This document shows positions 1-60,000 of a stretch of 60,000 nt of DNA, one piece after another. The notes beneath the pieces were generated by a model. The model did no database searches and was not told the DNA's origin. It was given only the letters and a program-made list of their open reading frames with translations. The position numbers were made by a program, and so were the translations under genes. The stretch is from Bolinopsis microptera (Eukaryota > Ctenophora > Tentaculata > Lobata > Bolinopsidae): positions 13,122,169 to 13,182,168 of the forward strand of contig NC_087072.1 of NCBI RefSeq assembly GCF_026151205.1, in the 5' to 3' direction. Each line of letters begins with the position of its first letter. The first letter of the stretch is position 1.

Positions 1-402
1 GGGCTCGGCTGCAGCTGGAGTCAAAAGCAGAGTCAAAATCAAAGCATAAGCGTTCATGGACTTCTGCTGGTTACTAAATTCAAACTAATATCAATGTGCT
101 GGTTTAACTCTGAACTACATATTTGCAGATGTGAGCAAAACTCTAATGTGAACATACGTATACCTCTAATGTTAGCTTATCCTATTGCTAATATTGTTAT
201 ACACTATTTCTGACTAGGAGTAGGAATAATATCCTTAATTTTTACAATGGCTAAAATTTGTTCACAAAAAATGTGTTATAAAATTTCGCGAATAATCAAC
301 AAGATTCTAGTCTTGAAATCTTTTCCTCTTCTTCTTCTGGGGTCACGAGTTTCCGACCTCCAACATCAATCTTATCACTTAGTGTTTTATAAGACAATTC
401 CT

Positions 403-1459
403 TTACATCTCAATTTCAAGATCCAGCTTGTAGCCTGGTTGAGGGAAGGACTCAGCCTCCATTGACACGTAGATAGCATAGTTACCGTACACTGGTCCGT
501 TCCTGTACTTGTGTCCGTGATCCTTACCCTGAACTTTAACATTCCAACAGCCCCTCTTCCAGCTGCAATCCTGGATGTTGGACACATCATTATTCCAACT
601 GTTGCCGAAGCCTATCTTAATGTTGCTTGTTGGGTTGCAAAAGTAGTCATTACCCAGTCCGTGGGTGTTATCGTCATTGTCATCAGCTCCAGAGAGGTGT
701 CCTCCAGTGAGGACTATTCTGCAGCCGTTATCACCAAACGCCCAGTTGAAGGCCAAGTCTCCGTCCACAGAGAAGATTGGGTCATCTTCCAAGTTTGTGG
801 CGTTTACTGAGATAGATTCCTGGATAGGTCCTCCTTTTGTTACTATCTGTCTGCCAGGGTTCTGGTTCTTGGTTCCGAACCTGTATTTAAGCATAATGTT
901 TGACAAATATCAGATTAAAAAATATTAACGTAGTTGCTCGCAAATTTACATTTTATCAGGGTTTATCTGAATTTTAGGTTCTAAAACAAAGTTTACCTGG
1001 TATAAAGAGAAGCGCCCCAGTGTTTGAACTTGAAGACCTTGACAGCGTCCAGGACGCCCTGTTGATGTCTGACAATAGCGATGTATTTAGCTGGTTCATC
1101 CCAAACTCCTCCACTCAGATAGTCCTTAGTCAGGGCTTCTTCCTCACTTCCAATGTTGTCTCCTGTTGCCCACCCTGAGAAGTTATGAATGTTGAATATC
1201 ACTGTGTTGGTACTAGTCTGTATCGATTGAGTATCGTTCTAATTTCGGAAGTAAATTAAGTTTCTGTTCTCTACTTACCCTCAGTGTACCCGAATATGTG
1301 TCCATCTGATGGATTGATGTTCATCCCCAGGTGCCATGTGCCACGAACTTCTTTTTCCTTATTTGCTTGAATTAGTTTATCCACATCATCTCTGAGATCG
1401 TCCAATATACACCCCAAACAACCGCTACTCAGTAAAATCAAGCAAACGGAAAGTTTCAT
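403..1459 (-). CDS. Secreted protein of unknown family, 3 exons
   Basis: Three exons on the minus strand: 1459-1279, 1201-997 and 880-403. All junctions are GT-AG and the phases add up to 864 bp, giving 287 residues and a TAA stop. The start ATG opens a hydrophobic N-terminus (MKLSVCLILLSSGCLGC) that looks like a signal peptide, so the product is probably secreted. The mature part is rich in Gly, Asn, Asp and aromatic residues, with few cysteines and no TM segment. Exon 3 has a run of Asp/Asn (GADDNDDNTHGLGND) and a C-terminal strand-rich section ending LDLEIEM. I do not recognise the family; a beta-sandwich or lectin-like secreted protein is only a guess. The gene lies head to head with the visible Sec31 exons and may sit inside an upstream Sec31 intron. 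Exon structure is sure, function unknown. Confidence 0.8.
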
Positions 1460-1979
1460 CCTGTCCTGATTTCTTCAATTGTTTCAGTCATAATTCAGAA
1501 TAAGATCAAAGTTTTCAAATATTTAAACAGAATATTGTCGAAATTGAAGTCTGCAAAATAATCCCATTATTTTGGACGCGAAAAGGAATCAACAACGGAA
1601 CTAGTTAGGGTCTAGTTAGACTAATTAGGGTCTAGTTGTGGTTCTGACCAGTTCCTGGAGTGACAGGTGTTTATAAGGGTGGCTGAGGAGTGCGGTAACA
1701 GCTTTCTGTAAAGGAACCTGTCCTTGAAGTGGCCCGTCAAAGAGGTGGTTATACTTAGACCGCCGTTTAGTTTCTTTTGTTCCCCCAGTTCACAGCTTCT
1801 GTGAACGGTATGGCCGATTGTTTGCAGTCTGGTACGAGGTCGTCTCTTTCACGCCAACTCGTTTCTCACTGACATGTCAGTGAATTGACTGCATCTGTTC
1901 TTAATAACTTTGCTAATTTAAATTAACGTCCCCTTGGAATAACACACAGTCTCGTACAAACGACACCATGTGTTGTTAG

Positions 1980-2036
1980 CCACTGTGAAACTCTACTACC
2001 GGACAGGGACTGTCCGGTAGTAGAGTTTCACAGTGG
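1980..2036. repeat. Perfect 27-bp-arm hairpin
   Basis: Arms 1980-2006 and 2010-2036 are exact reverse complements around a 3-nt loop (GGA). Each arm begins with CCACTGTGAAACTC and ends with GGACAG next to the loop. The hairpin is in non-coding DNA upstream of the first visible Sec31 exon. It may be a foldback remnant or a regulatory hairpin; nothing nearby decides. Confidence 0.95.
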
Positions 2037-2279
2037 AGAGGAAATTAGAGCAAGCATTGTGATGGAGAATTTTAAAAACACGTACAATATTTCACGTACA
2101 GTAATTCTACTGATGATATTCGAACACGAAACACGTACGTCGTATCGAATTATCGAATTATTCTCCTAATATATATATATAACAGTAAGTTAGTAAGAAA
2201 GTAACATTAACTAGATAATATCTCATAACATTAACTAGATAATATCTCGTAGCATTAACTAGATAATATCTCCTAACAG

Positions 2280-5200
2280 GTCAGTTTGAAGTGGTGGTAG
2301 ATCTGTGCCTGAAAGCTGGTAGGATGGCTGATGCTCTGGCTGTGGCTATGGCTGGGGGGAGAGAGTTGTTCCAGAAAACTCAACAGGAATACTTCAGACA
2401 AGCAACTTCGCCTTCCGCAGCTGTGAGTCAGAATTTTACTTTCTCTTTCTTTCATCTTGTTTTAAAACAAGACCTATATATATTTAACCGGACAAAAAGC
2501 GGCCCAATTTTTATGTTTTATTTTGATAAAGAACTGGAAACAAATTGATAATGTACGGAATAGATTTGGGAAAATTTTTAATGTCATTCAACATCAAATT
2601 TGGTATTTTCAACATCAGTTTTCTTCTTCAGAACGTAGTAAGAATATTCCTCGAGTCTGTTTAATTTCATCGCAAAATTTTAAAAGTAAACAGCTCAGAC
2701 TTTCTTCCCGGCCGGTGCTCCTACCTAGCCAATATCCATTCGGTTTCACGGTACCTGCTTATCTTAGCAGTTAGCACAGTCGATAAGAGAGTCAGAAAAC
2801 GAATACATTTATAGTATATTACGCACAATCAAAGTAATTTAAGAATATGCAATCAAAATAATATTAAAATAATGATACCCATCAATTCATAACATACAAG
2901 TTATTCAACCAAGAGTCTCATAATATTCTGGTGCCGAGCTGCAAACATTCCTCCAGATACCAACAGAATATCTGACAACCCTGCTGAATCTATCTCTGTA
3001 TTTGTGTCTGAGTGAAGGTTTCCTTAGTATGATGATGAGAGGGTACACTGCTGCGTTTATCAGAGGGAATGTGTACTGAGATAGGAGAGCCGGGACTGTG
3101 GATTGGTAGGGGTCCAGATTATCATCTGAGGAATTTAGAAAATGTGAGATCACATTGTTCAACAACAGAAAATTAAATTAGATTTAGTTTGCAACGAATT
3201 CGGGTAAAGAATTTCAAAAAAGTTGACTGAATATTGTCAATGATAGCAATTAAGCTCACACTACCTTGGCCAGCAGCGCGAGCCAGTAAGAAAGCGATGT
3301 CCGGCGAATGAAAGAAAGTGCAGATGACAAACAACATGGACACTAAAAACACAGTCACGTTCACGTGATTGGACTCTGCTGACAGCTCAGCTCGTCCGTT
3401 TGAAAGAGATTTCTTGATATAGTGCATTTGAATCACCATACAAACCAACACAGCTACACAGGGCAACATAAACGCCACTATCTCAACTATTGATCGCAAT
3501 ATTACGGGATTATCATGGTGAATAGATCTAATAAAGAATATTCTAGCAAATCCGTATGCTATAAATGTCGAAGTACCTTCCATCAACTTGAACCATTGGG
3601 CTGGACAATGTCCCCTATCATCAATAAAGGCAGGTGAATTAGATAGAGCATCAGCGAACCCCACGACAGCGGTCACAGCCCAAATACAGGCTCCAAACAT
3701 CATGGCAGAGTTCACTGCAGTACGGTTGATTCTAAAAAACGGGTTTTTAATGTTGATAGTCTTTGTAACTGATAGTACAACGTTGAAAAAGACGGAGCAA
3801 ACGTAGCTAGTACCTGCGAGGGGAAAATGAAAGATATTGGACCATTTTGGCACAAAAGCTTGGCTGTTGAAAAGGCAGATAAGAGCTGGGATTGCCTCGA
3901 ATATGGAGCCGAATGCTTGGACCATGTCAAATGCTGCTATCAGCATGAAAATAGAGGTAACAAACTTCCTTCTGTCTGGGAAGTAATCCACTACAATTAT
4001 AGAGTTTTGAAGGAGGATGAAGGCAGAGAGAAGGAGGTTTCCTGGAAGCATGTATTTGAAAGTCGTTGAGATTGTTGCGTTTCCATCCTCAGTCATGGCC
4101 ATCGTACTTGGGTGATAACTAAGTTTAATGATCAGTGGATCCCACTAAAATTAACTTATGGAAAGACTGGTTTATGTGGACGTGATTATCGAAAAGGTTT
4201 GCAAGCCACGATTTTAGCCATCAAAATCACGAGTTCAAAGCAGACACGCTCAAATGTATATTACCAATAATTCTTACAGCTTATTTCCTATTTGCTGTCA
4301 TGACGTATGCGCGTAAGATGAAACCAAAGATAAGTCAACCAGCGTACGTTGCATAATTTCTGGGTACCATCGAGCTAGACCTGGAGGGGGATATTTAAAA
4401 CATATAAGTGATACGAAAGGATTTTATAAGCAGGAGCTTTCAAAATACTTGTGTAAATCGTCTTCAGCTGGAGCTAGATGTTCAATGTTCATATTATGTT
4501 GATTTAAAATACCGGAGGGTAGAAGAAATTGCAAATATCTCACTAATTCTGGCAACCTCACAGCTGCTCTCATGCATCATCTCTCAACGTTGGGCTAACC
4601 TGGTAGAGACGGTAGAGTTGTCGAACTGGAAAGAAGCGCTGGCTATCCTCCTCTCTTACGCTAAACCAACCGAGTTCAATGGTCTTTGTGGTAAGTACGG
4701 CAGTCTAAAGTTGTGTCTTATATTATACATGTTATAGCTTTTATAAGGTGGTGTTATAGCGTTTATGATTTATTTATTTTATTATTATTTATTATTATTT
4801 TGCGTTATTGGTTTTTGAAGATTTCTGAAAGAGAAGATAGGCGAACTGTGGCTAATTTCTAACAACTGACAATAAGTTTGATACTGTAATGTAAGGGGTA
4901 ATGATATATTGTATTGCTTAATATAGCCTCAGCACTCCTGCCTTTTGTTCGCCGCCTGAGATTTCCGGTAGCGAGAAAGTCCTTGTCCCTAATTGCTTTG
5001 TGCCCAGTTGATAATAACATTGTTTCAGATACACTTGCTGACAGATTGAGTGCAGATCCCAACTACACTTTGGAAGCTACGTTGTGTTATATTTGTAGTG
5101 GAAATGTGGCGGAACTGTTGGAATGTTGGCAGAGCGCCAATTCTGATGATACTTCCAGCCCTCTTCAACTTCAGGTTCACATTTTTTTAACGCGCTACTT

Positions 5201-8162
5201 GCTAACACTTACCTTGTAATAATTTCCATCAATTTATGATTTAGAATGATATAAGATCCTAGGTTTTTGTTCAAAGTTTGTCTCTAATTAGACACAACTT
5301 GACACCACACATGCCAGGAGTTGATAGAGAAAGTGATGTGTCTCCAGAGCACTAACAGCACTAACAGACCCCTGGAGGGGGAGAGGGTTGTAGCTAACCT
5401 CCTCAAGTACTCCCAACTTCTAGCTGAACAGGGCAAACTGTCCAATGCTCTCACTTACATCAGCGCTACCCCCACTGTAAGTACCCTGACCCTATAGTAC
5501 ACACTAAGTTTAAATTAAATCTGGGATTCACTTTTCTCCGAGTAAATATTATCTGTAACATTAATTGAAAGAAAACTCGTGTCAAGATTATCTTCTCTTT
5601 ACTGCTGATTCTAATTACAATGAATATTGAATAATCTGTGATACTCAGTACTCTCTATAAAGTTTATTCTCGTAGGATGCAGCTGCAGAGTTCAAGTACA
5701 AGTTACATATGGCTATAAACGACCCCTCCCTACCCCGGCCCCCTGTACCCTACACTCGGGCCAGACTACCTTCTGCCGCCTCTAGTGTCACACCCAGTGT
5801 AAGTTATTATCGTGTGATTGTCATGTGATGATAATGTTATAATCATGCAATTGGTTTCTGTACTGTTTTTAAGTTAGAAGAATATCACTTTCACACCCTC
5901 TGATTTCAGTCTCCAGCAGCCAGCACATACACCGGTTACTCACACTCCACATATAACCCCTCGTCCTACGCGCCAACTAGCTATGCTCCTAGCTCTGTAG
6001 GAGGCCCTCCTAGCTCTGTTGGAGCTCCTCCTAGCTCTGTTGGAGCTCCTCCTAGCTCTTATACTCCTGCTGCTAGCATCGTGTCTGGTAACTCCTCCTT
6101 CGCTCCTCCGGCCAAGGTAATACGGCGGGCGCCAAATCATGCTGAACATTTGCAATCTGACGAAAACGGCTAATTAAAAGTTTCTTGTGAGATTTTTGAC
6201 TATGACAGGTTGTTTAAACTGTTCATTCTGTTTTCAGATCGCATACCAACCTCCGACCTACAAAGCCCCAGAGCCGCAAGCTCCTACCCCAGCCCCTGCT
6301 CCAGATCCAGCTCCTGGTCCCCCTACCCAGCCTCCATTCTCCCAACCTCCTCCAGGCAGCTTCTCCCAACCCCCTCCGGGCAGCCTCTCCCAACCCCCTC
6401 CGGGCAGCCTCTCCCAACCCCCTCCAGGCAGTTTCTCCCAACCCCCTCCAGGCAGTTTCTCCCAACCCCCGGCCCCACCAACTAGTTATGCGCAACCTCC
6501 GACCAGTTACACTCCCCCTGCGCCAGGATCATACACTGGTTCCTCCGTATCTACATTTACTCCGTACATACCTGCCCCGGGAACTGAACCTTCTCCTCCT
6601 CCTGCTAGTAAGTCTTGTTTATGTCTTGTCAATTTAGATAACATCTTCTATTTTGTTTTCTGTAATCTAATTAAGTCGATATAATATGGTCAAACATACT
6701 GAATTGTTTTCATTGATGATATCTAAACAATTAACAATGTATATGTTTTAGAGCTTGCAGCGAGACCTAAGAGTGCATGGAACGATCCTCCGATGTTAAA
6801 AAAGAAGACCGCATCCAATGCTCCTGTAGCTACTCAAAAGATAACAACGCCGGTGGTCGGTCCTGTCAAAACAGGTAAAAATACTGCTGGAAAATTTGCT
6901 GACGTGACATAATGTACTTTTAGCAGCGCGCGTTGACAAGTTGTTTGGAATTCAGCACTCATTACACGAGCGAGTAACGTACGCGCACTGTAGAATTCTC
7001 ATGTAGTACTATTTTCAGTGGACCTGGATCCTAATTCTGCAGCGAACTATGCCGGACAACCGCAGCCTGGCCCTGGAGCGTACAATGCACCCCAGCCTGT
7101 CCAGCAGCCTTACAATCCTAACAGTTACGCTGCAGCTCCGCCAGAGCCAGCCCCTGCACCGGTAAATATATTCAATATCCATTCATTGTCCTTACTGTTG
7201 AAAATGGGTGATTTGCTATTGAAATGGGAATTAAAAACAATCTCATGCTCACCAGGCTCCAGTCGAAAAACCCTCAGTTCCTGATCATTACCTCCCGATG
7301 TTAAATGCTCTCGAATCTGCTACCAACGATTGTAAAAACGTCTCGCAAAACCCTGTGAGTAGCCATTTAATACACGTCTATCTTAAAGTCAGTGGAAATA
7401 ACACCGGGTTAAATTGAAACTCTGCTCGTCTACTACAGTACATCTGTAAACCTGACAACTCCCAATATTCACTTCAGACGCACCGTAGAAAATTGGAAGA
7501 AGTAACAGCGAAGCTAGAAGCGCTGAAGGATAGGCTGAGATACGACTGTGTTTCTGGTGCAGTAGTGGAGAATCTCAACAACATTGCTAGTGGTTCGTTA
7601 CACCATTTGTACAGACATTACTTCTGTACTATGACGGATGCAATACTTCTTAAATAAACGGACTGTTTTCGAGTTATTTATTGTCTTACCAAATTGACGG
7701 CTGAATGATCTTATACCGCTAATGACACGTGTAACATGACATCTTGCTCAATGTCGACCGTCTCATTCGGTCAACTTATTCTAGAAATTAAGAGTCAAAG
7801 TATGGAAAACATTTAGATATCAACATTTTTCTCGTATTTCAGCTATAAGTGTGAAAGATTACAACCAAGCGCTGTACATCCACTCCCATGTTGCACAAAC
7901 TGCAAACTTCAGCGAGGTTGGCTCATTCTTACCCGGCATCAAAGTACTGCTTCAGGTCTGTATAAATTAGTTGCTATTAGTTAAATGGTACTTTACATTC
8001 TTTGTGCTAATTTGGTAACCATCTTTGTTTTTACCATTAGAATTAGTTCCAATAAATTTAACATCCTCACACTTTGGCTATAAACTGACTGATGAGTTTC
8101 ATCTCAATAATTTATCTTCTTTTCAGATTGGGGCTCAGTTGCACACAGTACACCACTACTAA
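2280..8162 (+). CDS. SEC31: Sec31, COPII outer-coat protein (C-terminal part, 13 exons)
   Basis: Exons 2280-2422, 4564-4690, 5029-5174, 5318-5476, 5676-5798, 5910-6116, 6238-6607, 6752-6874, 7019-7161, 7256-7354, 7478-7592, 7843-7955 and 8127-8162 are all GT-AG and stay in phase to the TAA. The order matches animal Sec31: the alpha-solenoid (ICLHDNRMADA-like LCLKAGRMADALAVAMAGG, then LSNWKEALAILLSYAKP, ATLCYICSGNVAELLECW, ELIEKVMCLQ). Next comes a Pro-rich linker with SQPPPGS repeats (exon 7), then the WNDPP motif in exon 8, the short Sec31 stretch known to contact Sec23-Sar1 and boost GTP hydrolysis. The C-terminal helical domain follows (AISVKDYNQALYIHSHVAQTANFSEVGSFLPGIKVLL). Sec31 pairs with Sec13 to build the COPII cage for ER export. 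The N-terminal WD40 propeller and first solenoid part (about 600 residues) are not seen upstream; they may lie left of the window beyond a nested gene. Confidence 0.93.
2905..4102 (-). CDS. Rhodopsin-like GPCR nested in a Sec31 intron, 2 exons
   Basis: Exons 4102-3265 and 3125-2905 join in phase (GT-AG) into 352 residues. Seven hydrophobic segments can be traced: TM1 near 20-40, TM2 45-70, TM3 95-115, TM4 135-155, TM5 near 210-230, TM6 near 250-270 and TM7 in exon 2. N-glycosylation sites (NAT, NIS-like) are near the N-terminus. Conserved positions diverge: the DRY region at the end of TM3 reads SVTKTINIKNPFF, and the NPxxY region in TM7 reads NAAVYPLII, so the N-P-x-x-Y order is altered. TM7 is followed by a basic helix-8-like stretch (RKPSLRHKYRDR). 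This looks like a lineage-specific class A orphan receptor. A second in-frame Met (4096) could also be the start. The gene lies wholly within the Sec31 intron 2423-4563 on the opposite strand. Ligand cannot be predicted. Confidence 0.82.
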
Positions 8163-8451
8163 AACCTGAGCTTGTCACTTGGGCTGTTCTTAACAATCTC
8201 ACGAGCGGTCCTCTGTATTGTAGTGTTTTAATAACTTTTTCTAGCTGGTTTAGTGTATAATGTTAGATCTAATAATTTTTATAAACACAGAACGAATTTC
8301 TGATATCTATAAAATTTTACAGTTGACTTGTTAAAATTGCACCGTCATGATGATATGTAGCTAATAATGAATCAATTTTAACTGAATATTATGCAATTTG
8401 AACGAATGTGTGTTACATTATCTTTGAAATGTACATTTTTGACTAATGAGC

Positions 8452-8457
8452 AATAAA
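8452..8457 (+). terminator. Polyadenylation signal of Sec31
   Basis: An AATAAA hexamer lies about 290 bp past the Sec31 stop, in AT-rich sequence at the expected distance for a 3' UTR end. It is the first good hexamer after the stop. Confidence 0.6.
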
Positions 8458-10819
8458 GTAAGTAAGTTTACAGTAATATGTACTATGTTTTACGGTTATG
8501 TACAATGTTTGCAGTAATGTACAAAGTTTCGGTAACTCGCGATGTGCAGAATTGTACAGTTGTGTAGCGAATGAAATACATTGCAGCGCTTTCTGCAGAA
8601 TTTAGATTCAGTATATGCCGATGTGATTTATATAAAGTGCTAATTGTGATACGAAAAGCGGTTTAACTCATTTTTCAGTATAACTTTCAGAGTCTAATTT
8701 CGACAGAATTAACAAGTAAAACTCTTAAATTACGCGAATTCATCAGAAACCTGATGTAAAAGGAAATAATACAGAACTTTTGGTTAAACATTGTTATTCA
8801 AATCATGTTCTGGAGACCAGATAGATGGCCTTTAGGTCCTTTATTTCCAATAATAGACAAATCTGATGTCGCTGATTTATCACGTTTAAACAACTGGCAG
8901 CAGCAAGCTCCAATGGTCAAAGCAGAGGCTCGAATACCAGAAATAGGGGTGGGAGAATTATGTCGTCCTGTCTTCTGAAACTAGGTTAAAGGTCCTGATA
9001 GTAGGTCCAAAAGTTAAGAACTGACGACGATATTTCCCGGTGTTATTCTACTGCAAGGGAATACAGCTGTGTTAAGTAGTCCACTAAGTGAGGGTCACCG
9101 GACCCACTGTTTGCCGGTAGAATTGGCAAGTGGACTCCATTACGCAGGAGTTCCCCATATTATATAACTCATTCTCTTCACCGGCAGTGCATCATTTCAT
9201 ACACACAGCAGCTTCTTCTTCATAAATTAAGCATAACTAGGGGCTATTTAATATCAATTACTTAAAACCTATTTCCATACAAATTCGTTTGTGAACGAAA
9301 AAATCAGTGCTTTAATCAAGATAAAGGTGTCACAGTAAGTAAGCACGATTCTATTCCTCTAGGTCAGTAAAATCAATCCTTTCAATTGCGAACAGTCGGT
9401 CGGCTTATATAAATACATAGCGTGTTGTTAATTTGCCGGTGTAAGTGGAAACTTAATTAGAAATTACGTTGGCTTGCTGGTTTTATGGCGACCGACTGTT
9501 GCAGCTAATTCTGACTACAAAAAACATCAACCAAATTACACTCAATCTTAGCAATTCATCTCACATCAATAAATATATATGATATAAAAATTCCATAATT
9601 TACCCATACATTTGCATTCCGTAGAACAGAATCACAACACTTTGTTCAGTGAACAATGTTCACAAAAATAGTTCCATAATTTTTAATATCCCTAGTCTAA
9701 CTAAAGAAATATAATGTCGTGATTTTGCTCCTGTTGACTCTTATGTGAAACATTTCACCAGCAACAAGCACCGTTTTAGCACGAACAATCTACTTAATAT
9801 AAATGGTTTGTTCGTTTAAGGCGGAGTAAATAACAAAGTTTAACTAACTTGAAATAAGATGCAATAAATTAAAAATAAGGTGCTTGTTGCGTTATCAGTA
9901 GCAGTCCACTCTGGGACTAGCTGAACTCAGTGTAAAACATGTCACGAATCAACTAACTAGGAAGCTTCTCCTAAAATGTGTCGTTGGTTAATTTGTACAT
10001 AGTACAATTGAGACAATCTCGATCTTGTCCTAAAATACGTGTAACATTTTTAAAACCTATTTATAGGATATCTGACCAGGTTGAGCAAGTATATATCTTT
10101 AAAGAAATAATTTAATCATTCTAGATCGAGATTACCTCATGACTCAAAAATCTCTCATTAATGGGAATTCCTGGGAAGCACTACACGTATTGAATATTTT
10201 AAGTTTAATCCTCACGTTCCTAGATAATATTTTATTAACTTATATTATATAATAGTAGTGGAAGGCATTTTTAATTGGGTCTTTTTACCTAGCATTTTAG
10301 TTTATAGTTTATTAATCTTTATAGGAATATTTATGATGACGTGTGATTTGATTTGATTTCCTTTTGATTTAGGAAAGGTGGCGCCGAATAGAACGAAACA
10401 GGACTTTTCAAGGTTATGATTTGGTGCGTGATAATGCAGCGAGTTTAAAGTGGGCCTAGGTTTTATCTATACCAAAATTCTTATCGGTAGGTCAGGCTTA
10501 TCTTCATATAAATTCAGTTCCAAAGAATTACGAAATTATGGCCACTTCCCAGCAATTCCTTCAACTCATAAATTAAATCACAGCGGTTAAATGAGCTGCC
10601 TCCATATCAGAACACCATATCTTCAAGAACAAGCTACACCAACGAGGACTTATTATCAGGTACTATTATTGTAATAAGATAAACCAGAATCAAGGCACTG
10701 TAATCAGGACAGGCTCACTGAACTGATCAAGAGAACAGACTTGATCCCGGGTCGGATATATTCTTATACTTCAAATACTACAAAATCTACAAAAAAACTA
10801 AGTTAACATACTTAAAATA
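8458..10819. other. Intergenic region without a convincing gene
   Basis: This AT-rich stretch separates the convergent Sec31 and mitoferrin genes. I see no exon with recognisable protein similarity. One short ORF (8805-8978) is listed separately. Both 3' UTRs must end inside it. Confidence 0.6.
8805..8978 (+). CDS. Possible small ORF, 57 residues
   Basis: An ATG-to-TGA ORF of 57 codons, starting MFWRPDRWPLGPLFPIID. It has several Trp and Pro residues and no signal peptide or TM segment. No family is recognised. It sits just 3' of the Sec31 polyadenylation signal. It may be chance; listed because it is the only non-trivial ORF in the gap. Confidence 0.15.
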   Translation: MFWRPDRWPLGPLFPIIDKSDVADLSRLNNWQQQAPMVKAEARIPEIGVGELCRPVF

Positions 10820-13800
10820 TTAATTATCAGACAAGCTAAACTTGAACATTTCATAAATCCACCAACATATGGCGGTTGAGGGTGCGATTGTTAACACTCG
10901 GGGAGCCCAGCCCTTGAAATAACCGGTAGGACCGGCCACACGGTATATCGTCGTTAGACCGTTTGTTAATCCTCTTATGGCCGGTTGTTTGGTGTCCGAT
11001 ATCTGAAAAAGATAAGGCTGTTTTTAGGTTCAGGATGTGAATATTACGAGGATATCGCATATAATTTCGTTATATATTGATAAAACTAGTGTAAGGCTAG
11101 GTTGGATATTAGTATCATTGAATCACAATGTAAGATGTGTGATATACACGAATAATATGGCTGAAGTTAGGTAACAGTAAACAGTTACAAGTACTGTTAG
11201 TTAAACTCCAAAGTAACAGCTCCATACCGTGGGTTGGGTGTTGAGAAGGGTTTTACACACGTCCAGTGGTGTGGTGATAACAGCAGCTAAGCCACCAGCC
11301 ATCCCCCCGCTTACAATGTGTATCAGTGGTCTGAGAGGGTTTCTGTTATCTGATGATTGGCAAAAATGCAAAACAGAAAGTCCGGAATATAAGAACTGAA
11401 TTAGGTTATCTGTTCCAGTTTAATTACAGAAATTATCAACCTGTATTCGTTGCTAGGATTGAGGTATCGCTTTATCCGCTCGTACGCCATGAAATGTACG
11501 CACTGCTGAGGTACATTCATACAAATCTGCGTACCGTACGATCTGTAAAACGAACGGACACCCTCATCCTTCCACATCGACTTGGAACACTGCCAGCTCG
11601 ACTTGTAGGTTGACTTTAACTTCTGCATCCTCTGCTTAACGGCTGTAATTAATGTACTTTAGTTCTTGTGGTATTTTTAGAAACCAGATATTGATTCAGC
11701 AGCCGTTATTCGAGTTAGAATAGGAAATACAAGTTGAGAAATTGCGGAGAAGCATAGCAATGCTTGTTTCTACAAAGTTAAAATAGGTACGTACGTAGCG
11801 CGCACGCAATTTTCGTGGGAAAATACCACGAAATAGCCAAAATCGGTAGACCGTCAATAAAAGTGTGACTGAATTGCCATTACGTGCAGTGACGCAATTA
11901 GGTTTCAGTTTCTAGTTTCTACGCCCATAATTTTTAAACAACATAACTGAGCGTTGCAGGGAAAAGCTTTGGAGTGCTTCGTTCGTACAAAAATTACGTA
12001 AAGTCTCTTGAGGGTATTAAAGAATTCGCCCTGAAACTTCCACGTGCCAAAAAAGTCAACGTTACTCGAAAAAGTGAACTGCTTGCCACGAACACAGTGA
12101 TCACAAAATCTATACTAATATTAAACATAATTAATAACTCACCATCAACTGGGGTCATAACTGCATCGTGAACAAGCGAGGCTCCTCCGCCAGCAATCAC
12201 TGAAAATTGTGATATAAAGAAAATGTCATGGTATGACGGATTTAACGGATCAAGTGGATGTGAAATTATTGTCAAGATCATAACGAATAATTTCTGCCTA
12301 AAAGCCGTCATTTTCATCGCCTACATATATATATATGTAATATGTATGTAGATATTAGTTTTCCTCATAGTACAAAATGACAAGAAATTAGATACATTTA
12401 GTCTAGCACCCTGTACATTTAGTCTAGCACCCTGTACATTTAGTCTAGCACCCTGTACATTTAGTCTAGCACCCTGTACATTTAGTCTAGCGCCCTGTAC
12501 ATTTAGTCTAGCGCCCTGTACATTTAGTCTAGCACCCTGTACATTTAATAGACAACTTCCAGATTACTTCTACCGAACTTCTTGGAACTATCACTAAACA
12601 TATCACCCGCTGGGGACTAGCAGGACAGTAATCTGGACAGCCAACCGAGCTTGACAGCCAAGTTGCCAGCCATTCGGGGAAGGCAGCGGCACCATGCCAG
12701 CAATTCGGGGAGTCACCACAATTTGAAGGTAGAAATCGTTTATATTGTAAGCTAAGGATATTTCTTGGCTGTTGGATACTGAGCTGTGGGGGGAGGGGGG
12801 GGGGGGGCAGCCCCATTTTTGCTTATGCCCATTTAACTAAAAGTTGAGGAATTAATTGGTCGATACCAATCAATACCCATGCACATTGCACATTTGACTA
12901 AAAATTTGGGAATAAATTGGCATGAGTTTGCCCCCCCCCCCCCCCCGGCCCCACCCCCAAAGAAAAAAAAAGACAAATCCATATATTGGAAAACTTACTG
13001 TGTCCCATCATGTTATTCCGTCCCAACTTAGTGCCCATATATCTCTTGGAAGCCTCGTAAGAAGCGAAGTAAGCTCCGTGAGCAGGTCCCGCACAGGTAA
13101 ACACCACGGGCATCCCGCGCCACAAACTCCGCATACCCTCAGTTGCCAGGATGGACCGGAACGCGTTGAGCATTGAAGTGTAGCGCATTTCTATCGGCGT
13201 GGTGACTGCCATCATACGAGTCTGTAAATAAACAAGGAGATGTTATAATTATGTTACTTCTGCTAGATATGTCAACTTACACAGCTTTAAACCAGGATCA
13301 AATCCTCGCATCATGCCTTGACCACCATTTCTCAAAAGTCACACTTTCTGTGGTACACCCTGTATAGTGTATACACACATTGTACCATGTTAGCTGGTAA
13401 TATTTAACTGGCAAAGTTACCATCAAATGTAAATGTACACACCACATGACATGAGACAAGCACGATATTTATACAATCTCCTATAAAACCTGTCTAAAAC
13501 GGGTCCCACCGCTAAATTATCATGTTTTCAGTATTTCGTAAGATTTGAGTTGCATACCTTGATGAGATCGACAGGGTACATGGCACAGTGTTCAGCGATA
13601 CCGGCTGTACACCCAGCTGCTACGTGTACCATACTGTTCTCTGTTGGTAAATCCTCGTACTGGTCATCCGACTCTACAAACTTCTCTGTGGACAGGTGTG
13701 TTAATGTGTGTACTGTGTAGAGTGCTGTGTGTACTGTGTAGTGTATATACAATATGTATATATGTTATGTATAGCATAGTACTGTCATTATGTAACTTTT

Positions 13801-14097
13801 ATTACTGTTTATGTGCAACAAATTTGATCAAATTCAACATATTATGGTTAACTCAGGTTAACAAGAAGCTAACTTCTGGTTATTGACGTGTACTATTGTT
13901 ATAAATAGTTAAATCTCACCTATGAAGCTGTGGACAGTGTCGGGTATCTGGAACTGGTGAGGATGGTGATTTGTTTGATTGAGGGAATGTTGGATGGAAT
14001 TGTCTGTTCGGTTGTCGGCTGTTTTGCTTCTGTCCGCTGCTGTGTGTAGCTGTATGTTCTCCGGTGATAAGGACATGGACACTCGCGAAACTGCCAT
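10820..14097 (-). CDS. SLC25A37/28-like: Mitoferrin, mitochondrial iron carrier (SLC25A28/37 type), 7 exons
   Basis: Exons 14097-13920, 13685-13558, 13221-12999, 12199-12143, 11642-11441, 11342-11228 and 11002-10820 splice in phase (1086 bp) into 361 residues. Three mitochondrial-carrier repeats are visible with their PxD signatures: YPVDLIKTRM, TPVDAVKQRM and [13 protein letters not shown]. Mitoferrin-specific stretches include [51 protein letters not shown] and [24 protein letters not shown]. The protein carries iron across the inner mitochondrial membrane for heme and Fe-S synthesis. About 60 N-terminal residues before the first repeat are Ser/Thr/His-rich and poorly conserved. The third repeat reads [25 protein letters not shown], where vertebrate proteins have GIQARVIYQMPSTAISW. 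The start is the first in-frame ATG. The intron 12200-12998 carries tandem and G/C-capped repeats; the gene is otherwise intact. Confidence 0.95.
12393..12548. repeat. 21-bp tandem repeat in a mitoferrin intron
   Basis: Seven full units of about 21 bp (TACATTTAGTCTAGCACCCTG) plus a partial one, with only A/G variation at one position. The near identity suggests recent expansion. Confidence 0.95.
12787..12955. mobile_element. Short G-run/C-run bounded candidate element
   Basis: In the same mitoferrin intron a long G-run near 12787-12808 is followed about 125 bp later by a C-run near 12930-12945. Just inside both ends lie diverged direct copies of a segment like ATTTAACTAAAAGTTGAGGAATTAATTGG. 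The layout (G-run, module, direct copy of module, C-run) resembles the larger capped elements further right, but no 10-bp array or clear target duplication is seen. Confidence 0.3.
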
Positions 14098-15189
14098 AAC
14101 TAGCAAGGAATTAGGTTATTAGGGTAACTAACAAGGAAATCAATTTAATATGATCAATAGAGTCCAATTATATAATGTGTATTATATTGTATATGTTAAA
14201 AAATGAATTGTAACTAGCATTTAGAAATTGAACAGTGTAATACGGTGAGACATGACACAGCAAATCCCGGATAAAATACTAGTCGAATAAACTTAATTTC
14301 AGAAATTACAAATTTCAGAGATTCACAAAATATAATACCATAATACCTTCACTCATGATGACTGCGTACGGAAACGCATGAACACAGCGAGGGCTAGTCT
14401 AGAGTGCAGCACGAAATTTAAGGTAAGCTATCATGTATTTGCCGAGGGTATCATGTATTCTGGAAGTAAGTTGACATTTCAACTGTTGAAAACCTCTTTT
14501 CTCATTTAGTCACGTGGTCAATCTGTCACGTGAGGGGGGGGGAGGTCACGTGACATTATATTGAGTTTGTACTGGGATATAATATCTTGGACGTGTGCCC
14601 ACGCCCACACGTATTATTGTGAAATTTTCATTATCTAAAAACCTCCGTGCGTGACAGTTATCGGAAAACGGAATAACTTTTAATTGACAGTTCAGTATGA
14701 AGGTATTATGTGATATTATATGGTGCATTTAATGGTGCATGGTACTATGTCATACAGTGAAGAAGGACAGGAGCTGAGTTTGATAAATTTCTTCGGAGAC
14801 TAATCAAGAGTTATCATGTCGGAAGTGTCCGGGATCTCGCACAAATAATTCCCGGAAGATATTATAATACGTACAGTGTACACATAAAACTTTACTCCAT
14901 GCCGGTCTTGAACCAGTTATTCCTTTTGTTTGATTTGCATGATCGTATTATTATATCAAAAGATAATTATTTATATGAACTGTTTAAAAAAAAAGAAATT
15001 AAGTATGTCATTGAATTAATTTTATTTTCAAAAATTGTCATTCTAAAATAAACGGCATGAACTAAAATAAACTTCAAAATTTGTCCAGAATATGTATTTG
15101 ATCGTTTCTTATTAATAAAAACAGCAAAATGTTTTATGAAATACTTCAAAAATAAAAAACCTCAACTACGACAAAGTTACAATGTGTAG
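14098..15189. other. Mitoferrin 5' region and spacer
   Basis: About 1.1 kb between the divergent 5' side of mitoferrin and the 3' end of BTB copy A. It contains the mitoferrin promoter by position, a G9 tract near 14527 next to repeated CACGTGA motifs (14511-14550), and otherwise AT-rich DNA. No coding exon is recognised. Confidence 0.5.
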
Positions 15190-16842
15190 TTAAATCACGA
15201 AGGCGATAAACCGGTATCTATTATCATCAACTAATTTTATCCAGGAATTCCACAAAATAAGTTCGTCATTTCCCCTCACTAAGTTTTCAAAATTAGTCTC
15301 CCTACTTTCAGTACAACATCCGTAATACATACAGCCCCAAAACCACGCTGATCTCGATGGTTCACAAGTGGGTTTACCTGACCATGTAATAGGAAATATG
15401 TTGGACACATCGCCATTCGGCTTCCTTCTTTCGATAGCGAAATGTAATTTGGGCAGTTGATCTAAAGGTTCTTTTAAGGAAGCCCATTTCATGGTGAAGG
15501 AGTCAGGGTTCTGCCCTCTCATCGCTGTAGTGGACAAGAGACACTGCAGATCAGCAAATTTAGGGTCGTTGATCGTAAACACAACATTCATATCTTTTTT
15601 AAATATCTCCTCAACGAACTCAGAGCCAAAGTATTCTCTTGTCAAAGCATGCGAAGTCCCTACACCTTTGATAACAAGTTTGTTGCAGTTTTTTAAAAGC
15701 TCACAAAATTTTGTACATCCCGGAGAACCTGAATTCACAAAGAGTTTATTGACATATTTATAATCAACATTTTTCCATCTTTTTTGTTCTTTGATTATAA
15801 CCAACTTTTCAATAACTGACTCGTTAACAATATCACCTATGGAGTTGAAGGTTCTGAACCAGATACCATCAATTAGTTTGTAAAGGTTGTCAACCGTTTC
15901 ACTTGCAACTAACATATCAATCGCACCATTCAACTGAGTGGGACCCAAAAACGGCGCAAAACAAGCCATGGTAACTGGAGTCATGGTAACTGTAGCCATG
16001 GTAACTGGAGACAACTCTCCCACTCCAATCGCTTTGTTGCGAGATGTATTTTGTTTAAGCTTCCCTAAAATAACCTGATAATCCTCTTTTTTAACATGAT
16101 CTACATTTTCCAGCAAAGAGAATAGTTTCCTGTGTATATCTGGTCTCATTTCGTGACAAGAGCTCATATCCAAATTCGCGAACAAGTATCTGCTATTCTC
16201 ATCAAGGACCAACTTCTCTTCTTTCTCAAAATGAGCAATCAGAATCTCAACTAAGACATGGACATCTGTCTTTACAATATCTATACAAGCATCAATCTGT
16301 ATTAAAGTGGAAGCAGATAAATCAGACAAGTACTGGTTTATGAAGTTATCTCGTATTGTAACTGAGATAATGTTCATTTTCTTTACCACCAAGTTCAGGA
16401 AATCTCTTTTCTTCAGAGCAGATAGCAGGTACACAGCCTCCTCTACAGCAAACAACATATCAGGGTAGCTACTCTCACTGTCTAGTTTATCCAGATAGGA
16501 TACAAAATACTCCTCACATCTGGCAACAAGCCAGCTCACATTGAACACAACACTCATTTTGTTCACATCTCTGAAGTTACCCAGGTTCAAAGCCTCCACT
16601 TCTCCCGTGTAGGAAGCCTCAATAAAACAGTCCACTGCCTCCCTGCTGAAGTCATTAGCTTCAAGTGACGTCAGGTGAAGGTCTGTGGTCAGGTCATCAA
16701 TAACAGGGCTGTTCAGGGAGAGTATGATAGAGTTAGCCTTGATCTGCAGTCCTTGTTGGAGGTTGAAGGTGAGGTTACCGTGACTTGGTGCTCCGATGTG
16801 GTGTCTACCAAAATCTGCTGGTACACAAACTTTGGGGGCCAT
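15190..16842 (-). CDS. BTB-domain protein, tandem copy A (intact)
   Basis: Single-exon ORF of 550 residues starting MAPKVCVPADFGRHHIG. Residues about 15-125 form a BTB/POZ-type fold: LTFNLQQGLQIKANSIILSLNSPV, FSREAVDCFIEASYTGEV and NVSWLVARCEEYF match the usual order of a ligand-facing strand, the 'I-x-A-x-x-x-L-x-x-x-S-P-V' helix and the Y-T-G turn. Residues 130-270 are helical and may correspond to a BACK-like segment. The C-terminal 250 residues are an unrecognised domain conserved in the paralogs (GIWFRTFNSIGD..., ITWSGKPTCEPSRSAWFWGCMY, FENLVRGNDELILW). There are no Kelch repeats. BTB proteins often form dimers and Cullin-3 adaptors; here that is inference. The linker (around residue 280) holds VTM repeats coded by a GGTAACTGGAGTCAT-like array absent from the other copies. 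Most diverged of the four. Confidence 0.85.
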   Translation of the reverse strand: MAPKVCVPADFGRHHIGAPSHGNLTFNLQQGLQIKANSIILSLNSPVIDDLTTDLHLTSLEANDFSREAVDCFIEASYTGEVEALNLGNFRDVNKMSVVFNVSWLVARCEEYFVSYLDKLDSESSYPDMLFAVEEAVYLLSALKKRDFLNLVVKKMNIISVTIRDNFINQYLSDLSASTLIQIDACIDIVKTDVHVLVEILIAHFEKEEKLVLDENSRYLFANLDMSSCHEMRPDIHRKLFSLLENVDHVKKEDYQVILGKLKQNTSRNKAIGVGELSPVTMATVTMTPVTMACFAPFLGPTQLNGAIDMLVASETVDNLYKLIDGIWFRTFNSIGDIVNESVIEKLVIIKEQKRWKNVDYKYVNKLFVNSGSPGCTKFCELLKNCNKLVIKGVGTSHALTREYFGSEFVEEIFKKDMNVVFTINDPKFADLQCLLSTTAMRGQNPDSFTMKWASLKEPLDQLPKLHFAIERRKPNGDVSNIFPITWSGKPTCEPSRSAWFWGCMYYGCCTESRETNFENLVRGNDELILWNSWIKLVDDNRYRFIAFVI

Positions 16843-17300
16843 TGCTGAGCAGTTTAAACATTAGATAATTCACTTCTCATATGTTTTGAAGAGATCAGAT
16901 AATTTTAGTGTAAATAAAGAACTGTAAGACATCAAATTCTAAGCCATGATTCTGAGTATTATTGCTCGCTTTCGAGAGCTTCTTAAATTGTTTGATATGA
17001 ATTTTACCTTTCATGAATATTGAAACCTAGATGAATTTGATGTTTTACTGTTTCAGAGTATATACAAATTATGATATACCTAAGAGTTTGGGTGCCATTG
17101 ATGAGTAATTCAAATATCTATACCCTATAGGAAAGTGTACTATTTTATTAAACTTTAATGCATCAGAAAGCAGTTAAGATATCGAATGACCATAGTTTAT
17201 ATACTTATACAGATAATTAATAATGTAATAAAATCCGAAATAGATTCAATGAATTATTATCAAAGCATTTAAAAACAATAAAAAAATTCATGTAAATATG
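16843..17300. repeat. Upstream segment of the BTB repeat unit (copy A)
   Basis: DNA just upstream of copy A recurs upstream of B (20098-20560), C (26420-27001, interrupted) and D (38286-38520, partial). Shared words include GAATTTGATGTTTTACTGTTTCAG, a CCTAAGA..GGGTGCCATTGATGAG stretch and TTATACAGATAATTAATAATG. The duplicated unit therefore includes the 5' flank, and presumably the promoter. Confidence 0.85.
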
Positions 17301-18678
17301 ACTTTATTATAAAACAAATGTTTATAACTCAAAAAAAAAAACAATCAGTTGAAGGATCCTACTATAATTCCGACCAATGTCTTCCTCATTTTCAAATTGT
17401 TTTTATCACTCCAAACATAACCCACCACCATCTCATGGTCACAAGTGGTTACCGACATGATGAAATGTACTCCATCTCTCAAGCAATGAATTTGGCTTAC
17501 AGCTTTAGAGCCCATTCATGAAGGATAGTGTACTTATGGCAACATAGCACAAATTGGACTAAACAACTTTACTTTAAACCTAAAACAATATTCTGAAAGA
17601 TCAAGTCCAATGTCATTCGTTTAAATCAAAATTGTCAGGATATCAATATGATATTTTATCATTTTGTCTTTACACTCAACCCTACAACTAGATTAAGTTA
17701 AAACCATTATGAAAGACCGTTCATTGACAATATTGAAAAGAGACAAAAAGGAAAGTGTCTGGTTTATGTATGTACGGATCTCCCCGCTTTAAATTTAGCA
17801 ATATATATCTTTTTAATATATTCCAGGATATTTTGGTATGTCTTCACAAGTATATCAACCAAAAGTATGTTCGCCCTCAATGAAGCACAGATGACACCTA
17901 TTCAAAGCAAACATAGTGCAAATGCATGTTATACTAAATAGTTATTTTAACAGTAATTTTTCTTCGGCAAAGAGCCACCTCTACAGCAACACTTGGTGCC
18001 TTCTGTTATTATGAGATAGGATAAAAATTAATCAACAAGCCATTAACACAACACATTGTCAATTTAGACTAAACCATGGACCAAAATCCATGTCTGGTTA
18101 TATGACAGTAGTTATACAATAGGAGAGTATGTAAAGCTATGCTCTGTTGTGAAGTGGGTTCGGACTTCCATTGTGCACATGTGGACAAACTTGGGCATTA
18201 GCATTTAAACATATAATCATTCAATTTAGTCAATAATTATTAATAAGCTGTACACAAATCTAACTTCATTATGCCTTTCGATAAATTTAAGATTCCTTCA
18301 TAATTGAATAATAATGTTTTATTGGTAAACAATTATACATTTGCCTTTTAACAATATTAACCCTAATACATTATTAAATTGCACAGTTAAATGAACCTGT
18401 AAATAACAAAATATATTATAATCGAGATATTCACCTTATCAATTAACCACCATAGATACAAATACCCATGTTAAAATTTGATATTTATATAATCATTAGA
18501 TACTCATAAAAAACATATTCATGAGGTTAACCAAAATGGTTTTAACCACATGTGGCACAATACCACACAATTCCTACCGACACAGTTTTTCGCACCAATG
18601 ATAAACATACTCAACATCAATTTAATCTCCAATCAAAATAATTTAGAAAGTAACATTTCAATTCTTGATAAAAGTCAA
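17301..18678. other. Spacer between BTB copies A and B
   Basis: AT-rich, no gene recognised. The part 18040-18640 has repeated TTAACCAC/GGTTAA words, like the larger segment at 28475-30343, so it may derive from the same repetitive element. Confidence 0.4.
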
Positions 18679-20097
18679 TCAAAAGAGAACAGATTTGCTT
18701 CTGCATAATTGAGAGGGTGTAACTAATATCAACAAAGTCAAGATTATCAATCCGGAACTTAAGGTCGCTATCTTTCTTGAAAATCTCTCGATGAACTCCT
18801 CTGCCGAGTTATACTCTCTACTGGAAGCATGAAATGTGTTACCTCTTCTTGTAACAAGTCTCTTGCAGTTCTTCAGAAGGTTTAAAAACTTATCACATTG
18901 AGGAAGTTCTGATACAACAAATAACCTATCGACATATTCGTAATCAACATTTTTCCATCCATTCCGTTCTTTGATTTTAGCCAATTGTTCCAAAGTTGAC
19001 TCGTTAACAGTATCGCCATGGCATAGCCGTAGTCTTAACCAAATGCCATCAATAAGTTTGTACAGATTATCAACCATTTGGCTGGAACTCAATATCTCAA
19101 TCACATCTCCCAATGTTTCCCTAGGTTTTACATAGGGACTGAACGAGGCCAAGGCAACTGTTGAGAAAGGTCCCAGATGTGTTGCCTGATTTACAAGGGT
19201 CGACCGAGGGCAGGATTTACCACCGAGGCCGAGGAAATTTTGCTTCGGTAAAACCGAAGCCGAGGTCGAGGACTCGGTCGACCCTTGCTGATTTAGGGCA
19301 GTATTTTGTTCGAGTTTCCCCAAAAGAAGGTTGTAATCCTCTTTTTTAATATTATCAACACTTTCCAGCACAGAGAAGAGCTTCCTGTGAATTTCAGGTT
19401 TTTTTTCATAACAGAAGCTCAAATTCAAATTCTTGAAAAGGAGTCGGCTATTCTCATCTAGGTTCACCATATCTTTCTTCTTTAAATGAGCAATCAGTAT
19501 CTCAACTAAAACATGGACATCTGTCTTTACAATATCTATACAAGCATCAATCTGTATTGAAGTAGAAGCAGATAAATCAGACAAGTACTGGTTCATGAAG
19601 TTATCTCGTATTATAACTGAGATAATGCTCATTTTCTTTACCACCAAGTTCAGGAAATCTCTTTTCTTCAGAGCAGATAGCAGGTACACAGCCTCCTCTA
19701 CAGCAAACAACATATCAGGGTAGCTACTCTCACTGTCTAGTTTATCCAGATAGGATACAAAATACTTCTCACATCTGGCAACAAGCCAGCTCACATTGAA
19801 CACAACACTCATTTTGTTCACATCTCTGAAGTTGCCCAGGTTCAAAGCCTCCACCTCCCCCGTGTAGGAAGCCTCAATAAAACAGTCCACTGCCTCCCTG
19901 CTAAAGTCCTCAGCTTCAAGTGAGGTCAGGTGAAGGTTTGTGGTCAGGTCATCAATAACAGGGCTGTTCAGGGACAGTATGATAGAGTTAGCCTTGATCT
20001 GCAGTCCTTGTTGGAGGTTGAAGGTGAGGTTACCGTGACTTGGTGCTCCAATGTGGTGTCTGCCAAAATCTGCTGGTACACAAACTTTGGGGGCCAT
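18679..20097 (-). pseudogene. BTB-domain gene, tandem copy B (truncated, frameshifted)
   Basis: Opens like the other copies (MAPKVCVPADFGRHHIG) and keeps the BTB and middle parts. Near 18790 it has one base fewer than copies C and D in the stretch coding for EEFV..IFKKDSD. The frame shifts there and the ORF ends after 472 residues in unrelated sequence. Even in the right frame the homology stops near 18700, so roughly the last 100 codons (the ITWCGKPTC...WCWGYIWF region) are lost. It also carries an in-frame 102-bp insertion in the linker (see 19194-19287). The N-terminal BTB domain could still be made as a shortened protein; decay is the simpler reading. Confidence 0.8.
19194..19287. mobile_element. 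94-bp hAT-like miniature element inside BTB-B coding sequence
   Basis: Terminal inverted repeats CAAGGGTCGACCGAG / CTCGGTCGACCCTTG bound 94 bp. They are flanked by an 8-bp direct repeat CTGATTTA (19186-19193 and 19288-19295). Copy C has the empty site (CTGATTGA once). An 8-bp target duplication and a CA..TG end are typical of hAT-type elements. 94 + 8 = 102 bp, so the reading frame is kept and 34 residues are added. Copy D has the same insertion with a degraded far end (about 34845-34915). Confidence 0.85.
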
Positions 20098-20591
20098 TGC
20101 TGAGCAGTTTAAACATTAGATAATTCACTTCTCATATGTTTTGAAGAGATCGGACAATATTAGTGTAAATAAAGAACTGTAAGACATCAAATTGTAAGCC
20201 ATGATTCTCAGTATTATTGCTCGCTTTCGAGAGCTACATAAATTGTTTAATATGAATTTTACCTTTCATGAATATTGAAACCTATATGAATTTGGCCAGC
20301 GAATTTGATGTTTTACTGTTTCAGAGTATATAACAATTGTGATATACCTAAGATTTTGGGTGCCATTGATGAGTAATTCAATTATCTATAGGAAAGTGTA
20401 TTATTTTATCAAACTTTAATGCATCAGAAAGCAGTTAAGATTTAAGATATCGAATGATCACATGCACAGTTTATATACTTATACAGATAATTAATAATGT
20501 CCGAAGTATAATTTCAAGCACTGTATTCAATGAATCAAAACAGCCCAAATTTAGAATATTTTAAACAGAATATACAGAAATTACCATTGAA

Positions 20592-21821
20592 ATGAAATAG
20601 AGCATTTATATCCCGCTTATATCAACAACCAATATTATTAAAAATAAAAATTGCCGACTTCAAAGCGGCTGGCGGTGTGACAAAAGTGATAATTTAAACT
20701 CCAGAATGCATGTATATTCCCAATAAATGTAAAGTATAAGAGTTCATACAAAAGGCCAAAAAAATATGTAATATCTATTTTATTAAATAAGAAATAAACT
20801 ATTAATATTATATCTCACTCATCTTTCTCACAAATTTTACCAGTCCTGATAAAATAATGTTTATTAGGATTTTCCGTGACCTTCCTCTTCAAATCTAGAA
20901 CCAACTGTTTATGTACTGCACGCTTCTCTGGCGACCGATCCGGTGAAACAAAGACAGTTTTGAAACACTGAGACAGTCTGAGTTCTTTAGCTTTAACCAG
21001 TATCTGATGAACGGTGCTAGAGCTTCCAAATGATACTTTGACAGCTCTATGTTTTTCAGCAGCTTTATTCCCAATTCGAGCAGCTTCGAAGCGTGGCTTC
21101 TCTGCCATTTGTTCAAACACATCACAAATTTTATCACCAAGTTTCTCTCCTGCATCCTCCTTGAGACCAAAAATCAACACATTTCTGCTGCGATCCTCTT
21201 CAGCTACCACATTCTGAACAACTTTCTTAAAATTCTCTGCCGTGAAAGTGGAGGCAGAGCTGGGGGAATTTTTTGACACAGCAGCACTGTAAGACTTAAT
21301 CTCAGCTTGAACATTATTTTCTACAGCGGTTTTAACAGTTCTCTGGACTGATTCTAGATCTTTAGTCTTAATGTCCAAGAGTTCCCCTTGCAACTGAATA
21401 ACTGATTTCTGAGCTTTAATCATGTCACTTTTCATTTCTTCAAGTTTTGTTTTCGCTTTTAGAAAGACTTCCTTATATGCAACAATACCCTTAAACCCAT
21501 CAAAAAGGTGCTTTACCACAACGTCCTTGTATGGTTTCTTAAACTTGTCTAATGTTATATGACTATCTTCATCACAGTCTATTGTCTTCATCACTTCCTC
21601 AACCCAACAACCAAGATCATTAGCAACATCAGTAAACATGTCCAAATATTTATATGACCACATTGTAGAGTCAAAGTCCACATTTCCCATAATGTATTCA
21701 GAATTGTATAGCAGCAGACACAAACTAGCAGCTAAGTCGTCGTTAAATTGTAGCGATAAGAGATGAGATAAGAGAGCTCAATAATGAACACGTAACAAAA
21801 CTATACACTACACACATTGCA
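20592..21821 (-). mobile_element. LINE-derived insertion carrying a lone ORF1
   Basis: Compared with the matching junction before copy D (33965-33992), where ATTACCATTG runs directly into TATAAAATTAAGTGAAC, about 1.23 kb is inserted here. The insert starts after ATTACCATTG and ends with CACATTG. Its 3' end on the minus strand resembles the tail at 57805-57840 (GCGGGATATAAAT). It carries the ORF1 described next and no reverse transcriptase. Confidence 0.7.
20815..21690 (-). CDS. Non-LTR retrotransposon ORF1-type protein
   Basis: 291 residues from the first ATG (21690). The N-terminal part (about 1-80) is unrecognised. Residues 80-150 are a coiled coil (KAKTKLEEMKSDMIKAQKS, LQGELLDIKTKDLESV). 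The C-terminal part has the layout of LINE ORF1 RNA-binding proteins: DRSRNVLIFGLKED (first strand of an RRM-like fold), ARIGNKAAEKHRAVKVSFGS, then TVFVSPDRSPEKRAVHKQLVLDLKRKV. Such proteins bind LINE RNA and chaperone target-primed reverse transcription. The frame is intact, so insertion is recent or the ORF has been kept. It is not joined to an ORF2; the nearest, 30364-33255, has lost its 5' part. Confidence 0.78.
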   Translation of the reverse strand: MGNVDFDSTMWSYKYLDMFTDVANDLGCWVEEVMKTIDCDEDSHITLDKFKKPYKDVVVKHLFDGFKGIVAYKEVFLKAKTKLEEMKSDMIKAQKSVIQLQGELLDIKTKDLESVQRTVKTAVENNVQAEIKSYSAAVSKNSPSSASTFTAENFKKVVQNVVAEEDRSRNVLIFGLKEDAGEKLGDKICDVFEQMAEKPRFEAARIGNKAAEKHRAVKVSFGSSSTVHQILVKAKELRLSQCFKTVFVSPDRSPEKRAVHKQLVLDLKRKVTENPNKHYFIRTGKICEKDE

Positions 21822-21871
21822 TAAAATTAAGTGAACAATATTTGATTACTTAAAATTATCGTATTGGTTTA

Positions 21872-23500
21872 TCAAACTACAAATAAAACAAAACGATATT
21901 TACAGCCTTGATGGCTGCCAACACAAGGATGCCAATCGATCAATCTGTCATTTCCCTTGATCAAGTTTTCAAAATTTGAATCTTTGTATGTATGTAATGC
22001 TGCAAACCAAATATATCCCCAACACCAAGATTCTCTACTAGGTACACAAGTTGGTTTACCGCACCAAGTGATAGGTAATATACTCCATTTACCATCTCTC
22101 CATCTCTCCAAAGCAAAATGCAATTTAGGTACTTCATTCAGCACTTCCTTCGACGAAGCAGCCCATCTCATAGAAGAGGAGTCAGGATTGTTACCTTTCA
22201 TAGCTGTAATCGAGAGGATGAAACTAATAATATCAACGAAGTCAGGATTATCAATCCAGAATTTAAGGTCGCTATCTTTCTTGAAAATATTCTCGACGAA
22301 CTCCTCTGCCGAATTATACTCTGTGCAGGAAGCGTGAAATGTGTAACCTCTTCTTGTAACAAGTCTGTTGCAGTTCTTCAGAAGGTTTACAAACTTAGCG
22401 CCTATAGGATTGTGTGAACTTACCACAAATAGTCTATCGACATATTCGTAATCCACACTTTTCCATCCATTCCGTTCTTTGATTCTAACCAATTGTTCTA
22501 AAGTTGACTCGTTAACATTATCGACATTTTTCCGTAGTCTTAACCAAATGCCATCAATGAGTTTGTACAGGTTATCAACCATTTGGCTGGAAGTCAATAC
22601 CTCAATCACATCTTCCAAATCTTCCATAGGATTTACATAGGGTATGAACGAGGCCAAGGCAACTGTTGAGAAAGGTCCCAGATGTATTGCCTGATTGAGG
22701 GCAGTATTTTGTTCGAGTTTCCCCAAAAGAAGCTTCAAATCCTCTTTTTTTATATTATCAATACTTTCCAGCACAGAGAAGAGCTTCCTGTGAATTTCAG
22801 GTTTCTTTTTATAGCAGAAGCTCAAATTCAAATTCTTGAAAAGGAGTCGGCTATTCTCATCTAGGTTCACCTTATCTTTCTTCTTTAAATGAGCAATCAG
22901 TATCTCAACCAGAACATGAACATCTGTCTTTACAATATCTATACAAGCATCAATCTGTATTGAAGTGGAAGTAGATAAATCAGACAGGTACTGGTTTATG
23001 AAGTTATCTCGTATTATAACTGAGATAATGTTCATTTTCTTTACCACCAAGTTCAGGAAATCTCTTTTCTTTAGAGCAGATAGCAGGTACACAGCCTCCT
23101 CTACAGCAAACAACATATCAGGGTAGCTACTCTCACTGTCTAGTTTATCCAGATAGGATACAAAATACTTCTCACATCTGGCAACAAGCCAGCTCACATT
23201 GAACACAACACTCATTTTGTTCACATCTCTGAAGTTGCCCAGGTTCAAAGCCTCCACTTCTCCCGTGTAGGAAGCCTCAATAAAACAGTCCACTGCCTCC
23301 CTACTAAAGTCCTCAGCTTCTAGTGAGGTCAGATGAAGGTCTGTGGTCAGGTCATCAATAACAGGGCTGTTCAGGGAGAGTATGATAGAGTTAGCTTTGA
23401 TCTGCAGTCCTTGTTGGAGGTTGAAGGTGAGGTTACCGTGACTTGGTGATCCGATGTGGTGTCTGCCAAAATCTGCTGGTACACAAACTTTGGGGGCCAT
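21872..23500 (-). CDS. BTB-domain protein, tandem copy C (intact)
   Basis: Single-exon ORF of 542 residues from the ATG shared with the other copies. The BTB domain at the N-terminus is nearly identical to copies A, B and D. The C-terminal domain is complete and ends CKYRFVLFVV. The linker is the short form (NQAIHLGPFSTVALASF), lacking both the copy A VTM repeats and the B/D insertion, so it represents the ancestral state. Neighbouring mobile DNA has expanded the upstream spacer. BTB function in dimerisation or ubiquitin-ligase recruitment is inferred from the domain only; C-terminal domain unknown. Confidence 0.87.
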   Translation of the reverse strand: MAPKVCVPADFGRHHIGSPSHGNLTFNLQQGLQIKANSIILSLNSPVIDDLTTDLHLTSLEAEDFSREAVDCFIEASYTGEVEALNLGNFRDVNKMSVVFNVSWLVARCEKYFVSYLDKLDSESSYPDMLFAVEEAVYLLSALKKRDFLNLVVKKMNIISVIIRDNFINQYLSDLSTSTSIQIDACIDIVKTDVHVLVEILIAHLKKKDKVNLDENSRLLFKNLNLSFCYKKKPEIHRKLFSVLESIDNIKKEDLKLLLGKLEQNTALNQAIHLGPFSTVALASFIPYVNPMEDLEDVIEVLTSSQMVDNLYKLIDGIWLRLRKNVDNVNESTLEQLVRIKERNGWKSVDYEYVDRLFVVSSHNPIGAKFVNLLKNCNRLVTRRGYTFHASCTEYNSAEEFVENIFKKDSDLKFWIDNPDFVDIISFILSITAMKGNNPDSSSMRWAASSKEVLNEVPKLHFALERWRDGKWSILPITWCGKPTCVPSRESWCWGYIWFAALHTYKDSNFENLIKGNDRLIDWHPCVGSHQGCKYRFVLFVV

Positions 23501-23805
23501 TGCTGAGCAGTTCAAACATTAGATAACTTATAACCCGTCTAACTTTTAATACAATGTAAAACATCAAATTCTGAACTTGTTTATTTTAGGCTGGCTTATT
23601 CGATTTAATTAAGGTGACATTTGACTCATAATAACGCTTTATTTGTTAACCGCTTAGGCCGTATAAGCGACCAAAGTCCCAAAAATGGGGTTGATACTGG
23701 CCAACAAAGCGGTGCAGATAATTATAGCTTAGTGGGGGGGGGTGTCATGTCCGTCTATGTCCGCCTATGTCCTGTCCTTTTTGGATTCTATGAGACAACG
23801 GACGT

Positions 23806-23985
23806 GTTTTTTGGGACATTGGCGGACACGGACGGACATTGGCGGACTCGGACGGACATTGGCGGACTCGGACGGACATTGCCGGACTCGGACGGACATT
23901 GGCGGACCCGGACGGACATTGGCGGACTTGGATGGACATTGGTGGACATTAGCAGACATTGGTGGACATTAGCGGACAAACATTT
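23806..23985. repeat. 20-bp tandem array (ACGGACATTGGCGGACTCGG)
   Basis: About seven units, decaying rightwards into GACATTGGTGGACATTAGC repeats. The unit is two 10-bp half-units sharing the GGACA word with the element's terminal repeats. Confidence 0.9.
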
Positions 23986-23992
23986 TGAGGAC

Positions 23993-26010
23993 TGAAGAGT
24001 ACTGAATAGTACTGAAGAGTACTGAGGAGGATGGCTGAGGAGGATGGCTGAGGAGGATGGCTGAGGAGGAGAACTGAGGAGGATGACTGAGGAGGAGGAG
24101 GACTGAGGAGGAGGACTGAGGAGGACTGAGAAGGAGGAGGACTGAGAAGGATGGCTGAGGAGGATGGCTGAGGAGGATGACTGAGAGGGAGGAGGAGCAG
24201 GAAGAGGAGGAAGAGGACTGAGGAGGAGGACTGAGGAGGAGAAGGACTGAGGAGGAGAAGGAGGACCCAGGAGGAGGAGGACTGGGGAGGAGGACCCAGG
24301 AAAAGGCCCCAGGAGGAGGAGGAGGACTGGGGAGGAGGAGAACTGTTGAGGACTGATGAGGAGGACTGAGGACGAGGAGGAGGAGTAGGAGGAGGACTGA
24401 GGAGGGGAGGAGGAAGAGGACTGGGGAGGATCAGGAAGACCCAGGAGGACCCAGGAGGAGGAGGAGGAGGAGGACCCAGGAGGAGGAGGAGGACTGAGGA
24501 GGACTGAGGAGGAGGACTGACGATGACTGAGAAGGAGGAGGACTGAGGAGGACTGAGGAGGATGGCTGGGGAGGATGGCTGAGGAGGATGACTGAGGAGG
24601 ATGACTGAGAGGGAGGAGGAGGAGGACTCAGGAGGAGGACTCAGAAGGAAGAGGAGGAGGACTCAGGAGGAGGACTTAGGAGAAATGAGAAGGAGGACTG
24701 AGGAGAACTGAGGAGGAGGAGGAGGAGGACTGAATAGGAGGAGGAGAAGGAGGGGGACTGGGAGAGGACTGGGTAGGAGGACTGATGAGAAGGATGAGGA
24801 GGAGGACCCAGGAGGAGGAGGACTCAGGAGGAGGACTCAGAAGGAAGAGGAGAAGGACTCAGGAGGAGGACTTAGGAGAAATGAGAAGGAGGACTGAGGA
24901 GAACTGAGGAGAACTGAGGAGGAGGAGGAGGAGGAGGACTGAATAGGAGGAGGAGAAGGAGGGGGACTGGGAGAGGACTGGGGAGGATCAGGAAGACCCA
25001 GGAGGACCCAGGAGGAGGAGGAGGAGGAGGACCCAGGAGGAGGAGGAGGACTGAGGAGGACTGAGGAGGAGGACTGACGATGACTGAGAAGGAGGAGGAC
25101 TGAGGAGGACTGAGGAGGATGGCTGGGGAGGATGGCTGAGGAGAAGGAGGAGCAGGAAGAGGAGGAAGAGGACTGAGGAGGAGGAGGAGAAGGACTGAGG
25201 AGGAGAAGGAGGACCCAGGAGGAGGAGGACTGGGGAGGAGGACCCAGGAAAAGGCCCCAGGAGGAGGAGGACTGGGGAGGAGGAGAACTGTTGAGGACTG
25301 ATGAGGAGGACTGAGGACGAGGAGGAGGAGTAGGAGGAGGACTGAGGAGGGGAGGAGGAAGAGGACTGGGGAGGATCAGGAAGACCCAGGAGGACCCAGG
25401 AGGAGGAGGAGGAGGAGGACCCAGGAGGAGGAGGAGGACTGAGGAGGACTGAGGAGGAGGACTGACGATGACTGAGAAGGATGAGGACTGAGGAGGACTG
25501 AGGAGGATGGCTGGGGAGGATGGCTGAGGAGGATGACTGAGGAGGATGACTGAGAGGGAGGAGGAGGAGGACTCAGGAGGAGGACTCAGAAGGAAGAGGA
25601 GGAGGACTCAGGAGGAGGACTTAGGAGAAATGAGAAGGAGGACTGAGGAGAACTGAGGAGGAGGAGGAGGAGGAGGACTGAATAGGAGGAGGAGAAGGAG
25701 GGGGACTGGGAGAGGACTGGGGAGGAGGACTGATGAGAAGGATGAGGAGGAGGAGGAGGACTCAGGAGAAGGATGAGGAGGAGGACTGAGGACTGAGGAG
25801 GAAGAGGAGGAGGATGAAGAGGAGGAGGAGGACCCAGGAGGAGGACCCAGGAGGAGGACTCAGGAGGAGGAGGAGGACTGGGGAGGAGGAGGACTGATGA
25901 GGAGGACTGAGGACGAGGAGGAGGAGTAGGAGGAGGACTGAGGAGGGGAGGAGGAAGAGAACTGAGGAAGATCAGGAAGACCCAGGGGTAGGAGGAGGAA
26001 GAGTAGGAGG
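23993..26010. repeat. 2-kb GGA-rich, almost pure purine tract with higher-order repeats
   Basis: The plus strand is built from GAGGAG, GGACTGA, GGACCCA and GGATGGCT words with very few pyrimidines. Larger blocks are duplicated; for example, the block around 24370-24590 recurs near 24980-25135 and 25310-25530. The tract can form triplex or G-rich structures. ORFs across it (poly-Ser/Pro on the complementary strand) are artefacts. Confidence 0.95.
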
Positions 26011-26177
26011 AGGAAGCATCTAAAAGTTATTTCCATTTTTGTCCGTTTTTGTCCATTTTTGTCCGTTTTTGTCCGCTCTATTTTTGTCTGTTTTGAAAAT
26101 ATAGGGTACCGAACGGACAAAAAACATGATCCCCCTATAACAGCAAAAATTGAACATTTTATTTAGCAATTTAGGTG

Positions 26178-26272
26178 TCCATTAATGTCCGCCTATGTCC
26201 GCCTATGTCCGTCTATGTCCGTCTATGTCCGCCTATGTCCGCCTATGTCCGTCTATGTCCGCCTATGTCCTG
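26178..26272. repeat. 10-bp tandem array at the right end of element 1
   Basis: About nine units of TATGTCCGCC / TATGTCCGTC in phase, followed by the unique spacer and the inverted copy of the unit. Part of the element end. Confidence 0.92.
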
Positions 26273-28256
26273 TCCTTTTTGGATTCTATGAGACAAGCGG
26301 ACATAGACGGACGTGACACCCCCCCCCCCCCCCCCCCCCCCTTAGTAGTCCCATTTCTAATCAAAATTCAAATTTATAAATTGTAGATCGAACTTAAATA
26401 TTTAAACTTATATTATTAGATGAATTTGGCCAGCGAATTTGATGTTTTACTGTTTCAGAGTATTATATTGGGGGGATCATACATGGTCAGAATCGTACGT
26501 GAAGGAAACTGCTCATTTCCCAGCAAAACAGTTAGTACATGGTACTAAGGTGTTCAACCCCAAAAAAACCCAATTACCCTCAAATTTCAATTTTGGAAAT
26601 GGGTTTTGAGGTTTCTTTAAGTTTTTTTTTGGGTTTTTTGTAATTTTTTAAATTTGGTTTGTAACTTTTTATCTAATTCGACTACATTGAAAACAAAACC
26701 CCTACTAAATAGTGGGTATAATTTGCCCATTTCCAATGTTTAATGAGCGGTTTAAAGCAATTTATGGGTGAGTGTAATCATGATACAATTATGATATACC
26801 TAAGATTTTGGGTGCCATTGATGAGTAATTCAAATATCTTTAGGAAAGTGTATTATTTTATCAAACTTTATTGCATCAGAAAGCAGTTAAGATATAGAAT
26901 GACCTCAGTTTATATACTTCTACAGATAATTAATAATGTCCGAAGTATAATTTCAAACACTGTATTCAATGAATCAAAACAGCCCAAATTTAGAATATTT
27001 ATTAAAGGACCAGTTAACTGAAAAAAAAGTTATCCTCATATTTTGACAGATTGTGACAAATAGCAAACTAAGCAACGAGTCGAAATTCCTAAATCTCTAA
27101 CTGCTCTCTAACGCGTGTAATTAGCGTTTGTATTATTTTGGCGATGACGTCATAAAGTCCCTTGCGCGCACAGAGTAGCTCGTGAGACTGTATTTTACAG
27201 GTAGAAAATGGACATAATACAATGTTTCTCCCCCAAATAACTCGAAAAGTAAGTATTTTAGGGTACATGTTGCTTCATAAGTTGTATATAAACATGGCAA
27301 TTCTGCACAATTTGCACTCATTCAAAAATCTGTAGGGCCTTCATAGCCCAAGTAACGAGATGCCCATATTTTAGCATGATTTCTGGAACCGAAAATCAGT
27401 TTTTCGCCAATAACTGAAAAAAAAGACTCTATCACGATCCTATCGAAAATGGGCTCAGCACCACGCCCAAAATGGTTTTTGGCAAATTTCTCGAAAAGTA
27501 AGGATTTTAGGCCATGTGTTGCTCAGTAACTCCTATATAAACATGCATATGCCGCTTGGTCTAAGCCTATTTAGAAGTCTCTACGACCTTCAGAAGCAAG
27601 GGGTCGGTTACGTTATTGGGTCAATATGGGCGTGGCCCTCTTGGGTTTTCTCCACGGTCAAAAAATGTCTCCAAACGAAAATCGTTTATTCATACCTTCA
27701 GGAAGGTCTGTGCAAAGTTTCGTGAGTATTTGAACATTTGCAGGTTCATTTCCATAAATGTCCATAAATGACTGGACTACACAACTTTAGAGAAACTCAT
27801 AAGTCATTCATCTCAAATTAAGCTGTTAGTGTCCATGATCAACCTGTGGCGACAATGTTTAACGTGAAATGTAAAAATCAGGAGTAATATAAAAAGTGTA
27901 TTTTTAGATTAAAGTGCTAGGCGCTAGCTCATAGTTTTAGAATTGTATAGATTAACGTTGGTCGTTTAGCCATTTAACAATCGATCGTGCCGTAATATAT
28001 GGCCAGAGAATAATAGGGTCTTGGAAATTCTATAGTTTTTCAGTGGGTCGATTGACTGAACACGTTTGCACTTGGTATTTAAACTTACCAGTAGTTTATT
28101 TATGTTATGTACCGATGATAATGCAATTAGGATAACAACTAGGTAAGCCGTAAGTCTAATTCAAAACACACCGCACACCGTACACACCAATCAGTATTAC
28201 TATTTGGTAGACCGGGTATTTTGGCGGGAATTCTGTTCCCACGGCACTGTTCTGAT

Positions 28257-28445
28257 AATAATAATAATAAGTAGGAATTTATACATCGCTTTATAGCCAT
28301 AAAGAACTCAAAACCCAAAGATTCAGTTCAAACCATCTAAAGCGACTCATGAGTAACATGTACATAAGAACTTATTTTTATGAAGTATGGATTTTATGAG
28401 AAAGGTAATACATGATACTTATACAAATACGTTTTCAAAGAGATG
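28257..28445 (-). mobile_element. Displaced 3' UTR and tail of the LINE
   Basis: On the minus strand this reads as AT-rich sequence ending in a (TTA)n tail at 28257-28270, as expected for a LINE 3' end. Part of it (TGTACATAAGAACTTA near 28357-28375) recurs at 37566-37600. It is separated from the coding part by the segment 28475-30343. Confidence 0.5.
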
Positions 28446-28446
28446 A

Positions 28447-30373
28447 CAGCAATAGCAGCAAATCTGGGGAAACTTGGTGGACATTGACTTTTTTCACATA
28501 ATTTGAGTATGTTGACTTCAACATTATGTTGCAGCTCATTGTGGTTAATCTCAATGTTGGAGTGATGTTTTTCTGGTGCACAAAACACTACAGTATGGTT
28601 ATGTTGAATAATTGTGGTTAATGGGTCATCTATGTGGCCACTATGGTGGTTAAAATACCAGTTTTAGGGTTAACCACCATTTCTAGATATGATATTATGA
28701 ACTGAGTAGTCATTATATTGAGATCATATCATGGTGCAACTATCACAAAAGTTTTCAAACCTCATGGGGGGCATTTTGTGGTCCTAATGGTGGTTAAATT
28801 TAAGATGAACGGTGAGCTATAAATATTGCTCCGATTATAGATGTATAGTGGTGGTTGTTCATTTGTGCATGGATGATAATTTTTTATCACAAATGTGCAA
28901 TTTAATAGTATGGTTGATTAGAGGTGGTTAATATTCGTAAAAAGTGCTAAAAAGATGGTTAAAATGTCAAAATTTGTTGTTAACCACCAATCAAAACATT
29001 ATTAATGATTTTAGTCAACATTTTCTGGTCAACAAAGGACATTTGAAGGGTCTTGATAAAATTTTTCAAGAAATGTTGTCATAAAAGTGGTTAAAAGGGC
29101 TATATTACTTGCTAGGCTGTTGAACAAGGCATCTATTAAAGTGAAAATTAACCACAATATGAACTTCAGATAATGGTTTGCTATCCAAATGAGTGTATAT
29201 TTGTTTGCAAATCCATAATTGACCCCAAGTTCATGCATTATGATCAATGTGCAGCTATGGTGGTTAAAATGTCTCGAAAATACCCTATATTTGCACTAAT
29301 TAACCATTTTTAGAGCACATATTAGCTTTGTAAAGCTATAGCTGGCCATGCTACATTATCTAGATATAACTACCTGCTCATTTATATGACCAGAAACATT
29401 GCTGAGTCCTATGTTGTGTCCATCATGGTTAATAAAGGTCTAAAATTGACCAAAATCAGTGTTTTTGGTCGTTTTAACCACCATACGGCCACACATTTTG
29501 TTGCATTATCTTTAAAATCACTTATTATCCTCCAGCTATCTCTCATAATCAAATATCAAAACAAAATAAGGCACAAAAAGTTCGGAGGTTGCTGAATAAT
29601 GGTTAATTTGTGATGGCTTCTGTTGACCGAAAGTCCAAAATAAACATGTTTTAACCACATTGAGGCCACATCTAAGGTTTTATGGTATTGGGACCATAGT
29701 CAAAAGTTTTGGGCACCTGAATGGTGACCTCTGCTTTTGAAATTATGGTGATATTTCAATGCTGTGCCATACCAGGTGGTTAAGTACGCGCTAGCGCGCG
29801 CACGCGTACAAACATGGTTTTTTTGATATACCACAGTTGGTGGTTAACTGTTCTACATCAAACCTTCACTAAAAGTATTGGGCACCATAGTGGTGACATA
29901 ATATATAAAGAATTTAAGCCTAGACTAAATATGTTGGCCTACAGATGGTTAAGTACGCGCTAGCGCGCGCGCACGCGTACACTATAACATAAACAAATAA
30001 ACCACTCCACAGACCACATTTATTAATTTTTTTAATTTCCTTCTTCAACTATGTGTCAATGAACCATTTTTGTTCAATAATGACCATCAATATTAACTGT
30101 AGTACTTATATCTTCACTGTAGTAAGGGTTTGGGTGTTAGAGGTATAAAAAATGTCCACTAACAAATCAGTCATTTTTCGACTACTTAACCACCTAACTC
30201 AGCACCATAATGTTCTGAGATTTTTTTCGTTGCACTATCATGAAGCTATGACATTTTTGGACCTATGTAAATAATCAGATTACTAAAATTCATAATCTTA
30301 GATTTTTAAGGGGGGGTTAAATGCTTCAAATTGGTGTATTTCAAAGTTTCCCCAGATTTGCTGCTATTGCTGA
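28447..30373. repeat. GGTTAA-rich 1.9-kb segment with inverted 28-bp borders
   Basis: Bounded by ACAGCAATAGCAGCAAATCT at 28447 and its inverse ending near 30372, both continuing to GGGGAAACTT. The interior repeats the word GGTTAA or TTAACC dozens of times at irregular spacing. A 35-bp GC block containing TACGCGCTAGCGCGCG occurs twice (29785-29815 and 29950-29985). The right border coincides with the last codons of the LINE ORF, so the segment sits within the LINE 3' end. No coding capacity is recognised. Confidence 0.7.
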
Positions 30374-33255
30374 TGAGTTTTTAGTTTCTTTTTAAATAAG
30401 ACGATATCGGTTAGTGTTCTCAATTGATAAGGAAGCTTATTCCAAACAGAGGGTCCGCAGTAGCTGAAACTTCTCTCGGTTTTACTATAGTTTGAAATAG
30501 GAGAAACATTTAGGAGGAAATAGTCTTCTTCAGTTCTTAGTACACGTACAGGTTGACTTTTGATGTCAATACATTTGATGATATACTCCGGGGCTATGTT
30601 GTTAACGCATTTGAACACGGTTAGAGCAATCTTATACTCTATTCGTTGTCGTATCGGAAGAAAATGGGCTTTTTTCAGGAATGGAGTGACACTGTCCCAT
30701 TTTTTGATAGCTTTCCAACCAAACAAGAATCGAACACAGGAATTTTGTACCTTCTGGAGTTTCTTTATTAGAAGATCAGGTAAACCGTATAAGAGTCCAT
30801 TGCAGTAGTCTAGTTTTGAAAAGATCAAGCAGTGAATGAGCTGTCTTTTTAGATCATAGTTAAGCTTTGAGCCTATAACTCGAAGGTTTCTCAGATGGAT
30901 GTTGCAGCAACTGATAATTGAATTTATTTGGTCTTCAAATGTTAGGAATTGATCAAATAGGACACCTAAACTTTTCACTGTGCGGGATGCATCCACAGGG
31001 TCAGCTGCATTGTCAAGTTGTATTGAATCGACTGGACATGAAGAGTAACTGTTCTTGGTCTGTACTACAAGAGCTTCTGTTTTGTTTTGGTTCAGTTTGA
31101 GTTTATTTTGGGTCATCCAGGTCTTAATATCTTCAAAACAATTTGTTATTCTCTCTTCGATTGTTGAGAGATCTCGAAATAGTGGGTTAAACTCAATGTA
31201 CAGTTGAGTGTCATCTGCGTACATGTGGATGTTAAATCCATGTCTCTTTGCGATCTGATTGAGCTCCTTTGTGTAAAGTATAAACAGAATTGGACCTAGA
31301 ATTGAACCTTGCGGGACTCCAATTCTAAGGAAGCATCTCTTTGATCTTGATTTATCAATAGTTACTGTGAAGGATCTGTTATTAAGGTATGATGTAAACC
31401 ATTCGAGAACAGTACCTTCAAAACCAAAGTCCTTTTTTAGTTTTTTTAGGAGCAAGTGATGATTTACAGTATCAAAAGCAGCACTGAGGTCCAAAAGGAG
31501 GAGGATAACCTTACTTTTCATGTCACTGATACAAAGAAGATCATTGTAGATGGTAAGGGTCGCAGTTTCGCAGCTATGATTTGACCTATAACCACTTTGA
31601 TGCTCAGCATGAAGATTGTGATAGTCAAGATGTTTGGTCATCTGTTTCTGGACGCTCTTTTCAATGAGTTTCGAGAGGAAAGGTAAGTTACTAATCGGTC
31701 TATAGTTGTTGAAGCTATTGACATCTCCTTTATCATCTTTGATGGCTGGTCTGACAAGAGCACTCTTTAGGACTGACGGAAATTTTCCAGTGACAAGTGA
31801 GTCATTGATAATAAATGACACAATTGGTTTAACTTCATTAAAACACTGCATTAGAAGTTTTAGAGGGATGGGATCCTCTTCACATTCTTTTTTGTTAAGG
31901 TCAGAAAGAATCTTTTTGAGATCATTGTCGCTTATGGTTTCAAATTGGCTCCAGGCTTCACCTTGAAATGGTTCAGAGTGGTCAAGAAGAATGTCAGCTG
32001 CAGTATCATTGTTAATGGCAGAGTAAATCTTTTCCACTTTATCATTGAAAAACTCTTTCATCTCCTCACATAGAGTTTCAGCAGGTTTGTTATTAGGCTT
32101 CAAGTTTTTAGATATGTCCCGATCCATCAGCTGATTGACTATTTTGTAGGTATCTTTTTTATTGTCCTCACAGCTTTGCAGACGATTTTCATAGTATAGC
32201 TGTCTAGTGGTGTTTATAACTGCCTCGGCATGCTTAACAGCTTTTTTATAGTCTAATTTTGAATCTGCAGTTTTAAGTCTCCTGTTGTCACGTTCAGCTT
32301 TTCTTCGTTTCCTTCTGGCAGTTTGACATTTTGTGTCCACCCACTTGCTTTGATCAGGATTAATGCTAAAACAGATAAGGGGAGCATGTTTATCAAGAAT
32401 TCTGCGAAGTTCTTTGTTATAGAGTTCCGTGGCAGAGTTGCAGTCAATAAACTTGTTGGGGTCATTTATGTCAGATAGCAACAGATCATCCTTAAAAAGA
32501 TTTATGTCTATATCTGATATCTTTCTGCCCACCATATCTTCTTTGTTGCTTCCTTTGGGGTGAGGAAAGGCAATAGAGAAATTTACGAAGTAGTGATCTG
32601 ATGTTGTTACTGTTTTAGCTACATCTATATCTTTTATGTTCAACATATCACACGCATTGCTTCTAGTAAGAACAAGGTCTAAGATTCCACCCCCAATGTG
32701 TGTTGAACTGGAAATATGCTGGATGAGGCCATAGTTTGATATGAGATGGATAAAATTTATCGTATCAGGATCAGTGAGGTCTTCGACATGGATATTGAAG
32801 TCTCCAGCAATGATCAGTCTACCTGGAAGGTGAGTTAGACTGTCAAGATATTCATCAAATTCCCGTAAAAAGTCTGTCATTTTGGACATTTTAGCCGTAC
32901 AAGATCGATAGACACAGCAGAAACGAAGAAGGTCATTGGAACTTGACTTCAGCACACTCTCAACATGTTCAAAGGATTTATGGGTCTTTGTAGGGCGTTT
33001 ATTGAAGCTAAGATCTTTCTTAAAGGCAATAGCGACACCACCTCCTCTACCAGCTCTAGATTGGTGAACAATATTATAGCCTAGGTCTTTAATTTCCGCT
33101 ATTTTTGACGTATCTCCCTTACGTAGCCAAGTTTCTGTCAGGAAACAGGCATTGATATTGGAGTCAGACAGTTGCTCAAATACTTGTGCAGTTTTATTAC
33201 ATAGTGACCTCGTGTTAAACAGTCCGACATTTAGGTTGAGAAGCGTAGATAGAAG
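30364..33255 (-). pseudogene. LINE ORF2: endonuclease and reverse transcriptase, lacking its 5' start
   Basis: An uninterrupted frame of 963 codons. It opens inside the APE-type endonuclease (VGLFNTRSLCNK, then TETWLRKGD, AGDFNIHVEDL and TTSDHYFVNF, the Glu, Asp-Asn and SDH catalytic positions). The reverse transcriptase follows with palm motifs LLLLDLSAAFDTVNHHLL (A), GVPQGSILGPILFILYT (B) and MYADDTQLY (C, catalytic DD), then thumb and C-terminal parts (LLYGLPDLLIKKLQKVQNSCVRF). The set suits the CR1/L2/Jockey group; the exact clade is not resolved. No ATG precedes the endonuclease, so the copy is 5'-truncated, yet it has no stops, so it is young. It sits inside the TTAA-flanked element. 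Confidence 0.9.
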
Positions 33256-34026
33256 CTACTTCTACTAATGGTCCCAGAGGAACGGCCGTAAAGTAGCCAG
33301 ACTTCTTGTCTCCTGTACTGGCTGACACATGTGGATTAAAGTTAGAAATTCCGCTATGATATAAATATAATTGCTCTCGGAATTGAACAAACTCCTACTT
33401 ATCTAGATCCTTTCTAAATTCGTTAGAGTTTCATGGACTGGGGAAAAATAATCGGTACAGTCTCCCTGCTTGTGTAATTAAGCAATGAAAACAATCCAAA
33501 ATTATCACATTATATGACATAAGTTGTAATAGCAGAAACTTTCTAACCGTTATACATTCACCCGCCACTGTTCAAGAAATTATGTCACTGTTTAAAATCA
33601 TGACGTGAGCACTGTACATACAATCAGCTATTCCTTTAGTTAGGATGATAGCCAAAACTATAAGGATTTTGGAGAACTTGGGTAATAGTCATAATTCTAA
33701 AATTTGAGTGAGTTACACGTGTTTTATTGACGATGATAAACATTTGCAATGTATTACGCTATGCAAGCGCGCACTGAGGGACTTTATGACGTCACGACGC
33801 CACAGCTTATTATTGCAATAACACTTGTTACACGTACGCTAGAGAATTGGTTCTTTCGGCGATACGATTCTTTACCAGTTTGTCACAGCTGATTTAAATC
33901 TTAGCCAAATTGGAGACTACAAATTTTTCAGTTAACTGGTCCTTTAAAACAAAATATACAAAAATTACCATTGTATAAAATTAAGTGAACAATATTTTAT
34001 TACTTAAAATCATCATATTGGTGTAA

Positions 34027-37000
34027 TCAAACTACAAATAAAACAAAACGATATTTACAGCCTTGATGGATGCCAACACAAGGATGCCAATTGGTCAATC
34101 TGTCATTTCCCTTGATCAAGTTTTCAAAATTTGAATCATTGTATACTCCAAACCAAATATATCCCCAACACCAAGTTTCTCTACTAGGTATACAAGTTGG
34201 TTTACCGCACCAAGTGATAGGTAATATACCCCATTTACCATCTTTCCATCTCTCCAAAGCAAAATGCAATTTAGGTACTTCATTCAGCACTTCCTTGGAT
34301 GAAGCAGCCCATCTCATAGAAGAGGAGTCAGGATTGCTACCTTTCATGGCAGTAATCGAGAGGATGTAACTAATATTAACAAAGTCAGGATTATCAATCC
34401 AGAACTTAAGGTCGCTATCTTTTTTGAAAATCTCCTTGACGAACTCCTCTGCCGAACTATACTCTCTACTGGAAGCATGAAATGTGTTACCTCTTCTTGT
34501 AACAAGTCTCTTGCAGTTCTTCAGAAGGTTTAAAAACTTAGCACATTTACGATTATTGGTAACAAATAGTCTATCGACATATTCGTAATCAACACTTTTC
34601 CATCCATTCCGTTCTTTGATTCCAACCAATTTTTCTAAAGTTGATTCGTTAACAGTATCGTCATCGCATTGCCGTAGTCTTAACCAAATACCATCAATAA
34701 GTTTGTACAGATTATTAACCATTTGGCTGGTACTCAATATCTCAATTATATATCCCAAAGTGTACCTAGGACCTACATAAGGACTGAACGAAGCCAAGGC
34801 AACTGTTGAGAAAGGTCCCAGATGTGTTGCCTGAGGTTTCATTTTGTTGGCTGAGGCCGAGGAAAAGTCGCTATTCCCCGGTAAAACCGAGGCCGAGGAC
34901 TCGGTCGATCCTTGATGATTTAGAGTAATATTTTGTTCGAGTTTCCCCAAAAGAAGTTTGTAATCCTCTTTTTTAATATTATCAACACTTTCCAGCACAG
35001 AGAAGAGCTTCCTGTGAATTTCAGGTTTCTTTTTATAACAGAAGCTCAAATTCAAATTCTTGAAAAGGAGTCGGCTATTCTCATCTAGGTTCACCGTATC
35101 TTTCTTCTTTAAATGAGCAATCAGTATCTCAACCAGAACATGGACATCTGTCTTTACAATATCTATACAAGCATCAATCTGTATTGAAGTGGAAGTAGAT
35201 AAATCAGACAGGTACTGGTTTATGAAGTTATCTCGTATTATAACTGAGATAATGTTCATTTTCTTTACCACCAAGTTCAGGAAATCTTTTTTCTTCAGAG
35301 CAGATAGCAGGTACACAGCCTCCTCTACAGCAAACAACATATCAGGGTAGCTACTCTCACTGTCTAGTTTATCCAGATAGGATACAAAATACTTCTCACA
35401 TCTGGCAACAAGCCAGCTCACATTGAACACAACACTCATTTTGTTCACATCTCTGAAGTTGCCCAGGTTCAAAGCCTCCACTTCTCCCGTGTAGGAAGCC
35501 TCAATAAAACAGTCCACTGCCTCCCTGCTAAAGTCCTCAGCTTCAAGTGACGTCAGGTGAAGGTCTGTGGTCAGGTCATCAATAACAGGGCTGTTCAGGG
35601 ACATTATGATAGAGTTAGCTTTGATCTGCAGTCCTTGTTGGAGATTGAAGGTGAGGGGGGGGGGGTCAACCTCATTTTACCTCATTTTACCTCATCCCAA
35701 TTTTGCCTTTTTTGGCTGGCCTCATGAGGTAAAATGAGGTAAATTTCGGCAAAAATTTTTAACAGGTAAAATTCTCTAAATCGTCAATTTAGTCACGAAG
35801 GAGTATGGAAGGAGTTCTAAATGTGTGCTCCTCTAATATAAACAGTAGGAAATGGTTAACTTTAGTCGAGGTCTCAGGTCTCTACAACGTCAGAAAGTTC
35901 CTGCAGGAATTTGCGCATTGCGCTTGAAGCGCAAGATTCACAGCGCCAAAAGCGAAGGTCGTAGAGACATGAGACCTTGACTAAAGTTAACCATTTCATA
36001 CCATTGCTATAAGAGTACGCCACTTTCAGAGTCCTAAACACACTCCCATATCTCTTAATCGTCAATTGTATGAATTTTACCTGTTAAAATATATCATCTT
36101 TTACTAATATCAATTTATTTTAACACTGTTAGTTTTAAAAATGAAAATAATACTTCACACCAAACTAACACACAATATGAGAATATAAAGAGGAAGGTTT
36201 TCTTGGAGACCTGGACCATCAAAATAGTGTACATTGCTGCTGTCATTGTCAAGACTCCAGAATAAGAGGGTCTAGTTGTGGGATTACCTATGCTGGATAA
36301 CAGATATATGATAAGTGGTAACATCCTACAAAAGAATGTTAGCTTACTAAGGAATTTTCCTCTTACCGAATTATACAAGAAGTTAACTAAGTTCCTCCTA
36401 GTCCAAAGCATTATATTGTTTCAGAGGGAATGAGTGATTTAAAAAGATGAGGCCAAAGAGTTATTAGTTGTGTCACTAAGTTGTTAAGAAGGCATTTGTA
36501 CTCTGTAATTTCTAAGCTAATTTTTTTCGATATTTATAGCTATTTACTGATCTTGTTTTGACGTATCAGCAAGAGATCACTGGACCTCGTTAGTTGTTAG
36601 TCATGTTATGCTGATCCAGTTAGTGACAAGCTATGAAGTAATCATTCAACCTCATTTAATACTGATCCTATCAATGACGAGCTATGAAGTAATCAGTGGA
36701 TCTCGTCAATGCTCATCCTGTCCGGACTGTCAGTGACGAGTTATGAAGAAATAAATGAAGACCTCATTAATTCCTTGTTCCAAGAAGATATTCCTCTGGT
36801 AACAACCCCTTCTGGCCTGCTTCTGAACATAATATGAAGATTCGAAAACCTAGTCTACCTAAATTTGAACTTGCTGACTGCATTGGAAAATGGAGAACAA
36901 TCGAGAAATGATAATCAGTGCGAGGATATACTGATAGGTAATCAAAGTTGAATTCGGAATCCAAGGAAAACCTTCCTTTTTTATATTATCATATTGTGCG

Positions 37001-38285
37001 TTAGTTTGGTGTGAAGTAATATGTTCTTTTTTAAAACTAACAGTGTTTTAAACTAAATTGATATCAGTTAAAGATGATATATTTTAACAGGTAAAATTCA
37101 TATAATTGACGATTAAGAGCTGTAGGAGTGTGTTCAGGACTCTGAAAGTGGCGTACTCTTATAGCAATGGTATGAAATGGTTAACTTTAGTCAAGGTCTC
37201 ATGTCTCTACGACCTTCGCTTTTGGCGCTGTGAATCTTGCGCTTCAACTTTCTGACATTGTAGAGACCTGAGACCTCGACTAAAGTTAACCATTTCCTAC
37301 TGTTTATATTAGAGGAGCACACATTTAGAACTCCTTCCAAACTCCTTCGTGACTAAATTGACGATTTAGATAATTTTACCTGTTAAAAATTGGTGAAAAA
37401 TATGGGCGTGGCCCAAGTCAGTATTATACGAAACCGTAGACACAAAAATTGTTGGGTTGTTCCTGATCCTATAAAGCAACTAATTAGAGGTGATATCTAA
37501 TTATTTGAACGAAAAGTGGTTTTGTGAACCGCCCTTTATTCTACAGCGAATCATGAACATTGAACATGTACATAAGAACTTAGAATTGTATGAAGTATGA
37601 GTTTATATGAGTAATTTGTTATGAAATGACCTTTCACTATGAATTTTCGACTAAATTCATGTAGAAATCCAATCCAATTCCATGCACAACTGTTGTTTAC
37701 ATTTGGTCTAGTTAGACACAATTTGTTTCAGAGTGACTCGATAATCGCAATATCAAACTAAGATATTATTTAAATGGTCCATGTCATGCAATGCGGAAAT
37801 ATCCCCATAAATTGGCAACTGCCAAAGTGACAGTAAAGTTATTGCTAATTCCTTTACAAAACTTAGCAAGTGCTATCAACAATTTCCTAATGGATCATGG
37901 AAATTGAAATGTTCAATTTTCTTTTCATAAATAATAATTATAATGCGAAGTTTTATTTACCCCAAGTTTGGAGAGTAAGTAGGTTAAACTGGGAATGCCC
38001 CTTCCACATCACCCCTAATAAACCATTAAATATCATGGGAGACCATGCACAGCCTCGAATTATAGTATAATGACTTCGAATAAACCTTTTTTGTCTCTAA
38101 AAAAAGGCTTAGAAAACTAGATTTATTTACCTCATTTTACCTCATTTTACCTCATCCCAATTTTGCCTTTTTTGGCTGGCCTCATGAGGTAAAATGAGGT
38201 TGACCCCCCCCGTGAGGTTACCGTGACTTGGTGCTCCAATGTGGTGTCTGCCAAAATCTGCTGGTACACAAACTTTGGGGGCCAT
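34027..38285 (-). pseudogene. BTB-domain gene, tandem copy D, split by a 2.55-kb insertion
   Basis: The first 25 codons (38285-38212, MAPKVCVPADFGRHHIG... to NLT) are separated from the rest (35656-34027, starting LTFNLQQGLQ) by element 2. Removing the element and one 6-bp GTGAGG copy restores the same reading as copies A-C. The remaining 3' part has no stops and ends CKYRFVLFVV, so insertion is recent. An internal ATG at 35604 could start a 525-residue protein without the first BTB strand. Linker type is like copy B (QGSTESSASVLP), with the exonised miniature element partly degraded. Splicing out of the element is not supported: there is no GT-AG at its borders. Confidence 0.88.
35657..38211. 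mobile_element. G/C-capped element 2 with 10-bp repeat ends, inside BTB-D exon
   Basis: Left end G9 then TCAACCTCATTTTACCTCAT; right end the inverse (TAAAATGAGGTTGA) then C8. Target duplication GTGAGG (35651-35656, 38212-38217); copies A-C show the empty site. Each end carries the same 80-bp module in direct orientation: three 10-bp units (ACCTCATTTT), spacer CCCAATTTTGCCTTTTTTGG..., then inverted units. The interior has 330-bp inverted arms (about 35755-36095 and 37057-37395), each with its own internal palindrome around GGTTAACTTTAGTC. Between them lies about 1 kb with no recognised gene; a 98-codon hydrophobic ORF (36115-36411, minus) is probably chance. Confidence 0.88.
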
Positions 38286-39348
38286 TGCTGAGCAGTTTAA
38301 ACATTAGATAACTTATAACCCGTCTAACTTTTAATACAATTTAAAACATCAAATCCTGAACTTATTTATTTTAGGCTGGCTTATTTGATTGAATTAAGGT
38401 GACATTTGACCTTTCTTGAATATTAAAACCTAGATGAATTTGGTCAGCGAATTTGATGTTTTACTGTTTCAGAGCATAATATTATAAGAATTATAAGATA
38501 CCTAAGATTCTGAATGATGTCATCTTATCATTGAAAAGGCAAGGTTAAAAGAAATGTCCACAATGTACAGGAGATAATTATATTGTACAATGTACATGAC
38601 TATGAGTGGGCTGACATCTGAGTCTATACATGTGAAATGAAATTTGTTTGGTTAAGCTATAAAAGGCTTAAATGTTTACATACACCATTTGTATTTCACA
38701 TTAAATCTGTACGTGATAGATTTTGGAGGAAACCGAAAGAATACAATTTTTCACTGGAACAGGAAATATTCAAAATCTAATTTCGTGTTTCACGCTGTAT
38801 TTTACATTGTAGGAGGTTCTGGACCAGGGTTCAGGTTTCAAATAGAAAATATAATAAAGGTGAACACTGTACAGCATGCAATTCCAAGAGATAACCTGAA
38901 CTTGGATTACAGTTCTAGGCTTACAACGAGTAAAAAGAACTGTGAAATGAACTGTCAGATTTGTAATATAAGAGTTGGAAATATAAATGGAGAACAGTTC
39001 TTAGTTCAGTGCATTACACGCATGCTTGGTTACTGGTTACTAGGTTACTAGCTGGTTACTAGGTTACACGCATGAACTCATACATTTATTTTGTGCAATG
39101 AGTAATCAATCCAATAAAACAAACTACACTATTTTGGGAATTGTTTAATCATCAACGAAATTTATAAATAGCTCTACATATTGAATAAATTATAAAATCT
39201 TTTGTCATAAAATGTAAAAAAGGATTACAAATTCACGTTCCAGCGCGATTAGTTAAATTATTAACTAACAATTAAATCATACCTTAGTGGTATCTAGTTC
39301 CTTCTTATAGTCACCAGATCAATTAACTAAGAATAACCCTCATAACGA
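38286..39348. other. Upstream flank of BTB-D and spacer to aladin
   Basis: The first 230 bp are the BTB-unit upstream segment. The rest is AT-rich. An ORF at 38689-39051 (plus, 120 codons) has no recognisable domain, signal or splice context and I do not call it a gene. Confidence 0.5.
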
Positions 39349-39734
39349 AACAGGTAAATCTAGGCGTACCATATGGGAGTAGTCACTTCAAACAGGTAAA
39401 TCTAGGCGTACCATATGGGAGTAGTCACTTCAAACAGGTAAATCTAGGCGTACCAGATGGGAGTAGTCACTTCAAACAGGTAAATCTAGGCGTACCAGAT
39501 GGGAGTAGTCACTTCAAACAGGTAAATCTAGGTGTACCATATGGGAGTTGTCACTTCAAACATGTAAATCTAGGCGTACCAGAGGGGAGTAGTCACTTCA
39601 AACAGGTAAATCTAGGCGTACCAGATGGGAGTTGTCACTTCAAACAGGTAAATCTAGGCGTACCAGATGGGAGTAGTCACTTCAAACAGGTAAATCTAGG
39701 TGTACCAGATGGGAGTAGTCACTTCAAACAGGTG
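39349..39734. repeat. 42-bp tandem repeat next to the aladin stop codon
   Basis: About nine near-identical units (ACAGGTAAATCTAGGCGTAC, then CATATGGGAGTAGTCACTTC AA) ending 16 bp before the aladin stop codon on the minus-strand 3' side. They would lie in the aladin 3' UTR. Confidence 0.95.
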
Positions 39735-39749
39735 AAGTCATGTCATTGC

Positions 39750-42700
39750 TCAAGAGGGCGTGGTCACGTCAGGAACAAATCTAACATCTCCATTTTCACA
39801 GCAAATACACAGTACCCCTCCCTGGAATGGCGAAGTGTTTAAATATATAAACCGTCTCTGAAACCAGACATTGAGCTGTCTTATCAATTGTGGATAGTTT
39901 AGATAAGAAGCCCTTATCCCGACTTTAGTGTGCTCTGCTATAATTAGATACAAATACGAGGTTTTTATCATCAACATCTAACAAACAAATATTGTAAATT
40001 ATTTTCTAACGTTAGATTTATCAGCTTTTACAATAAATGTTTAACTTAATTTCATCTTCCTAGCGGCTAACTGAATATTTATCAAATATTCATACTTTCA
40101 AAATCAAAATTAGCGGGCCAGCGGCTTGTTCTTTGGACTGATTCCAAAAAATTAATTTAATTACATGTGAATATATAATAAGGCACAATGAATACCTCGA
40201 CAAACAGACGTGATCCAGTCATGTTCTAGCTCGGTCAGGCAAGTTTATATATTATGTTTAGAAAGATAACCTTAAGATATCAGAGATTTCTTGGCACTAG
40301 CACGTTTCCGCTAGCTTACAACCAACCTGTTTGTTATTGCGTTGATAAAGTACACAGGTCGGATTAAGTGACTCTCCTATCACCTCGGACTCAAACACGG
40401 CCGTAGGTCGCAGAGTTATGCCGAATGTGAACACTTTAGATATCCCTGTAGTTTCGTCACGTGCGAGGAGGGCTAACTTTGTTCCTGTATCGTTCATACT
40501 CATATCTTCTGTTATCCAGTTCTCATCCTGGTAATAGATATCATGTTGCTTCAAAAGTCTTATTGAAATGCGGATAATGCTGTTTTAGGCGCTCTAAACT
40601 AACAATAATCTCCCCGCAATTTCTGGGATAAAACAGATGTACTACTGATGATGACGAGACAGGTGGCAGTATAAAAGCGCTATGCTAAATAGTATGTATG
40701 TACATTGTACATGGTCGCATATTATCTAACACTACCGTCTGGACCAATGCCAACATTTATAATGTTAAGAATTATCGACTTTAGAAAGTGTTTAAAATAA
40801 CATCTTGCTTGACTAAAATAGCAAAATGTAATACATAAAACATCCGTCTGTTTCAACCGTTCTTAAAGTATAAAACATCTCACCTCATTATGTGACAAAG
40901 TCTTGTTTAAGTCTATTAATATTTCAGTTTCAGAAGCGATCTTGCTGTAAACTTCTCTGGGGTTGAATATCTCCAAAGTAAGAACTAGACTGGATCCTGC
41001 CATGGAGAAGAAGAGATGAGATGCAGTGGGGGACCAAGCAGCACACGTTACCGGGGACTGGAGTCGTGTGTACGAATCTTTACCCTCTGTTATTCCTCTC
41101 AGGATATGGAACCTGGTGTTGATTTCATTATACTACTGGACATTGTAAGCTCAGTAAACAGCCCTGAGTTGAAAACTCTCAGCGAAGAATTTGATAGTCC
41201 AGCACCATGACCATTCCCATTCCACACACTTACATATTTCTCATGTTTCATATTCAGTTACTTTTCACTGGTTATACTAACCACTGGAATATGTATATGC
41301 GGGGGGTATGCAACGACCATTAATGACCATTAATGACCATTAATGACCATTAATGACCATTAATGACCATTAATGACAATGTCAGTTTTGTCAAAATTTC
41401 ATCTACTGACATTAATGGTCATGTTTTTTCCGGCACTTCTTAGAGCGAAAAGGACGGACGCCTGCATCACTTAGACCCTACCTAGTTAACTAACTACAAG
41501 TATATGTTATTATTTTACATTTACAATTAGAGATTCGAAAGAGAAAACTTAGAATAGAATCTTCCGTGGTTAGGCAGACCTTCCAGAATATCACTTGAGT
41601 GGATTCCAGAGTGAGTTAGGGATTACATTTATTAAGTTCGAATGTAATGAAGAACAAATTTTGCGGCCACGGGATTTAAACCAGATAACAGTTGGTGACT
41701 TATAGTTATCAATAATAATAATTCAAAGGGCAATTTAGGAGTATCAGATCGTATCAATAGTAAAATAACAATCAATAATAAAATAATAATAACACGGGTA
41801 TTAAAATTAAATACTTCGTTCCCGTTCTTATATCATATCAAGATTTATATTTTAGCCAAATCATTATGCTAGTCGATTATATAGTAATTACACAGTAGAT
41901 GAACTTATTCAACTTTAGCACTTCATGAAATACATCGTCATCAGTCTGAATCGGACAACAAAAAAGCTGATCTTTTTCTAGGATTAGATAGAACAATTCG
42001 TTTACAGTTCAATACTCTGCCTTTGGCAGTTTAAAGTTTTGACCCAAAATCGAGCACTGTCATCATGATAGGGACAAATTGATGCGGCAGGAATTCGTCT
42101 AGATCTGCAGTTGCCCTTTTTTGAAGCAGAGACACTCATTGATAAGATGGTACCGAGGCAACGAAGGGGACGTTTAGAATTTTTTGGAACGAAGGCCAAG
42201 GTAGCACTTAATGAGTCGCCCTTTCGAATTGTTCGACGTTGACAGGGCTTAGAAGAATTTTTGCAGCCCGGTTGGTATGGCACAGAACCCTCGAAACAGC
42301 CGCGCCGGTACCAAAAAATTTCGATCTCCGACTTTTATTTCCAAATATCGTCTTACGATGGCATAGAAGGTACTGTGAGGAGGTATTGAAAATCCAAATT
42401 ATCAAAAGCAATCAACACAAATAAAGGAAATCAATGCAATTCAAATCCACGCAAACTGCAAACAAGCATGTATACTTAGTCAACTGCAAACAAGCATTTA
42501 TACTAAGTCAACTGTAAACAAGCTTTTATACTAAGTCAACTGTAAACAAGCATTTATACTAAGTCAAATGCAAACAAGCAAACAGACAAGACAAGTTACC
42601 AACGTATAACAGAATGGTGCTTGGCACTCATTCCGAAACCGAGGTCCGAGCCTCTATTAAGCGAATATTAATTCGTTTTCTCAAACGAGACTCTGGCAAT

Positions 42701-43977
42701 CGATGTAGGGGGCTGTGAGAAACTTTATAGAAGTGATACAAAGTGATCATAATTGTAAATTTCTTGGACATGTTGCTTCCAAGATAGTTCAGAATTTCAA
42801 TTATTTAATGACCATTAATGACCATTAATGACCATTAATGACCATTAATGACCATTAATGACCATTAATGACCATTAATGACAATGTCAGTTTTGACAAA
42901 ATTCCATCTACTGACATTAATGGTCGTTGCATCCCCCCCCGTATATGCTTAACAACTATTTAAGAATCATTTAAAAATAGTATATCCCACCTTTGTCTCT
43001 CAGCCAGAAGAGAAAAGCAATACTCTGAAGACATAAGAACAAAACCAGGATGCGCAACAGATCTGATCCAAGAAGGGGAATCACCTGAGACGCAGTCTAA
43101 CAACAGTAAACTAGAAGTGGTGGTGACAAGACATTGTCTACCATCAGGGGTGTAGGAGAGAGAGGTGACAGGGTGACTGGTGCCATGCAGGGTGGTACGG
43201 GACGGCATGTTGGACCCTTTTTGGGATATCACCTGCAAATATAGGGACACACATGATACATAGTGCTATCAATGTTTGGTAAAATCAAATAATTACCAAT
43301 GCAACAATTTTTATTTCCTGAGTATTATTTAAGCTGTAGTTGATATTATAAAGTAAGAATAAGACCAATAAAACAGTACCTCCCACACAAAAACACCACT
43401 AGAACTTCCAACAGACAATGATTTTAGTGAGTTGGGTTGCCAAGCTAGACACGTTATACCCCTCTGATGCTGATGCCTCAGAACAATTGGTTTGGATGAG
43501 GTTAAGATGAAAACTTGGACCACTCCATCTGACATACCAAATGCTATCTGATCACTGGAGGATGGGTGCCATGCTGCACACACTATTGGACCTGGTTTCT
43601 CTATCCGTTCTGTCCTGAACAGTTATGGGAATTATTAGAGTATTGATAGCCTGTAAATTACTGACCGCTGGATCAATGTTAAAAATTGACTTGACGATTT
43701 ACAACTATCAATTCTCTTCATCCGAAAAGTTTCTGCATACTGCATAGTCATTCATTCTAGCTTCAGACGTCAGAGCTTAGTTTACAAAATTAAGGAATTC
43801 GGACCATGAGTACTTACTTGGTTCCAAAAATAGAAGGGTCTATAATTATTTGACGAACTCTGTTAACAATTGTCCCAAACCAATGAGCATCTTCGTCAGG
43901 CTTCACGAAATAATCTTCAGAAGAGTGAGATACCACATGACTCTTTAATGTCAATGCAGGATAGACTGACATACCCT
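39750..43977 (-). CDS. AAAS: Aladin (AAAS), nuclear-pore WD-repeat protein, C-terminal exons
   Basis: Exons about 43977-43818, 43614-43380, 43232-42991, 41112-40884, 40527-40327 (start could be 40548) and 39857-39750 join in phase to a TGA. WD-type blades are readable: VCAAWHPSSSDQIAFGMSDGVVQVF, GITCLAWQPNSLKSLSVGSSSGVFVWEV, HPVTSLSYTPDGRQCLVTTTSSLLLLD and TCAAWSPTASHLFFSMAGSSLVLTL. They are followed by MSMNDTGTKLALLARDE and the end blade FQGGVLCICCENGDVRFVP. This order and the closing 'GALLS-GW-TG-I--IP'-like blade are those of aladin, which is anchored at the nuclear pore by NDC1. The N-terminal exons (about 100-150 residues) are upstream of 43977 and were not found in the TE-rich DNA to 46 kb. 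Two large introns are enlarged by repeats, including element 3. Confidence 0.85.
41301..42940. mobile_element. G/C-capped element 3 with 10-bp repeat ends, in an aladin intron
   Basis: Left end G6 then TATGCAACGACCATTAATGA; right end inverse (CATTAATGGTCGTTGCAT) then C8. Target duplication GTATATGC, 8 bp (41293-41300, 42941-42948). Both ends carry, in direct orientation, six to seven 10-bp units (TAATGACCAT), the spacer TGACAATGTCAGTTTTG...CATCTACTGACA and an inverted unit. About 1.35 kb of interior includes a 28-bp tandem array (42450-42590) and a minus-strand ORF (42002-42283) of unknown nature. Confidence 0.87.
42450..42590. repeat. 28-30-bp tandem array inside element 3
   Basis: Four to five copies of CAAACAAGCATTTATACTAA followed by GTCAACTG, with small differences between units. 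Confidence 0.9.
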
Positions 43978-44415
43978 ATTAAATGTAAGTTATCACTATT
44001 TCATAACGGAATTCAAAAATAGATACATAAAGTAAATTGCATAAATCCCATATTAGGCTGAGAGTTAGTTTGTAACGTTATAGAATATAATGGAATAAAA
44101 TAGAACCAAAATGGAATGTTATGTCACTGGATTCGGATTAAAGCCATGGGTAGAGGTCTCACTAATGAATCAGGAGCAATGTGTACAACTACACTATATT
44201 TTTAACTTGGCGAAATTACCAGGCCAATGCTACCAAAATTATCTGATATCACAATAATATGTTCATTCATGTCCCAAAGCAAATATCCAGTAAAATAAAA
44301 ATTAAACAAGGAATTCATTTGAACAATATATACAAATAAATTCAGTGATATACCTAAAAGTAAACTTCTGTCAATAAGTTAATAATTTTTTTAATTAACA
44401 AAAAAGGAAAAAAAA

Positions 44416-44695
44416 GGGGGACCCCCAACCAGTGGCACGTCACCAAATCATCGTTTGAATGTGGGACAATTTTGAAAAACTTAACTGAGGTACTGGCAAA
44501 ACTGCGCGTTTTGCTCAAGAAACACACTTTTTTAGAGATTTTACCGGCATATATCCTCTAATATCACCTAATTTGTTCAATTTCAGGGAGGGGCGCCAAA
44601 AGGGGGAGGGGGCGCCAACAGGGGGCGCATTTACGGCGGGGGGGCGCCAACAAGCGCCCCCGAAACGGTGGGTTGGAAGTCCCCCTGGTATCATT
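44416..44695. mobile_element. Small GC-rich element with GGGGGAC ends
   Basis: Imperfect terminal inverted repeats GGGGGACCCCCAACC and GGTTGGAAGTCCCCC bound about 280 bp. The right half contains repeated GGCGCCAACA words with GC content far above the neighbourhood. No clear target duplication is visible. A miniature element is likely. Confidence 0.5.
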
Positions 44696-44975
44696 TCGTC
44701 CGCCAAATTGTACACAATATAAAATAGTACAGTAATAATAATAATAATTCTATATTACATAATTTAAAAATTATGGCCCCTTATTGTGGGCCATAATTTA
44801 CAGTAAAATGTTACTGTAATGTTACAGTAAAATACCTACAAAATTTACATAAACAAATCTAAGAGACCTCAAAGCTCGTCTTCTGAGGGATGAGGTTAAT
44901 AAATTAATACAAATTTGAATTTAAATTTAGTAAAATCTGAAAATCGTTCAGTTCTAAATTTAGTAAAATCTGAGG

Positions 44976-45661
44976 CTCTAAGCTATGTAGTAAAGAAGAC
45001 ATACAGCATCGTATAATCCTTGGAAATGTTGCATTCGAAAAATACAAGAAAGTTTGGATGCAAGGATCTAAGATTAATCTGAAGACCAAGATTAAGATAT
45101 ACGAAGCATACGTTACATCTGTTATGCTCTATAACTGCAATAGCTGGGCTACCCCTCAGAACCTATTTAACAAACTTGATGCATGTCATAGAAGACACCT
45201 GCGTCAAATATTGAAGATGACTTATCCCATTATTATCAGTAATAAAGCACTCTATGAACGCTGTGGTGTAACACTGTTGTCAGAGCGAGTGACATATGCT
45301 TGCTGGAAAATGCTTAGACATGTCCTTCGCAGTGACTGCTCATCACCAGCTCAGAGAGCTCTTCAATTTGCTGTTAATGCGTTATTTACCATGAAAGGAC
45401 GCGTTGGTCGACACCAAAGTAATATTTTAAAGTTTATTATAAATGATTTGAATAAAAGAAACCTACCATTACGTGATATTAATGATCTTTATGATCTTAG
45501 GGCTACTGCCTCTAACAGAATTTTGTGGAGAAAATTATTTACCTCATAATTAACCTTTATTTTTCAGAGAACTGTTATGTTTTTTTGGGCACTTATCAGT
45601 CTCTTAAGATGTTTCTTTACTATTTCGAGATTGTTTTAAAAGTTAGATAATAATAATAATA
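44976..45661 (+). pseudogene. LINE reverse transcriptase 3' fragment
   Basis: The frame from RIILGNVAFEKYKKVW to a stop at 45549 codes for the region after the reverse-transcriptase palm in LINE ORF2 proteins (KIKIYEAYVTSVMLYNCNSW, DACHRRHLRQILKM, CHR-like). A (AATA)n-type tail follows at 45645-45661. It is 5'-truncated and lacks the palm. Confidence 0.8.
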
Positions 45662-46201
45662 AAATCTGAGTAAAAACGCCTTGAAAAATGATTTACCTAA
45701 AAACTAAGCCAAATTATAACTCAATGTACTGGCTCTAAATTTGTATATAAATAAATTTTGACTGCATTACTACTTTTCAACTTGCTTTCTCCTCCTAGAG
45801 CAATAACTGTTGTTCTCAGCATGTCAAATCTTACTATTTTCCTGATAAAAGTCATCGCCTCACTATATCTTTGACCTGTACCATCCAAATATGTTTAAAA
45901 TGTGTTCTTGGTGATATTTTGCCCAAAAACGATTTAAACCAATTTCAATACCTGTTTAAACAAATTTCAATATACTTTGTCAATATAGACAATTTAGATT
46001 TGAACTTGGAGCCGCAAGGCCAAGAGTGATTTTCAAAATATTGAATTTTTGAAGGGTTATTTTTATATAGGGTCATTGTGACATTATGTGTATACTGTTT
46101 GAAACAATTTATATTATCTGTAATTTAATACCTGTTTACTGTTTACACAGAAACTGAGAAATTTGGGAATTACACTTTTTGAATTTTCAGCTCCAAACTG
46201 C

Positions 46202-46260
46202 CTAAAACATTAAAACGCATACTAATTAAACGCATACTAATTAAACGCATACTAATTAAA
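46202..46260. repeat. 15-bp tandem repeat
   Basis: Three to four copies of AAACGCATACTAATT immediately before the next LINE fragment. Confidence 0.9.
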
Positions 46261-46296
46261 TTAGACAGCTTTAAGACCTAGACCATAAATTGGCTA

Positions 46297-47563
46297 ACGG
46301 GTGATACTCGTAAAATATTTGTTTCAAGATCTTGGAGTCGATGTTACTCCTAAGCTTAGTTGGAATAGTCAGTGCGACAGAATTTATACTAAGGCCTGCC
46401 AACAACTTGGTATGGTCAGAAGAGATGGCCATATTGTCATTGATCAGAAACGTCGCCGGGCGCTTTACCTCTCCCTGGTTCGTAGCCAATTCGAAAATTG
46501 TTCCATAATCTGGCGCCCTTGTAATAAATCACTTAGTGATAAATTAGAAAGTCTCCAAAAGAGAGCTATTAAATGGATTCTGTCTGAAGAGGGCCGCAGT
46601 TATCCACCTGAGCAATATGTCAAAAAGTGCAAGCTTGTCGACATTCTCCCTTTGTCTCAAAAGTTTGACTTGAATGATCTTATTTTTTTCCACAAAGTTC
46701 TTAACAATTTAATTCCTGTATCGCTGCCTCACTATCTCTCTTTATATCAGGGCACTTCTCGACTAAGACGTTGCCACCTCGACAGTCTGTCTATTGTGTC
46801 ATCAATTTTACCTAAGTTAAGTCAGAATTCACACACCACATGTACCTCAAATAGCCCACTGGCAAAATCATTTTTCTACAGAACTCATATACTGTGGAAT
46901 GGACTCCCTTTACAGGTAAGACAGATTGTGTCTACTAGTCTTTTCAAAGCTGAGGTCACTAAGCATCTCTGGAAATGTTTATTGGACAGTGAAACAACAG
47001 TCTAGCCTAGTCTCTTTGCTCCCCATATTATTATTATTTTTGTTTTATTAATTTTTTTAATCTACCTTCCTATACTTTCAACATCATATCACACTTCACC
47101 CGCACACCTTCTCACACATTAATGACCGTTTCAGACCTGTATCTAATGTATCTGGAATTTGACGTATTGAAATACCAATTTTGACTCTTTATCCACAGTT
47201 ATTCACCATGGATTTGTTTGTTATTAATTAGTTTTTCATAAATTTTTGGATTTAGATTAATTCGATGTAATGGGTCCAAGTTACTGCGGACATAGTTCAC
47301 TATGTGTTTACCGTGTTTGGGTGCCCATCATATTTTACAGATGGGGGCGATATTTTGAACGATTCTATTTTATATTCATCTATTGCTGTACTCTGTAAAA
47401 TTTGAAAAGTATTTAATAAAAAAAATTGCAAATATTAGTATCAAATATTAATATCAAGACTGTCGACGCGACGAGTCCAACTCTAGTTGCTCTAACCAAA
47501 GCCCTCTCGCCTGCAGCGCGTATACACATGGCTATGTGAACAACTCGAGTATCACCCGTTAAC
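46297..47563 (+). mobile_element. LINE 3' fragment bordered by inverted TAACGGGTGATACTCG
   Basis: Coding part 46325-47005: DLGVDVTPKLSWNSQCDRIY, RRALYLSLVRSQFENCSIIW, LESLQKRAIKWIL, HILWNGLPLQVRQIVSTSLFK, the standard C-terminus of a LINE ORF2, of a different family from 30364-33255. TAACGGGTGATACTCG at 46297 recurs inverted at 47543-47560 and, with more flank, at 53255-53275. A TTATTATTATT tail follows the stop. The inverted borders suggest a non-LTR fragment caught in a DNA element. Confidence 0.65.
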
Positions 47564-47661
47564 TATGCGCAGCGCTGATCTTTTCGAGCTTAACTTCTCA
47601 CATATATGTTCAAATGTAACCAAGCATGCTAAATGCTAAAGCTGCGGCATAATGACAGGCT

Positions 47662-47850
47662 GCGCTGAGCGCCGCCCAGCTCAGTAAGCTAATTTATTGT
47701 TTGCTTCTTGCGCAGATATGGAAGAAGCTCAACAACAAACAAGGCGCTGTGTTACTGGGCCGCGCTCAGCCTGTCATTCCGCCAAATCTTATTTATGTTA
47801 ATGAACATAATAGCCTGGGGTCCTCAGGTAAGGCACTGTGCTTATAGCCA
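47662..47850. repeat. GGCGCTCAGCCTGTCATTCCGCC repeat family, first pair
   Basis: The word GCGCTCAGCCTGTCATTCCG occurs inverted near 47660 and direct near 47762, again at 50196, inverted near 50320, and at 50570. It is usually followed within 60 bp by ATGAACATAATAGCCTGGGG. It probably marks the ends of a dispersed DNA element. Confidence 0.7.
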
Positions 47851-47865
47851 CAGGTTTCACATTTG

Positions 47866-49560
47866 ATTCACGATGTCAATCCTTCGCATCTCGCCGATCT
47901 GCATGTGGTTGCGAGAAGCATTATTGGATGCGCGCGCGCGACCCAGTAGTGCATCGCGCTACAACGCGCGCCGCTTTCTTCTCGAAATGCCCGATGGCAA
48001 GTGCTACGAAGTAGCGCGCGCCGGGCCAGACCATTATCAATGGTCAAGGTGGAAGGACTTCGCCACGACGCGCAAACTATCATTTTTATACTTTGCATCG
48101 TTGCTCTGTTAATTTAATTTGCAAAGCAACGATCTGAAAGGGTTGACATCGTCAATTAACCATACTAGGTAGTGCGCTATCGACATGACAGTGAGCCGCG
48201 CGTGCCGACTGTAGGATGGTTTTTTAGCGCTAATTTCGGCCAGCACAATTTTCTTCAGACAAATAAATATTAAGTATCCTTCCCGACCTCCAATTGCAAC
48301 AAAAATTGGTAAGCTTACTCGTACTCATAGACTTACAAGGAAAGTGTCCTAAAAATTTAAAGCATATCCAATTAACAAACATTATGTTACAGCTAAAAGC
48401 AGCGTATTTTGCCCCATTTTGATCACTATATTAGGAGGTGCACGATAAAAATAAACTTGCTCGGATTTTAAAAATTTTTGTACCAGTGTTTTCTAGAGAC
48501 TGTGAGAATTTTCACAATACCAAATTTGTCATACCTTCTTGGAAAGATCAGTGAATTTCGCCTAAGTGCCATATTTGATGGTGCGCGGCTTTTGGAGCAA
48601 AAGTAGCTGTAAAAGTCGCGTAATTTGACCAAATTCGTCCAAATTTGACCATTTTTGTCGTATTATTCGGATTTATCTTCAGTTCCTTAAATGAGATCAT
48701 TCTGAAAATTGGCGACGACCTTCGATCCAATAGGGCTTTTACAACTGTCCGAAAAATTTGGTGGATATCGGAGTTGATATAGTGATCAAAATGGGGCAAA
48801 ATACGCTGCTTTTAGCTGTAACATAATGTTTGTTAATTGGATATGCTTTAAATTTTTCGGACACTTTCCTTGTAAGTCTATGAGTAAGCTTACCAATTTT
48901 TGTTGCAATTGGAGGTCGGGAAGGATACTCAATATTTATTTGTTTGAAGAAAATTGTGCTGGCCGAAATTAGCGCTAAAAAACCATCCTACAGTCGGCAC
49001 GCGCGGCTCACTGTCGATGGCGCACTACCTAACTATATCAACTCCGATATCCACCAAATTTTTCGGATAGTTGTAAAAGCCCTATTGGAAGGTCGTCGCC
49101 AATTTTCAGAATGATCTCATTTAAGGAACTGAAGATTAACCGAATAATACGACAAAAATGGTCAAATTTGGACGAATTTGGTCAAATTACGCGACTTTTA
49201 CAGCTACTTTTGCTCCAAAAGCCGCGCACCATCAAATATGGCACTTAGGCGAAATTCACTGATCTTTCCAAAAAAGGTATGACAAATTTGGTATTGTGAC
49301 AATTCTCACAGTCTCTAGAAAACACTGGTACAAAAATTTTAAAAATCCGAGCAAGTTTATTTTTATCGTGCACCTCCTAACCATACTTGATACTATATAC
49401 GTTTTAGGCCCACTGCGCGGCTGTCGGGCTGTATCGTGGCTTTTGCCACGATACTAGTGAAAACTTTGACCATTGTTAATGATCTGGCCCGGCGCGCGCT
49501 ACTTCGTAGCACTTGCCATCGGGCCACATTTCGAGAAGAAAGCGGCGCGCGCTACTTCGA
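47866..49560. repeat. Nested inverted-repeat element, A-B-A'-B' order
   Basis: Outer arms about 47966-48050 and 49462-49545 are inverted copies (GCCCGATGGCAAGTGCTACG). Inside, A (48167-48430), B (48431-48780), A' (48776-49030, inverse of A) and B' (49031-49380, inverse of B) follow each other, each 97 percent or so identical by eye. Neither a simple palindrome (A B B' A') nor a tandem repeat gives this order. No ORF with recognisable function. Confidence 0.85.
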
Positions 49561-49561
49561 A

Positions 49562-50112
49562 GAAATTTAGACGAGTAACATCCGTCAAGTGAAAACGACA
49601 CTAAGTGAAACGACAATGGGAGTCATGACGACTTGATACAAAAACTAACGTGGTAATTCTTACTTAGTTTATAAATCTATTTTGAAGGACTTCAACGCTT
49701 CGACGCGCTAACTATCATTTTTATTTCGCATCGAAGTAAAAATGATCGTCGCTTTGTTAATTCGCATAGTAACGATATGGAAGGGTTGACATCGTCAATC
49801 AAAGATCTATCTAGCATCTAGATTATAGAGTACGCTATAAAAATTATAAATATAATATCTACCGCGCACATACCACGACACTTTGTCTTTATATTATTAC
49901 AAACGACTAATAAGCGAGTACTGGTCTAACGACTTAGTTGCTGAACCGGAAACCTGCGCTAGTCTGATATCAATCTATTTTCTGGAATATGGGCGTGTTA
50001 TAGTTAACTATAAGTATAATTACCTCGATAGAATCGAAAATTACGCATACTTGATAATTGATATTTGATATTGCATATGTTTAGTTGACGGATGTTACTC
50101 GTCTAAATTTAT
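49562..50112. mobile_element. Short element with AAATTTAGACGAGTAACATC ends
   Basis: AAATTTAGACGAGTAACATC (49565) and its inverse (ending 50108) enclose about 540 bp of AT-rich DNA. Outside both ends lie CGAAGTAGCGCGCGCC-type words shared with the nested repeat on the left. Confidence 0.6.
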
Positions 50113-50189
50113 ATTCGAAGTAGCGCGCGCCGGGCAAGTATTAACAATGGACAATGCATATGCAGAGCTTGTGTGGTTTTGGCTAATAC

Positions 50190-50645
50190 TGAACGCGGCG
50201 CTCAGCCTGTCATTCCGCCATATATCTTCAATCGCCATATAAATATAATATCTAGCTGTAATTTTACCTGGGGACCCCAGGCTATAATGTTCATAAACAT
50301 AATAGAGATTCGGCGGAATGACAGGCTGAGCGCCACCCAGTAAGAAATTCAATTGTGTTTATGAACACGAAAGTCAAGTCTGAGGTCCCCAAGTATTACT
50401 ATTACCTGGGGACCTAAGGCTTTTCTGTTCATAAATAATAAACAGATTGAAGATGCAGCGGAATGGCATGGTGTTCCATGTTTTGTATCATGTGTGGTAC
50501 GCAGTTTAATACTTATTATACTTATATTACAGCTATAAGTATAACAGTATGGACTATTACTGGGCGGCGCTCAGCCTGTCATTCCGCCGAATCTTTATTT
50601 TGTATATGTTTATGAACATAATAGCCTGGGGTCCCCAGGTAATAT
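50190..50645. repeat. Hairpin-forming copies of the GGCGCTCAGCC repeat
   Basis: Direct copy at 50196, inverted at 50314-50340 and direct at 50568, with CTGGGGACCCCAGG-like palindromes (50270-50285, 50630-50640) between. Part of the family seen at 47.7 kb. Confidence 0.7.
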
Positions 50646-52271
50646 GGACTAGGGCTTCTCTCACGTCACGCAGTAGCAGGTCCCGCAACGTGTAGTGGGA
50701 CAAATTAGCGATGGACCGTCGTGTGTACAGAGGGCGACAAAGAAAATGACTGCCCCTCCTCTAAAAATAGCTGCGGGAGCAACGTCAAACAATCGCATAG
50801 CGTTACATAATACTGAATACTGATACCATCATTAATAGAAAGGGAGTGGTTAATGGTGAGACTGAGAGCTTTTTTAATCACAGCACAGGTCCTTTGAATT
50901 GTGAATATTTGTACGTTATTGGGCTATATCACCACGCTGACGTATATCCAATATCTTGTATGGGATAACATGGTTTGGGCTTCTCTAATACGACTATTTC
51001 CCCTTTAAATTTGCAGCAAAGGCCTCTGTAGGATAGTCAATAGTGGTCAGATCTGTTCTTTTGATGTTTGGTTCTGTGGACGTTATAGATGTTGCATACT
51101 TAGTCGTGGCCTGGCAAGGTGAAGGGGTAGGTTAGGTGCAAATCTCACCAAACTTCATCGTCAACAATAAAAAATTGTATGATTTAAGTATAATTTAAGT
51201 ATCAAATACATTTACACATTGTTTTAAGAACACTAGGATGTTGTTCTAAAAGACCAAAATAGAACCTCAGACCCGATCACTCGAAACTGTTACAAATACA
51301 ATGACTTTACATTTTGTAATAAAGTCGGGGATGCAACGACAAATTTTGACAGCTAGAACAGAAATTATTTTATATCGTAAAATAACTCATTAATCGTTAC
51401 TTTTAACATTTTCAGTCGTTACATAAAAACAAAACAATTTTAATTTCATCCCCACTTGTTCACGCGCCTCCTACTATATACATTAGGTGGTAAGGAAACA
51501 TTTAGTATAATTATCAAGTATAAAGTTAAGTACAATTCAAGATGTGATCTTATCAAAACACTGAAACCACCGTTATTCCACTATATTCGACCACTTTTAA
51601 CAACTTATCCCACCATCGAACCATTAGTCAATAGTCATAGATATCAAATATGAAATTAAAGTTAAAAACTAGAGCGTATTCACCATTAGATAACATAATT
51701 GTAATATAAGGAAATCACACTACTGCGGTTATGAATAAGATAAATCAGACTCTAAAGCTAGATCTGACGCTGACGTAATCATTTCTATCAACATAATGCA
51801 TCTTGTTCGATTGATGATTAATAATTCTTCTGTCACACTGATACAGCTGCTGCAGCTAACCTGGTAACCTGGTAACCAGGTAACCAGGTAACCTGGTAAC
51901 CTGGTAACAGTCCACTCCAACAATCCCGCCGTTATACAACCTCTGTTAATCCAAAGAGCGCAGTACACTCTGACCTAAGTCTGTCTTGCTGGCCGAGGGA
52001 AGTCGTTCACTTTAAGTTATAAATGAAAGGGCCACTTTTCAAATATAACTTCCGTAAGAAACCGTGTTATCAGACTTTTTTATCCTGAGCCTCCTGATAG
52101 TTTGACCAAGCTGAAAATATCAAACATTAGCTCTAGCTTGTACGCTGTAGTTGTAATGTGTCGGACAAAAATCTCAAAAGTCTCATAACAAACTTCATCA
52201 CAACATGTTCTAATAACAACACCTAACAACACTTGGCAAGTTGGTAATCTAGCCAGGCACAGTTGGGGCAC
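50646..52271. other. Region without a recognised gene
   Basis: AT-rich DNA. The only clear structure is a 50-bp run of GGTAACCT / AGGTTACC units at 51860-51908, which is self-complementary. No exon with known similarity. Confidence 0.5.
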
Positions 52272-52478
52272 GATTAAAATTCCGTGGCAAAGTTGGGGTA
52301 AAAAGTTACTTGGGGCACACTTTGGGCATAGTCGGGGCAAAAACAGCTGGAGCACAGTTGGGGCACAGCTGGGGCACAGTTGGGGCACAGTTGGGGCACA
52401 GTTGGGGCACAGTTGGGGCACAGTTGGGTCACAGCTGGGTCACAGCTGGGGTACAGTTGGGGCACAGTTGGGGCACTT
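52272..52478. repeat. 12-bp tandem array after the HIG1 gene stop
   Basis: About 13-15 units of GTTGGGGCACAG, some variant (GCTGGGTCACAG), ending 6 bp before the HIG1-domain stop codon. On the transcript strand it reads CTGTGCCCCAAC and so makes up the start of the 3' UTR. Confidence 0.95.
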
Positions 52479-52483
52479 CACTA

Positions 52484-54546
52484 CTAACCTCGAGCGTTCA
52501 AAGCACGTGTATCAATCTCAGAATTCTTCATTGCATCAGGAGATTGGACCATGTAGTAAGTAAAACTAGCAATAATAATAGCAAGAGTGCCGAACTGTCC
52601 CATAACTCGCTTCTGAAGCATCGCCGCTAGATTGAGGGACTCTCCCGCGCTGGCTGCCCTCATTCCTCTGTAGAAGAAGTATCCTGTTGCTCCCATTCCT
52701 GTTAGAGCACGGTTATTATTTCCCCTTATCACGTGATCAACTAGATTTTAGCGTATTTACAGTGTAAAAACACGTGCTTAAAACTGTAGAATCACTGACT
52801 AATACCTTAAATATTTACTGACGCCTGAATAAGAGGCCTTGAAAACAGATTTAAAAAGGAAGAAAATGAAAATATCAAACAATATAATAATTACTAATAA
52901 TAGTATATAATAGTATATAATAGTATATAATAGTATATAATAGTATATAATAGTATATAATAGTATATAGAGACTTACCAGCTGCCATAAGGGGGTTCCT
53001 GATCAGAAACATGAAACCACCAGGTTTGGCAGATTCCTCCTTTTTAGCTTCATTTATATTGTCAAACAGTTCAATTAACTTCTCCGTACCTAAAAGTAGA
53101 AATTAATAAGAAAGATAATTAGATACGATAAAGTATGTTTAATTAACAATTGTACCATATTCTCATTTTGTTTGTAGGTTTATAACCTACCAAGACGCGC
53201 GCCGAGTTGGACTCGTCGACGGTCTTGTAATTTTTATATATGGAACAAATATTTTACGAGTATCACCCGTTAACATTTTGTTTGAAAAGAAAAGGATCCT
53301 GACCTGATATACATATGGGTCAAACTTAGATTTCCTGAAAGTTTCGTAAGCCACGCCCAATTACAGTGGGCGTGGCGTGACACTCCCTCTTTTTCACTAT
53401 TGTCTTCATAAAATGAGAACGCTTTAAGCTAAGAACTCAAAATTTTTTGCACACATTTGGCTTGATAATTGAAAACTTTTCCAAAAGTTTCAAGTTCATT
53501 GGTTTAAATATGGCTGAGTTATGACCATTTTAAAATCCATCGGATATGTGATCCGAGCACTCAGTCAGTGATATTTGCACTCAATTAGTGATCTCGTCAC
53601 CCAATCTGATCAAGAGTAAGGCGTTAGCGTGTATTAATGAGGTTCATTAGGCTTTGATTGGATACCGATGATGACTTTGCTAGAAAGGGAAACACAAATT
53701 TTTAGGATAAAAACCAGATCGTGACCTTTTCAGGAAAAGCCGTTCTCTCCACCACTTCATCCGGTCTAGTAGAGCCCCAGTGAATTGCATTCTGGGAGTT
53801 GACATATCCGTTTATATGGCCTTGTCGCTGTACCAGATTTCGTCCTCAAAGTAGGGATCCACATTCTGCTTGGACAGTTAAGCTAAGAACTCAAAAGGAA
53901 CCTGTGACTAGCAGGGCTAACAAGCCCTGAAATGGTGACACCACCATAAATTCGTGTGATAGCGTTTTAGGTGCAGTCAGCTGTATAGGCCGGCCCATAA
54001 GCAGGCTGCAACCAATCAAGCGGTGCATGTGAGCCGAACAGGCCATTAACCAAGTGACGAGATCACTGACTGAGTGGCGAGTGCTCGGATCACGTATCCG
54101 ATGAGTTTTGAAATGGTCATAACTTAGCCATATTTTAACCAATGAACTTGAAACTTTGGGAAAGGTTTTCAATTATCAAGCCAAATGTGTGCAAAAAATT
54201 TTGAGTTCTTAGCTTAAAGCGTTCTCATTTTATGAAGACAATAGTGAAAAAGAGGGAGTGTCACGCCACGCCCACTGTAATTGGGCGTGGCTTACGAAAC
54301 TTTCAGGAAATCTAAGTTTGACCCATATCTATAATCTCTGAAATTTTGGTGCAATTTGGAGACGAATTACGTGAGTTATTAAGAGGTTGCGTGTGGGTAG
54401 TCACTTATGGGCCACCCTGTACATGTAGATCAATCGTCAAACTTAAAATAAGGTATTCAATATTCATTCTAATCGAAGATTTGAAAATGTGAATAATAAT
54501 AGTCACCTGCATCTTCGTTTCCTGAATCACCACGTGGACCACTCAT
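52484..54546 (-). CDS. HIG1-domain inner mitochondrial membrane protein, 3 exons
   Basis: Exons 54546-54507, 53089-52979 and 52698-52484 join in phase (366 bp) into 121 residues. The central HIG1 domain (about 50-105) has FLIRNPLMAAGMGATGYFFYRGMRA (first TM helix) and MLQKRVMGQFGTLAIIIASFTYYMV (second TM helix), with the family's conserved R-x-x-x-Q-x-x-x pattern in the loop. The N-terminus (MSGPRGDSGNEDAG...EELIKLFDN) is acidic and faces the matrix or intermembrane space by family analogy. HIG1 proteins bind respiratory complexes III and IV and help supercomplex assembly. Introns hold a foldback element and TAGTATATAA repeats. Confidence 0.88.
52900..52970. repeat. 10-bp TAGTATATAA tandem array
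   Basis: Seven copies of TAGTATATAA directly before the donor of HIG1 exon 2, minus strand. Low complexity. Confidence 0.95.
53307..54334. mobile_element. Foldback element in HIG1 intron 1
   Basis: Arms 53307-53570 and about 54060-54334 are inverted copies of about 270 bp with few differences (both hold GTGGGCGTGGCGTGACACTC). The loop is about 490 bp of unrelated DNA. TTAGATTTCCTGAAAGTTTC near the tips is shared. No coding capacity; the ORF at 53891-54172 lies across the loop and one arm. Confidence 0.85.
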
Positions 54547-55713
54547 TCTACCTTAGGTGAGAAGTTAGGTTAAATCTGCTGAAACTACCATTTCAAGATA
54601 ACTGACAAAATAATTCACAAAATATATTCGGAAATTTATAGAAAGTCAGTAGGTAGTTATGATCGAAACAAAGTCTTATAGTTTTAAAAAATGACAAATA
54701 AAAAACAACTTTACAAATATTTCGGGATTAGGTTAATAAAATTATGCAATGTCCGGACACCTGTCATCATGAACCTTGTTACCATGGTTACCATGGTTGC
54801 CATGGTTACCTTGTTACAATGTCCTCGTGTGTTACACAATGTCCTCGCCTGTTACATCCGTGTGTCACACGTCTGTTACACTCGTGAATGGTTCGTGTTC
54901 AAACTTCAATGTTCATCCTGTTTCGTTACTGGCAGATTCTGGTGCTGAACTTGGCGAAACTGAGTCCGCTATGTGTATCTCTGAAAATAAGCCCGATTAT
55001 CAAAGGGGTTGCAAGAATCATGTGACAACTGACAATCACCGATCACGCATCATGAGACAAAAATATTCCGGTTTTAACTTTTGGTCTTGTAAAACCAGAC
55101 TGTCAATTTTCATTTTCAATTGCAATTTTAAGCCTTCTAAATGCCGGAAAGTGAGAGCGGTAAAAATAAACGAATCATGGTAAATTTACACAATTTCCAT
55201 GGTCCAATAAATGAAACTAAAGGTTTGCTATGCAACAATAAGTTATATTTTACATTCCTTTAATCACGGCAAGTGGTTGATTTCAGTGAGACAAGTTTCT
55301 CTATAATCTTAGAGATACGTCTACTTAACAGCTGACGATATGCTGTTTTCCGCCTAAAGACCACTCAAAGTTCTGACGTTTTTAAGCACTCATGACAAAT
55401 TGTGACAAATTTTGGCATTTTAGGGGTCCCTAAAGGAGTTCCTGGGAACCGGCAATTGATTCTTAATCTTATGGTTTCTCATGGTTTGCAGGATTACCTT
55501 AACCCTAAAAATAAATTTGGGTTAAAGAATTCAGAACTTCAAAAAGTGGTATTTAAGCACATTTGTCAGAAAACGGTAGCAACGTCATGCCATATCACAT
55601 AAATAATTGTTCAAATAGTCTGAAATACAGCATTCAGGGACTGAGAAGTGAGCCCAAACGATCGCACAATGATTTTTGAGCCTGCAATATTTTCACTTAT
55701 ATGAATGGACCTT

Positions 55714-55812
55714 GATTCACGATGTCAATCCTTCGCATCTCGCCGATCTGCATGTGGTTGCGAGAAGCATTATTTGATGCGCGCGCGACCCAGTAGTGCA
55801 TCGCGCTACAAG
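55714..55812. repeat. Second copy of a 98-bp repeat
   Basis: Nearly identical to 47866-47965 (TTGATTCACGATGTCAATCC, then CTTCGCATCTCGCC, ending CATCGCGCTACAA). It marks another piece of the nested element family at 48 kb. Confidence 0.9.
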
Positions 55813-56171
55813 AATGGACCCAATGTTGAATGTACATCGACCGTCTTCTTTCATCGAACCTACTTTTACTGATGTGTCTGTCTCGATGTAGCTATTGCAT
55901 ACTCTGGCGTTATTATTGAAGACTTGAGATGACTTAATTTGACTGCTAAAATCTGATCTATTGTCAAGTTTTTGACAACTAGCATTATGATTAATTTAAT
56001 TTGATGTTTGTTTCTGTAAATTTGAGGAAAACTGACCAGGTGCGCCATGCGATGCTTTTTTAAAAGAATGCTACCATTTTTGAACGGGCATTACGTGGAC
56101 GCTGGAGGCCCTAGCGCTTATATTTATGCCTGTTCAAATAAAGTCTGCCCGTTTGACTGGTGACCGTAATT

Positions 56172-56282
56172 CTGGAGTTTCATTGGTCAAAAGCGGATGC
56201 TGATTGGTCAAAAGCAAATGCTGATTGGTCAAAAGCAGATGCTGATTGGTTGATGTTGTCATGAGTAAATAAAAGCCTCACC
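56172..56282 (+). promoter_or_regulatory. Four phased ATTGG boxes before a TATA-like motif
   Basis: TGATTGGTCAAAAGC occurs four times at 20-22 bp spacing (56182-56250), followed by GAGTAAATAAAAGCC about 25 bp on. Inverted CCAAT boxes and a TATA-like AATAAAAG look promoter-like. The nearest ORF downstream on this strand is the small TM gene at 57072; a link is not shown. Confidence 0.35.
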
Positions 56283-56756
56283 TCCCCACCTGAATCCACC
56301 ACATCTGTTGTCTTGATAATTATAATTGTGTTTTTTCCAAATTAAACGTTATCCTTGGTTTATTATATACTTTATCAATATTTCTGATGGGATTAAATAT
56401 AATACATATATACAATGTGATGCAAAATGAATGTTAGGAGTTTAGATGGCTATAATTTCGGAGGCAAATTCCAATTTCACTGCATTTTTGCATTTTTGCC
56501 CTTCATAATTACTGTTTTCCCAGTGTCGCTATCCCTGATAACCTATCTTATCTAAACTATGACCTTTTTTATTTCCATTGGAGAGGATTAGTAGCGTGGG
56601 ATTCTACTCTGATGTTTTGGATAGTTTCCCTGGAAAATTTGCTCCTCCACAATATATTTTATCATTTTTTACAATCCCAACATTCTTTGCATCACCCTGT
56701 GGCCTGTATATTTATCCACAAAATCTACAAAATATGTACATTTTGTTTTCTTGGGT

Positions 56757-56947
56757 TTCAATTTCTATTGATTCCGTTTGATGCGACAAGGAAAAGGCTC
56801 TTGTCAGGAAAGGAATTATTCAACGTTTTAATGTGACAAAATCGTATTCATGATCTCAAATTATTTGTTATATAGTAGTGTTGAAAGTAAAAAAGAGTAA
56901 TTAAGAGCCTTTTCCTTGTCACATCAAACGGGATCAATAGAAATTTC
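56757..56947. mobile_element. Foldback miniature element, first copy
   Basis: Inverted ends of about 40 bp (ATTTCTATTGATTCCGTTTG...GGAAAAGGCTCT and inverse) around a 105-bp middle. Same element as 57866-58067. Confidence 0.9.
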
Positions 56948-57071
56948 AACTATGCGACTCATAAATAATATTCCAATCCGGATTTTACTATGTACATTTC
57001 AATTGATCAGAATGACCATTTCTTTCTATTGCAAGTGAATGGACTCAGCAACAGAAAGCCAGTAGGTAGTC

Positions 57072-57287
57072 ATGACAACAACACTTCGAGGATTTGTCCT
57101 CAGTGCTATTCCTTTATTTCTTCTCGGCATAACTTTTATGCTAGTGGTGGCGTACTTCATATCTACTTATCGAAAAAGTGACGATGAAGTTGAAGAGAGA
57201 TGCAAACTTAAAACAGAACCTGAAGATGCCGCAGATAAACAAGAGCGTTTAGAAATGATTATGATGTTTTTTGATGACAATTTTTAA
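57072..57287 (+). CDS. Small single-pass membrane protein, copy 1
   Basis: 71 residues: MTTTLRGFVLSAIPLFLLGI begins a hydrophobic segment (about 7-30) followed by Tyr-Arg-Lys and an acidic, Lys/Glu-rich tail ending FFDDNF. A type III or signal-anchored mini-protein is likely. Family not recognised. The coding sequence is kept in a duplicated second copy with matching TM segment, and an AATAAA is present about 230 bp downstream, so it may be a real gene. An upstream exon is possible. Confidence 0.45.
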   Translation: MTTTLRGFVLSAIPLFLLGITFMLVVAYFISTYRKSDDEVEERCKLKTEPEDAADKQERLEMIMMFFDDNF

Positions 57288-57865
57288 AATAATCTAAAGC
57301 TGGATCTTTGATTAATATTGCTATTGTATTGCTCTTTTACGCTGAGTAAACAGAGATACCCATTTGCTTTAAATATCTTATATCAGAAATATCACAACCC
57401 AAAGGTTTATAGCTTTAAAAGTTTTAATTTCGACAGAGCAACTCTTTAAATGATTGTGTGGTATTGACGGGGATGCAGGCCACAGTTTGTGTTTGTTGTT
57501 TTGATCTACAAATAAAGAAGACTGTATAATGAAGTTTAATTAATTAAATTCTTTTGAATAAATAAAGGTAACCAATATGTGTCGAGATTATTATTTTTCT
57601 CTTATAGTTTATTCCATCTGATGTCTGATTGTACCACCATGTCTGTCGTATATAGTTTTTAAACGTTAGTGTTACCAATAAAGCAGCTTAAAGGAAAATG
57701 AGAATTTTTTGTTGGAGAATTCTAAATTATTATAGTTTTCTCTTTGTTATGAGAGCCGCTCTGACATTAGTAGCTAGTACCATTCTTGGTTACTAGTTGC
57801 TAATATGAGCGGGATATAAATACTTTGTTATTATTATTATTATTATCATTTAAAAAAAGGGCCTT

Positions 57866-58067
57866 CTTAGGTAAATTTCTATTGATCCCGTTTGATGCGA
57901 CAAGGAAAAGGCTCTAATCAGGAAAGGAGTTATTCAACGTTTCAATGTGACAATATCGTATTCATGATCTCAAATTATTTGTTATATAGTAGTGTTGAAA
58001 GTATAAAAGCGTAATTAAGAGCCTTTTCCTTGTCACATCAAACGGGATCAATAGAAATTTACCCAAG
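57866..58067. mobile_element. Foldback miniature element, second copy
   Basis: Ends CTTAGGTAAATTTCTATTGA and the inverse ending TCAATAGAAATTTACCCAAG; the middle is nearly the same as in the first copy (CAGGAAAGGAGTTATTCAAC). It lies at the left of the second 0.7-kb duplicated unit. Confidence 0.9.
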
Positions 58068-58201
58068 AAAACATTTCAACTATGCGACTCATAAATAATA
58101 TTCCAATCCGGATTTCACTATGTACATTTCAATTGATCAGAATGACAATTTCTTTCTATTGCAAGTGAATGGACTCAGCAACAGAAAGTCAGTAGGTAGT
58201 C

Positions 58202-58339
58202 ATGACAAGTGCTATTCCTTTATTTCTTCTCGGCATAACTTTTATGCTACTAGTGGTGGCGTACTTCATATCTACTTATCGAAAAAGCGACGATGAAGTT
58301 GAAGAGAGATGCAAACTTAAAACAGAACCTGACGAATGA
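58202..58339 (+). pseudogene. Small single-pass membrane protein, copy 2 (shortened)
   Basis: Reads MTSAIPLFLLGITFMLLVVA, then the same YFISTYRKSDDEVEERC stretch, and stops after KTEPDE because of a small insertion (GACGAATGA) relative to copy 1. It lacks eight N-terminal residues and the last 26 or so of copy 1. Very similar at the DNA level, so the duplication is recent. Confidence 0.5.
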
Positions 58340-59484
58340 TGACGCAGATAAACAAGAGCGTTTAGATAGAATTTTTTTTGATGACAATTCTTAAAATAAT
58401 CTTAAGCTGAATCTTTGATTAATATTGCTCTTGTATTTCTCTTTCACGCTGAGTAAACAGAGATACCCATTTGCTTTAAATATCAGAAATATGACAACCC
58501 AAAGGTATATAGTTTTTAATTTCAACATTTAAAAAAAGGGCCTTCCTCAAAAGCTTTGCGTAATAGCTCATATATCAAAGAAAAGATTGCTCTGGCTGAA
58601 GATAGAATCAGTATATTTTAATAATTCAATAGGAAACATTTTGACTTCTCATTATACTCCATTCGTAGAGTACAAGTAAAGAGATTACGCAATATTACTC
58701 TTCTTTATCTATCGGGTAAGCGCTATCAGCTGCCCGATCACAACTTTAAATACCCACAAACTCCATTTTAGGCCCCCAGAAACTAATAAGCAACAGTTGC
58801 GCCCGTAGTTTTTATCGCAATATAAATATATTTTGGTAATTTTCCCTTGTGTTTCACAAAAAATACTAATTTTCTGTTTAATATTGTCCATAAATTGTGA
58901 AAATAAAGCCAAGTGCGTATTGGTTTCTTTTCAATTCAACTGAGATCAAAAACCTGTCTCAAACACGATAATAGCATCATTGTAGAATATTGTACATTTT
59001 GCTGCCAAATTGGACAATTTTTCGTAAAAATATTTTAAATTCGGTGATAAAAACGTCCCACCCCCGGCCCGCATAGCAAAAACGCTACTGTAGCAAAAAC
59101 GTCTCTAAAGCTAATTGTAAATTGGGCGCATTTTTGTGGTGTTTTTTAAAAATTAGGATTTTTGTGAATATTTCCTTGTGTTTTACGAAGACTAAAGACT
59201 CCTTAGTCCTAGCCGAACATACAGAAATGTCATGTATTTTAGGGTTCAATAAAAGAAGCATGTATCGAGGACTTACCAGGTAGATTTTGGTTTCGTCTTA
59301 GACAATTCTTATTCATTCTTATTGAACTTATTAAGAGGCCCTTATTTCCCAATTAGGGCCACTCCAAAAACTAAAAAACAAGAATTTCGCCCGCGGTTAT
59401 ACCACTGGACTAAATCTTTCCTTGTGACAGAAGAGCAATTTATTAAAGAAAGAAAACTATTTCCTTGCGTTTCAAAACACATAC

Positions 59485-59673
59485 CAGTTATAACTTCGTT
59501 CTCGATTTGGCGGAGGTAACTTTCCCGCTTGAGGCCCCAAGCGCCGAGTATAATGAATCCGACTGTAGCAGCCTGGGCTGAGATACGGCCTTTGAGGGCT
59601 TGGTTGAAACCCATGTGGTCGACTCCCATCAGTTTACCAGCTTTTATCAAATAGTATACCGTCGCCCCCATAC
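59485..59673 (-). CDS. HIG1-domain protein, second gene (one internal exon)
   Basis: An exon with acceptor at 59674-59675 and donor at 59484 codes for MGATVYYLIKAGKLMGVDHMGFNQALKGRISAQAATVGFIILGAWGLKRESYLRQIENEV. This is the second half of a HIG1 domain with both TM helices, entered in the same phase and at the same place (A-G|MGAT) as exon 3 of the gene at 52.5 kb. It continues beyond the right edge upstream. A 3' terminal exon may be near 59275-59295 or 58690-58725 (DSAYPIDKEE before a stop), but I am not sure. Paralog of the neighbouring HIG1 gene; likely a respiratory-complex assembly factor. Confidence 0.8.
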
Positions 59674-60000
59674 CTGAACGAGATGATAAATTACATAATA
59701 TAATGCAATTGTATTTCTAATAATATAATGAAGAGCACGAGTACAGCAGTAACTATTGATCGCATGAGTGTACAGTGTACAATGTACCCAGTGTACACAG
59801 TACCCAATGTACAGTGTACATGTGTCAACTGTCATGTATATCAAAATAAAAGTTCGGGTATCGCCATTTTGGTCATTGACTATTTAGGCATTTTAAAATA
59901 AAAATTGTAAATTTTGACCAACAATTTTCTTGTGAAAAAAGGGAACATCGTAGTTTGGCGATCAGATGTGACGCCCCTACCGTAAAACAAAGGGAACAAT

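Follow-up and report, generated by a model that had tools for sequence, protein, structure and literature searches.

Transposons of the P superfamily as a rule leave 8-bp target-site duplications (TSDs), and the Drosophila Foldback element (FB) has a 10-bp end repeat, a 9-bp TSD and a Mutator-like transposase. The ends of FB resemble those described here in being composites of tandem short repeats (available sections of PMC3169594 and PMC3573991), but are inverted, in contrast to the direct module of our elements E1, E2 and E3. Galileo, a P element whose ends contain internal repeats, is described in the available sections of PMC3573991 with a 7-bp TSD, inverted terminal repeats (TIRs) of ~0.3–1.2 kb and ~210-bp tandem repeats, which were proposed to provide extra transposase sites within the ends. 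It shares with E1–E3 end-dominated non-autonomous copies, tandem repeats in the ends and a DxxH-type transposase, and differs in that its P transposase is recognisable and that neither G caps nor a direct-orientation module is mentioned in those sections or in the corresponding ones of PMC8230255. Tm1 of root-knot nematodes (Mutator/Foldback; PMC3169594, available sections) carries 1–9 short end repeats, their number differing between the two ends, and is similar to our families in this variability and in having a copy with a transposase-like ORF, whereas its ~14-bp repeat, TSD of 8–10 (mostly 9) bp, true inverted ends and Phantom/Mutator-like transposase set it apart. Tandem short repeats in transposon ends are thus not new in themselves, since foldback-type Galileo and Tm1 have them in combination with other transposases; capped ends with direct 10-bp modules were not recognised in any paper listed by word searches of openly licensed PMC papers.

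The three elements in the window (the whole stretch of 60,000 nucleotides analysed; Table 1) are very probably non-autonomous DNA transposons of three families, F1, F2 and F3, moved in trans by one lineage of DxxH DDE-type transposases. Their coordinates, G/C caps, 10-bp end units and TSDs, as given in a preliminary description, held on direct reading and on re-checking by script, and Tandem Repeats Finder returned a period of 10 for both ends of each element. With inverted termini and matching TSDs they have the features of class II DNA transposons with TIRs, and the tandem short repeats of their ends, able to fold back, give them a foldback-type structure (a term that denotes no clade), although the module is direct, not inverted, between the two ends. 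The TSD of E1 should be read as 5–6 bp, because the first C of its right copy is indistinguishable from the C-run. We scanned all G-runs (29) and C-runs (26) of at least 5 in the window for partners 60–8000 bp apart with a TSD of at least 6 bp or matching termini, and obtained four pairs, namely E1, E2, E3 and a G/C-rich stretch without TSD (12788–12958), so that the window holds no additional capped element with a TSD of at least 6 bp. A perfect 10-bp array at 52897–52969 is uncapped as far as its flanks were read. Other parts of the window also contain long G-runs and tandem repeats.

Table 1. Features of the three capped elements and of the empty sites for E2 (positions in the window)
Feature	Positions	Strand	Details
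E1 (family F1)	23734..26340	+	G9 cap 23734-23742, C-run 26319-26341
E1 left target duplication CTTAGT	23728..23733	.	direct reading and script
E1 right target duplication CTTAGT	26341..26346	.	first C in common with C-run
E1 left module	23743..23804	+	TATGTCCGYC units, spacer with CCTTTTTGG, inverted unit; hairpin
E1 right module, orientation as left	26175..26318	+	reading, Tandem Repeats Finder
E1 cargo, polypurine GAGGA-type minisatellite	24024..26014	+	Tandem Repeats Finder
E2 (family F2)	35657..38211	+	G9 cap 35657-35665, C8 cap 38204-38211
E2 left target duplication GTGAGG	35651..35656	.	reading and script
E2 right target duplication GTGAGG	38212..38217	.	reading and script
E2 left module	35666..35740	+	ACCTCATTTT units, spacer with CCTTTTTTGG, inverted units; hairpin
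E2 right module, orientation as left	38121..38203	+	reading and script
Nested long-inverted-repeat element in E2	35757..37391	.	TTAA-type ends by eye
Paralogous empty site for E2	16698..16861	+	158/164 identical, gapless
Paralogous empty site for E2	19953..20116	+	161/164 identical, gapless
Paralogous empty site for E2	23356..23519	+	158/164 identical, gapless
E3 (family F3)	41301..42940	+	G6 cap 41301-41306, C8 cap 42933-42940
E3 left target duplication GTATATGC	41293..41300	.	reading and script
E3 right target duplication GTATATGC	42941..42948	.	reading and script
E3 left module	41307..41420	+	GACCATTAAT unit in six exact copies, then spacer and a single inverted unit; hairpin
E3 right module, orientation as left	42805..42932	+	direct reading
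Remnant of F3 transposase-like protein, C-terminal part, in E3	42035..42354	-	E 6.5e-11

The proposal of the preliminary description that these are non-autonomous mobile elements was supported genome-wide, and they are multi-copy. End patterns of F1, F2 and F3, searched at up to three mismatches, gave 792, 74 and 94 matches, respectively, and the reversed patterns gave 0 in each case. F1 right ends numbered 402 in the genome, and among the matches listed for C1–C3 (80 left and 97 right ends) 73 of the 80 left ends were properly paired, with a partner in the wrong orientation in 3/80. The TSD was 6 bp in 3/3 copies of F1, 8 bp in 14/21 copies of F3 and, in the 13 copies of F2, 6 bp in seven, 7 bp in two, 8 bp in two and lacking in two, while mismatched end pairs, used as a control, gave a TSD of at least 5 bp in 3/1190. 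For E2, which lies in a BTB gene, three paralogous sites within the window lack the element and keep one copy of the TSD. The suggestion that the three sites are chance microsatellites with chance flanking repeats, which the preliminary description had itself raised, could appeal to the other long G-runs and tandem repeats of the window; it is refuted by the copy number with paired ends together with the empty sites, and, given also the dispersal of the families, the absence of reversed patterns and TSDs above the control, we consider it to have next to no probability. Solo modules (cf. solo LTRs) are unsupported as a common product, with one F2 solo found genome-wide at up to three mismatches. 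Most F2 copies read contain the nested long-inverted-repeat element of E2, and the polypurine minisatellite was present in 30/30 F1 loci read, of roughly 400 F1 copies.

The plan of the ends recurs in all three families, with a hairpin and an array at each end of F1, F2 and F3. The direct orientation of the module at both ends, which had been described for the window, was borne out in 21/22 F3 copies, each end consisting of one or more unit arrays followed by an inverted unit; L085 has no exact match for the left inverted unit, and L087 has one internal inverted unit extra. Because the module is repeated directly, the array stands at the terminus on the left but inside the spacer hairpin on the right. 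Every capped end read has the termini G..C; as the end patterns contained 4–6 G, the lower limit of cap length was set by the search itself. The number of units per array ranges from 1 to 12, so that long arrays are not essential, and the runs measure 5 to 46. This variability, together with F3 spacers that are no better conserved than the body (96.8% vs 96.1%), may suggest that the arrays and the G/C runs are functionless slippage products of ordinary TIR transposons read by their enzyme through a terminus of ~20–25 bp. We regard this as rather unlikely, as the arrays change in exact multiples of 10 bp, one period recurs with different sequence in three families, and the hairpin-plus-array plan is kept at both ends of each. 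Furthermore, right modules of 11 F2 copies were identical to that of E2 at 776/785 bases, against about 91–95% identity in full-length F2 alignments, which are a better guide than the body value of 89.3%, depressed by cross-matches in the palindromic insert.

Transposase-like ORFs, sought in longer copies, were present in longer relatives of the elements. Evidence from predicted proteins within family members is strong for F3 and good for F1, and comes from one damaged copy for F2. All 18 genome matches to the F3-linked protein at E <= 1e-40 lay inside F3 ends at a distance of up to 4 kb, as did 23/25 at E <= 1e-20 and 26 of the full set of 103, every one of these 26 on the opposite strand; 0/103 were solely outside F3 ends, and no F2 element contained any of these C-terminal matches. 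The F3 copy L112 (2078 bp, 8-bp TSD TTTGCACA) has an open frame of 521 codons that begins just before the DxxH motif and lacks the upstream catalytic region. The N-terminal part of the protein is represented by a 360-aa ORF in L024, the sole F2 copy with a coding part, from which the right C-run and TSD are gone. Both halves are united in L113, a 747-aa paralogue known apart from its own ends, which is matched at E 1.4e-14 by P0010, a relative of the L024 ORF. A single F1 copy of 12.1 kb (C3:11553865–11565973) has N- and C-terminal transposase matches, collinear by their match coordinates, and its putative transposase gene could be a nested insertion. Among the copies read none had a complete transposase gene inside a capped element, and the open frames of F3 are partial.

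These proteins bear on the description of the three elements as unrelated in sequence, which needs softening, because E1 and E2 have spacer sequence and TSD length in common and homology unites the proteins associated with F1, F2 and F3. The occurrence of CCTTTTTGG or CCTTTTTTGG in the spacers of E1 and E2 was upheld, and both are absent from E3; at the level of families, CCTTTTT(T)GG...ATGAG is common to F1 and F2. One could ask whether three unrelated families, with enzymes of different superfamilies, acquired their caps and 10-bp end units by convergence, as the unlike end sequences of F3 and the differing TSD lengths (6 vs 8) might indicate. We find this improbable, since the F2- and F3-linked proteins correspond to separate halves of one 747-aa protein, both halves are matched within the 12.1-kb F1 copy, F1 and F2 share the above spacer motif, and hAT alone, including hAT5, hAT6 and hAT7, has TSDs of 5, 6, 7 or 8 bp (available sections of PMC12730594).

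No match to the transposase-like protein was found in Pfam-A, NCBIfam or PDB, and of 7991 candidates scored in a protein search with L113 (747-aa frame) none reached E <= 1. One affiliation considered was that E1–E3 belong to the P superfamily as a diverged branch, like Galileo, with a P/THAP9-type enzyme bearing an insertion domain and with repeat-enriched ends. L113 and the F3 protein have a DxxH motif (QDPLH and QDICH, respectively) followed by KK(I/L)xN, in a context that we take to resemble the P-type DPPHLLK. The D..D..DxxH..E spacing of L113, with residues assigned by eye, would be 136, 49 and 177, compared with 73, 36 and 192 in fly P, and its last interval is near to these 192 and to the 199 of human THAP9 (available sections of PMC8230255), although the first-to-second D spacing of 136 is far from 73 and 70. 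The likeness to the repeat-bearing ends of the P element Galileo (PMC3573991, available sections) points the same way. Against it, L113 and the F3 ORF gave no Pfam match worth naming up to E 10, although Pfam includes P-type models (PF21787–PF21789); the PDB profile search was likewise empty despite the presence of fly P transposase there, so that no P/THAP9 transposase domain was found by either route. The N-terminal finger looks BED-like, not THAP, and an AlphaFold model of P0021 with seven relatives (mean pLDDT 39.6) was too poor for use. The TSD is mostly 8 bp in F3 and mostly 6 bp in F1 and F2, compared with 8 bp in the P superfamily and 7 bp in Galileo. Placement of the elements within that superfamily is thus a tentative possibility; a P-like affiliation of the transposase is our best guess, and judged against Pfam-A, NCBIfam and PDB the putative enzyme is so far unclassified and may represent either a new superfamily or an offshoot of a known one.

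Other superfamilies share single traits with the elements. G caps are not a known trait of hAT. This superfamily resembles the transposase-like protein in a C/DxxH motif (PMC3706591, available sections), but the hAT transposase/dimerisation domain was unmatched by L113 and the F3 ORF in Pfam scans. The same scans of these ORFs gave neither a MULE/Mutator transposase domain, as expected of Mutator/MULE elements including Foldback and Tm1, nor PF18758 of Zisupton/KDZ, which are similar to F3 in having TIRs and an 8-bp TSD (PMC12730594, in part). IS3EU/GingerRoot usually has a 6-bp TSD, like F1 and F2, but its complete families end in TA..TA (PMC10045372, in part), while F1–F3 end in G..C. Dada has a TSD of mostly 6 bp, also 7 bp, and a DDE enzyme with DxxH, but according to the part of PMC3706591 available it lacks TIRs and targets small RNA genes, whereas E1–E3 have TIRs and E2 is inserted in a BTB gene. 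Coral CMITEs, described as piggyBac-related MITEs (PMC2872659, in part), were considered and dropped.

Under the reading that we prefer, of three families mobilised in trans by related enzymes, the termini are GGGGG... and ...CCCCC, with runs able to lengthen, and are adjoined by the palindromic module, in which a 10-bp-unit array is combined with a spacer and an inverted unit. The 10-bp units would most likely be helically phased, repeated binding sites of the putative transposase, perhaps on one face of the DNA as the preliminary description suggested, gained and lost by slippage, and cut-and-paste insertion by a staggered cut would produce the duplication of 6 bp in F1 and F2 or 8 bp in F3.

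Known foldback-type ends are inverted, and here one hairpin module is kept direct at both ends in three families. Having an equal 10-bp period with different repeats and related proteins, the families provide a natural test of a transposase that may read helically phased sites, as well as of the origin of 6- vs 8-bp target cuts in related enzymes, for which hAT is a precedent. The spread of the polypurine minisatellite through the genome via F1 may be a further effect. The proteins linked to F1–F3 point to a transposase family overlooked by Pfam, NCBIfam and PDB searches.

The three elements of the preliminary description, E1, E2 and E3 (families F1, F2 and F3), each with a G-run, a C-run and, in direct orientation at both ends, a module of 10-bp unit array, spacer and inverted unit, were confirmed in position and parts by sequence reading and a scripted re-check. 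The window corresponds to C1:13122169-13182168 within a 264.65-Mb genome. A scan of every G-run and C-run of length at least 5 in the window (29 and 26, respectively) gave four pairs with a target duplication (TSD) of at least 6 bp or matching termini, three of them being E1, E2 and E3; the fourth G/C pair (12788-12958) was without TSD. E2 lies within the 5' portion of a BTB coding sequence and interrupts the start of the fourth of four clustered gene copies, the Pfam BTB domain being confirmed in two of these. Joined at a single GTGAGG, the flanks of E2 align gaplessly to three window paralogues (158, 158 and 161 of 164 bases).

Features in the window
Feature	Position	Remark
BTB-domain gene copy	15190-16860	related, clustered
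BTB-domain gene copy	18679-20115	related, clustered
BTB-domain gene copy	21872-23518	related, clustered
E1	23734-26340	F1
Non-LTR retrotransposon frame	30364-33255	963 codons uninterrupted; endonuclease and reverse transcriptase domains
BTB-domain gene copy	34027-35676	related, clustered
E2	35657-38211	F2
42-bp minisatellite	39348-39733	about nine copies; one frame open as repeated peptide
E3	41301-42940	F3
Large nested inverted repeats	48187-49380 and 53308-54333	arms 96-99% complementary

Genome-wide, at up to three mismatches, the end patterns matched 792 times for F1 (both ends), 74 for F2 and 94 for F3, and the reversed patterns had no matches; F1 right ends numbered 402 at up to two mismatches. 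Contigs C1-C3 had 80 listed F1 left ends without a mismatch, of which 73 had a properly oriented partner among the listed right ends within 20 kb and 3 a wrongly oriented one; 72 of the paired spans measured 1.2 to 6.5 kb and one 12.1 kb. Twenty F2 copies were read, and those aligned at full length were about 91-95% identical to E2. A long-inverted-repeat element with TTAA-type ends, recognised by eye, is nested in E2 (35757-37391). It is common to most of the 20 copies and absent from L010 and L024; therefore, F2 seems to have amplified after its insertion.

In 21 F3 pairs, allowing for an ambiguous C adjoining the right flank, target duplications were of 8 bp in 14, 9 bp in four, 7 bp in two and absent in one; strict counting gave 8 bp in 11, 7 bp in six, 6 bp in three and none in one (locus L080, with its right end unrecognised, was excluded). 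F2 had 6 bp in 7 of 13, 7 bp in two, 8 bp in two and none in two, a count that omits 9 of 20 joined copies because their right end was not found in the stretch read. For F1, all three cases (E1 plus two that are nested in F2 loci) had 6 bp. Mismatched pairs gave a TSD-like match of at least 5 bp in 3 of 1190.

In 22 F3 copies (20 loci, L112 and E3), the ends showed arrays of 1-12 exact 10-bp units followed by an inverted unit, both ends being co-oriented; L085 has an inexact left inverted unit, L087 has one additional inverted unit, and imperfect units break up several arrays. Cap lengths in the pairs examined were 5-46 G and 4-28 C. As single-stranded DNA, each of the six window modules folded better than any of its 200 shuffled versions (z -3.1 to -7.9). 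The search pattern had no part in selecting the right modules of 11 F2 copies; these matched E2 at 776 of 785 bases. F3 spacers were not conserved above the body (96.8% vs 96.1%). One solo F2 module (109 bp, TSD TAATAT) was the sole one genome-wide at up to three mismatches. The exact 10-bp step in three families fits a helical-phase reading, in which the units would be putative binding sites; it is possible, alternatively, that the arrays are functionless slippage products. A perfect 10-bp array at 52897-52969 (ATAATAGTAT, 7.3 copies) showed no G/C caps in the surrounding sequence read, and a 10-bp period is by itself not diagnostic.

The preliminary description suggested looking for a long copy with an ORF; transposase-like ORFs, partial or broken, occur in F3 and in the F2 copy L024, with matches in an F1 copy. 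The F3 copy L088 has broken ORFs with public relatives P0014-P0021. Searching the genome with P0021 gave 103 matches, of which 26 fall on the inner side of an F3 end at a distance of up to 4 kb, every one on the opposite strand from it. These include all 18 matches with E ≤ 1e-40 and 23 of the 25 with E ≤ 1e-20. Not one of the 103 lay solely in the 4 kb outside F3 ends or within an F2 element. Among the frames matched, six were uninterrupted over 521 codons, one over 560 codons, and one of 521 contained a stop. The F3 copy L112 (2078 bp, TSD TTTGCACA) has a 521-codon frame that starts near DxxH and is thus without the upstream catalytic part; E3 retains a remnant of the C-terminal part (42035-42354, E 6.5e-11). 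A second, more distant cluster of relatives, at C7:13465985, C1:5404729, C9:15128780 and elsewhere, has about 43-48% identity to P0021, mostly over query 97-223, and several frames near 344 codons; it lies away from F3 ends and is perhaps another family of the transposase lineage.

L024 (3.8 kb; right cap and TSD gone) has a 360-aa ORF, 94% identical over 129 aa to the protein P0010, which matches six places in the genome: L024, the L113 gene, C11:905240, C11:768651, C11:16937706 and C3:11556572. Three of these places show collinear N- and C-terminal matches inside about 2 kb. C3:11556572, with a C-terminal match at C3:11555116 from the P0021 search, falls within the 12.1-kb F1 copy, the two being 1004 bp apart where the protein predicts about 750 bp. 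The joining protein, given by a 747-aa frame of L113, shows similarity to P0010 (E 1.4e-14) and, in its C-terminal region, to the F3 ORF (36%, 95/267, E 4e-47); the L024 finger matches L113 directly more weakly (E 1.3e-4). By eye, L113 has a putative finger (C-x2-C...H-x5-H, about residues 15-42) and putative catalytic residues D282, D418, DxxH at 467 and E644. Searches of Pfam, NCBIfam and PDB gave no informative match. DxxH loosely links the enzyme to hAT, Kolobok, P, MuDR and Dada (PMC3706591); against P transposase, as described in PMC8230255, the spacing after DxxH is P-like, whereas the first two D residues are spaced differently. The closest published end designs are those of Galileo and Tm1. 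Because DxxH is loosely shared, D spacing is mixed and Galileo and Tm1 are nearest, we class E1, E2 and E3 among the TIR DNA transposons, with a variant end plan and an unassigned transposase lineage.

F1 copies contain a polypurine GAGGA-type minisatellite of varying length (24024-26014 in E1; L039-L068), and polypurine/polypyrimidine makes up 30-51% of the inner 1.5 kb in all 30 F1 loci read vs 0-10% in 20 F2 copies. F1 may be a transposon that spreads satellite-like DNA.
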